From Posidonia oceanica (lineage: Eukaryota; Streptophyta; Magnoliopsida; Alismatales; Posidoniaceae): a stretch of 64,000 bases of DNA. The stretch spans positions 14,154,001-14,218,000 of the forward strand of contig JAZBRS010000049.1 of the NCBI GenBank assembly GCA_037176725.1, in the 5' to 3' direction. Positions 1 through 64,000 of this stretch are shown one piece after another. A program made the position numbers and the translations under genes. The stretch's first letter is position 1. The number at the start of each line of letters is the position of its first letter. Below the pieces are notes generated by a model that saw only the letters and a list, made by a program, of their open reading frames with translations, was not told the DNA's origin and did not search any database.

Positions 1-2927
1 GCCATTCGACGCAGCGGAGCTGCATTCCGAAGACCGGAGGAGCCTCCTGACGTCTGTGCGGAGCTGAGGGAGTCACCGGGATCACGTTCCACTGGCTGGA
101 GCGTCGTGAAGGCCGGAGGACTGCGCCGGAGAAGATGACCGGACCGGCGAGCAGCAACGGAGCAAGAGGGCTGGAATCCTACTTCTAAAGGGCGGAGAAG
201 CAGCAAGGGAAGAAAAGGAAGCTAAAGGTGTAAAGAATTACCTGGCTCCGCGTCTGGAATGTCCTCCCGACCTCAGCAGTTCCAGAGCTGATCGGCAGCG
301 TTCGTCCGGTCGCCGCGGTGGTCGTCAGCTGCTCGCGAAGGCTGGAGCGGCTTCAGGGCAATCTTCCGGTGCTTCCCAGTCGATTGGATGAAAGCTTCAG
401 AGCTCAGAGAGAGATCTAAAGTTTTTGGGTTCAGAGGATGCTGCCGGAGGTGGGGGGTTTTGTTTGCTGCTCGTCTAGTTGGATGGGACCCTCCGGGAGG
501 TTGCTGGAGGTCCGAGGAGTGAATCTGGATGGCTGGGTTGCAGTTCTGGAGAGCGTGGAGTGGATTTGGGAGATGGTTGGTTTTCTGGTCTGAAGGTGGC
601 TCAGGTGTTTGTAGTGTAGTTCTTGGCCGGTGGTGGGTGGTTGGGCTGGAGGTCAGGTGTTTCTGGAAAGTGGAGGTTTGGTGATTATCTGGGAGGAATC
701 TGGGATGAAGGAGCGGGCTGTGGTGAAGGCAATTGTGGAGTGGGTTGTGTTGGGTTCACAGTTGGAATGTCGGGTGGTCTGAAGGTGTTTTAGGTGGTGG
801 AAAGGCAGTGAAATGGTGGAGGTAGATGGCTGGTGTGTTGGGTGAATTTGGGGGATGAAGCGGAAGAGAGTTGGATGCTGGAACGGGCTTGGTTTCAGGG
901 AGAAAAAGAAGGGAAGTGTTGCTGAAAATCAGAGGGAGAAGAAGGAGATTTGCTTGGGAATTCTCTGGATTTCTCAGCTCTCTCTCTCGGGTGGCAAAAA
1001 GGCGATGAAGGAGGATTGAAGGGCTGGCTTTTATCAGGAGGAGGCTGGCTGCTGGCGCGCTTCTGGATTTCAAACTCCACCGGCAACACTGCAGCAGAAG
1101 AGATGGATGTCGACGAGACGACCGGCATTCAATGGCTCCTGGGAATGGTGCTGAGATAGAGGCGAAGCGGCGAGCTACTGTAGGTGACAGGATGGAAGGT
1201 CGAATTTCAAACGATGGAGGGAGGGCTGTAGCTGCTGCTCGTGGGAGAAAAAATGGAGGAAATGCAGAAGGCTGAAGGAAGAAGAAGGAGGAGAAGGTCG
1301 GGCTGCGGGCCGAAGAAAAAAAAGAAAAGAAAAATAAAGGAGAAGGAGGGAAACGGGCTGATGGGCCCAGCAAGGAAATAAAAATGAGAAGGAAGAAAGA
1401 AAGAGAGGGAAAAGAAGAGAAATAAAATAGGAAAAAATAAATTAAAAATAAGTGAAAATACTAGAAAGGTTGTGTTGTGAGTTAGGATTTTAATTAGATT
1501 TTTTTAATGACTGTTTTTAGGTTAATTAGTGTGTTTTGGGCTTGATTAGGGTTTTAGGGTTTTGTTTTGTTCTTAATTTGTTTTCCACTTGATTAAATGT
1601 TTGTTAAGTCTTTTTTAAATTGTTTTTTTAAATTGTGTTTTTCTTGTTAAGCATTTTAGGATGTTAATTAGGATTTTTAAGATTTATTTTTAGGTTAATT
1701 AGAGTGGGTTTTGGGCTTTTTTGGTTTTAGTCTTTTATGTTTTTCTTTCTTAAGTCTTTTGAATTAGGTTTTTGATTTTTATTTGTTGATTTTTCTTGAT
1801 GTTTTTTAATTGGGTTTCTCTGGTTTGATGGAGTATTTTTAAGTCTTTTTAATGTGTTTCTTATTTTCTTTTTAATTAGGTTCTTAAATTGTTTTCCTTA
1901 TGTTTGTTAAGTTAAGCCTTTTTCTTTCATTAATTGTTTATCCTAGTGTTTTAATTGTTTTACTTCTTTTTTAGAGTTTGTTTTTTAATTATTTTGATAG
2001 GGTTTTCACTTTTGGTGGGTTTTGATTTTATTTTAGTTTTTTCTTTGATTTTTCAGTATTTTATTTTGGTTTTTTTTGCATTTTTTAGTTTGCATACTTG
2101 ATTTTCTTTTTAGCTTGATTTAGTTAGGTTTAGGTTTTTAATTGCTTGTTTAACGTTTTTTAATTATTTTTCTTAGAGTTCTAGTTTGTTTCTTTTATGT
2201 TTTAGAGTTTTACAGATTTTTAGGGTTTTTTATGGATTTTAGTAAAAGAAAGAAAAGGGAAAAGAGAAGGAAGAAGAAAAGGGAAAAAGGGAGAATAAAA
2301 GGGAAAGAGATGAGTTGGAGGAAAACAATTTTTTGAAAATCAGGAAAAGTGCTAAAAATAAAGTAAAAATAGGAATAAGATAGAGGAAGGATAGAAGCAC
2401 AAAGGGGGCCCACAGCCAGGCAAGAAAAGGAGCAAGAAGATGATGAAAAGAGAGACGATAATCAGGAGAGAGAGAGGAGAGAGAAAATGATAATCCCAGA
2501 GAGAGAAAAGGATAATTAGGGCAAATGGAAGGCTTAGAGGTCTTGGAATGGGATGAAACTTGGGGAGTGGGTAGTCTATGGTTTGAAGAGCTGGGTCTGA
2601 AGTTTTGGTTTGGTTCTAAGAAAGTTTTGGAGGGGTTTCAAGGTGTAGAAAAAGGGTAGTTTCACCTAGGTTTTCTAGGGTTTTGGGAATGGCCTAGGTT
2701 TGAGGGTTTCTAAGTTCTTGGGTAGGTTCGATAAGTGGGTGTTGGTGGGTTTTGCTATGGATTTTGGTCAGGTTTTGAGCTTGGGAAGAGGGGTAAAGGC
2801 TTAGGTCAAGTTGGCTTGGTTTTGAAGGGTAAAGAAGAGGGTCAGGGTTTGGGTTGGTTAGGGTTTGAGTCCAGCAATCACCAGAGGGTCCCAAATGGTC
2901 CAAGCCTGTCAAGATGGGGTGTCAACA
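1..2927 (-). mobile_element. Partial LTR (U3 side), minus strand
   Basis: The right edge at 2921-2927 is the reverse complement of TGTTGAC, the same LTR start seen in elements E and F. Reading leftward, the layout matches the other LTRs: an AT-rich stretch with AAACCCTA-type motifs, then a purine/pyrimidine-biased tract, a TATA-like GATAAAA (reverse complement of 1030-1036), and a GC-rich leader region reaching the window edge. About half of a 5.7-kb LTR is present. No polypurine tract lies right of 2927, so this is either a 5' LTR whose element extends left or a solo LTR. ATGAG at 2928-2932 would be its target duplication; the other copy is outside the window. Confidence 0.85.
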
Positions 2928-3127
2928 ATGAGTATGATTGATTTTTTTGATGATTTTTTTTTTTGCTAATGTTGCTACAAATGCATGTTGATTTTGTATG
3001 TTTCAGAAAAAAGAAAGCATGCAAAGCTAAAAATGCCTGAAGGTGCTCAAATGCTTGATCGTGAAATGATGAATGCATGGAATAATAAAAAGAAGAAGAC
3101 TCTACAAGGCAAGGATACAGCCTCAAG

Positions 3128-3226
3128 TTATTGGTAGTACTTCTTGAGGTAGCAAGACTTGACCGATTCTGACTACTCAACCTGGTACATGTCTTCAAGG
3201 ATTACTACAACACCGGTGAGGATCTA
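3128..3226 (-). pseudogene. Integrase C-terminal remnant of element A
   Basis: On the minus strand the last 21 codons match the end of element F integrase (44823-44889) closely, ending in the same YLKKYYQ followed by a stop (TAA at 3128-3130). One codon, CAG in element F, is TAG here (3173-3175). Homology is lost upstream of about 3226, which marks a large deletion of pol. The 200 bases between this stop and the LTR at 2927 have no coding content and resemble the post-integrase spacer only weakly. Confidence 0.8.
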
Positions 3227-3665
3227 TTTTTAGGGTTTTAATGGGTTTTATGATTTATTTATTTATTTAGGAAAAACATAAAATTAAAAACCAGTGAAAA
3301 GGGGAAAACGTGTTTTTGTTGCCATTTTGCCATATTTCATTACTTGTTGTTTTTTTTTTTTTGGTATTTCCAGGATGCAAGAAATGCAAGAAATGAAAAG
3401 GCATTCTTTTATTTTTGTGATTTTGTATTTTTTTTACGATTTTCCTGTTTTCTGAAAGCATAAAAACGAAAACCAGCAGAAGGGAAAAGCATGTTTTTGC
3501 TGTTTTAGAGGGTTTTACATTTTTTATGGGTTTTCTGTTAATGGGTGAAAATGCAAAACCAAAAACAAAAAAACAAAGCAAGCAAAAGGGAAAGTATGAG
3601 GGACTTACCTGCTAGCAACCTCAGGATGGAGGTGCTAGATCCACTCATGCACCGCTGGCACCGCC
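3227..3665. repeat. AT-rich spacer with diverged direct repeats
   Basis: No coding content. A block at about 3274-3325 (CATAAA, AAACCAG, GGGAAAA, GTGTTTTTG) recurs at about 3459-3510 with changes, and a weaker third copy begins near 3547. The spacing is about 185 bases. On the minus strand a perfect plant 5' splice-donor consensus, CAG|GTAAGT, lies near 3605-3613. Confidence 0.5.
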
Positions 3666-5524
3666 CTAGCGGTTCTGGTCGCGTGCTCTCTCATCCTTGC
3701 AAAGGTGTTCTGACTGAACTAAGGAGGTAGGAGACTGGAGAGATGGAACAATAGCGAAAGCTGGAGTCGGAAGAAAGAGATAATGAGGATCCATCGGGGA
3801 GGAGATGGAGCCAACGAGATCAAGAGTGGAGAGACTAATCCTTGAGGTTCCAGCATCTTCGGAGTTCGCACACCTAGACGAGGGGTGGCCGGACAAGTTA
3901 GGGTGCGCTAGTGCGGATAGAGGCACCGAATCTCTCTCCTGCACCTAAATGCTGTTGAGCCCGCCATCAATCCAATCTTGGATAATGTCCCGGAGAGTGT
4001 GACAGTCATCAGTGGATTGCCCCGCGACGCGATGGTAATCACAATACGAGCTCGCATCATACCACTTTGAAAGTGGGTCTGGTGGCGGGCGAGTTTTCAG
4101 GAGCCTCAAACATGGTGCAACCAAAGGGAAGATAACACTCAACAGCTTAGCTAGCGGAGTGTAGTCGCTCTCATTGCGGCTAGACCATTTTTCCTTTGGT
4201 TGAGGCCCCTGCTGAGCTAGTGCGACGTGATGCATGGGCTCGTCGGGGGAGGTGTCAAGAGAGGGCACGAGAGGAGAGACAGATGGTGCCATCTTGACCT
4301 GAGGCGCACCGTGTGCCTGTACAAGTTGTCCAGCCGCGTTGACAGTAACAACCTTCTTGTCAATCAAACCCTGGACAACGCCCCGCAAGGCAATGCACTG
4401 GTCTGTTACGTGGCCAATGGCATGATGAAATCGACAATAAGTGGTGAGGTCATACCACCTAGGGACTAGATTGGGAAAAGGACATGGATCTGGCTCCCTC
4501 AGTAGGGGTTGGACCAGAGGATATATTGCACTGAGAGGTTCTGCCAAAGGGGTGTATTCACGAGGCCGACGTCGGGGCCTCCGTTGCTGCCCCTGGCCTT
4601 GGGCATCCTGATGGGTCGCAGGAGCCACAAGACTTGGTTGCTCGGGGGAGGCAAGAAGGGGTGAGTGTGTAGAGATAGGGGCCTAGATTATCCTGGCGTC
4701 AATGAGATCTTGAACCACGTTCTGCAAAGTGTAGCATTTGTCCGTCGAATGCCCGGTGTTCTGGTGGAACTTGCAGAACAAGTGTGGTCTAAACCACCGT
4801 GGAAGAGGGTCCGGTGGTGGGCGAGCCTCAAGGAGCGTCAAAAGATGGGCAACCCTAGGGAAGAAAGAGATGAGTGATTGGCCCAAGGGAGTGAAGTCGA
4901 AGGGCTGGCACCGGGCACGCTTCACCTCCTGCTGTGACTTTCAAGTAGCACAGGAGGCGTAGGGCAGCTAGGTGGCACAACCAGAGCAGGAACAGGAAGT
5001 GTAGGAGATGGGGATGCCAGAGTAGAAAGCTGACTCTGCAAGGCTTGAGCTAGGGCCTGCATTTCTTGAGCCAACTGGGAAAAGGATTTGACCTGGGGGG
5101 ATACGGTGGCTAGGGCAGTAGACCTAGAGGACATGAGGGACTCTACTACGAACACAACTGGCCTAGGAAATGGAGGCATGATAGGAGAACCTGAAGAGAA
5201 AAAAGTGTGTGCCTCAGCATGAGGACCAGGAGACAAACACAAAGGGGACGAAGACACGACCAACGCTGGACGTGATGCCAAAACGAGTAGGGGAGGTGAC
5301 ATCCCGGCATGAGATATCACAGATGATCCCTGAGGCAAGGGAGCAGTCTGGCTAGGCAGAGGGGCAACAGCTGCAGGTGCAAAAGACACGGTTAAAGGAT
5401 ATGGAAACTGGCCCACAAATAAAGGAGACACCTGATAGCTCAGTCCACCGGTGTCGAAAGAAAGTGAGGGCTGGCCCTGTACCTCGGCATGAGGTACCAT
5501 GGGTATAGGAGTGACAAAGGCCAC
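3666..5524 (-). pseudogene. gag: Broken gag of element A with three zinc-knuckle modules
   Basis: The minus-strand reading from 5524 to 4922 is a proline/serine/alanine-rich N-terminal region. After a frame change near 4924, one frame runs to 3666 interrupted by TAG at 4683 and 3945. That frame holds three copies of a module of about 65 residues: a TPL-start helix, a PPPDPL-type linker, then C-X2-H-X4-H/Q-X4-C, then an IQDLID-type end. Element F gag has this module once. The middle copy has Q for the second H (CDYHRVAGQSTDDC). The part after the last module still aligns with F gag around AGTS. The capsid core seen in E and F is absent between the N-terminus and the first knuckle, so this gag could not form a normal particle. 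Confidence 0.75.
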
Positions 5525-5712
5525 TGGGCTAGGGAGCGATCCAGGAGGAAGCGCCTAGAGAAAGGGACGGATGCTGGGTAGACGAGATAGGGGAGACTAA
5601 CCAACAACCTCGGAATCCGCCGAAGGTAGAGAGTCAAAGGATGGATTCTCCATGGTAATGGAGAAAATCTAGACAACAAGAAGTGATTGGGACAATCAGA
5701 AACTGTAAGCAA

Positions 5713-6666
5713 GGATATGGAGCAAATGCGACCCGAAGATGCTCAATTGGGTGTGACTCGATACCTGTTGTGATAAACAAAGGTGGTTAGATGGTTGTAA
5801 AAACATTAGTTGTGGCATGAATGACACACATGCAGATAAATTTCCTAGTATGCGCTCTCTCACCATGCATGTTCTGAGTAGGCTGTCTACTCGGACTCTC
5901 TCATGGGTATGGGTTATTGACTCAGGGTAGAAAATAGGTGCATGTTTCTAATCCCCGCCAAAGTTAGGGCTGGAAATAAGTGGTGTGTTAGGAGCCTCAA
6001 CCCTACCAAAGCATGGGTTGTACCCTCTACTAACACCGACACGACCCTGGACAAGGGGGACAAATCGACCAACTTGCCCCACGCCAAAGTTATGGAACAA
6101 TAGACCGGAACTGCCCTTCACAAACTGATGGGTGGACTCAGAGGAGAAAGTATGCATGCCCCTAGTATGATCATTCATGCAAGTATGCTTGATTTTTTTA
6201 CTTGATTTTTTTTTAACCAAGGGAATACATGTGAATGTATGGCTCTAGTTTGGCCTAGGGTACGTTCTTATTTGTCATTTCATTTTCTTTAAACCATAGG
6301 GGAAGCAATCATGTCTCTAATTGTCCCTAGGATTAATTGCAAAAAAGAGGAAGAAAACACCCAAATATGGCATGCATATATCAAACATCACGTCAAAAGA
6401 CATGTGCATGGCATGTACTAGTGTTGTGACATGACTTGTGAAAGGAAAACACTCAGCACATCAAAAGTATGTATAGCATGGCATGTGCATGTGCATGTGG
6501 TGGCATGGCAAGCATGTGTAAAGTAGGCATATAAACATGGCATAAAGCATGATATTAGAGCATGGATAACAAGGCAAGCAGGTAAAGCACACACATGCAA
6601 GCAACCATGCAAACAGGAGAAAGCCATAGAGCAGAAAAGCAAAAACGAAAGCCAGAGTCTGGTTAA
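5713..6666 (-). other. Untranslated leader of element A
   Basis: About 950 bases lie between the primer-binding site and gag with no convincing gene. The block at about 5948-6200 aligns, in reverse complement, with 35515-35705 of element F (shared landmarks: CTCTGAGTCCACC, GTGTCGGTGTTAGTAGAGGG, the GTGGCCTC/TTGAGGCTCC region). Stretches at 5830-5930 align with about 35740-35870 of F. This is the best-preserved non-coding part of the element. Confidence 0.7.
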
Positions 6667-6683
6667 CCCCAGCAGAGTTGCCA
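6667..6683 (-). other. Primer-binding site of element A
   Basis: The minus strand reads TGGCAACTCTGCTGGGG, one change from the element F site (TGGCGACTC...). It lies 5 bases inside the LTR end at 6689. The change is C to T at a CG. Tat/Ogre elements are, from memory, primed by tRNA-Arg. Confidence 0.8.
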
Positions 6684-6688
6684 ATTCC

Positions 6689-7908
6689 TGTAAGCATGTG
6701 ACCGAATGGTTAAATTGCCGAATCGTGGGTCACGGCTAAAAGATGTAAAGAAAACAGGCGAAAAACCAGTGGAAAAGAAAACAAAACTTGGAGTCGCCAC
6801 CTAGTCTATTTTGAAAACCAGAAAGACGAGGAAAACCAGAAAACATGCAAATTAAATAAAAATGTAAAGGATATGACACAAGGTCATTGCGGGCCAGAGA
6901 TTGGGCAAGGACTCCTATTACGCATGGGGAAGGTGTTAGGCACCCCCATGCGCCCGAGAGAGTCGGTCTTTCTGGGCCATTCCGCTCATTTGTGGCTAAT
7001 GTTGGCAATGATGCCATTTACTGTACGCCCAAGCGCGATAATGCCATGCCATGTAAATCATGCTATATGCCTTCGAAAATGTGCTAATGCCATGCTGTAT
7101 AATGGAAAACAAAACATGCATCCTATGTGCTTAGCGGCGCTGACCGCATCTTGGAAAAAGGAACCTCAATCCACAAGAACCTCGGGCAGTAAGCATCATC
7201 GCCCTAATGCAATGCAGGCGAGAAAACAAAACTCCGAAGGAAACATGCAATGCAAACACAAAAACATGCAAAAGGTCAACATCTGAACATGCATGAATGA
7301 AATCAGATCAAAGAAACCGAATTCAAAACCAAAACAGAGCTCTTCTCGCTGTCTATTCTGTAAATGGCAAAAAGCGGTGGCTATCCGCGCATACAAAATG
7401 CGGTAGCTTCCTGCGAGATTATGCAATGCAATCGACTCAAAACATGCAAATAAGCTTTGATAGAGCAAGAGGACATATCAGAGATTAAAATTAAACCGAG
7501 AAAACCATGGATGGCCGCTCGGATCTCTCCACCCACCTCCTTTACATGGCGCCGGAGAACGATGGGTTCACCGGCCATGGGAGTGGCTGGGAACCCACGA
7601 AGGGCTGCCATGGTTTACTAGGGAGGTGGAGAGAGGTCGAGGGCATGCAGATGATGCTATGCAAGACAAGAAAACGAGAAAACGGTGTTCACCGCCTCTC
7701 ATCGACCTTGCTCGGCGGAGTTGACCACATGCTTGACGGCCATGGATTGAACCGCAAGCTACGGGCTATATCTCCTCAGTGATGATACAATGAAAACAAG
7801 AGGGAGGCTAGGCCATGATGCAAACAAGTCGTGGGTTGGTCTCACGGCCGTGCTCAACGGCCGATGGCCTCACACGACCGGTGAACCCATCACTGGAAAA
7901 CATGGATG
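6689..7908 (-). mobile_element. Element A 5' LTR, 3' portion only
   Basis: It starts on the plus strand as TGTAAG (LTR end ...CTTACA on the minus strand). It carries the GGAGTCGCCA box at 6790-6799 and the strongly conserved block at about 6880-6985. It stops at 7908 where LTR B was inserted; the remaining 4 kb or so must lie beyond the nested insertions. Open frames inside it are not conserved in the other LTR copies. Confidence 0.8.
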
Positions 7909-9507
7909 TGTAGACACCCATTTTGACAGGCTGAATTGGTGGTTCTCTCTGAAATCGTAAACCCTAGGTTAGCACTCACCTAAACCCTAAGTTAAACCCT
8001 AGGTTAGCACTCACCTAAACCCTAGCAAAACCCTAGGAACCCTAGGTCACGCCCACACATGCACAAGCCCAAGCCCAAACCTTCATTCTTTTCCTCTTCT
8101 CTTTTCTTCTTTTTCTCCTTCTTTTTCTTCTTCTTCTTCTTCCTTTTTCCTTCTCCTTTTCATTCTTTTTCCCCTCCATCCAGGCCCAGCCCACCAGCCC
8201 TCTTTCTTTTTCTTTTTTCTTTTCTTTCTTTTTTTCTTTCTTCCTTACCAGCCCAGCCCATTACCTCTCCTCTTCTTTTTCTGTTTTTCTATTTCTTTCC
8301 CCGGCCCAACCTTTTTTTCTTTTTCTTTCTTTTTCCTCTCTCGCCAATGCCAGCATCTTCTTCTTCCATCTTATTCCTTCTTCTCCTTCCTCCCAAACCA
8401 CCACTTACTTCCCACTCATCCTCACTAACTTCCCACTCAAAGCCTCTGCGTAATTCGCGCTCCCTCAGCCTCTCATCACCGCCTCCGACTTCCCACCAGA
8501 CAGACCACCGCCAAACTTCCCACTTGGCCTTCCTCCTATGCCAATACACCCCGACCCAGCATCCCATTTCACGGACACCTCACTCACTCGCACGCACGAC
8601 CCCAGAATTCCCCAACAACAGCGCAATCCCCCCAGAGAAAACCCATTTCCTCCGCAACCACCACACACAGCCTCTGCACAATTCACCACCCTCAGCCTCT
8701 CACACACCTATCCAGCATCCGCTCTGCCTTCCTCAGCCCTCCACGATCCCAGAGAGAGAGCCCCGAGCTCAAGAGAGAGACACAACGCAGAAGAGAGCAA
8801 AAATCCATAGTGGAGACCCAAAATCCGTTCTCCGGGTTCTAAGCAGCAAATCAATTTCAGATTGGCTCCGTAGCTTCCTTGCGACATCAGCAACTCGCGC
8901 CAATCACGCCCCGAGCTTCGCATTCACCGCAGCGCCGTCGTGACCTCCAACAGCACAACCGCACCCTCTCGAGACCAAAAGCCTTCCTCAGCCATCCGCG
9001 CAGGTAACGAACCACACCTCTGAGTTCCTTTTAGCCTCGTCGTGCTTCCTAGCTAGTTAGATGCATGTTTAGAGCTTCAGCACCCGATTCGAGCTCCGCC
9101 GCTACAGTCGTCTTCTCCGGCAACGCTCAGCAGCTCCGCCATGCTCCTGGCCAGCTCCGACCTTCCAAATTGCTCCCCGAGTATCGCCGAACCTCCAGCA
9201 ACTCAGTCCCACTCCGCCCTTGCGCCGCCGTTGCCTCCAGCACCCGCACCATCTCCGGCCTTCTCTGTAGAAAATCGCCGACGTCGACAGCATGCCCCGA
9301 CCACCGTCACGCACCGTTGAACCCATCAAAGCATCCCGCTGGACCGCCTCCAGCTCCTAGTCGCCTCAGCACAGCCTCCCACCCACCAGACAGCCACAGC
9401 ATCACCTTCCTTCTCCAGCGCAGTCGGCTGAGCTCGAAAGGCACTATAGCACTATAGCAACTTAGGATTAAATGTTTGATTTTAAGTTCGTTTCATGCAT
9501 TGCAATC
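7909..9507 (+). mobile_element. LTR B, first segment (plus strand)
   Basis: It begins TGTAGACACCC, a variant of the family LTR start. It is followed by dense AAACCCTA motifs (7960-8045), a 250-base pyrimidine tract (8080-8340) and a GC-richer leader-like region (8880-9440). It is broken at 9507 by solo LTR C and resumes after 14718. GGATG at 7904-7908 would be its left target duplication. The long Ser/Phe-rich frame here is a product of the pyrimidine tract, not a gene. Confidence 0.85.
9503..9507. repeat. Target-site duplication CAATC (left) of solo LTR C
   Basis: CAATC here and at 14714-14718 exactly flank the solo LTR. Removing the LTR and one copy rejoins LTR B into a sequence that aligns with the element F LTR around 32500-32560 (GCATTGCA ... 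TTATTTTTGCATTT). Confidence 0.95.
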
Positions 9508-10159
9508 TGTAGTAATCCTGAAATATCGAATCCATGCACGATGCCAAAGCTCGTGTGTACCGATCGACATTAGGCTCATTATATGCGGCAGAATCCGAGG
9601 AAGGAAACTTGACTCGGAAACGGTGGCAAAAAGAGGAAAAAGAAATGATAAGACAAATCAGAGTCGCCACTGTGTCTATTAAGTTGGGAGACAAGGAAAA
9701 CCGAGGGTAATGCATGAAAAGACATGCAAAATCAAAAGCAAAAGGGATGCAAAGAGATGCGATGCAACACAATGCGATGCTATGCTATGACTCGTGCCTA
9801 GGATGAAGGAAGAGGTCATTGCGAGCCAAGAGAAAGGGCAAGGACTCCTGTTACGCACAGGGAAGGTGTTAGGCACCCCCGATACGTCCGAGAATCGGTC
9901 TTTCTTAGGCTATCTCGCTCACAAATGCAGGGAAATGCTTGCCTAGTGCCTAAATGCAATGGATGTCTGAATGCATGCTCTAATGCGTGCTCTAGGTGCT
10001 AAAATGCGTGTAGGGAATTAAACGTGCAAGCTATGTGCTCAACAACGCTGCTAGTGTTCCAAACCAGGCGAACCTTGGTTCGTGAGAACTCCTAGGCAGT
10101 AAGCATCATTACCCTAATGCAAATGCAGACAATAAAGCAAAACAGCGGTAAACAATGCA

Positions 10160-10680
10160 ATGCAAGCGACATGCAAGGGAAAACGAAAGCGGGTGCGGAA
10201 AACGGTACAAAGCAAGAGAAAATGCAAGCGAGCACGCAAAACGGTGCAAATGCAGGAGACATGCAAAGAAAACAGGTGCAGGCACGCAAAACGAGGCAAA
10301 TGCAAGCGAGAACGGATGCAGGCACGTAAAACGAGGCAAATGCAAAAGAAAACAAGGCAGGCAAGAAAAACGGTGCAAAAGTGTAAGCGATATGCAAATA
10401 AAACAAAGCAGCACGTAAAACGAGGCGAAATGCAAAAGAAAACAAGGTAGGCACGCAAAACGGTGCAAATGCAAGAGAAAACAAATGCATGCACGTAAAA
10501 TGATGCAAATGCGGAAGAAAACATATGCATGCACGCAAAACGATGCAAATGCCATAGAAAACAAATGCGGGCACGTAAAACGATGCAAATGTAAGAGAAA
10601 CAAATGCATGCATGCAAAACGATGCAAATGCAGAAGAAAACAAATGCGGGTGCGCAAAACGATGCATGCAATGCAAATGG
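10160..10680 (-). repeat. Minisatellite inside solo LTR C
   Basis: Tandem units of about 35-45 bases built on GCACGTAAAACGATGCAAAT and AAGAGAAAACAAATGC. About a dozen copies. The same CGTTTTGCGTG motif, in fewer copies, lies at about 33950-34130 in element F and in many copies in LTR E. Overlapping open frames in this stretch are repeat artefacts. Confidence 0.85.
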
Positions 10681-11149
10681 GAATGCAATAGATGCTATGC
10701 AGTGCTTTAGATAGGCTTATCCTGAGAATCTGAGGCCTGATCTGAGATAACTTTGGTTTAAATGAAAGATCATTCAACCGGAAAGACCTGGATAGTTAGA
10801 TCGTAAAGATCCAACGGTCTGATCAAAAGTTATTCAAATTGCAAGTCAGATGGCTCAAGGGCCAGCAAAAGTGAGCTAAGCAGGGGTCTAAGTGCAATTA
10901 GCCCCTAAATGCGTGCAATGCTGGGTGGCTTACATGTTAGAAGGCTAACAATGCCCAAATGAATGCATGGGACTATGTGCAATGCCAAGGGGATGCTATG
11001 CATGTGTGCAAGTGCAGGGACCTAAGTGTAATTTTGGAAAACTACAGAGACCTATGTGCACAATGTCCCTATGGGTGTGCAAAACAAGGTGGATGCATGC
11101 AGGAATGCTAATGCAACAATGCATGGGTGAATGCAATGCTAAATGGAAG

Positions 11150-12400
11150 GTATACATGCAAAAATGCAAGAAAATGACTTAAATGCAATTTTTAAAACAT
11201 GCAGGACCTAAATGCAATGCCAAGAAAGCATACAAACATGCAAAAGTCAAAAAGCAAGGACTGACATGCAATTTCATAAAACAGTTGGACCTTAAAACAA
11301 TGCAATGTGGCTTTAAAAATGCAACTTAAATGATGCATGCATGCAAAAAGGACTGATGTGCAATTATAGCTTTTTTATGGGTTTTTATGCAATGAAATAA
11401 GGTTTAAAACAAAAATTAAATGCATGATATTCAATCTGATGGACTTAGATGCAATTAGAATATTTTCAGGGTTTTTTATGCAATGCAATATGGTAAAATA
11501 GCAAATTAAATGCATGATTTACAACTGCAAGGACCCATATGCAATTAAAGTATTTTTTAGGATTTTTCTGCAATGCAATATGATTTTAAAACATGCTTTA
11601 AATGAAATTTATAACTAAACAGGACTGATGTGCAAATATAATAAAATGCAGGGTAAAAAATGCAATGCAATAAGGTAAAATATGATTTTTAAACACTATG
11701 AATGCATGCTCTGGACTAAAATGCAATAAAAGTAAAACACAGGATAAAAAATGCAATGCAATATGGCAAATATGCAATTTAAATGATTCTGATAACATGC
11801 AAAGGACTTATATGCAAATAGAATAAAATACATGATTTAAAATGCAATGCAATATGGTAAAAATGCAAATTAAATGCAATCTTAAACAGGTAGAGGACCT
11901 ATGTGCAAATAAAACATAATGCATGATTTAAAATGCAATGCAATATGGTAAAAATACAAATTAAATGCAATCCTAAACAGGCAGAGGACCTATGTGCAAA
12001 TAAAACATAATGTATGATTTAAAATGCAATGCAATATGATAAAATCCACATTTAAATGATATGCTGAAACTGCAGATGGACTAACTTGCAAATAACTCAA
12101 AACAGAAGATTTAAATGCAATGAAATAAGATTTAAATGCAACATTAAATGATTTTTCAACTGATGAAGGACTGCAATGCAATTATCAGAAACTTAAGGGC
12201 CAAAATGCAATGCATGCTTTAAACTAACATTCAGATGCATTTTAAATAAATGTATGAAGGACCTGCATGCAATAAAAGTAAAGAAAATGGCCAGACAGTA
12301 ATGCAATATGATTTTAATTGAAACTTAAATGATTTATCAACTACAACTGGACCTAAATGCAAATAAAATAAATTACAGTAAAACATTTCAATACACCGAA
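11150..12400 (-). repeat. Degenerate ~91-bp repeat array in LTR C
   Basis: Repeated GGACCTAAATGCAA / ATGCAATGCAATATGG motifs. The clearest adjacent copies start near 11892 and 11983 (91-base period) and are almost identical for their full length. Related degenerate copies lie in LTR E (18560-19420), LTR B (14719-15160) and element F (32220-33250). Low GC and no coding content. Confidence 0.75.
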
Positions 12401-14713
12401 CCAGCATTAAATTAAAACTATACTAATCAACAGTGCTACAGTGTCGCCCAACACTGCAGCACTGCCGACGGAGAAGAAGGCGCGCGTGGCGGCGGTCCGG
12501 CGGCTGCGGCTGAGGGCCTAGGAGGCTAGACCGGGTCTGTGCGAGTGCGCCGGAGGCTTCGGCAGCGAGTTTGGTGGTCGGAGGTGGTCTGACGGCGTGG
12601 AGAAGTTCCTGCAGAGGAGGTCGAAGGTGGTCTGGCTTCTGGGAGCTGCTGCGGGGCTTGGAGGCTGCTTGGGAGGCATCCCGGAGGTCCAGTGAGTGCA
12701 GTGGAGCCGATGCAGAGGCACTGCGGTGGCAGAGGCGGTCGGTCGGCCTCAGCGGCTGTTGTAGAGAAGGAGGAGGACGGGAGGAGGTCTGGAGCGATCG
12801 GCGAGGTCCGGCGAGGCGTGGAGCAGGCTCCCGGAGTCTCAGCGGAGGTTTGGGCGAGATCTGGAGCTGTTTGGTGCAGTGGAGCGGCCGGAGGCAAGCA
12901 GCGAAGCTACGGAGGAGCAGAGCAGCACACGGGCGGAGGAAGGCCTAGAACGGCACGCAGAGAGGCGGAGGAGTCTTCTGACGTCTCAGTGGAGCTTAGG
13001 ACGAAGCTCGGAGCGACAGAGTTGCCTGGAACGCGCAGGCCACGCCGGCGGAGCCACGGAGGCTCGTCGGGGAAGACGACCCCACGGCGAAACCGAAAAC
13101 TTAAACTAAGCTTCTAACCTAAGAACTAACTACCTAGGAAGCATAAATAGCATGTACTGAGTAAGAAAATGAAGTCCTTTACCTTTGAAGCGTGCCGGAG
13201 CGGGCTGGCAACGTCAGGTTGCCTCTGGGAGGTTGCCGGCGGTTTGCTGGGGCGCTGCGGCGGTTAGGGAAGCGGCACGGCGATCGGAGCACGCTCCAGG
13301 TGCTGCGGCGGAGCTTCTGGAGTGCTTAGAGGTTGGTTGCACTGCACCAGGCTCGAGTTGCAGAATTGGGTGGTTTCTAGTTTTTTGGGTAGACTCCTGC
13401 AACTGTAGCTATCTTCGGTGCTCTCTCTCTCTCTCCGTGATCGTGGTGATCTGGGGAGTGGAATGGGAGTGTTCGTGTGGGCTATGGTTGCTGATGTTGG
13501 GCGTTGGGTGTTGAGGGATTGGAGTTACTATGCTGAGGAAGGGAAGAAGGCTGCTCTGGTTTTTTGCTGATGCGTGCCTCTCAGTCAATTGCCACCTTCT
13601 GCAGGGAGAAGGAGAAGATGGTTTTGTTCCATTGGTGGCACTCAATTGCCACTGCAGGAGGCATGGGTTTGGGCTGGCAAATGGTAGGAGTTCTGGGCAA
13701 TGCAGAGGGCTGGCAGGGGCTGGCAGTGAGAGGAGAGGGTTGGAGAGTGGGTGAGCTTGTGAGGCTAGGCTCCGTTGCACGGTGGCGTGAGGAGGAGGAA
13801 GAGTGTGCGGCAGTGAGGGCTGCTGTGAGGGTGTGTCTGTGCAGGGGAAGCGTGTTTGAAGAGGAGGAAGGAGGGAAAAGGGAAGGAGGAAGAAGAGAGG
13901 AAGGTGCGGGTTGGGGCTGAGAAGAAAGAAAAAGAAAAAGAGCAAGTGGGTTGGACCTGGGAAGAAAATAAAAAGAAAGGAAGAAAAAAAAAAGAGGAGA
14001 TGACTGGGCCAGGCCAGAAGCTAAGAAAAGAAAAAAAGAAATGAAGAAAGAGAGGAAGAAAGAAAGAGAGAAGGAGAGAAAGGAAGAAGGAATGAAAGAA
14101 AGAGGGAAAGAGAAAAAAGGGGGAAGGAGTTGGTGGGCTTGGGCTATGGAGAAAAGAGAAAGAAATAAAGAAAGGGAAAAAGAAAGAAAGAAGGAAAGAA
14201 GGAAAGGAGGATTGAAAGAAAGTAGGGAGGAAAGAAAGAGAGAAAGAAAGGGGGAAGAGTTGGAAAAGAAAATAAAATAAAATAAGATAAAATAAAATAA
14301 AGTAAAATAAAATAAAGAAAAGAGAAGAGGTGAGGAGGAAGAGTGTGCTGGGCCCACAGAGAGCAAGGAAAGAAGAAAGAAAGAGAGGAAGAGAAGGAGA
14401 AAGAGAAAGAGGATAATGAGGAGAGAGAAGAAGAGATAAAAGAACAATTAGAAAAGAAGGAAAAGGGCTTGGGCTTGTGCATGCATGAGAATGTCCTGTG
14501 CTAACCTAGGGTTTAAATGCTAATCTAGGGTTTAAGAGATGCTATCCTAAAGCTTTTCTAGGATTTTAGGAGTGATTTACCTAGAGTTTTTCTAAGGTTT
14601 TGGAGAGTGCAAACCTAAGGATTTATGATAGGGTTTTCTAATGTTTAAAAAAGGGTTTTGAAGCCACTAGAGAGAGAACCGCCAAATGAGCATGTCAAAA
14701 TGGAGTGTCTACA

Positions 14714-15166
14714 CAATCAGGCCCTTATGTTTATTTATTTTTGCATTTCAGTCCAGCATCAATTGAAAATCATTTAATCTGCATTTATAACTATATTGCA
14801 TTGCATTAAATATCTGCAAGTTTTAAGAATTGCATTTAGGTCCAGTCACATGTCATCTGTGATTTAAATGTAATTTTAAACCTTATTGCATTGTAATAAA
14901 GCCCTCTGGGTTTTAATTATTGCATTTATGTCCTGTTTACTTTAAACTGTGATTTAAATGTGAATTTAAAACTTTATTACATTGCAATAAAGTCCTGCAA
15001 GTTCCAATTATTGCATTTAGGTCCTGTTTACTTTAAACTGTGATTTAAATATGCAATTTCAAACCTTATTACATTGTAATAAAGTCTAGCAAGTTTCCAT
15101 TATTGCATTTAGGTCCAGTTTGCTTCCAACTGCCATTTAAATGCAATTTTAAACTTTATTACATTG
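14714..15166 (+). mobile_element. LTR B, second segment
   Basis: It starts with the second CAATC copy and continues LTR B with the TGCATTTAGGTCCTG-type repeats typical of the middle of these LTRs (period about 90 bases, copies near 14790, 14890, 14975 and 15070). It is cut at 15166 by LTR D, with CATTG at 15162-15166 as the expected left target duplication. The rest of LTR B and its element lie outside the window. Confidence 0.85.
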
Positions 15167-16832
15167 TGTAGTAATCCTGAATTTTAATCGTCCATGCACA
15201 TTACCAAAGCTTGTGTGCACCAATCAAAATAGGCTCACTATATGCAGCCGGATCCGAGGGAAGAACTCGACTCGAAAACGCTGGCAAAAGAAAAGAAAAG
15301 AAATGATAAGACAATTCGGAGTCGCCACCGAGTCTATTGAATTGGAAGACAAGGAAAACCAAGGGTTAAGCATGCAAAGACATGCGAAACCAGATGCAAG
15401 GAGGGGCAAAGGAATGCGAAGCGAAACTAAGCTATGCTATGCTATTATGCTATGCTATGACTCAGGCCTAGGATAAAGGGAAAGGTCGATGCGAGCCAAC
15501 AGAAAGGGCAAGGACTCCTGTTACGCACGGGGAAGGTGTTAGGCACCCCGATACGTCCGAGAGTCGGTCTTTCTTAGGCAATCTGGCGCTTATGCAGGGA
15601 ATCGCTAGCCTAATGCCTAATGCCTAATGCCTAATGCCTAATGCCTTAAATGCTTACCTATTATGCAAGGGAAATAAACGTGCTATCTAAGTGCTCAGCC
15701 ACACTGCTAGTGTTCCGAATTGGGCGGACTCTGGTTCGTGAGAACTCCTAAGTAATAAGCATCATGGCCCTATATGCAGATGCAAGCGATAAAACAAAAC
15801 GGCGGGAAAACCAAGCAATGCGAGCGACATGCAAGCAATAAAGTAAAACAGGTGCGGAAAACGATGCGAAAATACAGAAAAATAAAGCAAGGCACAGAAA
15901 ACGATGCCGAAAGCGGAAAATGATGCAAAGGGTGCAGGAAAACCATGCAGAAGAGCGGGAAAACAATGCAAAAATGCAGAAAACGGGGCAAAGTGTGGAA
16001 AAAGAGGCAAAGCGGGGTGCAAAATCAAAACAAAGGGGTGGGGAACATGCATTGGAGTTGCAGCAAGCCAAAGAAGCGATAAAACGCAAGAAACGGCGAG
16101 CGAAACAAAATCTGTGCTTTAAAACAGCTGTCAGCCATCTACAAGCATTGGACGCTGGCAACACCAGCATCCAACGTTGGACGCTGGGAGAGCCCGTGTC
16201 CAACACCCACTGTAGACAGACAGCATGCATGTTTTGAAAATCCATGCATTCTAACTATATGGATGCATAACAAATGCAAATATGCAACTAAATAGGTGCT
16301 AGACATACTAATCTAACCTAACAGAAGATTAGAAGAAGAATCAGAACAAGGAGCATGCCAAAATTAGAGATCCAAGCATGCAGATTGTTGGACGCCTGTA
16401 GGCTGGGCATCCAACGTTAGACGCCAGAGAAGCTAGCGTCCAACAAGAACAGAAGGCAGAGGGGAGAAAAGATGCATACAAGTGATAGAGGAGAGTTGGG
16501 ATCATGCATTTGGGTCTCTGGAGTTGAGCATGGAGCAAGCAAGCAAGCAGGGGAAGCAAAATAAAATCAAACAGGCCTTACCTGTGCTGAGTGCCATGCC
16601 AGAGGCACAACCAGGGCGTTGGACGCGAGCTAGGTCGGCATCCAATGTTGGACGCCAACACCAGCAGCGTACAACGCTCTGGGAGGCACAACTGGATGCC
16701 AACACCAGCAGCGTACAACGCTCTGGGAGGCACAACACACAAAAAGCATGCACAAACAAGCAAATAAATTAATGGAAGCTTAAGAACAGTTGCTACTGAA
16801 GCTAAACATGCATAAGAACACAGGAAGCAAGC
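15167..16832 (-). mobile_element. LTR D, 3'-terminal 1.67 kb (minus strand)
   Basis: It begins TGTAGTAATCC like LTRs C and E. It carries the GGAGTCGCCA box (15318-15327) and the conserved block (15480-15575). A short run of the heptamer CTAATGC lies near 15600-15645. It is interrupted at 16832 by element E (flank CAAGC, 16828-16832). A GTTGGACGC-type repeat at 16145-16690 is particular to this copy. No gene seen. Confidence 0.85.
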
Positions 16833-19800
16833 TGTAGTAATCCCGGTGTTCAGATCGTCCATGCACATTGCCAAAGCTCGTGTGCACCGACCAGAATCAG
16901 GTTCACTATTAGCGGCTATGCCCGAGAAGGAAGACTTAACTCGAAAACATTTAAAAAGGGAAAAAGAGGAAGAAAAGAAGAAGATAAGACAAAATCGGAG
17001 TCGCCACCAAGTCTATTAGATCGAGAGACAAGGAAAACCGGGGAAATGCGTGAATAACCACGCAAAACCAAGCAAAAGATGCAATGCAAGGCAATGCAGA
17101 AGAAATGAGATGCAAATGAATGCAAATGATGTGACTCGTGCCTAGGATAAGGGCAGTATGGTCATTACGGGCCAAGAGAGGGTAAGGACTCCTGTTACGT
17201 GCAGGGAAGGTGTTAGGCACCCCCGACACGCCCGAGAATCGGTCTTTCTAGGCTTACGCTCGCATACGCGGGGAAATGCAGATTTTGAATGCCTAAGTGC
17301 CAATGAATGCCTATCTAAATGCTCAAAGGTGTGCTCTAAGTAAGGGAATGCAATGCAGGAAAGTAAACGTGCAATCTAAGCACTCAGCAACGCTGTCTGT
17401 GTTCCGAACCGAGCAGAGCTTGGCTCGTGAGAACTCCAGGCAGTAAGCATCATTGCCCTATATGCAAGTGCAGGCAATAAAACAAAACAGCGGTGAAAAC
17501 AGGTGATGCAGGCGACATGCGAGGGAAACAACGTAAAACACGCAAAACGGGGCGAGAAACGAAGCAAGAACGTAAAACGATGCAAGAAACGAGGTCGACA
17601 CGCAAAACGGTGCGAGAAAACGAAGCAAGAGCGTAAAACAGTGCGAGAAACAAGGCAAGGACATAAAACAGTGCGAAAAACAAAGTCGGCATGCAGAATG
17701 GTGCAAGAAACAAGCGAGACATGCGAAACGGTGCGAGAAACGGGCGAGGCACGCAAAACGATGTGAGAAAACAAGGTGGCACGCAAAACGGTGCGAGAGA
17801 ACAAGGCGGCACGCAAAACAGTGCGAGAAAACAGAGCGGCACGCGAAACGGTGCAAGAAAAGAGGACAGCACGCAAAACGGTGCAAGAGAACAAAACGGC
17901 ACGCAAAACGATGCGAGAAAACAAAGCGGTACGCAAAACGGTGCAAGAAAACAAAGCAGCATGCAAAACGATGAGAGAAAACAGAGCGGGACTCAAAACG
18001 GTGCGAGAAAACAAAGCGGCACGCAAAACGGTGTAAGAGAACAGAGCGGCACGCAAAACGGTGCAAGAAAACAAGGCCGCACGCGAAACGGTGCAAGAAA
18101 ACAAGGAGGCATGCAAAACGGTGTGATAAAACAAGACGACACGCAAAACGGTGCGAGAAAATAGAGCGGTAGGCAAAACGGTGCGAGAAAATAAGGGGCA
18201 CGCAAAACGGTGCAAGAAAACAAAGCGAAAGGAAGCGCGCGAAAGCCATGCAATGCGAGTGGTATGCAAACAATGCTACTGAAGTTCAGGAGGGCTTACC
18301 TGGGAAATCTGGGGCCTGATCTGGAATCCGATTGGTCCATGCTGAAGAGCGCTCCGCCGGGGTCGTCCTGGCAGCTTACTTGAGGAGATCCAACGGCCGG
18401 ATCGGAAGATATTCCAGCTTCAAGACAGAGGGACCAGAACAGGAGAGAAGAATGGATCTAAGTGTACAAGGGGTCCTAGGGGTGTGCGAAACAGGTCCTC
18501 CCTTGTGAATGGGAGCTAATGACGCTTAAGTGTGTGCAAAGGATGCAAAAATACTAGAATGCATGAGTGCAATGCATGCAGAATGCAAGAAAAGACTTAG
18601 GGGTGATTTTTCAGAAAATTGGGGATTTAAATGCAATTTTTGAAAGGATGGGGGTCAAAATGCAAAGGTCTTGAAAAGTTTGGGGCTTTTATGCAAGGGT
18701 TTTGGAAAAAGGAGGGTCTGCATGCAATTTTACAAAAGACGGGGCTTAAAATGCAATTTTCCAAGATGAGCATGCATCAGGACAAACTTTGAAACCAGTG
18801 GCAGTTTAGAATGCAATTTTGAAATCATTAGGGTCCAAAATGCAATTTTTCCAGCAAAACAGGGGTCTAGTGGGTCTGGGAATGCAGATGGGGGACCTAT
18901 ATGCAATTTTCCAATCATACGGGGGCTAAAATGCAATTTTATAGGCAAAGTACGCATTTAAATGACTACTGTGCGTTGAGGAAGGACTTATATGCAAAAA
19001 TCAAAAAACAGAGGGGAAACAATGCAATGCAGTAAGCAAAAATTGAAAAATAGAAGCTAAGTTAACTGAACAGAGGACCAAATTGCACTTGTGGAAAATA
19101 GTAAGGACCTAAAATGCAATTTTACATGGCAAACTTAGTACATTAAATTAAATTAATCAACTGCAGGACTAACATGCAATAATCAAAAGCTGGAGGGCCA
19201 GAATCAAATTTATTACTGAAGGAAAGCACAGTAAAAGGGACTGATATGCAAATAAATAGAAGTACATATTTTTCATGCAATTTTATATGGTTTTAGTTCA
19301 GAAATAAACAGATTTAATCAAATAAAGGACCTGAACGCAAATAAGCAAGAACTGAGACCAAAAATGCAATATGTGGTAAAATAACATAGTTAACAAAAAA
19401 TAACAGCACAGTAAAATGCAGCAGAAGCTGCCACTGTAGCAGATTGCTTACAGTGGCCGGAGAGGAGGAACTGGGGCTGCTGGTGAGGCGTAGTCCGGCG
19501 GGCGACGTGCTCCGGAGGCAAACGGAGCTCTAGGTGGCATCGGCGGCTCGCGGCGTGGCCTGAAGCAGGCCGGAGGCGGCGCCGGAGGTCCGCATACCTG
19601 CTCGGAGGCAGTCCGGACGAAAACGGCGACGAGGGACCGAACTGAAAGCGTGGCTGAGCTCCTAGAGGCCGTGCGGAGCTGGGACGACTGTCGGGGCGAT
19701 GTTCTGCAAACCGGAGCGGCGGGACGACGTCGGGGCTCGCCGGAGAAGAAGAAGTTGACCGCGAAGCTGACTTAGGGGCCGAGGCGAGGAAAACCTAATC

Positions 19801-22590
19801 TAGAGGGCTCGGGAGCACGCAGACGAGAAATCCAAACAGAGGGGGGGGAGCGGTACCTGTTCCGGCGTTTGGATCGGTCCCCCGACGTAGTTCGGTCCTG
19901 TAGGAGCCGGCGGGGCTGGTCTGAGCTCTGGAAGCGCCGTCGGTGGCAGGCGGACGTCGGGATCGGTTCCTGGGATCGATCCGGTGCTCGCTGGGCGCTC
20001 GGACAGGAGTTCTACAGCCGATGGGAGGAAGTGGGTGTTTGGGTTCAGTGAGAACCGCCGGAGGTGGGGGGAGGTCTGTGCTGCTCCTCGGGCCGAACAG
20101 GAGGCTCCGGTGGGCATCTGGAGGTTTGGCGAAGGCGTATGAACGCTTGAATTGGGCAGTGGAGTGCTGCGGAGAAAGATTGGAGTTGGTGGATTTTTCG
20201 GCAGAGAGGTGTTGCAGGTGTTTGCTGTGGAGGGTTTGCTGTGTGGTGAGGGTGAAGGCCGAAGCTTGGGTGGTCTGGGAAGGTGGAGTTCTGGTGGTTC
20301 TCTGGGCGAGGTTTGGGATGAAATGGCGGTCAGAGGTGCCAGGAATTCTGGAGGGTATGGAGTTGAGTTCTGAGGAGGATTTCCGGTGGTATCGGGCGTG
20401 TTTCTGGGTGGAATTGGGTGAGGAATGGAGGGCTGAAGTCGTGGAGTTCTGGGTGAGATTGGGGGGTGAATGCTGGGTCGTTCGGGTGGAGATGGAGCTT
20501 CTGGTTTTTCTCGAACGGAAGGGAAGGAAGTCCTGAATTTTTCGACCGAACTGGGGGAATTTTTCCTCTCCTCTCTCAGGCTAGGGGTGTCAAGAAGATC
20601 TCTGTCTCTCCGTCTACAAGGGAGGTGAAAATCCTGGTCTTTTTCTCGCTCCCGCGCCATTACACCTGCAAGTCTTCTGGCAGCCAGTAGAGGCTCGGAG
20701 CAGGCGTGGCAGGCACACGGGCAGAGTTCGGCGCACGCCGGTCTGGCTTGCACAGGAGGCGTGCGAGGCGTGCCAGGAGGCCAGGCACGAGGACGACGCT
20801 GTCGACCGCAGGAGCTGACCGATGGCAGAAGATGCAGAGAAATCAGAGAGGCGGGAGAGGAAGAAGAAGGGAGGAGGAAGAGGGCTGCTGTGGGCCGGGT
20901 CTGCGCGCGCGAAGAAGAAAAAAAGAAAAAGGAAAGGAAAAGAAAGGAAGGAGGAGAGACGGGCCGAACCGGGCCCAAGAAAGAAGAAAGAAAAGAAAGA
21001 AAGAAAGATAGAAAGGAAGAAAGAAAGAAAAAAAGGAGGAAGAGGAGGGAGAGAAATAAAATTAAAATGAAAGAAAAATAGGAAAGATTTGAAAATGTTT
21101 TAAAGGAGTTGTTTTCAAGTTAGGATCCTTTTTTAATTAAGTTTTTTAAAGATTATTGTTTTTCTTTTCTTTTTAATTAATTGGGATTAGAAAGGGTTTT
21201 AGTCTTGATTTAAGTTTTTAAGAATTATGTTTTCTTTAAATTATTTTTGATTTGGTTTTAATACTTGTTAACATTTTTAAGTTGTTTGTTTTTTTAGTTA
21301 AGTTTTCCTTGTCGAGTTTTTCAATTGAGCATTGGCATTTCTAATTAGGCTTCTTAGTGGATTGTTTCTTAATTAACTAGGAGGAGTTTTGGTCTTTTGG
21401 CTTTTCAGGATTTTTCTTAAGTTTTCTTTTTAAATTATTTTCTGATATTGTTTGTTAAAATCTTCTAAGGTCTTTTAGTTAAATTTCTCTTTTTGAGTCT
21501 TTTTAGTTGAATGTTTTTAAATTGTTCCAAGTTTCTGATTGTTCCTTTTAGATTTGTTAAGTGTTTTTTAATTAATTACTTGTCTTAATGTTTTTAATTG
21601 TTTTCTTCTCTTTTAGGGTTCATTTTTTATTATTTTTAATGAGGTTTTTACTTTTGTTTTGTGTTGATTATATTTTGGTTTTTTTTTTTTACTTGATTTT
21701 ATAGCATTTTTTTTTGTTTATTTTGTATTTTTTGATTGCATTCTTAACTTCCTTTTTAGTTGGACTCAATTAGGTTTTTTTGTTTTTAACTGTTTGTTTA
21801 AGTTTTTTTTTAATTGCTTCTTTTTGGGATTTTGATTTGTTTTTTCTTTTGTTTCAGAGTTTTACAGGTTTTTCAAAGTTTTTACAGGTTTTTTGAGGAT
21901 TTAGTGGAAGAAAGGAAGAGAAAGGGGAAAGGAAAAAGAAAAGGAGGAAATGGAGGAGGAGAGGAGAAAGATAGGAGTGAAAGGATAATAAATATTAGAA
22001 AATCAGGAAAAATGGTAAAAATAAGATAAAAATAGGAATAAGATGGAGAACAGATGGAAGCACAAGGGGGCCCACAGCCAGGCAAAAAAGTGGGAGAAAA
22101 TGGGATGAAAAGAGGGAGGATAATCAGGAGAGAGAGAGGAGAGAGAAAAGGATAAGCCAAGAGAGAGAAAACGATAATTTGGCCAAAAGGAGGTCTTAGA
22201 AGTTCCGAAAAGGGGTGAAATTTGGCGGGTGTGTAGTCTATGGTCTCTAGTCTTGCTCCCAGGGTTTTGGCTTGGTTTCGAGAAAGTTTTGGAGGGATTT
22301 TGAGGTGTAGAAAAAGGGTAGTTTTACCTAAGTTTCCTAGGATTTTTTGGAGTGGTTTTGGTCTGAGATTTTAAGAGCTTTTTGGTGGGTTTGTTAAGCC
22401 AAGAGGGGTGAGTTTTTCTATGGATTTTGGTTAGTTTTCAGGTTCGGAAAAGGGGGGTAATCTTAGGTTGAGTCTGGACTTGTTTTGAGGGGAAAGAGGG
22501 AGAGAGTGGTGTGAGTTTGGACCTAGGTTTGGGTTCAGAAGCCACCAGAAGATTCCAATCGATCCGGTCTGTCAAAATGGGGTGTCAACA
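16833..22590 (-). mobile_element. Element E 3' LTR (5758 bp)
   Basis: The plus strand starts TGTAGTAATCCC and ends ...GGTGTCAACA, next to the polypurine tract at 22591. It holds, left to right, the GGAGTCGCCA box (16997-17006), the conserved block (17152-17250), a large minisatellite (17500-18235), the degenerate GGACCTAAATGCAA repeats, a GC-rich leader (19440-20900), a purine-rich tract and AT-rich DNA. The length matches the element F LTRs, though the sequence is well diverged from them. Its 392-codon sense frame in the GC-rich part is not shared by F and is not called as a gene. Confidence 0.93.
17500..18235 (-). repeat. 30-bp minisatellite in the element E LTR
   Basis: More than twenty tandem units of about 30 bases built on GGCACGCAAAACGGTGCGAG and AAAACAAAGC. 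The corresponding site in the element F LTRs (about 33950-34130) has about six. Copy number therefore changes between family members. The long overlapping frames in this block, rich in HRFAC and TQNGAR repeats, are artefacts of the repeat having a length divisible by three. Confidence 0.9.
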
Positions 22591-22656
22591 GATGCCCCTC
22601 CCTGAGCGAGGTCAAGCGAAGCGAGGCCGCTGCTCAGGGTTGACGAGACACCCCAT
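22577..22656. other. Composite palindrome at the element E PPT/LTR junction
   Basis: Outer arms ATGGGGT (22577-22583) with GTCAAC (22584-22589) face GTTGAC (22639-22644) and ACCCCAT (22650-22656), with a 5-base bulge GAGAC. Inner arms CCTGAGC (22601-22607) face GCTCAGG (22632-22638). The polypurine tract sits between the two stems. Element F has the same architecture at 51464-51545. Confidence 0.85.
22591..22606 (-). other. Polypurine tract of element E
   Basis: The minus strand reads CTCAGGGAGGGGCATC directly before the LTR start TGTTGAC, identical to the element F tract. It would prime plus-strand DNA synthesis. Confidence 0.9.
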
Positions 22657-23114
22657 CTGACCGGCGGGAGCAGAGGATTGCTATCGGCGTAAGCCACCTA
22701 TTCGGCGGATGCGCCGAACGTCGTAGATCGTTGCCGCAATGCAAAGTGCTAGTGCAGATGGATGGAATGCAATGTATGCGATGCATGCTAATGCGGATGC
22801 AATGCAAAAGTTAGTGCCGGAGTTAGTACCGATGGGGAGGCCGAAACGACGCGGACGATGCCGGTGATGCCGATGATGCTAGAGGGGGCGTTGCAGCGTG
22901 CTGCAGAACTTGGTGGGAAGTTCAAACCTACGCAGTAAGAAGGAAAAAAAAGGCAGTTTGTTCTCGCCCGAGGGAGCAAGCAGGCAAGGCAGCTGGAGCC
23001 ACGCAGAAAAAGGGATAGCCAATGCTACAAAGGTGCGACGGGAGAGGTGGACCCTTTCCTGACACGGAGGAATGCGGGGCTCCGTCTTTTGGGACGAAGC
23101 TGCGCGAAGGAGGT
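22607..23114 (-). other. Spacer between hairpin array and PPT, element E
   Basis: About 500 bases aligning in reverse complement with 50990-51514 of element F (shared landmarks: the GTCACGCAC / AGGAGAGTTGGCC region, GCTTGCTCCC, CATCCGCCGAAT). No open frame is conserved between the two copies. Confidence 0.65.
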
Positions 23115-24190
23115 GATAAGTCATCGGACTTATCGGCTGGGGGGATGAGTTTCGGATCATCAGCCGAGAGCGATAGTTTACGGTCCTATCAACCGGAGGC
23201 GATAGTTTACGGTCCTATCAACCAGAAGCGATAGTTTACGGTCCTATCAACCGGAACCGATAATTTACGATCCTATCAACCGGAAGCGATAGTTTACGGT
23301 CCTATCAACCAGAAGGTGCAATTGTGAGTGATAGTTACTGGATATCAGCCGCATAACATGGTTGCAGGTGATAGTTTAGGTTATCAGCCTAGGATGAGTT
23401 TTGAATCATCAGCCAGAGAATGATAGTTTACGGTCCTATCAATCGGAAAGGGCAAACCATGAGCGATAGTTACTGGATATCAGCCGTATAACATAATTGC
23501 GAGTGATAGTTTAGGTTATCAGCCTAGGATGAGTTTTGGATCATCAGCCAAAGAATGATAGTTTACGGTCCTATCAACCGGAAAGGTGCAATTATGAGGG
23601 ATAGTTACTGAATATCAGCCGTATAACGCAAACCCGTGATAGTTTTGGATATCAGCCCATGATGAGTTTTGGATCATCAGCCAAGAATGACAGTTTACGG
23701 TCCTATCAACCGGAAGCGATAGTTTACGGTCCTATCAACCGGAAAGGAGGTTTGCGAGTGATAGTTACTGGATATCAGCCGTATAATGCAATTGCGAGTG
23801 ATAGTTTAGGTTATCAGCCTAGGATGAGTTTTGGGTCATCAGCCAAAGAATGATAGTTTACGGTCCTATCAACCGGAAAGAGCAATTGCAAGGGATAGTT
23901 ACTGGATATCAGCCGTATAACGTAATTGCCAGTGATAGTTTTGGTTATCAGCCTAGGATGAGTTTTGGATCATCAGCCAAGAGTGATAGTTTACGGTCCT
24001 ATCAACCGGAAGCGATAGTTTACGGTCCTATCAACCGGAAGGGGCAATTACGAGTGACAGTTACTGGATGTCAGCCGTATAACACAACTGCGGGATAGTT
24101 TAGGTTATCAGCCCAGGATGAGTTTTGGATCATCAGCCAAGAGAATGATAGTTTATGGTCCTATCAACCGGAGAGAGCAGTGATTGTTTG
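23115..24190. repeat. Array of short inverted repeats (hairpins), element E
   Basis: About 40 units of 18-26 bases, each an inverted repeat. Examples: GATAAGTC/GACTTATC with an ATCG loop (23115-23134), GATGA/TCATC (23144-23161), GATAG/CTATC (23172-23190 and many more), GATA/TATC around GTTACTGGA, and GACA/TGTC around the same loop (24056-24072). Loops are mostly 8-9 bases. Units are separated by AACCGGA, AGCCG and AGCC. It lies between the PMD-like gene and the 3' LTR. The open frames here are repeat artefacts. Confidence 0.9.
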
Positions 24191-24205
24191 ATTGATTGAT
24201 TGATT

Positions 24206-24452
24206 GATAAGATATCGGACTTATCGGCCGGCAAAAGGGAAGAATTGATAAGATATCGGACTTATCGGCCGGCAAAAGGGAAGAAATGATAAGATGTCGG
24301 ACTTATCGGCCGGTAAAAGGAAAGAAATGATAAGATATCGAACTTATCGGCCGGCAAAAGGGGAGAAATGAAAAGATATCGGACTTATCGGCCGGCAAAG
24401 AGGAAATAAAGGAATGATAAGATATCGAACTTATCGGCCGGCAAAGAGGAAA
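24206..24452. repeat. Tandem GATAAG/CTTATC hairpin units, element E
   Basis: Six tandem units of about 41 bases, each with GATAAG ... CTTATC followed by GGCCGGC. The fifth has GAAAAG in the left arm. Element F keeps two single copies of this unit (49274-49300 and 49872-49900) flanking a different array, so the two elements expanded different units. A short ATTG run (24188-24207) precedes it. Confidence 0.88.
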
Positions 24453-24901
24453 CGGATGATACAGGTGAGATACCACGGGGCATCTGAAAAGATGCCCCTG
24501 GTATCAGGATGATACCAAGGGCCAGCCGAAGCGTCCCTGGTATCAAAGAGCGAAGGATGGACAAAACTGACGTGTTTGTCAAACGAGTAGTTAGGGGGTA
24601 CCAGCCCGACGGAGACTCAGCTGGGGATGTCTGGCAGCAGGATTTGACGGCACGGGTCCGCGAAGGTCTCGGAGTCTGGGTCGGTTGCTGAGGACTTTCC
24701 CGCGTCATGTGGGTAACAAGTCGGGCCAGGGGCCTCCGGATATGAGTGGTAAGGAGCATGGAATGCATTAAGCAGCTTTGAAACGCGAGCAGCCAGCGCA
24801 AAACACCTTTGCATTGATAGAACTGTCGGTTACATGCCTGTGGCAGGCCAGAAAATACAACACAACTTGAAAGGAAACTGAGCAGCAATTGCATAACGGC
24901 T
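24453..24901 (-). other. Spacer after the PMD-like gene, element E
   Basis: About 450 bases with no supported gene. At 24495-24521 CCCCTGGTATC faces GATACCAAGGG across five bases, the counterpart of the 11-base hairpin at 48061-48087 in element F. The stretch nearer the PMD stop aligns with 47566-47860 in F. Confidence 0.6.
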
Positions 24902-26242
24902 CTAGCTGGTTCGGGCCTTCTTTGATTTTCTGGAGTCAGGGAATAAGGGACCGCTCGGCGGGATTTCATCGATGGGCCAGAGGTCCTGCACCTCGGTGAC
25001 GTACTCAGGAGTACACCCCATGCCTCTTGTAGCCACGATGTCTGTTGATCGCACGCCATGCTGCATCAGATTGGCCAGTTCCTTCGTTGGGGCAGTTGTA
25101 CTGAGGGGATATGTTTGAAGGAGCCTAGGCGCCGTGCTGTCGACAAAGGCGCCCTGCTGGAAACCGAACTGGCGCATGACTCTGATAGGGTGGTATTTCA
25201 CGCCTGCAGTGAATCCTGGCAGCACAATCAGCCGCATGTCGCGCGTGCTGAAGAAGACAGTGAATGGTTCGGCCATAGAAGGGACGATGCGCTAGGTTAC
25301 TGTGTCATCTGTCAGCCCTGATAATCTCTCGTACTCTTCCTTGACGCTCTTAACAGTCTTGGCATGGCCGCTGCTGCAGTAGGCCTCAAAAGCATGTACT
25401 TGGGGGCGCAGAAGATCTATCTCGGTGTGTACGGCTAGCCAGACCTGAATAAGTGCTCCGCAACCATGAAAGTGGCGGCAGCAATGCGAAATGCGGTCCA
25501 GTCCGCGGTATGTTTCTGCCAGAACAACCGATGCCAGGTCTATCTGGCGAGTCACCACAGCGAGTGCTATTTCAGCGATCTCGACGGCCACCGTTATCTT
25601 GCCATGAGTAAAAACCTGCTCGCCTAGGAAACGGGTAACAAATCCTCGGAGCCACAGCTCGTCTCTGAGTTCAGCACGCTTTTCCACAGTATCATCAAAA
25701 TATGCTAGGCGAAGTAGGGGCGTGGGCCCGCTGGTGCAAATCAGTCTTTGCTGGCAACTTCGAGTAGAGAGCCTAGTCAGCTGTTTCAGGACTGCGATGT
25801 ATCCGTCACGCCTCATGAAGATGGGCGGTCCCAAGATCTTGGAAAAGCCACAGATTCGGCGCACTTCCTCCAGTGTAGGTGTTAATTCAGTTTTGCCAAA
25901 GCGGAAGGCATGGTGTGCCGGTTTCCAGAACCTCGCGGCAGCGCACAGAAGATGGCGGCTCACTTCTACATCAGCAGCCTTTAGCAATTTGGTTGGAATG
26001 CCCCACAGGCGCAGCTTCTCGCAGTCATCTTGGGTAAGCTTGCCGATCCACCCTCGCAGGATCTCAGAACAGTGTGTCGGGGTCACCAGAGTGGGGAAAC
26101 CCATTGCGTTGATTGCAGAATGCAGGCAAGCGGCTGTCGCAAAATCTTCAGATACCTGTTGCCAAGACTGTGAATTATCAGATCTCATATAGACACATAG
26201 TAGATTCTGAAGCTGGTAAGAACAGTTCAACACATTCAGCAA
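24902..26242 (-). pseudogene. PMD/DUF7745-like protein gene of element E, one stop
   Basis: The minus-strand frame from 26242 encodes a protein clearly homologous to the one at 46228-47565: FPTL start, WGIPTKLLKAADVEVSRHLL, RFWKPAHH, ELTPTLEEVRRICGFSK, ETYRGLDRISH, and a C-terminal YHPIRVMRQFGFQQGAF. These resemble the plant mobile domain/DUF7745 families as I remember them; no search was possible. A TAG at 25292-25294 replaces the W codon of the F copy (a G to A change). The same frame then runs on to 24902, ending in PDSRKSKKART. The start is uncertain: homology with F begins at the M before GFPTL (about 26105), preceded by CAACAG, a possible splice acceptor. Confidence 0.8.
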
Positions 26243-27392
26243 TAAGCATTCAGATCACGGCAATTAAACACATATAAGCAAAGGGATTCTGTTGGCACGG
26301 CGGGGACGGGCAGGAGTCTTGGGTCGTCGCGGCCTGACGATGCCAACGCGTGCTGAGTAGGAGTACTGTCTCAGCGCTGGAGTAAGCTTTGCAGAGTAGG
26401 GTGATTAGAGGGAGGGGAGATGACTGAAAATGCAAATGCATGCGTGATTGGTGTAGTTTGCCCTCAGCATCGGGGGTGCTTTGGTGCCTACTGTGTAGGA
26501 AGGGAGCGGTCCCTGACTCACTGGACTCTACTCAGACCCCTAACTTGTTGGTGGCACTCTAGGAAAGGGTGTTGGTGATGTTTGGTGGTGGTGTAGAGAG
26601 GACGGGCTCCGTGTCAAACTCTCAAGGACTTACACTCACTCCTACCTTTTCCTTCCCTTTTTTATGTTGGTGTGCAAGGCTCTCCTCATTCCCATTTTGG
26701 AAACAAGGAGGACCTGACCCGAACTTTGACTCTTTTCCGGGGTAGGTGAGAGGTGCGGGATTACCCTGCCTGCCTTCATTTTTGGGAGGGGGCTTTTGTT
26801 CCTCTCCTTTTCTTTTTCTATCATTCTCTTTTTTGCTGTGTTTTTTTTCTTTTTTCCTTTTTTTTTTCTTTTTTTTTTCTTTTTTTTTTTCTTTTCTTTT
26901 TTTTTTTAGGCTTGCAGGTCTCCGCTATCCCTTCCCTAGAGGAAATGGGTGTCAGGGCCTTTTGGGGACTGGCTCTCTCTTTCTTTCTTTTCTTGTGCAT
27001 CTAGGCCTAGACACGTATTACTTTCTAGCTACTGCCTAGCATTCTTCTGGGAGTGTAAGTCCTTAGGTGTTTGGGCATTTCGCCTGCTCTCACTGAGTAG
27101 TGGCTCCCTTACTAGCTAAGACATCTAAGTAGTATCAGGTGAGGTCGGAAGACTCCTTCCGCAGCAGGCAAGCACCTCCGGTTTTCATCACCGGGCAATA
27201 TGCAATGCGTGATTTGATGAGGATTGCAAACGGGATGAAAGAAGAAATGCACGAGAGTGCCGTAATGACAGAAAATGCAGGAGATAGGATGAACTGATGT
27301 GTGAGGGAGATAAGGCGAAAAGAGGTACAAAAACATGCGAGTGGCGGGGGTACAAAAAGGTGGGAGGAAAGATCCGCAATGATTACTCTCAG
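26243..27392 (-). other. Integrase-to-PMD spacer of element E
   Basis: About 1.15 kb without a convincing gene. On the minus strand it has a 120-base A/G-rich tract (26800-26920), the counterpart of 45415-45545 in element F. A conserved stretch near 27040-27190 shares CCGGTGATGAAAACCGG-like and CTACTTAGATG motifs with F near 45050-45125. Confidence 0.65.
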
Positions 27393-29060
27393 CTACTGAT
27401 AGTACTTCTTGAGGTAGCACGAGTTGACCGGCTCGGACTGCTCGACCTGGTCCATGTCCTCAAGAGTTACTGCACCGCCTGAGAAGATCTGTTTAACCAC
27501 GAAGGGGCCACGCCAGTTAGGTCAGAATTTGCCTCGACCGTCCGATAAGTGAATGGCGCGTAGAACTAGATCCCCCGGTTGGAAGCTTCTAGGCCGGACT
27601 TTCTTCAAGAATGCTCTAGCCATTCGCTTCTGGTAACAGTGAGCATTATGCATGGCTTGTAGTCTGTGCTCATCAATCAGATTCAGCTGGATGCAGCGGT
27701 CTTCGACCCATTCTGCCTCTTCCAGCTCGGCTTCTCGTAGGATCCGTAGTGAGGGGATCTCTACCTCGACGAGTAATACTGCTTCCATGCCGTACACCAG
27801 AGAGTATGGCGTGACTCCTGTTGAGGTCCTGATTGATGTCCTGTACGCCCAAAGCGCGTACAGGAGCTTATCATGCCAATCTTTGTGGGTTTCTGCCATC
27901 TTCTTCATGATCTTGATGATGTTTTTATTAGCAGACTCCACCACTCCATTCATCTGCGGCCGATAAGGCGAGGACCTGTGATGCTTGATCTTGAGACTCT
28001 ACAGGAATTCCTCAGTTCTTTTGGCAATGAAGTTCGTGCCATTGTCAGAGATGATGCAGTAAGGGACCCCGTATCGGGCGACGATATTGTTCCTGATGAA
28101 CTTTTCCGTTGCTACCGCGATGACTGTTCCGTAAGAGGCTACTTCCACCCACTTAGTGAAGTAGTCAATTGCTACCATGATGAAGCGGTGGCCGTTTGAA
28201 GCAGCGGGGTGTATTACGCCAATGACGTCGATCCCCCAGGTGGAGAAAGGCCATGGCAAGGACATGTTATGCAGCTGATGAGGGGGAGCCTTGATAAAAT
28301 TACCGTGGATTTGACAGTTGTGGCATTTACGCACGAACCGGCAGCAGTCCGCCTCCATGGTTTGCCAGAAGTATCCTTGGAGCATGATCTTCTTGGCTAA
28401 GAGGACGCCATTCATGTGCGGGCCACAGGTTCCTGCATGCACTTGGAGCATTAGCGTATCAGCCTCCGGCTTGTCCAGGCAGCGTAAAAGCATCTGATTG
28501 TACGACTTTCTGTACAACTGCCCAGCCCCTAACACATATTTTGACGCCAGACGCGCCAAAGTCCTCTTATCTTCTGCAGTGGTGTCAGGCGGAAGGCTGC
28601 CGGATTCTAGGAGTGCTTTAATGTCGTAATACCATGGCCGCTCTTCTGCCGTATCTGCTTCCTCTATATTCATGCAATGCGCAGGCTCCTCTATACGGGT
28701 GACTGACACATCCACCGTGCTATCTTCTGGTATACTGAGCCAGGATGCCAGGGTTGCTAGCGCGTCTGCGTACGCATTCTTTGCCCTGTTCATGTATGCG
28801 AAATTGATGCTCCTGAACTCTTCTATCAGCCTCAGCAGGCATTCGTGATATGGCACAAGTTTTGGATCCTTTGTCTTCCAGTCGCCATTCACTTGAGAGA
28901 TCACCAGCATGGCATCGCCGTGCACATGCAACTTCTGCGCCTTATGCTCAAGGGCGACTTTCAAACCCAAGATGCACGCTTCATATTCTACCTCATTGTT
29001 TGTGCACGGGAAAGTCAACTTCCTCGCAAAAGGAATCATCTGCCCCTGGGGCGTGGTCAG
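27393..29060 (-). pseudogene. pol: Second RNase H (C-terminal part) and integrase, element E
   Basis: From 29060 leftward one frame continues the second RNase H broken by element F, with NNEVEYEA, VHGDAMLV and NAYADALA (acidic residues kept). It passes without a break into the integrase zinc motif (H-X6-H ... C-X2-C), WGIDVIG and ISDNGTNF. TAG at 27999-28001 replaces a His codon. The frame then goes on through YRPQMNGVVESANK (the catalytic Glu) until TGA at 27522-27524, where F has CGA. The GPF-type C-terminal part follows in the same frame to the true stop at 27393. Unlike element F, RNase H and integrase are joined in one frame, which suggests the ancestral arrangement. Confidence 0.9.
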
Positions 29061-29065
29061 CACTG
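29061..29065. repeat. Target-site duplication CACTG (left) of element F
   Basis: CACTG directly precedes the LTR start at 29066 and recurs at 57245-57249 after the LTR end. Removing F plus one copy restores the second RNase H frame of element E (GIGAV followed by LTTPQG). Confidence 0.98.
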
Positions 29066-30951
29066 TGTTGACACCCCATCTTGGCAGGCTTGGACCCTTG
29101 GAGCCCTCTTGGTGATTGCTGGATCAAACCCCAACCAAACCCTAACCCTAATCCTCCTCTTTACCCCTCAGAAACAGCCCATTTTGACCTAAACCTTTGC
29201 CCCCCTTCCCAACCTCAAAACTTAACCAAAATCCATAGGAAAACCCACCACTATCCACTCAACAAACCTACCCAAAGACCTAGGAATTTCCAAGCCTAAC
29301 CCATTCCCAAAAACCCTAGAAAACTTAGGTAAAACTACCCTTTTTCTACACCTTGAAACCCCTCCAAAACCTCCTTAAAATCGGACCAAAACTTCAGACC
29401 TAAGACTTCAAATCCTAGACTACCCACTCACCAATTTTCACCCCATTCCAAGACCATTAAGACCCTCTTCCACCCAAATTATCCTTTTCTCTCTCCGGGA
29501 TTATCATTTTCTCTCTCCTCTCTCTCTCCTGATTATCATCTCTCTTTTCATCCCTTTCTCATCCTTTTTCTGGTCTAGCTGTGGGCCCCCTCTGTGCTTC
29601 TGTCCTTCCTCTATCTTACCCCTATTTTTACTTTATTTTTAACACTTTTTCTGAATTTTTAAAAATCGTTTTCCTCCAACCTATCCTTTTCCTTTTATCT
29701 CCCTCTTTTTTCCATTTCTTTCCTCCTTCTCTTTTCCTTTTCTCCCTTTTGCAAAAATCCACAAAAACCCATAAAAATCTGCAAAATCTCAAAACACAAA
29801 AGAAGCAAATCAGTACCCTAAGAAAAGTAATTAAAAAATGTTAAACAAGCAATTGACAACTTAAACTTAACTAAAGCAAGCTAAAAAGAAAACCAAGCAT
29901 GCAAACTAAAAAATGCAAAACAAATCAAAAGAAAACACTGAAAAATCAAGGAAAAAGCTAAAATAAAATCAAAACCCACCAAAGGTAAAAACCCATCAGA
30001 AGAATTAAAAACAAACCCAAAAACAAGAATTAAAAAAATCAAATACTAAAACAAGTAATTAAGGAAGACAAAAGACTTAACTTAATAAACATAAGAAAAA
30101 CAAGTAAAAAAACTTAATTAAAAAAGAAAAGAAAAACACATCTGAAAAGCCTAAAAAACACCCTATCAAACCAGAAAAATCCAACTAAAAACTTCAAGAA
30201 AAATCAATAAATAAAAAATCAAGACATAACTCAAAAGACTTAAGAAAGAGAAACCTTAACAAGACTACAACTTAAAAATCTAAAAAACATCCTGATTAAT
30301 GGGAAAATAAATCCTAAAAAATCCTAATTAATATCCTAAGTGTCCAACAAGGGAAATACAATTTTTAAAATAATTTTAAAAGGGATTAACAAACATTTAA
30401 ACAAGTGAAAACTAATTAAAAGTAAAACCAAAACCCTAAAACCCTAATCAAGCCCAAAACACATTAATCAACTCAAAATAACCATTAAAAATCTTAATTA
30501 AAATCCTAACCTACAGCGCAATCCTTCTGGCATTTTTATTTAATTTTTAGTTTATCTTTACCTATTTTATTTCCCCATTCTACCCTCTCTTTCTTTCTTA
30601 TTTTCCTTCTTCCTTCTTATTTTTTCCTTACTGGGCTCAAACTGGCCCGTTTCTCTTTTTCTTTTATTTCTTTTTTTCGGCCCCCGCACGGTCCGGCCCA
30701 CGCGCCATCCCCACCCTTCTTCCTCCTCCAACCTTCTGCTTTTTTCTCTTCCGCCGGTTTTCTCCCGCGAGCTGCTGCTACAGCCTTCCCTCCTCGTTTA
30801 AATTCGAAGCTCCGTCCTTTCATCTACAGCAGCTCGCCGTCTCCTCATCTCAGCACCAAATCCGGAGTCGGTCGCCTCGCCGTCTCCTCTGCTGCAGTGG
30901 CCGCCGACGAATTTGAAATTCGGAAGCGCGCCAGCAGCCGGCCTCCACCGG

Positions 30952-30958
30952 ATATAAG
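30952..30958 (+). promoter_or_regulatory. Candidate LTR TATA box
   Basis: ATATAAG lies in CCACCGGATATAAGCC. The aligned position of the diverged LTR at 1-2927 reads GATAAAAGCC on the minus strand (1030-1036), with GCGCGCCAGCAGCC shared just upstream. If real, transcription starts about 30 bases downstream, giving a U3 of about 1.9 kb and an R+U5 of about 3.8 kb. The 3' LTR copy is at 53418-53424. Confidence 0.45.
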
Positions 30959-33900
30959 CCTCTCCTTCGTTCCTCCTTCGGTGGGCAGAATGAACCTTCA
31001 GCAAGAGAGCAAACCCAGAGAGCGTGAGTGATCTCAGAGAGCAATTCAGAGAGCCATTCCCACTTCCCTTCTTCCACCTGCAACTCCTTCCTCTTCTTCT
31101 CTGTCTCCCCCACTTCCAGAGGAGAGAGTGGCCAGAAAGAGTGGTTTGGGAGTCACCTCTGTATCCCGGAGAGAGACTCCAATCCCCCAGCCTCCTCCAC
31201 CCAATTCCCTTCCCTTCCTCTGCCAAAACCTTCAGCAAAACCTCCCCTCTCTTTTCCAGTGAGCCAGGCCCTTTCCCAGCCTCCATCTTCCTTCATGTTA
31301 CTTCCCCAATCTCACCCAGCACCTGACTTTCTCCCTCCAACATTCACCAGCCGTTCCACCACTTAAAATCTCCCAGAAACACACCCTGATCCCAACTGAA
31401 ACCCAACTCCTTCCCTTCGGCAATTCCCTCTACTCCAGCTCACCGCCTTCCCCCAAACTTCTTCCAGAGACTCACTGGACCTCCACCTTCTCAAAACACC
31501 AACCATCAAACCCAGCCACCCACCACAGACCGAGAACTCCACTCCAAACACCTGCATCAACCACAGACCAAAATTCGACCCAACTCCCAAACCTCCTCCA
31601 CGCCTTCCAGAACCCCTCTCCAAGCATCCAACTACACTCCTCAGACCTCCAGCAGCCTCCCGGAGGGCTTCGCTCCGCCAGACGAGCAGCCAACACCTCC
31701 CCCGGCCTCCGGCAGTATCAGGCGAACCCAAAAGTGCCGGATCTCCCTCCAGCCTTCGCAGCTCACGTCTGACCACCTGGGAAGCTCCGGAGGATCGTTC
31801 TGAGGCGACTCCAGCCTTCGCGAGCCGCTGAAAGCCTCCCCTGCAACCGGACGACGACCACCGGCCGACTCCGACACTGCCGAGGTCGGGAGCGCCTTCC
31901 GGACACGATCGCAGGTACCACTCGCTCCCCCCTCTCTCTCTCCTCCTCCTGCTGCTTCTCCGCCAGTCAGAACCGAGTTCCGAGCGTTCCAGACGCAGTT
32001 GCAGTTCGCCGGACAGCTCTCCTTCTCCGGCGCCGGCTGTTCTTCCTCCGGACACTCCGACCACCAGAGCGAGCTCCGGACCATTCCCAGAGCTCCGGAC
32101 GATCGCCGACGTCGTTCTCCGCCCTCCCGCGCATCCTCAGCCTCCCCTGTCGACGGCCACGGGTACTGCCGGCGCTCTGCTACAGTACTCGTCGCCGTCG
32201 ACCAGTTACTGTGCATTTATTTTATTCTGGCTAAAGTTTTAAGTAAATATTGCATATTTGGTTTAAGTTTCTGTCATTTTACATTCCGGTCCTTATTCCA
32301 CTTAATCTACTGTGCTTTTAAATCAAAATCATATTAAATTGCTGTTTTTATTTATGTTTTTCAGTATTTGCAATCTGGTCCATTTACTGTGCTGTGCTGT
32401 TATAATATTTTGCATTTTAGCCCCTCTGTTTTTGTTTTTTGCATGTAAGTCCTGCACTAAATCATTTTATTTAAATGCATTAACTTTACCATACTGCATT
32501 GCATCCTGGCCCCCTGCATGTTTTTATTTTTGCATTTAAGTCCCATGCACTGTAGCAACTTAGGATTTATTTTTTATTTTTGCATACTGCATTGCATATT
32601 TTACCTTCTAGTTTTGCATATTTGCAGTTAGGTCCATTTTAAATGGACAGTAACTGTGCTGCATGCATTTTAGCTTATTACATTGCATTTTTGACCCTGA
32701 TCTTTTTAAAAATTGCACTATAGCCCTGTTATTTAATTTTCAGAGCATGTTTTCCATACTAAATTGCATTTTTAGCCCCTGCATGATTTCAAAATCACAC
32801 CTAGGTCCTTGCATGTTTTAAAAAATCATGTGAAAAGACCATTTTGCCCCTAGGTTGCATTCTAGCTCCTATGCCCACCAAATTTCATGCAGACCTTCCA
32901 CTAGTATTCCCAGACTCCCTGGAACCTTGTTTTCTGGAAAAATTGCATTTTAGACCCTAGTTTTTTCAAAATTGCACCCTGACTTCTTTTTGGTTTCAAA
33001 ACCCCTTTTAAAGCACACCCTCTTTTCAAAACAACTTTCTAAGCCTAGTTTTGCCAAACGAAGCCTTGCCCTCTCCTGTTTTCGAAATCCCTTCCCATGG
33101 AACCCTGTTTTCTGGGAAATTTGTACTTTTAGCCCCTTTTCTTTTCCAAAATGTCCCCTGAAATCCTGGTTTTTCCCAGTTTCTTATCATTGCTTTTTCT
33201 TGCTTTTGCATGCATCCTGCACTCATCTAGCCTTGCATTCTAGCATCTTCTTGCACACACTGAGCACTTCTAGCTCCCCTTCACCTGGGAGGACCCTTTT
33301 TCACACCCCTAGGACCTCCTGAACACCTAGATCTGCTCTTCTCCCCTGTTCTGGCCCTTCTGTCTTGAAACTGCAATATCTTGCAATCCGACCGTTGGAT
33401 CTTCTCAAGTAAGCTGCCCAGGCGACCGCAGCGAGGCGCCCTTCAACATGGACCAGACAGATTTCAGATCAGGCTCCCGGATCTCCAGGTATGTCCTCCT
33501 GAACCCCTGCATTGCATTCATTTGCATGCCATTTGCACAGTTTTCCTCGTTTTGGTTTTCTATCTCTTCGAGCATGTAGAATAGGGCCTCCCCTTTCTGC
33601 TTCTATCTCCAAATCCCCGTTTCGCGTACCCCTGTGTGTTTTGTGTTGAGCTTTCCTTGGATTTGCCACGCAATGTAACTTTCTTCCCCCTTTTCCACGA
33701 TCCGATCGCATCGCGAGCTTTGGGCAGCATGCGAGACACACCGTGGAACGGTTTAGTGGGAAATAGTCGCAAAGAGGTGGTAATCCCTCCGTTGCACACT
33801 CTCCCCTTTGTAGGTCTTCACACCTACTCTGAGTGGTCCCGAACAACGTCTGTTCTTATACACACGTTGTTTTGACTCCCCTTTGGCCTTTTCTAATCTC

Positions 33901-34398
33901 TTTCTGTATTCCTGCATTCTCATGGCTTTTCCGAGGTTTTGCTTCGCTGTTTTGGCACCGTTTCGCGTGCCTGCTCTCGTTTTGGCACCGTTTTGCGTGC
34001 CCTCTTGTTTTCTTGCCTCATTTTGCACGCTGCCTTGTTTTTCGCTCGTTTTGCGTGTCGGTTTCGCTCTTTTGCATCATTTTGCGTGCGTTGCTTATTT
34101 CTCGCCTCGTTTTGCGTGTTTTACGCTGTTTTCCCTTGCATGTCGATTGCATTGCATGGTTTTCTCGCTGTTTCGCTTTTTCGCCTGCATTTGCATATAG
34201 GGCTGTGATGCTTACTGTCTGGAGTTCTCACGAGCTAGGTTTCGCCTAATTCGGAACACGGACAGCGTGGCTGAGCACTTAGAGAGCACGTTTACTTCCT
34301 TGCTTTGTTTCTTCCCCCTTAGAGCACACCTCGAGCATTCATTCAGGCATTTATAGGCACATAGGCATTCAATCCTGCATTTTTCTGCGTATGCGAGC

Positions 34399-34507
34399 GT
34401 AAGCCTAGAAAGACCGATTTTCAGGCGTGTCGGGGGTGCCTAACACCTTCCCCGCACGTAACAGGAGTCCTTACCCTGTCTTTTGGCCCGCAATGACCAT
34501 ACTGCCT
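34399..34507 (+). promoter_or_regulatory. Conserved LTR block upstream of the LTR end
   Basis: It contains AAGCCTAGAAAGACCGATTT, GGGGGTGCCTAACACCTTCC, GTAACAGGAGTCCTTACCC and GGCCCGCAATGACC. The same block is found in every LTR of the window that reaches this point: 56865-56973 (+), and on the minus strand about 6880-6985, 9810-9910, 15480-15575 and 17152-17250. It is the best-kept non-coding stretch across LTRs that are otherwise hard to align. Function unknown. Confidence 0.8.
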
Positions 34508-34649
34508 TTATCCTAGGCTAGAGTCATCTCATTTGCATTTGTTTGCATTTGTTTTCCTTTGCATTGCTTTGCTTTGCATTTCTTGCTCGGTTTTGCACGT
34601 TAATTCGCGCATTTCCCCGGTTTTCCTCGTCTTCCGTTAATAGACGTGG

Positions 34650-34660
34650 TGGCGACTCTG
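34650..34660 (+). other. Primer-binding-site-like box inside the LTR
   Basis: TGGCGACTCTG is identical to the first 11 bases of the true primer-binding site at 34780, 130 bases upstream of it. Every LTR here has it: 57116-57126 (+), and GGAGTCGCCA or similar on the plus strand at 6790, 9659, 15318 and 16997. Confidence 0.8.
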
Positions 34661-34779
34661 ATTTGTCTTATCTTTCCTTTTTCTCCTCGATTTCCAAGTG
34701 TTTTCGAGTTGAGCCTCTTCCTCAGATCTCAATCGCCGCTGGAATATAGCGAGCCTGATTCCGATCGGGATCGCTACAG

Positions 34780-34797
34780 TGGCGACTCTGCTGGGGA
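34780..34797 (+). other. Primer-binding site of element F
   Basis: TGGCGACTCTGCTGGGGA follows the LTR end with one spacer base. Its class is that reported for Ogre/Tat elements, which use tRNA-Arg as far as I recall. Confidence 0.9.
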
Positions 34798-36108
34798 ATA
34801 GACTAGACTCCGGCTTTCGTTTCCGGCTTTTCGCTCGCTTGTTTTGCAGTTTTGTCTGCCTTGTGTGCCTTCTTTGCCTGTTTTGTTCGCTTTTCTGTGC
34901 AAACTCCTAGCGAGTCGCTTTCTGGCTACTTTGCTTAGGTTTTGCACCTCTTTTGTCTCGATTTGCGCTTTCCATTGCCTGGCTTTGCTCCTTTGCCTGT
35001 TTATTTACTTATTGCATTGCTTGTGCCCTTATTTCCTTTACAGTCTGCTTACTTTTACCTTGCTTTACTTTACTTGCTTAGTACTGCTTTAATTCTTGCA
35101 CATTACATGTCTACATACTTTGTTTGGCTAAAATACAGGCTTTTTGGATGTTGAATGCTTCTTTTACACCCTTGCTATGTCACTACACACGCACATACTA
35201 TGCTTACATGCCTTTTGACTTGATGAATGTTTCTTTTTCACCATCATGCCCACTAACACTCGCACATGCCATGAACATGCCTTTTGTTGTGTTGTATGAT
35301 GGTTGCTTGCCATTTTGACTGATTTTCTTCCCTTTTGCACTTGCCATGCTTAGGATAGTAGAAACTTGCCTGCTTCCCCCATGGTTAACTAAAAAATGCA
35401 AGTAAAAAGAACTTCTAGGGGCAACTAGAGACTACAAACAATCCTTCACTTCCTTTGGTTAATAAAATGTGCAAGATAAAAAACTCTAATCATTTTGCAT
35501 AAGCATCATATAGGGCATGCATTCTTCTCCTCTGAGTCCACCTACTAGTCTGCGAAGGACGGTTCCGGCCTCTTGTTCCACTGCTTTGGGCGTGGCATAA
35601 GTTGGTCAGTCCGTCCCCTCCTTGTCCGGGGGTCGTGTCGGTGTTAGTAGAGGGTACCACCCACGCTTTGGCGGGGTAGAGGCCACTAACGCACCACCTT
35701 GTCATTACCTGAGCTTTGGGCCGGGAGTTAGACAGGGGACCTACTTTTTCTGACCTGAGTCGGTGACCCGTACATCCAGGGATACCCGGAGTAGACAGCC
35801 TTGCTAGGAAACACTAGTTAGGTAAGGGGGCATACTAGAAAGCATGCATATCATTCATGCCACTTAACTAACTCATTTGCATTCATCTTTTAGTTTCTAA
35901 CCCTAATTTCCTTCTGTTGTGACAGCGTGATCGGTAAGCGAGTTTCCCTTTGCCAGAACTCGAGTATCGACCCTCGTTGACGCCCTTTGGCGACTTAGTT
36001 CGCGACCATTCCCCTTCCGAGCTATCCGCACTTGCGACGATAGCTCCTCTTAGGACTCACAGCTTGAATACCCGTCGCAGCCCTGTTCTCACACGCTCTA
36101 GGTCAGTG
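34798..36108 (+). other. Leader of element F with a conserved block
   Basis: About 1.3 kb before the first gag ATG. No gene seen. The block 35515-35705 and part of 35740-35870 are conserved with the reverse complement of 5830-6200 in element A, although A is heavily decayed. A packaging or dimerisation signal is a plausible role. The frame used by gag is open from 35938 (after TAA at 35935), so translation could start upstream by a non-ATG codon or after splicing. Confidence 0.65.
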
Positions 36109-36927
36109 ATGGCCAAGTACGTTAGTGAGCCTTCTTTTACTCCTGCCACGGAGGGTGTTTCCGTTCTGGCCCCTCCGGTTGCTCTTTCTGTCCCTCTTGT
36201 TCCCCCTCCGACGCCAGGGTTTCCTCCTCTGACGTCTCTAGGTTCTCAGTACACCCCGAGACAGTGGCAAGCCTCCCTTCCTCCGGATCCGGTCGCCGAG
36301 TCTATCTTGATGGCCGTTACTCGCGTTCCGGAGACGCCACTGCCCCCTCCGTCCCAGGGATACGTCGCTTTCGACATCCCTTCCACCGCTGCTGCGGCAC
36401 TTTCTGTAGAATCTTTCCCTCCCGGACAGTCTGTGTCCGTGCCCCTTGCTTCTCAATCCCCGCCGGCACTGCACTTCAGCATTCCCGCTGCCGAGACGCC
36501 CGAAGCACAGTACCAGCACCTGATGGAGCTTGCCCAGAGACTGCAGGGCATGGCTCTATCAGTTCGTCCTCCTTCTGTCCCTGTCGTCCCTGAGGTTCCT
36601 CCGAGGCCAGTTCCTGCATTTCTTGCATCAACCTCTGCACCTCCGCCTCGACCATCGTCGCAACTGCTCACAGTTCCGACGGTGGGGGCTCGTTTACCGC
36701 CTCCTCCTGCACAACACTTGGCACAGCATGCTCCACTTCCTTCTGGTGGTCAATCCTTTGGATCGGCTGGAGCCCAGTACCTCACTGGCTCGCTGTCTGG
36801 CACTCCGCCTGTACAGCAACTGGTGCTCCGTCATCCTCCCCCTATCCCAGCACAGCATGGCATTTATTCTTCTCCTCTCCATCAGGTCCAGCATCCTGCA
36901 TACACTCCTGCATACACTATCCCCTAG
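36109..36927 (+). CDS. gag: Gag N-terminal region, ended by an in-frame TAG
   Basis: About 270 codons, rich in Pro, Ser and Ala, with no recognised domain. The only helical-looking stretch is AQYQHLMELAQRLQGMAL, which is shared with element E (from 64000 to about 63900). ATG 36109 is the first in the frame, which is open from 35938. The frame ends at TAG 36925-36927 within CCCTAGCACGG. Element E has CAG at the same place and reads straight on into the capsid part. The next ATG, 36970, is in the same frame, so Gag was originally one protein from 36109. This is either a disabling CAG to TAG change or a leaky stop; I favour mutation. Confidence 0.8.
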   Translation: MAKYVSEPSFTPATEGVSVLAPPVALSVPLVPPPTPGFPPLTSLGSQYTPRQWQASLPPDPVAESILMAVTRVPETPLPPPSQGYVAFDIPSTAAAALSVESFPPGQSVSVPLASQSPPALHFSIPAAETPEAQYQHLMELAQRLQGMALSVRPPSVPVVPEVPPRPVPAFLASTSAPPPRPSSQLLTVPTVGARLPPPPAQHLAQHAPLPSGGQSFGSAGAQYLTGSLSGTPPVQQLVLRHPPPIPAQHGIYSSPLHQVQHPAYTPAYTIP

Positions 36928-36969
36928 CACGGATACGCCGGCCATCCCGTTGCACTACCAGGCGACGCT

Positions 36970-39900
36970 ATGGTAGATCCGGAGGAGCACTTAGGTGCGA
37001 CCCATTCGGCATATGTGCTCACTACCCCTGCTAATCCCTCTCCTACAGCAGCAATCCCAGACCCCATCAATAACCGGATGGACGTCTTGGAGAAGGCACT
37101 ACGACTAGTGCAGGGTACCGAGCACCAGACCTACCAATTCCGAGACCTCTGTTGCCTTCCAGAGGCGGTACTCCCTCCGAAGTTCAAAATCTCGGACTTC
37201 GAGAAGTATAATGGTAGGGGCTGCCCTGTAGCACACTTGAAGGCGTATTGCGGTGATCTCGCTCAGCTTCAGGCTGACGAGAGGTTGCTGATCCGCTTGT
37301 TCCAGAAGAGTTTGACCGGGCCGGCACTCAAGTGGTTCACATCACTCGATATGTCAGCCATCAAGACTTGGAACGACCTCAGTCAGGCGTTCCTGGAGCA
37401 ATACTCCTTCAACCTCGATCTTGTCCCAAAGAGGGCGGACTTGATCGCCATCAAGCAGAACTCTGGCGAGCCGTTCGGGGAGTACGTCGGCCGCTGGCGC
37501 GCCCTTGCCTCTCAGGTTCGAGATAGACCCTCTGACGAGGAATCTATCGAGATCGTCATCAAAGGGGCACAGCCGTCTCTCGGGGCTCTGCTTAGCATCC
37601 AACCAGTCACTACTTTCGCGGCACTCATCAGAGCTGGAGCGCGCGTGGAGAGTTCTTTGCGGAGTGGCAACTTCCCGGCTCTCTCTGCGTTCGCTAAGCA
37701 GGCAGTGATAAGCAGCAACAGTGCCAACAGCAGCACCTTCAACAACAACAGCGGTAGCAGCAACAATCGCCCGAAGAGGAAGGACTCGCCGAAACCCGCT
37801 GTTGCATTCGTCGATTCTCCTGCTGCGCCTGTTCGCTTGCCGTCTCGGCCTGCCCCAGCTCAGATGGTGTACGCTCCTGCACCTAGGAACCCGCACACAC
37901 CGCACATCACTACCACCGCTAGACCGGTCTATCCTGCCGCACCGGTTCAGCAAGGCTCGCACCCAAGGCAAAGAAGACCACCCACTGAGAGGAGGAATTT
38001 CACCCCACTGGTGGAACCACTCATGGACATCTTGCCGAAGGTGGCATCGCTCCTGAAGTTCCCGGAGATCCGTCCGCCACCAAGCCCTCTGCCGCATTGG
38101 TTTAGGCCGGACCTCTTCTGCAATTTCCATCGAAGCGTCGGGCATTCGACGGATAATTGCTTTTCCCTGCGGAACGCAATTCAGGACTTGATCGAATCGG
38201 GAACGATTGTGATCGACACGCACGAGGCGCCCAATCAAGCACGCACTCATGCATCTGCATCTTCAGCTGTTCCCCCGCATTCTGGCATCGTCCGCCAACC
38301 TTTACCGGAGCACTCTTATCCGGGAGGGGCGGGAACCTCAGACGTCCACTCTGTCTTTCCCTCTGGGCCTGCTGCTTCTGTAGTAGACCCTTCTGATCTT
38401 ATCTCTGACGTCTCTGAGCCTTTCTCAGTCAGTCTCTATTTGGCGGCAGTTGCCGGCTCCGAGTCGGGAATCCATTTGATCCGACCGCGTGCCAGGCCGG
38501 AGCGCCCTCTCGCGCCCCCCACCGTGCTCCCTCAGGCTCAATCCCCTGTACACCTCTTAGCTAGAGCCCAGCCTAGCTCTCCCATCCACCTTTTAGGGCG
38601 ACCTCAGCCACACCTTCTAGGCAGACCTCAACCTGCCCCAGCCTTCCCACCCCAACAACCATATCCCCTAGATAGACCTCAACATCCTGTAGGTCCCCCT
38701 ATAACCCCTCCTGTGCTCGCAGCACATGCTCCAGTCGTCATTAATTTGACCCTAGATACCCATCACGTCCCTTACAGCTACGCCACAGAAATGTGCGCGG
38801 AAGTAACGCGATCAGGGAGGGTTTATAGGCCCCCAGCACCGGCAACTAGGCCAACTCCCCCTGGACCTGTTGTACCCCCACCCTCAGGCCAACCCTTAGC
38901 AGATCCGACCCCAGATCAGCCCGTAACTAGCCACACCCCTAGCCAGCCTGTAGTAACCCAGCTTCCAGCCACTACCCCTTTAGAACCGGCTAGAATCACC
39001 CCTCCAGCTCCTAGGAGAAGCCAACCTAAAGCAGACCTAACTTCCCAGCTTAAGAAGGTCAAAGCCGACAACTCCATCTGGGATTTGATCCACACTTCTG
39101 CCGAGCACCGCGAGGCTTTTCTTCGCGTGTTCCAGGCTGCTCGTGTGTCCCAGTCCATTGAGCCTTCTGCCTTGGAGAGCATGGTTGGGTTAATCGCGGA
39201 GCCCCAGGTCATCTCTTTCACAAGTGATGAGCTGCCTCCGGCAGGGATTAATCACAACCAGCCCCTGTTCGTCACGGTGCAGTTCAAAAACTTTCGCATT
39301 CCCCTAACACTGGTTGATAACGGGTCAGGCCTTAACGTCTGCCCCTTGCGTACAGCAACCAAGCTCGGATTCAAAGCCGAGGATATCACGCCAGCCGTGA
39401 AGGGAATGACTGCTTTTGACAACACTCACCATGACGCTCTAGGGATCCTGATTATCCCTCTGGCTATCGGTCCGGTCGTCTTCGACGTAGAATTCTATGT
39501 CGTCGACTTGAAGCCTAACTTCAATCTTCTGCTTGGGCGCCCTTGGCTTCACAAGCATCAAGTCCTTCCTTCGACCCTCCATCGAATGATAAAGTACCGT
39601 CGTGGCGATGATGTCATTGTCGTCATGGTGGAAAACTTTGAGAAGGAGCGGATTGAAGCAGTCTCTCCCATGTCTTCACAATCTATCCCGTTTGACCCCG
39701 AGACTTCTGAAGCCCTATATCGCGTTAACCGGTGCGAGCCAGTTAACTTCGTTCCTGATCTTGAACGTGTTAACTCCTTGACCGTTCACAGTAACCCCTT
39801 TCGAATGGTCGAGAATGTATGTCACAGGTGGGGTTACACAAAGGGTACGCCGCTCGGGCGTCACGGCCAAGGGATCGCAGAGCCGATCGTAGCAGTGGAG

Positions 39901-41277
39901 CGAAGGAAATCTGAAGGTCTCGGCTACGAACCAAAGCCCAACGAAGATCACTGCTTCCAGCTCAGAGATCGTGCGCCAGCCATTCCCAGAGGCCTCACTA
40001 ACTTTACCAATGCAGGAATTCTGGGATCAACTGACTACCAAGCCACAGCACCGGCAGAGGATTGGGTGTGTATTGAGGACTACTACTCGGATGAGGAGCA
40101 GTCTGATGCAACAGAGGCAGTCCCAATCAGCTCAGCAGAAACAGTGGTCAGAGTAGAGGCCCCACAGTCAGTTTATTCAGCTCCCCCTCTGGCAAAAACA
40201 GCAGGCAGCTCAGCAGGCCCTGTGGCAGATTCAAGTTCTCATCTTTCAGCAGCCACAACAACTTCTCAAGATCAGTCAGCAGCAATGCAGGAGTCAGAGA
40301 CACTCCCTTTGGCAGAACCAAGCATGCTACCAGCGGTCACAGCAACATCAGTGCCACTGCCCCCATCTCTGGAGGGGCAGTCCATCAACTCAGTCAGCAG
40401 CGTGGCCCAGCCCGCTCCCTCAACATCATCTTCAGGAATGCAGCTGGCGCAGTCCGCTCCGCATTTTCCTGACGACCTGCAGCAGCTCTCATGGCAAGAC
40501 CCTATGGCGTCAGAGGCTGCACTCTCTCAGTTACGGCCCAATACAAAAGGCCAACTGAGCACTACACTCTCCGGGCCCTTGAGCCCTCCAAAGAGCACCC
40601 CTGCTTATTCTCCAGCAGTGACCCTGGAAGCCTATTCATCAGTAGCACCGCTGACTTGTCCATTTGGGCCTTCTACATCTGAACTGCCGTCAGCGGACGC
40701 GCCCGTGAACCAGATCATGCAGACTCCAAGGGCAGCAATCCGTCTTGCAGCCGGGCCAGTGCCGCAGGCCCCCGGCGCCTACTACGTCGACTCCCCCTCA
40801 GACGAAGAAGAAGGAGTGGCGATAGAAGCCCAGGTCGATTCTTGGATGTCCGACTTAGAGTTGCTTTATCAAGAACAACTCCAGTCAATAACAGAAGACT
40901 TGGCAGAGCATCAAGCTGCAGAAAGGAAAGGAAAAGCCGTAGTCACGGATCCTCCTCTGCAAGAGGACCATGCTTCTATCATGGTCCTAGAAGACTCAGC
41001 AGCGCCGGACTCCCCTAGACCAGATGAGCTCATCACTCTTCAACCCGAAGGCGGGTCTAGGTGGTTTGTGCAACCCATGCCTCACCTGAGCAAGACATCG
41101 AGCGGCAGTGACCAGATCAGCCGCCAGTCCGGCGTATCCTCCATGAGCACACTAGAAGACCCAGAGGGGGGAGCATCAGCAGTAGATGCAGCAGCAGCAG
41201 AGCAGAATGCCTCAGCAGCCTCAGCAGCACAGTCAGCAGTAAAAGCAGTCAGCAGTATCAGCAGCAGAGTCAGTTGA
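36970..41277 (+). CDS. gag-pro: Gag capsid/nucleocapsid, aspartic protease, G-patch-like region
   Basis: A frame of 1435 codons, continuing that of 36109. Residues about 70-210 are a retrotransposon Gag capsid domain (PPKFKISDFEKYNGRG, LLIRLFQKSLTGPALKWF, QAFLEQYSFN). A zinc knuckle of unusual spacing, C384-X2-H387-X4-H392-X4-C397, follows. After about 300 residues of Pro-rich linker the protease has its active site at D783 (LVDNGSGLNVCPL), with DNG where most retroelements have DTG or DSG, and the LLGRPWL motif. From M946 there is a short Gly-rich G-patch-like stretch (WGYTKGTPLGRHGQGI ... GLGYEP). The last 300 residues are Ser/Gln/Ala-rich and look disordered. It ends at TGA 41275, whereas element E keeps one frame into pol. 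It would form the particle and process the polyprotein. Confidence 0.92.
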   Translation: MVDPEEHLGATHSAYVLTTPANPSPTAAIPDPINNRMDVLEKALRLVQGTEHQTYQFRDLCCLPEAVLPPKFKISDFEKYNGRGCPVAHLKAYCGDLAQLQADERLLIRLFQKSLTGPALKWFTSLDMSAIKTWNDLSQAFLEQYSFNLDLVPKRADLIAIKQNSGEPFGEYVGRWRALASQVRDRPSDEESIEIVIKGAQPSLGALLSIQPVTTFAALIRAGARVESSLRSGNFPALSAFAKQAVISSNSANSSTFNNNSGSSNNRPKRKDSPKPAVAFVDSPAAPVRLPSRPAPAQMVYAPAPRNPHTPHITTTARPVYPAAPVQQGSHPRQRRPPTERRNFTPLVEPLMDILPKVASLLKFPEIRPPPSPLPHWFRPDLFCNFHRSVGHSTDNCFSLRNAIQDLIESGTIVIDTHEAPNQARTHASASSAVPPHSGIVRQPLPEHSYPGGAGTSDVHSVFPSGPAASVVDPSDLISDVSEPFSVSLYLAAVAGSESGIHLIRPRARPERPLAPPTVLPQAQSPVHLLARAQPSSPIHLLGRPQPHLLGRPQPAPAFPPQQPYPLDRPQHPVGPPITPPVLAAHAPVVINLTLDTHHVPYSYATEMCAEVTRSGRVYRPPAPATRPTPPGPVVPPPSGQPLADPTPDQPVTSHTPSQPVVTQLPATTPLEPARITPPAPRRSQPKADLTSQLKKVKADNSIWDLIHTSAEHREAFLRVFQAARVSQSIEPSALESMVGLIAEPQVISFTSDELPPAGINHNQPLFVTVQFKNFRIPLTLVDNGSGLNVCPLRTATKLGFKAEDITPAVKGMTAFDNTHHDALGILIIPLAIGPVVFDVEFYVVDLKPNFNLLLGRPWLHKHQVLPSTLHRMIKYRRGDDVIVVMVENFEKERIEAVSPMSSQSIPFDPETSEALYRVNRCEPVNFVPDLERVNSLTVHSNPFRMVENVCHRWGYTKGTPLGRHGQGIAEPIVAVERRKSEGLGYEPKPNEDHCFQLRDRAPAIPRGLTNFTNAGILGSTDYQATAPAEDWVCIEDYYSDEEQSDATEAVPISSAETVVRVEAPQSVYSAPPLAKTAGSSAGPVADSSSHLSAATTTSQDQSAAMQESETLPLAEPSMLPAVTATSVPLPPSLEGQSINSVSSVAQPAPSTSSSGMQLAQSAPHFPDDLQQLSWQDPMASEAALSQLRPNTKGQLSTTLSGPLSPPKSTPAYSPAVTLEAYSSVAPLTCPFGPSTSELPSADAPVNQIMQTPRAAIRLAAGPVPQAPGAYYVDSPSDEEEGVAIEAQVDSWMSDLELLYQEQLQSITEDLAEHQAAERKGKAVVTDPPLQEDHASIMVLEDSAAPDSPRPDELITLQPEGGSRWFVQPMPHLSKTSSGSDQISRQSGVSSMSTLEDPEGGASAVDAAAAEQNASAASAAQSAVKAVSSISSRVS

Positions 41278-41386
41278 GCCCTCAGCAGAATCAGCAGAGC
41301 ACTCAGCAAAGCCAGTCAGGCCAGAGCAAACACCAGAAGGAGATGCTAGGACGGAGGTCGCGCACCGAGGCTACAAGAATACTCGA

Positions 41387-43663
41387 GTGAGCGTGACCAT
41401 CCTGAAGCGTCACCAGGGCCAAGCAGCGGAACACATGCACTCTTTCGACATCACAAGTCCTTCTTTCGAGAAAGAGATCCTCTCAAAACTTATTGCTTAT
41501 GGAGAAGAGGATGACACGGGCATAGACGAGACTGACGAACCTTTGCCCGAGTTCCGGCCCTATGACGACGACCCAGAAGGCCCCAACCTCCATGTTGAAG
41601 AAGAAACGGAGGTTGTTAACATTGGCACAGCTGAGGAAGTCAGAGAAGTTTGCATCAGTGCCCAGCTGTCCGCCCAGGCTCGAGCAGAATTCATGGCATT
41701 CCTGAGGGAATATGCGGATGTCTTCGCCTGGAGTTATGAAGATATGATCGGCCTTGATATAGAGATAGTGGTGCACAATCTACCCTTAAATCCGGATGCC
41801 AAGCCAATAAAGCAGAAACTAAGAAGATGGCGACCGCAATGGCTGCTCATGATCAAAGAAGAGATAATGAAGCAGCTTGGAGTCAACTTTCTGAAGGTCG
41901 TCCTTTATCCTGAATGGCTGGCAAATATTGTACCTGTGCCCAAGAAAGATGGCCGAATTCGGATCTGTATCGACTATAGGGACCTGAACAAGGCGAGTCC
42001 CAAGGACGACTTTCCACTGCCTCACATTGACGTCCTAGTCGACAATACAGCGGGCCACAAAATGCTCTCCTTCATGGACGGCTTCTCTGGATACAATCAG
42101 ATCAAGATGGCAGAAGAGGATATGGAAAAGACTTCATTCATCACCCCTTGGGGAGTCTTCTGCTACCAAGTCATGCCGTTCGGCCTGAAGAATGCTGGTG
42201 CAACCTATCAGAGGGCCATGACTGCGCTATTCCACGACCTCATGCACCAAGAAGTGGAGGTCTATGTAGACGATATGATTGCCAAAACCAAAGAGCCCGA
42301 GGATCATCTTGCCTGTCTCAGAAAGCTCTTTGACCGTCTACGGAAGTACAAGCTGCGCCTGAATCCCAAGAAGTGCGTATTCGGGGTGTCTTCTGGCAAA
42401 TTGCTCGGCTACATTGTTAGCCAAAGGGGGATTGAGGTGGACCCGTTGAAAGCACAAGCCATCGTGGACATGCCACCCCCTAGGACTGAAAAAGAAGTCA
42501 GAAGTCTGCTTGGGCGTTTACAATATATCAGTCGCTTCATTGCACAGCTTACGCCCATCTGCGAACCCATATTCAAGCTCTTGAGAAAGAATGCGCAGAT
42601 TCACTGGAGCGAGGAGTGTCAGGCTGCATTTGCCAAGATCAAGCAGCTGTTGATCAAGCCTCCTGTCCTGGTCCCGCCTACGCCAGGGAGACCCTTACTT
42701 CTCTACCTTTCTACCACGCAGCATTCCATGGGCGCCGTCTTGGGCCAACATGACGAATCTGGTAGGAAGGAGCGCGCCATCTACTACTTGAGCAAGAAGT
42801 TTAATGAATGTGAAGCCAGGTACACAACACTAGAGAAGACTTGCTTGTCACTTGTCTGGGCTGCACAGAAGCTGAGGCACTACTTGATGGCCTACCCAGT
42901 GCAACTCTTATGCCGGCATGATCCTATCAAGTTCCTCTTTCAGAAGCCGGCCATGGTGGGCAGATGTGCTAAGTGGCAGGTGTTATTGTCTCAGTACGAC
43001 ATCACCTTTGTCACACAGAAGTCCATGAAGGGTCAAGCAATGGCAGACCATCTTGCCGACCTCCCTCTGCCTGAATACCAACCCCTCCAGACGCAGTTCC
43101 CTGATGAAGACATTCTCTTTGCAATGGAGGACTCTGAGCAGAAAGATCCTAGAGAAGCAGAGGAATGGCAGCTCTACTTTGATGGTGCAGTCAACAAGAA
43201 GGGCCGAGGCGTAGGCGCAGTGCTGACCACGCCCCAAGGACAGATGACTCCTTTCGCAAGAAAGCTGACTTTCACCTGCACAAACAACGAAGCAGAATAC
43301 GAAGCGTGCATCCTGGGGTTGAAAGTCGCCCTTGAGCATGAGGCGCAGAAGCTGCATGTGCACGGCGATGCCATGCTGGTAATTTCTCAAGTGAACGGCG
43401 AATGGAAGACAAAAGATCCCAAGCTTGTGCCGTATCACGAACACCTGCTGAGGCTGATGGAAAAATTCAAGAGCATCCGCTTCACGTACCTGAACAGAGC
43501 AAAGAACGCGTATGCAGACGCACTAGCAACTCTGGCATCCTGGCTCACCATTTCAGAAGACAGCACTGTGGATGTATCAGTCACCCGCATTGAACAGCCT
43601 GCATACTGCATGAGCATAGAAGAAGCGGATCCCGCAGAGGGCAGCCCTGGTATCAAGACATAA
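41387..43663 (+). CDS. pol: Reverse transcriptase, RNase H and second RNase H
   Basis: A frame of 758 codons, open from 41243. RT runs from about residue 130 to 380: PVPKKDGRIRICIDYRDLNK, DGFSGYNQI, MPFGLKNAGATYQRAM and the catalytic YVDDM at 293-297. The first RNase H (about 400-560) keeps LEKTCLSLVWA and ADHLA but has LYLSTTQHSMGAVL where the first Asp is expected, so it looks impaired. A second RNase H at about 593-735 has all four acidic positions: YFDGAV, NNEAEYEA, VHGDAML, NAYADALA. That pair defines the Tat group. The GTG at 41387 is only the first possible start; the protein is more likely made as Gag-Pol by frameshifting or after splicing. It ends at TAA 43661, one base out of frame with integrase. 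Confidence 0.93.
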   Translation: MSVTILKRHQGQAAEHMHSFDITSPSFEKEILSKLIAYGEEDDTGIDETDEPLPEFRPYDDDPEGPNLHVEEETEVVNIGTAEEVREVCISAQLSAQARAEFMAFLREYADVFAWSYEDMIGLDIEIVVHNLPLNPDAKPIKQKLRRWRPQWLLMIKEEIMKQLGVNFLKVVLYPEWLANIVPVPKKDGRIRICIDYRDLNKASPKDDFPLPHIDVLVDNTAGHKMLSFMDGFSGYNQIKMAEEDMEKTSFITPWGVFCYQVMPFGLKNAGATYQRAMTALFHDLMHQEVEVYVDDMIAKTKEPEDHLACLRKLFDRLRKYKLRLNPKKCVFGVSSGKLLGYIVSQRGIEVDPLKAQAIVDMPPPRTEKEVRSLLGRLQYISRFIAQLTPICEPIFKLLRKNAQIHWSEECQAAFAKIKQLLIKPPVLVPPTPGRPLLLYLSTTQHSMGAVLGQHDESGRKERAIYYLSKKFNECEARYTTLEKTCLSLVWAAQKLRHYLMAYPVQLLCRHDPIKFLFQKPAMVGRCAKWQVLLSQYDITFVTQKSMKGQAMADHLADLPLPEYQPLQTQFPDEDILFAMEDSEQKDPREAEEWQLYFDGAVNKKGRGVGAVLTTPQGQMTPFARKLTFTCTNNEAEYEACILGLKVALEHEAQKLHVHGDAMLVISQVNGEWKTKDPKLVPYHEHLLRLMEKFKSIRFTYLNRAKNAYADALATLASWLTISEDSTVDVSVTRIEQPAYCMSIEEADPAEGSPGIKT

Positions 43664-43671
43664 AATCCTTC

Positions 43672-44889
43672 ATGGAGTCTGGTAGCTTTCCTCCTGATAC
43701 CACGGCAACAGACAAGAGGACTTTGGCACGTCTGGCGTCAAAATATGTGTTAGGGGCCGGGCAGCTGTACAGAAGGTCATACAATCAGATGCTACTGCGC
43801 TTCCTGAACAAATCAGAGGCTGACACGCTGATGCTCCAAGTGCATGCGGGGACTTGTGGCCCGCACATGAACGGCGTCCTCCTGGCCAAGAAGATCATGC
43901 TGCAAGGTTATTTTTGGCAGACCATGGAAGCCGACTGCTGCTGGTTCGTGCGTAGATGCCACAACTGTCAAATTCATGGTAACTTCATCAAGGCCCCACC
44001 ACATCAGCTGCACAACATGTCTTCGCCATGGCCTTTCTCCACCTGGGGGATCGATGTCATTGGCGCCATCCACCCTGCTGCTTCAAATGGTCATCGTTAC
44101 ATTCTGGTAGCGATCGATTACTTTACCAAGTGGGTGGAAGCAGCCTCTTACAGAACAGTCACCGCTACGGCAACAGAAAAATTCATCAGAAACAATATCG
44201 TTGCCCGGTATGGGGTCCCGTACTCTGTCATCTCTGATAACGGCTCAAACTTCATTGCCAGAAGGATCGAAGAATACCTGCATAGTCTCAAGATCAAGCA
44301 CCATCGATCCTCGCCTTATCGGCCTCAGATGAACGGAGCAGTGGAATCTGCAAACAAGAACATTGTCAAGATCCTGAAGAAAATGGCAAAAATCCACAAG
44401 GATTGGCACGACAAGCTCCCGTACGCGCTCTGGGCGTACGGGACATCAATCCGGACCTCTACAGGAGCCACCCCGTACTCTCTGGTGTACGGCATGGAAG
44501 CGGTGTTACCTGTTGAAGTGGAGATCCCCTCTCTGCGGATCCTGCGGGAAGCTGAGTTGGAAGAAGCAGAATGGGTCGAAGACCGCTGCGTCCAACTAAA
44601 CTTGATTGATGAGCGCAGATTGCAAGCCATGCACAATGCTCACTGCTATCAGAAGCGGATGGCCAGAGCATTCTTGAAGAAGGTCCAGCCCAGAAGCTTC
44701 CAGCCAGGGGACCTTGTCTTGCGCGCCATTCATTTGCCTGATGGTCGAGGGAAATTCCGACCCAATTGGCGTGGCCCCTTTGTGGTCAAGCAGATCTTTT
44801 CGGGAGGCGCTGTAACTCTTGAGGATATGGACCAGGTCGAGCAGTCTGAGCCCGTCAACCTCTGCTATCTGAAGAAATACTATCAGTAG
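43672..44889 (+). CDS. int: Integrase
   Basis: A frame of 405 codons whose ATG is internal to the ancestral polyprotein. Zinc-binding motif H58-X6-H65-X30-C96-X2-C99; catalytic triad D128 (WGIDVIG), D189 (ISDNGSNF) and E225 (NGAVESANK), with the usual 35 residues between the last two. The C-terminal part has RPNWRGPFVV, a GPY/F-type module, and ends YLKKYYQ. No chromodomain is seen. The frame is open upstream: PWYQDIKSF at 43641 onward continues the second RNase H linker once one missing base is allowed for, by comparison with element E. It would insert the cDNA and make the 5-bp target duplication seen at CACTG. Confidence 0.93.
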   Translation: MESGSFPPDTTATDKRTLARLASKYVLGAGQLYRRSYNQMLLRFLNKSEADTLMLQVHAGTCGPHMNGVLLAKKIMLQGYFWQTMEADCCWFVRRCHNCQIHGNFIKAPPHQLHNMSSPWPFSTWGIDVIGAIHPAASNGHRYILVAIDYFTKWVEAASYRTVTATATEKFIRNNIVARYGVPYSVISDNGSNFIARRIEEYLHSLKIKHHRSSPYRPQMNGAVESANKNIVKILKKMAKIHKDWHDKLPYALWAYGTSIRTSTGATPYSLVYGMEAVLPVEVEIPSLRILREAELEEAEWVEDRCVQLNLIDERRLQAMHNAHCYQKRMARAFLKKVQPRSFQPGDLVLRAIHLPDGRGKFRPNWRGPFVVKQIFSGGAVTLEDMDQVEQSEPVNLCYLKKYYQ

Positions 44890-46227
44890 CCGAAAGCGGC
44901 CCCGTTGCAGATGCCCTTCTCCCACCTATACTTGCATTCTCGCCTCCTTACTTCATTTCTTTTCAAATCATCATCATCATCCTCTCAGCTCTTGCATTCC
45001 TTCTTTTCATCATCATCGTCATCCTCTCAAACACCGCATCTTCTGCCCGGTAATGACAACCGGAAGTGCTTGCTTGCTCTGGAAAGAGTCACCCTGCCTC
45101 ACCTGGCACTACTTAGATGCCTTAGCAAGTGAGGGAGCCACCACCAATAAGGACAGGCGAACTGCCCAATCTCGCAAGGACATACACCTCTGAGGGAGAA
45201 AAAAATGTTAGGTTGTGAGCTTGAAAAAAGTGAGAATAGACATCTAGGTTTGGGCACCTCCAAGGAACAGAAGACGAAGACAGAAGCCGGCCCTAGAGAT
45301 AGGGGTGTGCAGTCTAACCCTGCTCCTTCTACCCATCACACAGCAGACCCAAAACCTGAATCCATTACAATTCAAGCACCCTTCTTTTGCCACCAGAATG
45401 GGGATAGCAAAAGCCTAAAAAAAAAGAGGGGAAAAAGATCAAACAAAAAAAAAAGGGGGAAAAAAGAGATAGAACAAAAACAAAAACAAAAAAGGAGAAA
45501 AGCAAGCAAAACAAAAAAAAAAAAGGAGAAGAAAAGGGCAAAGCTAGCCCAAAAAACACAAGGCACCGTTATCCCCCATACTTTACTAGAGATCCCCAGC
45601 ATGTCAAGCCTGGAAAAGAGGTCTACCACATCCTCCCAAAAGCAAACACATGCCTTCTCCTAGCTAGGGGCAGAGAAAGACTGCATACCTATGAGGGAGA
45701 AATCTTTCAAAAAGAGAGAGAGCTGAAAGAATAGGTGTAGGCCCTGAGAGTGCGGCCAGTAGCCTGTCCTCACCACATCACCACCTGTATAATGCCAACA
45801 ACCTGTTCCGGAGCGCCACCAATAAGCCGAGAGTCTGAGTAGGACCCAGTGAGTCAAGGGCCACTCCCTTCCTCCGCAGCAGGCACCAAAGCACTCCGTA
45901 CCCTGAGGGCACTCAAGCATCCACCCAAGCATACCCATCCATTCAAGCATACTTATTCATCCAATAATATTCATCCTCATAAGCATATCACCAGCATCTT
46001 GCATACATGCATCCTCTTTCATTCCTTTCCTTTTCCATCAATCTCTCCCGCTCTGCAACGCGCTTTGGCCCTGAGGCAGTATTTCTCCCCAGCAGAGGCA
46101 CGTCGACGACACTCAAGCTGTGCTAGTCCAGACTTCCTACCAGCCCTCGCCCCCGTGTCCGCCGGACTGCTGCCAATTCTCTCTGTTTATTTGTGCTTAA
46201 TTGCTATGTTCTGTTATCAACTGCTGA
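44890..46227 (+). other. Integrase-to-PMD spacer with an internal purine tract
   Basis: 1.34 kb without a convincing gene. 45415-45545 is about 130 bases of almost pure A and G (with scattered C), matched by a T/C tract at the same place in element E (26800-26920). Small frames here are not shared with E. A pyrimidine-rich stretch and TTTATTGATAGCAG before 46318 could be a splice acceptor for the PMD-like gene. Confidence 0.65.
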
Positions 46228-47565
46228 ATGCATACGGAACTACATTTTCAATCTCAGCTTCTACTTGTTGTCAAAGATTATATGCCTGCGAGATCTGACT
46301 GTTTATTGATAGCAGGTACCTCAAGCCTCGCAATAATCAGCCTGTCTTCTGCAACCAGTATAATGGGTTTTCCTACTCTGCTGACTCCCGCACATTGCTC
46401 GGAAACCCTGCGAGAATGGATCGGCAGGCTCACTCAAGTAGACTGTGAACAGTTGCGCCTCTGGGGTATCCCAACCAAGCTGCTAAAGGCTGCTGATGTG
46501 GAGGTCAGCCGCCACCTTCTGTGTGCCGCCGCAAGATTCTGGAAGCCGGCGCATCATGTCTTCCGTTTCAACAAAACTGAGCTGACACCTACACTGGAAG
46601 AGGTGCGTCGGATCTGCGGCTTTTCAAAGATGCTGGGGCCGCCTGTTTTCATGAGGCGCGACGGATATCTCCGAGTCCTGAACCAACTGACTGGACTCTC
46701 CACTCAAGACTGCCAACAAAAGCTAATCTGCACCAATGGACCAGAGCCTATGCTTCGCCTTGCACACTTTGATGATATCTTGAACAAGCGTGCTGACCTC
46801 GGAGATGAGCTGTGGCTCCGAGGATTCGTCATCCGCTTTCTGGGCAAACTAATCTTTACCCATGGCCGACTGACAGTGGCCATCGAGGTCGCAGAAATTG
46901 CACTAGCTGTGGTGACCCAGCACATAGATCTGGCACCAGTTGTCTTGGCAGAGACATATCGCGGGCTAGACCGCATTTCTCATCGCTGCCGCCACTTCCA
47001 TGGTTGCGGAGCACTTATACAAGTCTGGCTGACCGCGCACTTAGAGATGGACATCCTGCGCCCTCAAGTGCATGCTTTCGAAGCCTACTGCAGCAGAGCC
47101 CGTACCAGAGCAGACAAAAGCGTCAAAGACGAGTACAAGAGGCTGTCAGCATTGACTGACGACACTGTGATCTGGCGCATCGTTCCCTCTGCAGCAGAGC
47201 CGTTCACAATCTTCTTCAGCGCGCGTGACACGCGGCTGATCATTCTTCCAGGCTTCACAGCAGGCGTAGAGTACCATCCAATCAGGGTCATGCGCCAGTT
47301 CGGCTTCCAGCAGGGCGCCTTCATTGACGGTACAGCGCCCGAGCTTCTACAGACTTACCCTCCCAGCACCATTGCCCCAACCAAAAAGCTTGCTAGTCTG
47401 ATGCAGCACGGGGTCCAATCCACAGACATTGCAGCTCTGAGAGGTACAGGATGCACTCCTGATTATGAAGCTGAAGTCCGACAGCTCTGGCCAATCACTG
47501 AAGTCCCGCCAGGCGGTCCCTTATTCCCCGACTCCAGGCAGCCAAAGAAGGCCCGGGTTGATTAG
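46228..47565 (+). CDS. PMD/DUF7745-like protein carried by the retrotransposon
   Basis: 445 codons, or 400 if the ATG at 46363 (MGFPTL) is used; homology with the element E copy starts at that second ATG, so I prefer it. Recognisable stretches: WGIPTKLLKAADVEVSRHLL, RFWKPAHHVFRF, ELTPTLEEVRRICGFSK, LAETYRGLDRISH, WRIVPSAAEPFTIFFSARD, YHPIRVMRQFGFQQGAF, and a basic end PDSRQPKKARVD that could be a nuclear signal. These resemble the plant mobile domain / DUF7745 families, known from plant genes and transposons; this is from memory. It is not protease, RT or envelope: no signal peptide or membrane segment is seen. It lies in sense orientation 1.3 kb after integrase and 4 kb before the 3' LTR. 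The frame is intact here. Expression is probably from a spliced RNA. Confidence 0.82.
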   Translation: MHTELHFQSQLLLVVKDYMPARSDCLLIAGTSSLAIISLSSATSIMGFPTLLTPAHCSETLREWIGRLTQVDCEQLRLWGIPTKLLKAADVEVSRHLLCAAARFWKPAHHVFRFNKTELTPTLEEVRRICGFSKMLGPPVFMRRDGYLRVLNQLTGLSTQDCQQKLICTNGPEPMLRLAHFDDILNKRADLGDELWLRGFVIRFLGKLIFTHGRLTVAIEVAEIALAVVTQHIDLAPVVLAETYRGLDRISHRCRHFHGCGALIQVWLTAHLEMDILRPQVHAFEAYCSRARTRADKSVKDEYKRLSALTDDTVIWRIVPSAAEPFTIFFSARDTRLIILPGFTAGVEYHPIRVMRQFGFQQGAFIDGTAPELLQTYPPSTIAPTKKLASLMQHGVQSTDIAALRGTGCTPDYEAEVRQLWPITEVPPGGPLFPDSRQPKKARVD

Positions 47566-47860
47566 GCCCTTGTGCGACCATCATGTGGTCTTCTTTCAAA
47601 TTGTGCTGTACCTTTTTGGCCTGCCGCAGGCATTGTACTTACCAAGATCATATCAATGGAAACTGTTTCTGCTTTCTGCTTGCACATCAAGACTCTTTGC
47701 TGCATTGCATATCATTATCATTATTTTGGGCCCTCTAATCAGACTTGCAGACATCCCAGCGCGGCGAAGTCCTCAGCACCCAATCCGGAGCCCAGAGCAT
47801 CTGCAGGACCGCGACACCAAGCTCCGCCGTCCGGCATCCTCAGCTGGTCATCCCCAGCTG
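47566..47860 (+). other. Spacer after the PMD-like gene, element F
   Basis: 300 bases with no gene seen. It aligns partly with the reverse complement of 24620-24900 in element E (CTTTTTGGCCTGCC, TTGCATTGCATATC, GACTTGCAGACATC regions). Confidence 0.55.
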
Positions 47861-49060
47861 GACCACTGTCCTCTGCGGGCTGGCACCCCAAACTGCCCGG
47901 CGAAAGGTCCGTCAACCTGTCATCCTCCTCAACTGTTCATCCTCAGCTGAGTCCCTCGCGGGCTGGCACCCCAAACTGCTCGGCGATGGGTCCGTCAACC
48001 TATCTTTCATCCACTCGCTTATCCGTCTTTGCATCCTGATGCCAAGGGCGCACCGACCATCCCCTGGTATCATCCTGATACCAGGGGCATTTTTTGGTCG
48101 CCCAGTGGTATCATCCCCAGCTGATCATTCCCAGCTGAGTCCTCTTCTCGGCTGGTCATCCCCAGCTGATCATCCCCAGCTGAGTCCTCTTCTCAGCTGG
48201 TCATCCCCAACTGAGTCCCCAGCTGATCATACCCAGCTGAGTCCTCTTCTCGGTTGGTCATCCCCAGCTGAGTCCCCAGTTGGTCGCCCCAGCTGGATCA
48301 TTATCTCTGCGGGCTGGCACCCCAAACTGCTCGGCGAAAGGTCCGTCAACCTGACACTTTTCTCGGCTGGTCACCCCAGCTGAGTCCCCAGTTGGTCGCC
48401 CCAGCTGGATCTCTGCGGGCTGGCACCCCAAACTGCTCGGCGAAAGGTCCGTCAACCTAACACTTTTCTCGGCTGGTCACCCCAGCTGAGTCCCCAGTTG
48501 GTCGCCCCAGCTGGATCTCTACGGGCTGGCACCCCAAACTGCTCGGCGAAAGGTCCGTCAACCTGACACTCTTCTCGGCTGGTCACCCCAGCTGAGTCCC
48601 CAGTTGGTCGCCCCAGCTGGATCTCTGCGGGCTGGCACCCCAAACTTCTCAGCGAAAGGTCCGTCAACCTGACACTCTTCTCGACTGGTCATCCCCAGTC
48701 GAGTCCCCAGTTGGTCGCCCCAGCTGGATCTCTGCGGGCTGGCACCCCAAACTGCTCGGCGAAAGGTCCGTCAACCTGACACTCTTCTCGGCTGGTCACC
48801 CCAGCTGAGTCCCCAGTTGGTCGCCCCAGCTGGATCTCTGCGGGCTGGCACCCCAAACTGCTCAGCGAAAGGTCCGTCAACCTGACACTCTTCTCGACTG
48901 GTCATCCCCAGTCGAGTCCCCAGTTGGTCGCCCCAACTGGATCTCTGCGGGCTGGCACCCCAAACTGCTCGGCGAAAGGTCCGTCAACCTGACACTCTTC
49001 TCGACTGGTCATCCCCAGTCGAGTCCTCAGCTGATCGCCCTCAGCTGAGTCCCTTGCGGG
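47861..49060. repeat. ~106-bp tandem repeat of hairpins, element F
   Basis: Units start with CTGCGGGCTGGCACCCCAAA at 48308, 48412, 48519, 48625, 48732, 48838 and 48945 (spacing 104-107), with looser copies from 47875. Each unit holds two inverted repeats: CTCGGCTGG/CCAGCTGAG (48362-48384), which becomes CTCGACTGG/CCAGTCGAG (48680-48703) with both arms changed; and CCAGTTGG/CCAGCTGG, perfect as CCAGTTGG/CCAACTGG near 48922-48942. At 48061-48087 CCCCTGGTATC faces GATACCAGGGG (11 bp, loop ATCCT). Minus-strand frames here are repeat artefacts. Confidence 0.92.
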
Positions 49061-49306
49061 CTGATACCCCAAACTACTCGTCTGACAAGCACGACACTCT
49101 TGTCATCACTCTCTGCTTTCGATGCCAAGGACGCGCTGGCCAACCCCTGGTGTCATCTCGACACCAGGGGCATCTTTTGATCGCCCCTTGGTATCATTCC
49201 TTCCCTCTTTCCCCCATGACGTTCCTGGCGTCATGGGATGATTTCTTCTCATCATTCCCTCATCCCCTCTTTGCCGGCCGATAAGTCCGATATCTTATCA
49301 ATCAAC
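49061..49306. repeat. Three single hairpins, element F
   Basis: CCCCTGGTGTC (49144-49154) and GACACCAGGGG (49160-49170) form a perfect 11-bp stem that differs from the 48061 hairpin by one paired change. CCCATGACG (49213-49221) and CGTCATGGG (49229-49237) form a 9-bp stem. GATAAG/CTTATC with GCCGGC in front lies at 49274-49300. Confidence 0.88.
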
Positions 49307-49880
49307 ACTTCTCATCATTCCCTCATCCCCCTCTTTAGCTTACCTTCTCATCATGATCTCATCCCCCTCTTTAGCTTAATTTCTCATCATGATCTCATCC
49401 CCTCTTTAGGTTAATCTCTCATCATGATCTCATCCCCCTCTTTAGGATAACTTCTCATCATGATCTCATCCCCCTCTTTAGGTTAGTTTCTCATCATGAT
49501 CTCATCCCCCTCTTTAGGTTAATTTCTCATCATGATCTCATCCCCCTCTTTAGGTTAATCTCTCATCATGATCTCATCCCCCTCTTTAGATTAATTTCTC
49601 ATCATGATCTCATCCCCCTCTTTAGCTTAATTTCTCATCATGATCTCATCCCCCTCTTTAGATTAATCTCTCAACATGATCTCATCCCCCTCTTTAGATT
49701 AATTTCTCATCATGATCTCATCCCCCTCTTTAGATTAATTTCTCATCATGATCTCATCCCCCTCTTTAGCTTAGTTTCTTATCATGATCTCATCCCCCTC
49801 TTTAGCTTAATTTCTCATCATAATCTCATCCCCCTCTTTAGATCAACTTCTCATCATTATCTCATCCCCTCTTTGCCGGC
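49307..49880. repeat. 36-bp tandem repeat, 16 units, element F
   Basis: Units of 35-36 bases built on TCTCATCATGATCTCATCCC and CCTCTTTAGGTTAAT. Each contains the 8-base palindrome ATCATGAT. The last two units have lost it (ATCATAAT, ATCATTAT). Units differ mainly at the four bases after TTTAG. GATAAG/CTTATC units flank the array on both sides. Confidence 0.92.
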
Positions 49881-50989
49881 CGATAAGTCCGATATCTTAT
49901 CATTCTCATCATGATCTTGCCCCCTCTTATCAATCAATCAATCACTCGTGCTAGGCTGATATCCGAAACTATCTCAGGCTGATATTCCTAAACTATCATC
50001 TATCAATCACTCGTGCTAGGCTGATATCCGAAACTATCTCAGGCTGATAATCCTAAACTATCTTCTGGTCGATCCATGGTCGGCCCGCAGTTGTGTTATA
50101 CGGCTGACATCCAGTAACTGTCCCTCGTAATTGCACTTTTCCAGTTGATAGGTCTGTAAGCTATCCACCGGTTGACAGGACCGTAAACTGTCGTTAGGCT
50201 GATACTCCTAAACTATCGCGTGCAATTACGTTATACGGCTGACATCCAGTAACTGTCCCTTGCAATTGCGGTTTCCAGTTGATAGGACTGTAAACTATCC
50301 TCCAGTTGATAGGTCTGTAAACTATCCACCGGTTGACAGGACCGTAAACTGTCGTTAGGCTGATACTCCTAAACTATCACCCGCAATTGCATTATACGGC
50401 TGATATCCAGTAACTATCCCTCATCATTGTGCGTTTTCAGTTGATAGGTCTGTAAACTATCCGCCGGTTGACAGGACCGTAAACTGTCGCTCCAGTTGAT
50501 AGGTCTGTAAACTATCCACCAGTTGGTAGGACTGTAAACTACCACGCGCAATGATGTTATACGGCTGACATCCAGTAACTGTCCCTCGCAATGCTGTTTC
50601 CAGTTGATAGGACTGTAAACTATCCTCCAGTTGATAGGTCTGTAAACTATCCGCCGGTTGACAGGACCGTAAACTGTCGCTCCAGATGATAGACTGTAAA
50701 CTATCCGGCATTGCGTTATACGGCTGATATCCAGTAACTATCACTCATGGTTTGTGGGTTCCAGTTGATAGGTCTGTAAACTATCCTCCAGTTGATAGGT
50801 CTGTAAACTATCCACCGGTTGACAGGACCGTAAACTGTCGTTAGGCTGATACTCCTAAACTATCACCCACAACCATGTTATACAGCTGATATCCAGTAAC
50901 TATCACTCACAACTGCTCCAGTTGACAGGACCGTAAACTGTCACTCCCGGTTGATAGGACCGTAAACTATCCGGACGATAAGCCCGTCA
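49881..50989. repeat. Array of GATAG/CTATC-type hairpins, element F
   Basis: About 40 short inverted repeats with 8-9 base loops. Three paired states of one stem occur: GATAG/CTATC (50281-50299), GACAG/CTGTC (50335-50353) and GGTAG/CTACC (50525-50543). A second family alternates GATA/TATC and GACA/TGTC around TCCAGTAAC. It is the counterpart of 23115-24190 in element E, in reverse complement. Confidence 0.92.
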
Positions 50990-51514
50990 CCTTATCATTT
51001 TTTTTCTCCTTTTCGGCGTGGCCTTGTCCCAGGAAGACGAAGTCACGCACCCCCTTTCTGCGATAGGAGAGTTGGCCTCTCTCCCCTCGCGCCCTTCTTT
51101 CCTGCTAGCTTGCTCCCCGGGCGGGGACCAGCTGCACCCTGTTTTCCTTCGCTTTGTCGTGCAAGTCTGGCCCCCCTGCCGGACATTCGCACCACATCGT
51201 GCCTTTTTATCATTTTCTTTGCATCATCTCAGCACTTTCTTAGCTAGCACTGCATGTTACTTCAGTATCACTTGCACAGCATCAGCATTTCCTTCTAACT
51301 GCACTAACTTTTATACTAACTCTTGCATTGCATTTAGCATATCACACACAGCACAGCATCCATCTGCACTGGCATCTTGCATTGCGGCAACGGGCTACGA
51401 TCTTCGGTCCATCCGCCGAATAAGTAGCTCACGCCCATAGCAACCCGCCGCTCCCGCCGGTCAGATGGGGTGTCTTGTCAACCCTGAGCAGCGGCCGCGC
51501 TCCGCTTGCCCTCG
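50990..51514 (+). other. Spacer between hairpin array and PPT, element F
   Basis: About 525 bases, aligned with the reverse complement of 22607-23114 in element E. The frame at 51018-51440 (140 codons) is not kept in E, so no gene is called. GC-rich at its right end. Confidence 0.65.
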
Positions 51515-51545
51515 CTCAGGGAGGGGCATCTGTTGACACCCCATC
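51464..51545. other. Composite palindrome enclosing the PPT and LTR start
   Basis: GATGGGGT (51464-51471) and GTCAAC (51477-51482) face GTTGAC (51532-51537) and ACCCCATC (51538-51545), with a 5-base bulge GTCTT. Inside, CCTGAGC (51483-51489) faces GCTCAGG (51514-51520). The polypurine tract lies between the inner and outer right arms. Element E has the same structure at 22577-22656. Confidence 0.88.
51515..51530 (+). other. Polypurine tract of element F
   Basis: CTCAGGGAGGGGCATC directly before TGTTGACACC. Same sequence in element E. It primes plus-strand DNA synthesis. Confidence 0.9.
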
Positions 51546-54500
51546 TTGGCAGGCTTGGACCCTTGGAGCCCTCTTGGTGATTGCTGGATCAAACCCCAAC
51601 CAAACCCTAACCCTAATCCTCCTCTTTACCCCTCAGAAACAGCCCATTTTGACCTAAACCTTTGCCCCCCTTCCCAACCTCAAAACTTAACCAAAATCCA
51701 AAGGAAAACCCACCACTATCCACTCAACAAACCTACCCAAAGACCAAGGAATTTCCAAGCCTAACTTATTCCCAAAAACCTTAGAAAACTTAGGTAAAAC
51801 TACCCTTTTTCTACACCTTGAAACCCCTCCAAAACCTCCTTAAAATCGGACCAAAACTTCAGACCTAAGACTTCAAACCCTAGACTACCCACTCACCAAT
51901 TTTCACCCCATTCCAAGACCATTAAGACCCTCTTCCACCCAAATTATCCTTTTCTCTCTCCGGGATTATCATTTTCTCTCTCCTCTCTCTCTCTCCTGAT
52001 TATCATCTCTTTTTTCATCCCTTTCTCATCCTTTTTCTGGTCTAGCTGTGGGCCCCCTCTGTGCTTCTGTCCTTCCTCTATCTTACCCCTATTTTTACTT
52101 TATTTTTAACACTTTTTCTGAATTTTTAAAAATCGTTTTCCTCCAACCTATCCTTTTCCTTTTATCTCCCTCTTTTTTCCATTTCTTTCCTCCTTCTCTT
52201 TTCCTTTTCTCCCTTTTGCAAAAATCCACAAAAACCCATAAAAATCTGCAAAATCTCAAAACACAAAAGAAGCAAATCAGTACCCTCAGAAAAGTAATTA
52301 AAAAATGTTAAACAAGCAATTGACAACTTAAACTTAACTAAAGCAAGCTAAAAAGAAAACCAAGCATGCAAACTAAAAAATGCAAAACAAATCAAAAGAA
52401 AACACTGAAAAATCAAGGAAAAAGCTAAAATAAAATCAAAACCCACCAAAGGTAAAAACCCATCAGAAGAATTAAAAACAAACCCAAAAACAAGAATTAA
52501 AAAAATCAAATACTAAAACAAGTAATTAAGGAAGACAAAAGACTTAACTTAATAAACATAAGAAAAACAAGTAAAAAACTTAATTAAAAAAGAAAAGAAA
52601 AACACATCTGAAAAGCCTAAAAAACACCCTATCAAACCAGAAAAATCCAACTAAAAACTTCAAGAAAAATCAATAAATAAAAAATCAAGACATAACTCAA
52701 AAGACTTAAGAAAGAGAAACCTTAACAAGACTACAACTTAAAAATCTAAAAAACATCCTGATTAATGGGAAAATAAATCCTAAAAAATCCTAATTAATAT
52801 CCTAAGTGTCCAACAAGGGAAATACAATTTTTAAAATAATTTTAAAAGGGATTAACAAACATTTAAACAAGTGAAAACTAATTAAACGTAAAACCAAAAC
52901 CCTAAAACCCTAATCAAGCCCAAAACACATTAATCAACTCAAAATAACCATTAAAAATCTTAATTAAAATCCTAACCTACAGCGCAATCCTTCTGGCATT
53001 TTTATTTAATTTTTAGTTTATCTTTACCTATTTTATTTCCCCATTCTACCCTCTCTTTCTTTCTTATTTTCCTTCTTCCTTCTTATTTTTTCCTTACTGG
53101 GCTCAAACTGGCCCGTTTCTCTTTTTCTTTTATTTCTTTTTTTCGGCCCCCGCACGGTCCGGCCCACGCGCCATCCCCACCCTTCTTCCTCCTCCAACCT
53201 TCTGCTTTTTTCTCTTCCGCCGGTTTTCTCCCGCGAGCTGCTGCTACAGCCTTCCCTCCTCGTTTAAATTCGAAGCTCCGTCCTTTCATCTACAGCAGCT
53301 CGCCGTCTCCTCATCTCAGCACCAAATCCGGAGTCGGTCGCCTCGCCGTCTCCTCTGCTGCAGTGGCCGCCGACGAATTTGAAATTCGGAAGCGCGCCAG
53401 CAGCCGGCCTCCACCGGATATAAGCCTCTCCTTCGTTCCTCCTTCGGTGGGCAGAATGAACCTTCAGCAAGAGAGCAAACCCAGAGAGCGTGAGTGATCT
53501 CAGAGAGCAATTCAGAGAGCCATTCCCACTTCCCTTCTTCCACCTGCAACTCCTTCCTCTTCTTCTCTGTCTCCCCCACTTCCAGAGGAGAGAGTGGCCA
53601 GAAAGAGTGGTTTGGGAGTCACCTCTGTATCCCGGAGAGAGACTCCAATCCCCCAGCCTCCTCCACCCAATTCCCTTCCCTTCCTCTGCCAAAAACTTCA
53701 GCAAAACCTCCCCTCTCTTTTCCAGTGAGCCAGGCCCTTTCCCAGCCTCCATCTTCCTTCCTATTACTTCCCCAATCTCACCCAGCACCTGACTTTCTCC
53801 CTCCAACATTCACCAGCTGTTCCACCACTTAAAATCTCCCAGAAACACACCCTGATCCCAACTGAAACCCAACTCCTTCCCTTCGGCAATTCCCTCTACT
53901 CCAGCTCACCGCCTTCCCCCAAACTTCTTCCAGAGACTCACTGGACCTCCACCTTCTCAAAACACCAACCATCAAACCCAGCCACCCACCACAGACCGAG
54001 AACTCCACTCCAAACACCTGCATCAACCACAGACCAAAATTCGACCCAACTCCCAAACCTCCTCCACGCCTTCCAGAACCCCTCTCCAAGCATCCAACTA
54101 CACTCCTCAGACCTCCAGCAGCCTCCCGGAGGGCTTCGCTCCGCCAGACGAGCAGCCAACACCTCCCCCGGCCTCCGGCAGTATCAGGCGAACCCAAAAG
54201 TGCCGGATCTCCCTCCAGCCTTCGCAGCTCACGTCTGACCACCTGGGAAGCTCCGGAGGATCGTTCTGAGGCGACTCCAGCCTTCGCGAGCCGCTGAAAG
54301 CCTCCCCTGCAACCGGACGACGACCACCGGCCGACTCCGACACTGCCGAGGTCGGGAGCGCCTTCCGGACACGATCGCAGGTACCACTCGCTCCCCCCTC
54401 TCTCTCTCCTCCTCCTGCTGCTTCTCCGCCAGTCAGAACCGAGTTCCGAGCGTTCCAGACGCAGTTGCAGTTCGCCGGACAGCTCTCCTTCTCCGGCGCC

Positions 54501-57244
54501 GGCTGTTCTTCCTCCGGACACTCCGACCACCAGAGCGAGCTCCGGACCATTCCCAGAGCTCCGGACGATCGCCGACGTCGTTCTCCGCCCTCCCGCGCAT
54601 CCTCAGCCTCCCCTGTCGACGGCCACGGGTACTGCCGGCGCTCTGCTACAGTACTCGTCGCCGTCGACCAGTTACTGTGCATTTATTTTATTCTGGCTAA
54701 AGTTTTAAGTAAATATTGCATATTTGGTTTAAGTTTCTGTCATTTTACATTCCGGTCCTTATTCCACTTAATCTACTGTGCTTTTAAATCAAAATCATAT
54801 TAAATTGCTGTTTTTATTTATGTTTTTCAGTATTTGCAATCTGGTCCATTTACTGTGCTGTGCTGTTATAATATTTTGCATTTTAGCCCCTCTGTTTTTG
54901 TTTTTTGCATGTAAGTCCTGCACTAAATCATTTTATTTAAATGCATTAACTTTACCATACTGCATTGCATCCTGGCCCCCTGCATGTTTTTATTTTTGCA
55001 TTTAAGTCCCATGCACTGTAGCAACTTAGGATTTATTTTTTATTTTTGCATACTGCATTGCATATTTTACCTTCTAGTTTTGCATATTTGCAGTTAGGTC
55101 CATTTTAAATGGACAGTAACTGTGCTGCATGCATTTTAGCTTATTACATTGCATTTTTGACCCTGATCTTTTTAAAAATTGCACTGTAGCCCTGTTATTT
55201 AATTTTCAGAGCATGTTTTCCATACTAAATTGCATTTTTAGCCCCTGCATGATTTCAAAATCACACCTAGGTCCTTGCATGTTTTAAAAAATCATGTGAA
55301 AAGACCATTTTGCCCCTAGGTTGCATTCTAGCTCCTATGCCCACCAAATTTCATGCAGACCTTCCACTAGTATTCCCAGACTCCCTGGAACCTTGTTTTC
55401 TGGAAAAATTGCATTTTAGACCCTAGTTTTTTCAAAATTGCACCCTGACTTCTTTTTGGTTTCAAAACCCCTTTTAAAGCACACCCTCTTTTCAAAACAA
55501 CTTTCTAAGCCTAGTTTTGCCAAACGAAGCCTTGCCCTCTCCTGTTTTCGAAATCCCTTCCCATGGAACCCTGTTTTCTGGGAAATTTGTACTTTTAGCC
55601 CCTTTTCTTTTCCAAAATGTCCCCTGAAATCCTGGTTTTTCCCAGTTTCTTATCATTGCTTTTTCTTGCTTTTGCATGCATCCTGCACTCATCTAGCCTT
55701 GCATTCTAGCATCTTCTTGCACACACTGAGCACTTCTAGCTCCCCTTCACCTGGGAGGACCCTTTTTCACACCCCTAGGACCTCCTGAACACCTAGATCT
55801 GCTCTTCTCCCCTGTTCTGGCCCTTCTGTCTTGAAACTGCAATATCTTGCAATCCGACCGTTGGATCTTCTCAAGTAAGCTGCCCAGGCGACCGCAGCAA
55901 GGCGCCCTTCAACATGGACCAGACAGATTTCAGATCAGGCTCCCGGATCTCCAGGTATGTCCTCCTGAACCCCTGCATTGCATTCATTTGCATGCCATTT
56001 GCACAGTTTTCCTCGTTTTGGTTTTCTGTCTCTTCGAGCATGTAGAATAGGGCCTCCCCTTTCTGCTTCTATCTCCAAATCCCCGTTTCGCGTACCCCTG
56101 TGTGTTTTGTGTTGAGTTTTCCTTGGATTTGCCACGCAATGTAACTTTCTTCCCCCTTTTCCACGATCCGATCACATCGCGAGCTTTGGGCAGCATGCGA
56201 GACACACCGTGGAACGGTTTAGTGGGAAATAGTCGCAAAGAGGTGGTAATCCCTCCGTTGCACACTCTCCCCTCTGTAGGTCTTCACACCTACTCTGAGT
56301 GGTCCCGAACAACGTCTGTTCTTACACACACGTTGTTTTGACTCCCCTTTGGCCTTTTCTAATCTCTTTCTGTATTCCTGCATTCTCATGGCTTTTCCGA
56401 GGTTTTGCTTCACTGTTTTGGCACCGTTTCGCGTGCCTGCTCTCGTTTTGGCACCGTTTTGCGTGCCCTCCTGTTTTCTTGCCTCATTTTGCGCGCTGCC
56501 TTGTTTTCCGCTCGTTTTGCGTGTCGGTTTCGCTCTTTTGCATCATTTTGCGTGCGTTGCTTATTTCTTGCCTCGTTTTGCGTGTTTTACGCTGTTTTCC
56601 CTTGCATGTCGATTGCATTGAATGGTTTTCTCGCTGTTTCGCTTTTTCGCCTGCATTTGCATATAGGGCTGTGATGCTTACTGTCTGGAGTTCTCACGAG
56701 CTAGGTTTCGCCTAATTCGGAACACGGACAGCGTGGCTGAGCACTTAGAGAGCACGTTTACTTCCTTGCTTTGTTTCTTCCCCCTTGGAGCACACCTCGA
56801 GCATTCATTCAGGCATTTATAGGCACATAGGCATTCAATCCTGCATTTTTCTACGTATGCGAGCGTAAGCCTAGAAAGACCGATTTTCGGGCGTGTCGGG
56901 GGTGCCTAACACCTTCCCCGCACGTAACAGGAGTCCTTACCCTGTCTTTTGGCCCGCAATGACCATACTGCCTTTATCCTAGGCTAGAGTCATCTCATTT
57001 GCATTTGTTTGCATTTGTTTTCCTTTGCATTGCTTTGCTTTGCATTTCTTGCTCGGTTTTGCGCGTTAATTCGCGCATTTCCCCGGTTTTCCTCGTCTTC
57101 CGTTAATAGACGTGGTGGCGACTCTGATTTGTCTTATCTTTCCTTTTTCTCCTCGATTTCCAAGTGTTTTCGAGTTGAGCCTCTTCCTCGGATCTCAATC
57201 GCCGCTGGAATATAGCGAGCCTGATTCCGATCGGGATCGCTACA
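51531..57244 (+). mobile_element. Element F 3' LTR (5714 bp)
   Basis: Near-identical to 29066-34778, offset 22465-22466. Differences are mostly transitions, for example the CCTAACCCATT/CCTAACTTATT change near 51763 and several in 55850-57190. It ends GATCGCTACA followed by the CACTG duplication. It carries the conserved block at 56865-56973 and the primer-like box at 57116-57126. Confidence 0.96.
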
Positions 57245-57249
57245 CACTG
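57245..57249. repeat. Target-site duplication CACTG (right) of element F
   Basis: Perfect copy of 29061-29065. Confidence 0.98.
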
Positions 57250-59050
57250 CGCCTATGCCTCGACCCTTTTTGTTGACAGCGCCGTCAAAGTACAGCTGCC
57301 ACTGCTCTTGCTCCTCAGGGTCTTTCTCCTCTGAGTCCTCCATTACAAAGAGAATGTCCTCGTCAGGGAACTGCGTCTGGAGTGGCTGGTATTCAGGCAA
57401 AGGAAAGTCCGCCAGGTGATCTGCCATAGCCTGGCCCTTCATAGACCTCTGTGTGACGAAGGTGATGTCGTATTGGGATAACAGCACCTGCCACTTGACA
57501 CATCTGCTCACCAAAGCCGGCTTTTGAAAGAGAAACTTGATGGGATCATGCCGGCACATGAGGTGAACTGGGTACGCTATCATATAATGCCTCAGTTTCT
57601 GTGCGGCCCAGACAAGGGACAGACAGGTCTTCTCCATCGTGCTGTACCTGGCCTCGCATTCATTGAACTTCTTGCTCAGGTAGTAGATGGCGCGCTCCTT
57701 CCTACCAGATCCGTCGTGTTGGCCCAAGACGGCGCCCATGGAGTGCTGTGTGGTAGAAAGGTAGAGGAGCAAAGGTCTTCCTGGCGTGGGAGGGACCAGG
57801 ACAGGAGGTTTGACCAGCAGTTGCTTGATTTTATCAAATGCGGCCTGACACTCCTCGTTCCAGTTGATTTGCGCGTTCTTCCTCAGGAGTTTGAAGATAG
57901 GCTCGCAGATGGACGTAAGCTGTGCAATGAAGGGACTGATATACTGTAAGCGCCCAAGTAGGCCTCGAACCTCTTTCTCGGTTCTAGGGGGTGGTATGTC
58001 CACGATGGCTTTCGCTTTCAACGGGTCCACTTCAATCCCCCTTTGGCTAACGATGTAGCCCAGAAGTTTGCCAGATGAAACCCCAAACACGCATTTACTG
58101 GGGTTAAGCCTCAGTCTATATTTTCTCAAACGGTCAAAGAGCTTCTTCAGGCAAGCAAGGTGATCCTCAGGCTCTTTGGTCTTCGCAAGCATGTCATCTA
58201 CATAGACCTCTACTTCTTGGTGCATGAGGTCGTGGAAAAGCGTAGTCATGGCCCTCTGATAAGTTGCGCCAGCATTCTTCAACCCAAGCGGCATAACTTG
58301 ATAACAGAAGACCCCCCAGGGGGTGATGAATGAGGTCTTTTCCATGTCTTCTTCTGCCATCTTGATCTGATTATAGCCGGAGAAACCATCCATAAAGGAT
58401 AGCATTTTGTGGCCCGCAGTGTTGTCGACTAGGACGTCAATGTGAGGCAATGGGAAATCGTCCTTGGGACTTGCCTTGTTCAGGTCCCTGTAGTCGATAC
58501 ATATCCGGATCCGGCCATCTTTCTTGGGCACTGGCACGATGTTCGCAAGCCACTCAGGGTAAAGGACGACCTTCAGAAAATTGACATCAAGCTGCTTCAT
58601 TATCTCTTCCTTGATCATGAGCAGCCATTGTGGTCGCCATCTTCTCAGTTTCTGCTTTACTGGCTTGGCGTCTGGCTTCAAGGGCAAATTATGGACCACT
58701 ATTTCGACATCGAGGCCAACCATGTCTTCATAAGTCCAGGCGAAGACGTCTGCATACTCTTTCAGGAATGCAATGAACTCTATTCTGGCCTGGGGTGATA
58801 GTAGGGCACTGATGCGAACTTCTTTGGTTTCTTCGGCTGTGCCGAGGTTAATAACCTCTGTTTCTTCTTCAACATGCAGGTTGGGACCTTCTGGATCATC
58901 GTCATAGGGCCGGAACTCAGGCGATGGGTCGTCATTCTCATCCTCACCTGTATTGTCTTCTTCTCCATATGCAACAAGTTTCGAGAGGATCTCCTTTTCG
59001 AGGGTGGGATTTGTTACATCGAAGGAGTGTAGATGTTCTGCTTCTTGGCC
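57250..59050 (-). pseudogene. pol: Reverse transcriptase and RNase H of element E
   Basis: The minus-strand frame runs from just after the TAG at 59051 down to the point where element F was inserted, inside the second RNase H (after NKKGRGIGAV). RT motifs are intact: PVPKKDGRIRICIDYRDLNK, DGFSGYNQI and YVDDML. MPLGLKNAG has L for the F of element F. The first RNase H again has LYLSTTQHSMGAVL, so the missing first Asp is shared by both elements and is not a private mutation. The frame itself has no stop, but it is cut by the insertion. The last reading past 57250 into LTR DNA is artefactual. Confidence 0.92.
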
Positions 59051-60697
59051 CTAGTGATGCCTCAAGATGGTCACGCCTACTCGAGTATTTCTGTATCCCC
59101 GGTGCGCGACCTCTGCTCGGGTGACTTCCTTTGTCTGTTCCGCTGCTGATGACACTACTGCATGCTCTGCTGATACTGCTGAATGCCTTGCCGATTCTAC
59201 GACCGATACTGCTGACGGCCTTGCTACCGAGACTACTGACAACTCTGTTACTGATTCTGCCCTTTGTTCTGTTACTGTTACTGCTGCTGCATGATCTGCT
59301 GGTGCTTCCTCCTCTGAGTCTGCTAATGTGCTGGTGGAGGGTATGTCGGACTGGCGGCTGATCTGGATACTGCCACCTGCTGTCTTGCCCCAGTGAGGCA
59401 TGTGCTGCACGAGCCACCTAGACCCTCCTTCGGGTTGGAGGATGATGAGCTCGTCTGGTTTAGGGGAGTTCGGCATTACCGAGTTTTCTCCCAGAGCCAT
59501 GATGGAGGTGTGGTCCTCTCGCAGAGGAGGATCCGTAACTACGGCTTTTCCTTTTCTTTCTGCGGCTCGATGCTGTGCCAGGTCTTCTACTATGGATTCG
59601 AGCTGTTCTTGGTACAGTAGCTCCAAATCAGACATCCATGAATCGACCTGGGCTTCTATCGCCCCTCCCTCTTCCTCATTTGAGGGTGAGTTGACATAGT
59701 AGGCGCCGAGGGCCTACGGCACTGGCTCGGCTGCGAGGTGGATTGCTGTTCCTTGTATTTGCGTGGTCTGACTAACAGGCACGCCTGATAGTGATAGCCT
59801 CGGCATGGGAGATCCGGACAGGCTGGTCAGCGGGGCCGCAGATGGGTACGCTGCCAGGGTTACTGCCGCAGTCAGAGGGTAGGCAGAGGTGCTCTTCTGA
59901 AGGCTCAAGGGCCGGTAGACTGTGATGCTCGGCTGGTCCTCTACGACTGGTGATGATGGTGAGAACGCGGCCTCTGACGCCATAGGGTCCTGCCATGAGA
60001 GTTGCTGTTGTGCGGCAGGAGAAGGCGTGACTGACTGAGCTGGCTGGGATGTGGTTACTGAAAAGGGCCGAGTCACGCTGCTGACTGGACTCAGTGACTG
60101 ACCCTCCTAAGAGGGTGACAGTTGTACTGATGCGACAGCGGTTGCGGGCGAACTGACTGACTGCGCCTGGGTTGGTACTGGTGATGCTGAAGTTGGTACT
60201 GGTGATGCTGACAAGGCTGTGGGAACATCAGAGACTGTCAAATCTGCCAAAGGTTCTGCCAAATCTGCTGCTTCATGATCTGTGGAAGGAAAGGCCAGAC
60301 AAACCGACTGATGTGCTGTTGAGTTGGGCTGGCTTTCGCTGCAAGTCTGAACTGCCCCTGCTGTGCTAGACTGTTCCTCATCCGAGTAGTAGTCCTCAAC
60401 GCAGACCCAGTCCTCTTCCGGCGGCGGAGAGCTTTGGCATGGCTCCGACGGCGCTACAGCTTGAATGGCGCTTGAACCCAGGATACCCGCACTTGTGAAG
60501 TTAGCTAGGTTCCGGGGTATGAGCATTCGTTGATTCCTCGCTTGCGAGCACTTGCCTTCATCAGCGTGAGGGTCGTATCCTAGACCCTCGTTGTCTCTTC
60601 GTTCTTCCGCTGTGATGGGTTCAGCGATTCCCTGGCCGTATCGTCCAAGCGGTGTCCCTTTGACGTAGCCCCACCTGTGACAGACGTTCTCGACCAT
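59051..60697 (-). pseudogene. G-patch-like region and linker to pol, element E
   Basis: One minus-strand frame continues gag-pro through the G-patch-like stretch (WGYVKGTPLGRYGQGI ... GLGYDP) and the Ser/Ala-rich linker, into VAHRGYRNTRVGVTIL, which in element F is in the pol frame. So in E gag, pro and pol share one frame, broken by TAG at 60107, 59714 and 59051. At 59714 and 59051 element F has CAG. This shows that the frame change of element F at about 41240 is secondary, unless E is the altered copy. Confidence 0.85.
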
Positions 60698-63600
60698 CTA
60701 AAAAGGGTTGTTGTGAAGGGCCAAGGAGTTGACGCGTTCAAGATCTGGTAAGAAGTTAACCGGCTCGCACCGATTAACGCGGTATAAGGCATTCGAGAGT
60801 TCAGGGTCAAAGGGGACAGTCCGCGAAGAGACAGAGGAAACCGCTTCGATCCGCTCCTTCTCAAAATTCCCAGCCATGACAACGATGACGTCGTCACCCC
60901 GGCGGAACTTGATCATGCGATGGAGGGTCGAGGGGATAACCTGATGCTTGTGGAGCCAAGGGCGCCCAAGCAGAAAGTTGAAGTTAGGCTCCAAGTCGAC
61001 GACGTAGAATTCCACATCGAATGTGACCGGACCAATGATAAGAGGAATAATCAGAATCCCTAGAGCGTCGTGGTGGGTATTATCAAAAGCTGTCATTCCC
61101 TTTACAGCTGGAGTAATGTCCTCGGCCTTGAATCCGAGCTTAGTTGCTGTTCGCAAGGGGCAGACGTTAAGGCCTGACCCATTATCGACCAGCGCAAGGG
61201 GAATGCGAAAGTTTTTGAATTGTACCGTGACGAACAAGGGTTGGTTGTGATTAATCCCCGCCGGGGACAGCTCATCACTCGTAAAAGTGATGACCTGGGG
61301 TTCTGCGATCATTCCAACCATGCTTTCCAGGGCGGTAGGTTCTATGGCTTGGGACACGCGAGCGGCTTGGAACACGCGAAGAAAAGCCTCGCGGTGTTCG
61401 GCAGAAGTGTGTATCAGGTCCCAAATGGATATGTCGGCTTTAACCTTTTTGAGCTGGGAAGTAATGTCGGCCTTGGGCTGGCCTTTCTTGGTGGCAGGGA
61501 GTGTGGCCTTGGGGGCAGATTCAGCTATGGTGGATTCAAGGGGTTGGCCTGGAGGTGGTAGGGTTGTAGGCTGGGCTAAGGGAAGAGGTGTTGCAGGTTC
61601 TGGATGATTAGGTCTAGTCACTGGTGTTGGGGGTTTGTAGACCCTCCCCGATCGCGTCACTTCCGCACACATTTCTGTGGCGTAGCTGTAAGGTACGCGA
61701 TGGGTATCCTGGGTTAGGTTAATAACCACGGGAGCACGTGCAGCGAGCACGAGAAGGGCTACAGGGGTGCCTACTGGCTGAGGAAGGCATGGATGGGGGG
61801 ATTGCTGGGAAGGCAAATGGGGTGGGGACTGAGGTCTTGCTAGCAGGTGCACAGGAGACCCTGGCTGGGGTCTGGCTAGGAGATGTATTGGGGACACTGG
61901 CTGCAGGTTACCTAGCAGGTGTACTGGGGCTTGGGCCCGAGAAAGCATGGTGGTTGGTGCAGAAGAACGCTCCGGCCTGGTGCGCGGTCGGATCATATGA
62001 ACGCCCGACTCGGAACCAGCGACAGCTGCAAGATAAAGAGAGACTGGGAAAGGAGTGGAGATATCATGGATAAGCTCGGAAGGATCTACCACAGATGTGA
62101 GAGATCCAGAAGGAAACAAGGAGTGGATTCCTGAGGTCCCCGCGTCTCCTGAATAGGAGTGCTCTGGCAGGGGCCGGCGAACAATATTAGCTGGGGTAGA
62201 TGCTAATGCAGATGCATGAGATGGTGTTGAAGTGGACGCCTCGTGCGTGTCGATCACAATCGTTCCCGATTCGATCAAATCCTGGATAGCGTTCCAGAGA
62301 GTGAAGTAATTATCAGTCGAATGCCCGACGCTTCGATGAAAATCGCAGAAAAGGTTCGCCTTAAACCAATGCAGTAGTGGGTTTGGTGGCGGGCGAACCT
62401 CCGAAAACTTCAAGAGCGACGCAACCTTCAGGAAGACGGCGGTGAGTGGTTCCACCAGTGAGGCGAATTTCCGCTTCTCAACGGGTGGCCGTCTTGGCCT
62501 CTGGAATTGTCCTTGCTGAACCGGTGCGGCAGGATAGACCGGTCGAGCGGTGGTAGTGATTTGTGGTGTGGGGTGTGCCCTAGGTGCAGGTGCGTAATAG
62601 ATCTGAGGAGGGGCAGGCCGGGATGCCAGACGAACAGGCGCAGCAGGGGAGTCGACGTACGCGACAACGGGCTTCGGCGGATCCTTTCTCTTGGGACGAT
62701 TGTTGTTGATGTCGTTGTTGTTGTTGATGGCGCTGCTGCTACTACTGTTACTGCTGGCGAGGGCCTGCCTGGCAAGCACAGAGAGCTCGGGGAAGTTGCC
62801 ACTCCACAACGAACTCTCTACACGAGTGCCAGCTCGGATCAAAGCAGTGAAGGTTGTGACAGGTTGGATGCTAAGCAAAGCTCCGGTGGACGGCTGCACC
62901 CCGTTTATAATGATCTCGATAAACTCCTCGTCAGAGGGCCTATCGCGAACCTGAGAGGCAAGGGCACGCCAGCGGCCAACGTACTCCCTGAACGGCTCGC
63001 CCGGATTCTGCTTGGTTGCGATGAGGTCCGCGCGCTTTGGGACCAGATCGAGATTGAAGGAATACTGTTCCAAGAACGCCTGGCTTAGGTCGTTCCATGT
63101 CCTGATTGTAGCCATATCAAGCGAGGTGAACCACTTGAGAGCTGGACCGGACAAACTCTTTTGGAACAGGCGGATCAGCAACCTCTCGTCAGCCTGGAGC
63201 TGAGCGAGATCACCGCAGTACGCCTTCAGATGGGCTATGGGGCAGCCCCTACCATCATACTTCTCAAAGTCCGGGATTTTGAACTTTGGAGGGAGTACAG
63301 CCTCTGGGAAACAGCAGAGGTCTCGGAATTGGTAGGTCTGGTGGTCCGTGCCCTGCACTAGACACAGTGCCTTCTCTAGAACATCCATCCTGTTGTTGAT
63401 GAGGTCTGGAATGGCTGCCACAGGTGATGGGGCAGCGGGGGCAGGGACTACGTATGCCGATTGGGTCGCACCAAGGTGCTCCTCCGGATCTACCATCATA
63501 TCGCCTGGTGACGCAAGGTGATGGCCGGCATACCCGTGCTGTGGTGGAGTGCAAGGGGGGATGCATGTGGAATTCTGAACCTGATGCAAAGGGGGAGGAT

Positions 63601-64000
63601 AGGTGGTATGCTGTGCGGTGGGTGCAGAATGCTGGAGCAACAGCGGCCGCACCGATGCAATGCCGGGGGGCGGGCCTGCGAGATACTGCGCTCCCACCAG
63701 TCCGAATGACTGGCCACCAAGTGGCGGAGGTGCATGCTGTGTGTGGTGCGATGTGGATGCAAGAGGCGGGATACGTGCCCCCATCGCCGGAACTGTGAGC
63801 AGTTGAGACGACGGTCTAGGCGGAAGTGTAGAGTGCAATGCATGATGTGCGAGAGCAGGCCGCACAGGAACCTCAGGACCAACGGGAAGGGAAGAAGGAC
63901 GGACTGATAGAGCCATACCCTGCAGCCGCTGGATAGTGTCCATCAGATGCTGGTACTGTTCTTCAAGTGTCCCGTCGGTGGGAACGCTGAATTGCAGTGC
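60698..64000 (-). pseudogene. gag-pro: Gag and protease of element E (runs off the window)
   Basis: An open minus-strand frame from the window edge to TAG at 60698-60700, where element F has CGA. It contains the Pro-rich N-terminal part, the capsid domain (PPKFKIPDFEKYDGRG, LFQKSLSGPALKWF), the zinc knuckle with the same C-X2-H-X4-H-X4-C spacing, the linker and the protease (LVDNGSGLNVCPL, FLLGRPWL). The TAG present in element F gag (36925) is CAG here, so Gag is uninterrupted. Its real start and the 5' LTR lie beyond 64000. Confidence 0.92.

Follow-up and report, generated by a model that had tools for sequence, protein, structure and literature searches.

The window analysed here, a 64,000-nucleotide stretch of the Posidonia oceanica genome, harbors a Tat/Ogre-type retrotransposon (element F) inserted inside an older relative (element E). 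Element F displays the following landmarks:

29066-34778, plus strand: 5' LTR (TG...CA), 99.4% identical to the 3' LTR
36928-44889, plus strand: gag-protease, RT-RNase H-second RNase H and integrase ORFs (ORF list and Pfam)
46228-47565, plus strand: PMD-like ORF (PF10536), 5' of the array (ORF list and Pfam)
51531-57244, plus strand: 3' LTR, directly preceded by GGGAGGGGCATC

The target site duplication CACTG flanks both ends, and GGGAGGGGCATC is assigned by its position as the polypurine tract (PPT). Pfam domains follow one another as Retrotrans_gag, Asp_protease_2 (21.6 bits, below the cut-off of 24.3), G-patch, RVT_1, RT_RNaseH, RVT_3 and rve. The predicted succession of gag, protease, RT, RNase H with a second RNase H, and integrase is that of Tat/Ogre elements, in which, as in F, tandem repeats separate the coding region from the 3' LTR. 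A search with the PMD protein returned 10 matching proteins.

These repeats had been described, in a reading of the letters alone (the sequence-only reading), as some 3 kb of short inverted repeats whose arms change together. All the stems quoted there are present in F between the PMD ORF and the 3' LTR, and the region comprises:

47861-49200, plus strand: upstream part of the array, with 106-bp repeats, unit classes and a nested stem
48061-48071/48077-48087: 11-bp stem, form CCCCTGGTATC
49144-49154/49160-49170: 11-bp stem, form CCCCTGGTGTC
48362-48370/48376-48384: third quoted stem, CTCGGCTGG/CCAGCTGAG
48680-48688/48695-48703: third quoted stem, CTCGACTGG/CCAGTCGAG
49309-49874, plus strand: 36-bp tandem repeat, 15.8 copies, breaking the array, with a single 4-bp hairpin called
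50601-50624, 50169-50192 and 50520-50543, plus strand: units of the 24-nt class

The array is real, but it extends over about 2.5 kb and not 3 kb, because the 36-bp repeat has just the one called hairpin. The 106-bp repeats carry the hairpins CTCGGCTGG/CCAGCTGAG and CCAGTTGG/CCAGCTGG. The upstream part also holds unit classes G (GGG/CCC and GGCA/TGCT) and H (CGG/CCG and AGGT/ACCT), together with two copies of the nested stem, in which an outer GATGCCA...TGGTATC encloses an inner CCCCTGGTRTC/GAYACCAGGGG. The quoted stems GATAG/CTATC, GACAG/CTGTC and GGTAG/CTACC are the arms of the 24-nt class, of which 873 units were collected from 59 of the 61 array sequences scanned. Matched forms (571, 211 and 46 units, in the same order) far outnumber mixed ones (5 GATAG/CTGTC and 5 GATAG/CTACC among the forms listed), and the paired arm changes are confirmed. 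The accompanying argument, that paired changes are not expected from tandem repetition by itself, holds only in part, since the copying of whole units spreads a single paired change. Both arms then travel together, so unit counts do not represent independent events; stronger evidence comes from the long-range arms and from how many different stems exist. These long-range stems, an interleaved second stem and the E array all go beyond what had been observed initially.

The F and E arrays are built of 21-25 nt units, each with a varying, pairing stem of 4-6 bp (S2). Many units possess a second, interleaved stem of 2-4 bp (S1), the 3' half of which lies within the loop of the first. The order S1a-S2a-S1b-S2b is the layout of an H-type pseudoknot, both stems being predicted to pair, as exemplified by one unit:

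50169-50192, plus strand: S1a CGGT, L1 T, S2a GACAG, L2 G, S1b ACCG, L3 TAAA, S2b CTGTC

A strict Watson-Crick scan for interleaved stems retrieves 13 units in F at 50169-50996 with a further one at 49078, and 17 in the E array (one in another register), versus 0-2 in each shuffled sequence (20 shuffles per array) and 3 and 5 units, respectively, on the opposite strand. Twenty sampled copies gave 183 sense versus 69 antisense matches, some outside the array, with at least four on the sense strand in 19 of the 20. The crossing loops consist of one or two pyrimidines from S1a to S2a and of 3-4 A-rich nucleotides from S1b to S2b, and are highly conserved in four of the five unit classes measured.

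Covariation differs between the two stems and among the nine unit classes. S1 covaries above all 300 shuffles in classes A and C; it does not exceed the 300 shuffles in Z and C1, falls under the shuffled mean in D and H, and is invariant in G2, while C2 and G, with 9 and 3 distinct units only, are too small to be informative. S2 covaries above all 300 shuffles in classes D and G2 only, class A lying just inside (0.076 versus a shuffle maximum of 0.079) and Z, C1 and H not exceeding their shuffles. In class A, the fourth S1 position is unpaired in 80 of 346 units when two forms alone are counted, and some class C forms (TGGG/CCAA, TAGG/CCGA) contain an internal mismatch.

At a larger scale, the units of both F and E are grouped in five modules, each enclosed by a long-range stem of 8-12 bp with its own sequence, and a further stem closes the whole 0.8-kb 3' domain. 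In F, this closing stem surrounds the five modules and six D linkers:

50087-50916, plus strand: 3' domain of F, closing stem GCAGTTGTG (50087-50095) / CACAACTGC (50908-50916)
50126-50230, plus strand: module 1, arms 50126-50136 and 50220-50230, CGTAATTGCAC/GTGCAATTACG, 3 units
50261-50391, plus strand: module 2, arms 50261-50271 and 50381-50391, TGCAATTGCGG/CCGCAATTGCA, 4 units
50422-50556, plus strand: module 3, arms 50422-50433 and 50545-50556, CATCATTGTGCG/CGCGCAATGATG, one G.U, 4 units
50587-50715, plus strand: module 4, arms 50587-50596 and 50706-50715, CGCAATGCTG/CGGCATTGCG, one G.U, 3 called units and one shorter unit with its stem at 50688
50746-50877, plus strand: module 5, arms 50746-50758 (one extra T) and 50866-50877, CATGGTTTGTGGG/CCCACAACCATG, 4 units
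24640-23115, minus strand (on which E is read): E array, homologous to that of F, 39 called units
23318-24091, minus strand: 3' domain of E, closing stem 24083-24091/23318-23326 with one G.U

The E module stems are CGTAATTGCC/GGCAATTACG, TGCAATTGC/GCAATTGCA, CGCAAACC/GGTTTGCG, CATAATTGC/GCAATTATG and CATGGTTTGC/GCAACCATG, the last with one extra T; the extra base in one module arm has been retained from family to family. Long-range arms matched with their own partners score 864.5, versus 552 +/- 24 with the arms of other modules (maximum 627 in 2000 permutations, which ignore kinship among copies and skip L087, a copy devoid of D linkers). In this simple form of a comparison set beforehand, the pairing is thus higher than in permuted arms, and the claim of paired arms stands. 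The 12 distinct long-range stems (nine in another count, after identical ones were merged) are all complementary, and all 15 steps linking them change both sides. This comparison takes CGCAAACC of the window for the third E stem, where the E-type majority form CGCAAACA has one mismatch, and omits extra bases as well as the stems of copy L072, which need a one-base bulge.

The domain plan is shared by three families of this one species. A genome search identified 25,452 exact PPT/LTR junctions. Twenty copies, the first of 100 listed junction places, all on one contig and chosen without regard to array similarity, were sampled; the paired domain occurs in 19 of them, most belonging to the third family, and the inverted symmetry thus extends to further copies. 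Among the 39 other full-length places listed, 20 are E-type copies, which were picked up through their resemblance to the 3' domain itself; their six-linker plan is therefore in part a product of how they were collected. F-type copies were found via the upstream 540 bases. L001-L008, shorter cuts of copies already represented or, in the case of L001, of the window itself, were excluded throughout.

Tests of strand specificity gave no clear preference between G.U and A.C. Among the 51 copies (of 61) that possess six D linkers, G.U and A.C variants common to two or more copies number 15 and 19, and private ones 47 and 57. Module stems have 21 G.U versus 15 A.C, under a scoring that favours G.U there. 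Whole-array scans at four settings gave 90:75, 9:8, 383:355 and 36:21, or 32:36, 8:5, 166:192 and 25:16 for distinct sequences. Nested folding energies correspond to z values of -3.0 (F sense), -3.5 (F antisense), -4.2 (E sense) and -0.65 (E antisense), so the predicted energy is only moderately low and its sense specificity is not clear. Rfam 15 yielded no match at the gathering score in the 64-kb window and none at E <= 1 in 47800-51050, where no curated covariance model fits. An exact class A unit had no match among viral contigs, nor did a D linker among genome contigs.

Two simple origins are ruled out: chance inverted repeats, by the shuffled scan, the arm permutations and the folding energy, and unit copying as the sole cause, by the arm permutations and the 12 distinct complementary stems. 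Selection on RNA structure is very likely, and H-type pseudoknots within the units are likely. Taken together, the sequence comparisons suggest that the array is probably a selected, cis-acting, folded domain of the genomic RNA, located just 5' of the PPT: a modular and probably pseudoknotted RNA. The sequence-only reading had left a choice between selected structure and hairpin-templated repair; the former is well supported, whereas repair fits the long-range arms poorly and may apply to single short hairpins. The RT that copies the element RNA makes errors and switches templates, and such switching or hairpin-templated repair might copy one arm onto the other with no selection for a fold, as the almost purely Watson-Crick stems and the lack of a clear G.U preference would lead one to expect. 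Such an origin is nevertheless unlikely: the module arms lie 83-114 nt apart and are complementary over only 8-12 bp in a fixed register, a single snap-back event does not make a unit with two interleaved stems, and the conserved crossing loops, the extra arm base and the domain plan kept among families all argue against it. A role at the DNA level, through cruciforms or a palindromic protein-binding array in integrated or cDNA copies, would agree with an inverted symmetry that holds on both strands, with the wobble signal devoid of clear strand specificity and with the F antisense strand folding as well as the sense one. However, the interleaved two-stem unit is not known to have a cruciform counterpart, and the long-range stems differ so that their arms share no common binding word; we consider this role highly improbable.

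The array might also be an ordinary hypervariable Tat 3' UTR repeat that has expanded through strand transfer between co-packaged RNAs, with pairing as a by-product of copying palindromic units. Tandem repeats are common at this place in Tat elements, for which growth by illegitimate recombination or strand transfer has been proposed (PMC7004042). Unit gain and loss are observed among copies, hybrid modules with unmatched arms exist (L010, L074, L082 and L085), and whole-unit copying spreads paired states, yet it produces neither 12 distinct complementary long-range stems, nor the permutation results, nor a five-module plan in three families, which makes this explanation very unlikely. More credit, though still doubtful, is due to a real RNA structure whose units are simple or two-state hairpins, forming S1 or S2 and not both. 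S1 is short and exceeds its shuffles in two of nine classes only, but in those two, A and C, it does covary. Short loops of the lengths found here fit the stems of H-type pseudoknots, and the sense-strand loops (1-2 nt over 4-6 bp; 3-4 A-rich nt over 3-4 bp) suit that fold.

In the favoured reading, that of a selected folded RNA domain, S1 interleaving with S2 would form, although less firmly supported, an H-type pseudoknot on the sense strand. The differing module stems would make each module close on itself and not on its neighbour, and the conserved crossing loops may serve as a contact surface. The domain might then act like retroviral or musD transport elements, exporting the genomic RNA from the nucleus in unspliced form, or be a candidate multivalent Gag-binding packaging site. 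Given the structure, and judging by position and form, export of unspliced RNA is a tentative first choice; packaging is somewhat less likely, and a role in RNA stability, translation or another function has a similarly low standing. Overall, there is about an even chance that this 0.8-kb modular RNA (about 2.5 kb in F with the upstream part), with 25-50 pseudoknot-like units and private module stems preventing cross-pairing, is an RNA scaffold for export or packaging in a lineage of more than 25,000 junctions. A folded RNA domain would explain why Tat/Ogre elements have kept such repeats downstream of their last gene, ahead of the 3' LTR, and would provide a handle on export or packaging of giant plant retrotransposon RNA. 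It would also be a natural array of pseudoknot-like units of unusual length, with an evolved set of stems mostly free of cross-pairing.

Consecutive H-type pseudoknots are found upstream of the tRNA-like end in the 3' UTRs of tobamoviruses and related plant viruses, in domains that have fewer units than the F array and are not known to carry module stems. A known tandem-pseudoknot system resembles the F units in its variable number and suggested role in virion assembly; it differs in having 2-4 units in a 5' UTR, and its abstract mentions no enclosing private stems. The literature searched on plant elements and retroelement pseudoknots offered no such array in titles and abstract openings, a coverage that leaves out most subscription papers. 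The 5' pseudoknot of Ty1 also belongs to a retrotransposon genomic RNA, but is single, long-range and at the 5' end; it favours Gag binding in vitro, and packaging was unaffected when its stems carried point mutations (PMC8396678). The musD transport element (MTE), a 412 bp sequence (PMC11379458), is likewise a structured cis RNA of an LTR retrotransposon, with a pseudoknot and a long-range contact, and is needed for export (PMC5767303, PMC12786077). It differs from the F domain by its one pseudoknot, with no tandem modules in the descriptions consulted, its sequence having been compared with F via Rfam. As in transport elements, the predicted structured RNA of F lies between the last ORF and the PPT/3' LTR: the constitutive transport element of MPMV sits directly upstream of the PPT, and the MER11-derived (SERV-K) one spans ~1 kb. 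These belong to animal retroviruses, and no pseudoknot array is described for them in the parts consulted (PMC11379458). According to a 2025 review, plants have seen no direct study of how LTR-retrotransposon RNA is exported (PMC12786077). The Ogre/Tat 3' UTR repeats are of the same lineage, at the same place 3' of gag-pol and with tandem units variable in sequence and length; they are discussed as hypervariable and as a source of satellite DNA in an article whose main text, as consulted, lacks the terms "hairpin", "palindrom-" and "secondary structure" (PMC7004042). Unlike those repeats as described there, the F and E arrays follow a paired modular plan common to three families.

The paired units considered here are carried by two LTR retrotransposons, F and E. 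F has TG...CA ends and is flanked on both sides by a 5-bp duplication, CACTG. Its Pfam domains (gag, a protease match just under the cut-off, RT, RNase H, a second RNase H-like domain and integrase, followed by a plant mobile domain (PMD) ORF) form a set fitting a Tat/Ogre-type element. A protein search with the PMD ORF of F returns 10 relatives of 51-83% identity. F is nested (junction 29065/57245) in E, an older, related Tat-type element that lies on the minus strand, opposite in orientation, and both can be compared directly within one window. In F, the array lies between the PMD ORF and the 3' LTR, with the PPT a short way downstream. Tandem repeats of 30-40 bp, or multiples, around GCACGCAAAACGGTGCAAGAAA or its complement are also found in the LTRs of F and in stretches related to LTRs.

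Features of elements F and E (window positions)
29066-34778 and 51531-57244, plus strand: LTR pair of F, 99.4% identity over 5.7 kb in the window self-comparison
46228-47565, plus strand: PMD ORF of F (PF10536 and DUF7745), flanked by integrase and array
47861-49200, plus strand: upstream part of the F array; repeats of 106 bp containing longer hairpins, as well as two unit classes
49309-49874, plus strand: 36-bp tandem repeat of F, 15.8 copies, one 4-bp hairpin called
49875-50996, plus strand: most regular part of the F array
25292-26254, minus strand: PMD ORF of E (PF10536 and DUF7745), flanked by integrase and array
24640-23115, minus strand: E array, downstream of the E PMD ORF
22590, minus strand: start of the E 3' LTR, downstream of the E array
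48020-48117 and 49100-49205 (F), 24565-24455, minus strand (E): larger nested stem, three copies
33991-34118, 56457-56584, 17538-18227 and 10173-10671: LTR-type tandem repeats (GCACGCAAAACGGTGCAAGAAA or complement)

The sequence-only reading had described about 3 kb of F as built of short inverted repeats. The stems that it quoted are found in the F array, but the composition varies along it, 49875-50996 being the most regular part. The number of units called by a template search is 53 in F and 39 in E. The 36-bp repeat of F takes approximately the position occupied in E by 41-bp repeats of a GATAAG/CTTATC unit, and single GATAAG/CTTATC units remain in F at both of its edges, as if a repeat with low local pairing had taken the place of a GATAAG/CTTATC array. 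The larger nested stem is composed of an outer GATRCCA/TGGTATC and an inner CCCCTGGTRTC/GAYACCAGGGG pair (CCCTTGGTATC in E), with paired and G.U changes among its three copies.

The typical unit, at 50169-50192, reads CGGT-T-GACAG-G-ACCG-TAAA-CTGTC. The stem noticed earlier (GACAG/CTGTC) is the second of two, S2; its loop holds ACCG, complementary to CGGT just upstream, which forms S1. The resulting order, S1a-S2a-S1b-S2b, is that of an H-type pseudoknot. When the whole window is scanned under strict Watson-Crick pairing, 13 such interleaved units appear on the sense strand of F in 50169-50996, plus one at 49078, and 17 in the E array. Shuffled arrays yield 0-2 (20 shuffles per array), the opposite strands 3 (F) and 5 (E), and scattered matches occur elsewhere in the window. 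In other unit classes S1 is TAGG/CCTA, TTGG/CCAA, TCGG/CCGA, CAGT/ACTG, GGG/CCC or GACG/CGTC, with similar spacing: S1a is separated from S2a by one or two pyrimidines, S2a from S1b by one or two bases, and 3-4 bases, mostly A, precede S2b. Class H deviates, with four bases in its first loop. By pseudoknot geometry, the short first loop of these units, over a stem of 4-6 bp, and their longer, A-rich third loop, over one of 3-4 bp, would suit the sense strand and not the complement. Since a DNA cruciform offers no equivalent of two interleaved stems in one unit, and the sense strand is the one that the loop lengths fit, we infer that the array acts as sense-strand RNA.

Within units, both arms of S2 change together. 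Among 61 array sequences, the 873 class A units comprise 571 GATAG/CTATC, 211 GACAG/CTGTC and 46 GGTAG/CTACC, with 10 half-changed among the listed forms, and the 342 class D units comprise 207 GATA/TATC, 124 GACA/TGTC and 4 half-changed, all these counts being inflated by whole-unit copying. When distinct units from 22 loci are compared with 300 shuffles of their 3' letters, S2 covariation exceeds every shuffle in D and G2; in A it falls barely within the shuffle range. S1 covariation exceeds every shuffle in A and C; in the same test, Z and C1 do not go beyond the shuffles, D and H fall below the shuffled mean, G2 is invariant, and distinct units are too few in C2 and G. The fourth S1 pair of class A is often unpaired: of 346 units, 40 are CGGT/CCCG and 40 CGGT/TCCG. 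An internal S1 mismatch occurs in some forms of class C. Predicted S2 pairing is firm; for S1 it is good in two classes and, elsewhere, only plausible by layout. Conservation is highest in the crossing loops L1 and L3 in A, C and D (98-99%) and nearly so in C1 (97% vs 99% for S2), but these loops reach only 90% in Z; stems range over 83-94% (S1) and 94-99% (S2), all absolute values being biased upward by the inclusion of units with up to 30% mismatch.

Six nearly identical linkers, D (TTATACGGCTGATATCCAGTAACTATC), split the 3' domains of F and E into modules of 3-4 units, the ends of which are complementary over 8-12 bp and lie 83-114 nt apart. The arm sequence is private to each module. A further stem closes the domain, its first arm GCAGTTGTG, before D1, pairing with a last arm after D6, CACAACTGC in F and CACAATTGC in E. 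When the 3' arms are permuted from module to module, no order but the true one attains the observed pairing (1/120 in F, 1/120 in E). Some arms, e.g., those of E modules 1 and 4, are similar enough for partial cross-pairing. Across nine distinct stems, 79 of 80 cells are paired (best of 20,000 shuffles, 77). A minimum spanning tree of 12 distinct stems holds 15 base-pair changes, every one of them two-sided and Watson-Crick at both ends; each requires a compensatory change, and whole-unit copying cannot produce them.

Further copies were sought in the window's own genome (one species; 2.96 Gb, 80 contigs), 39 of F type using the upstream 540 bases and 20 of E type using the 3' domain itself as query. 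Six D linkers are present in 51 of 61 copies, F and E included (30/40 F-type, 21/21 E-type). Leaving aside jitter of 1-3 nt, modules vary in length by roughly one or two units (24-29 or 55 nt), which means that units are gained or lost while the arms persist. The PPT/LTR junction GGGAGGGGCATCTGTTGACACCCCA, chosen to avoid selecting copies by array similarity, occurs at 12,769 forward and 12,683 reverse sites (25,452 in 2.96 Gb; reversed-pattern control, 0), and the element group is therefore extremely abundant. Among the first 20 sites, three or more D linkers with paired modules are present in 19, exactly six linkers in 13, and none in one (L087). We read 14 of the 20 as a third family, with best blastn pieces of 73-78% identity to F and, save one short piece, 70-75% to E. 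Its arms differ (CATGATTG/CAATCATG, CGCAAATGCC/GGCATTTGCG, CATG(G)ATTGTGC/GCACAATCATG); L073 is F-like, L076, L079 and L084 are E-like, and L072 is different again. One extra base in the 5' arm of module 5 is kept in all three families, though the arm's sequence and exact place differ. Over 98 modules of 21 loci (the 19 copies, F and E), cognate arms score 864.5 vs 551.9 +/- 24.2 (maximum 627) in 2000 within-locus permutations and are the best of their row in 90 modules; all the permutation tests described here ignore the tree. One or two whole modules are missing in L012, L020, L026, L057, L065, L080 and L086, where the remaining arms still pair; in L010, L074, L082 and L085 one module is a hybrid whose arms match poorly or not at all, as if left by recombination within modules.

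RNA under selection is expected to tolerate G.U more than A.C. No clear G.U excess is seen among shared variants (at least two copies; 15 G.U vs 19 A.C) or private ones (47 vs 57). Module stems give 21 vs 15, with a scoring that favors G.U, and a noisy whole-array scan gives G.U:A.C of 90:75, 9:8, 383:355 and 36:21 (distinct sequences 32:36, 8:5, 166:192 and 25:16). Much of the variation may be post-insertion decay, which would mask such a signal. Nested minimum free energies, which ignore pseudoknots, are moderately low (40 shuffles each): z is -3.0 for sense and -3.5 for antisense in F, and -4.2 and -0.65 in E. Units, modules, private stems, closing stem and a plan common to three families are what the sequences themselves bring out. 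Private stems would prevent similar modules from cross-pairing, and the conserved loops could form a contact surface.

If such a structure forms, place and form make an RNA export element a tentative guess at function, and a packaging site a somewhat less likely one. In MPMV, the transport element is located directly 5' of the PPT and can be replaced by a MER11-derived element of about 1 kb (PMC11379458). The last ORF of F, PMD, lies 1.3 kb downstream of the integrase ORF and is probably read from spliced RNA, and Medicago Ogre elements are reported with introns (PMC12786077); unspliced genomic RNA would therefore need help leaving the nucleus. The tolerated variation in unit number and the 2.5-kb length would fit a multivalent site. 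Tat 3' UTRs are already known to carry tandem repeats, for which the proposed origin is illegitimate recombination or strand transfer (PMC7004042); the main text of that article does not contain the terms hairpin, palindrom- or secondary structure. The array has no match in Rfam, and no structured or pseudoknotted array in Tat/Ogre elements was found described, by title or abstract opening, among the open-licence papers listed by literature searches. It is best filed, on present reading, as a structured cis RNA of a retroelement, the same kind as those already known, from which it would differ by its unusual size, modularity and host lineage.
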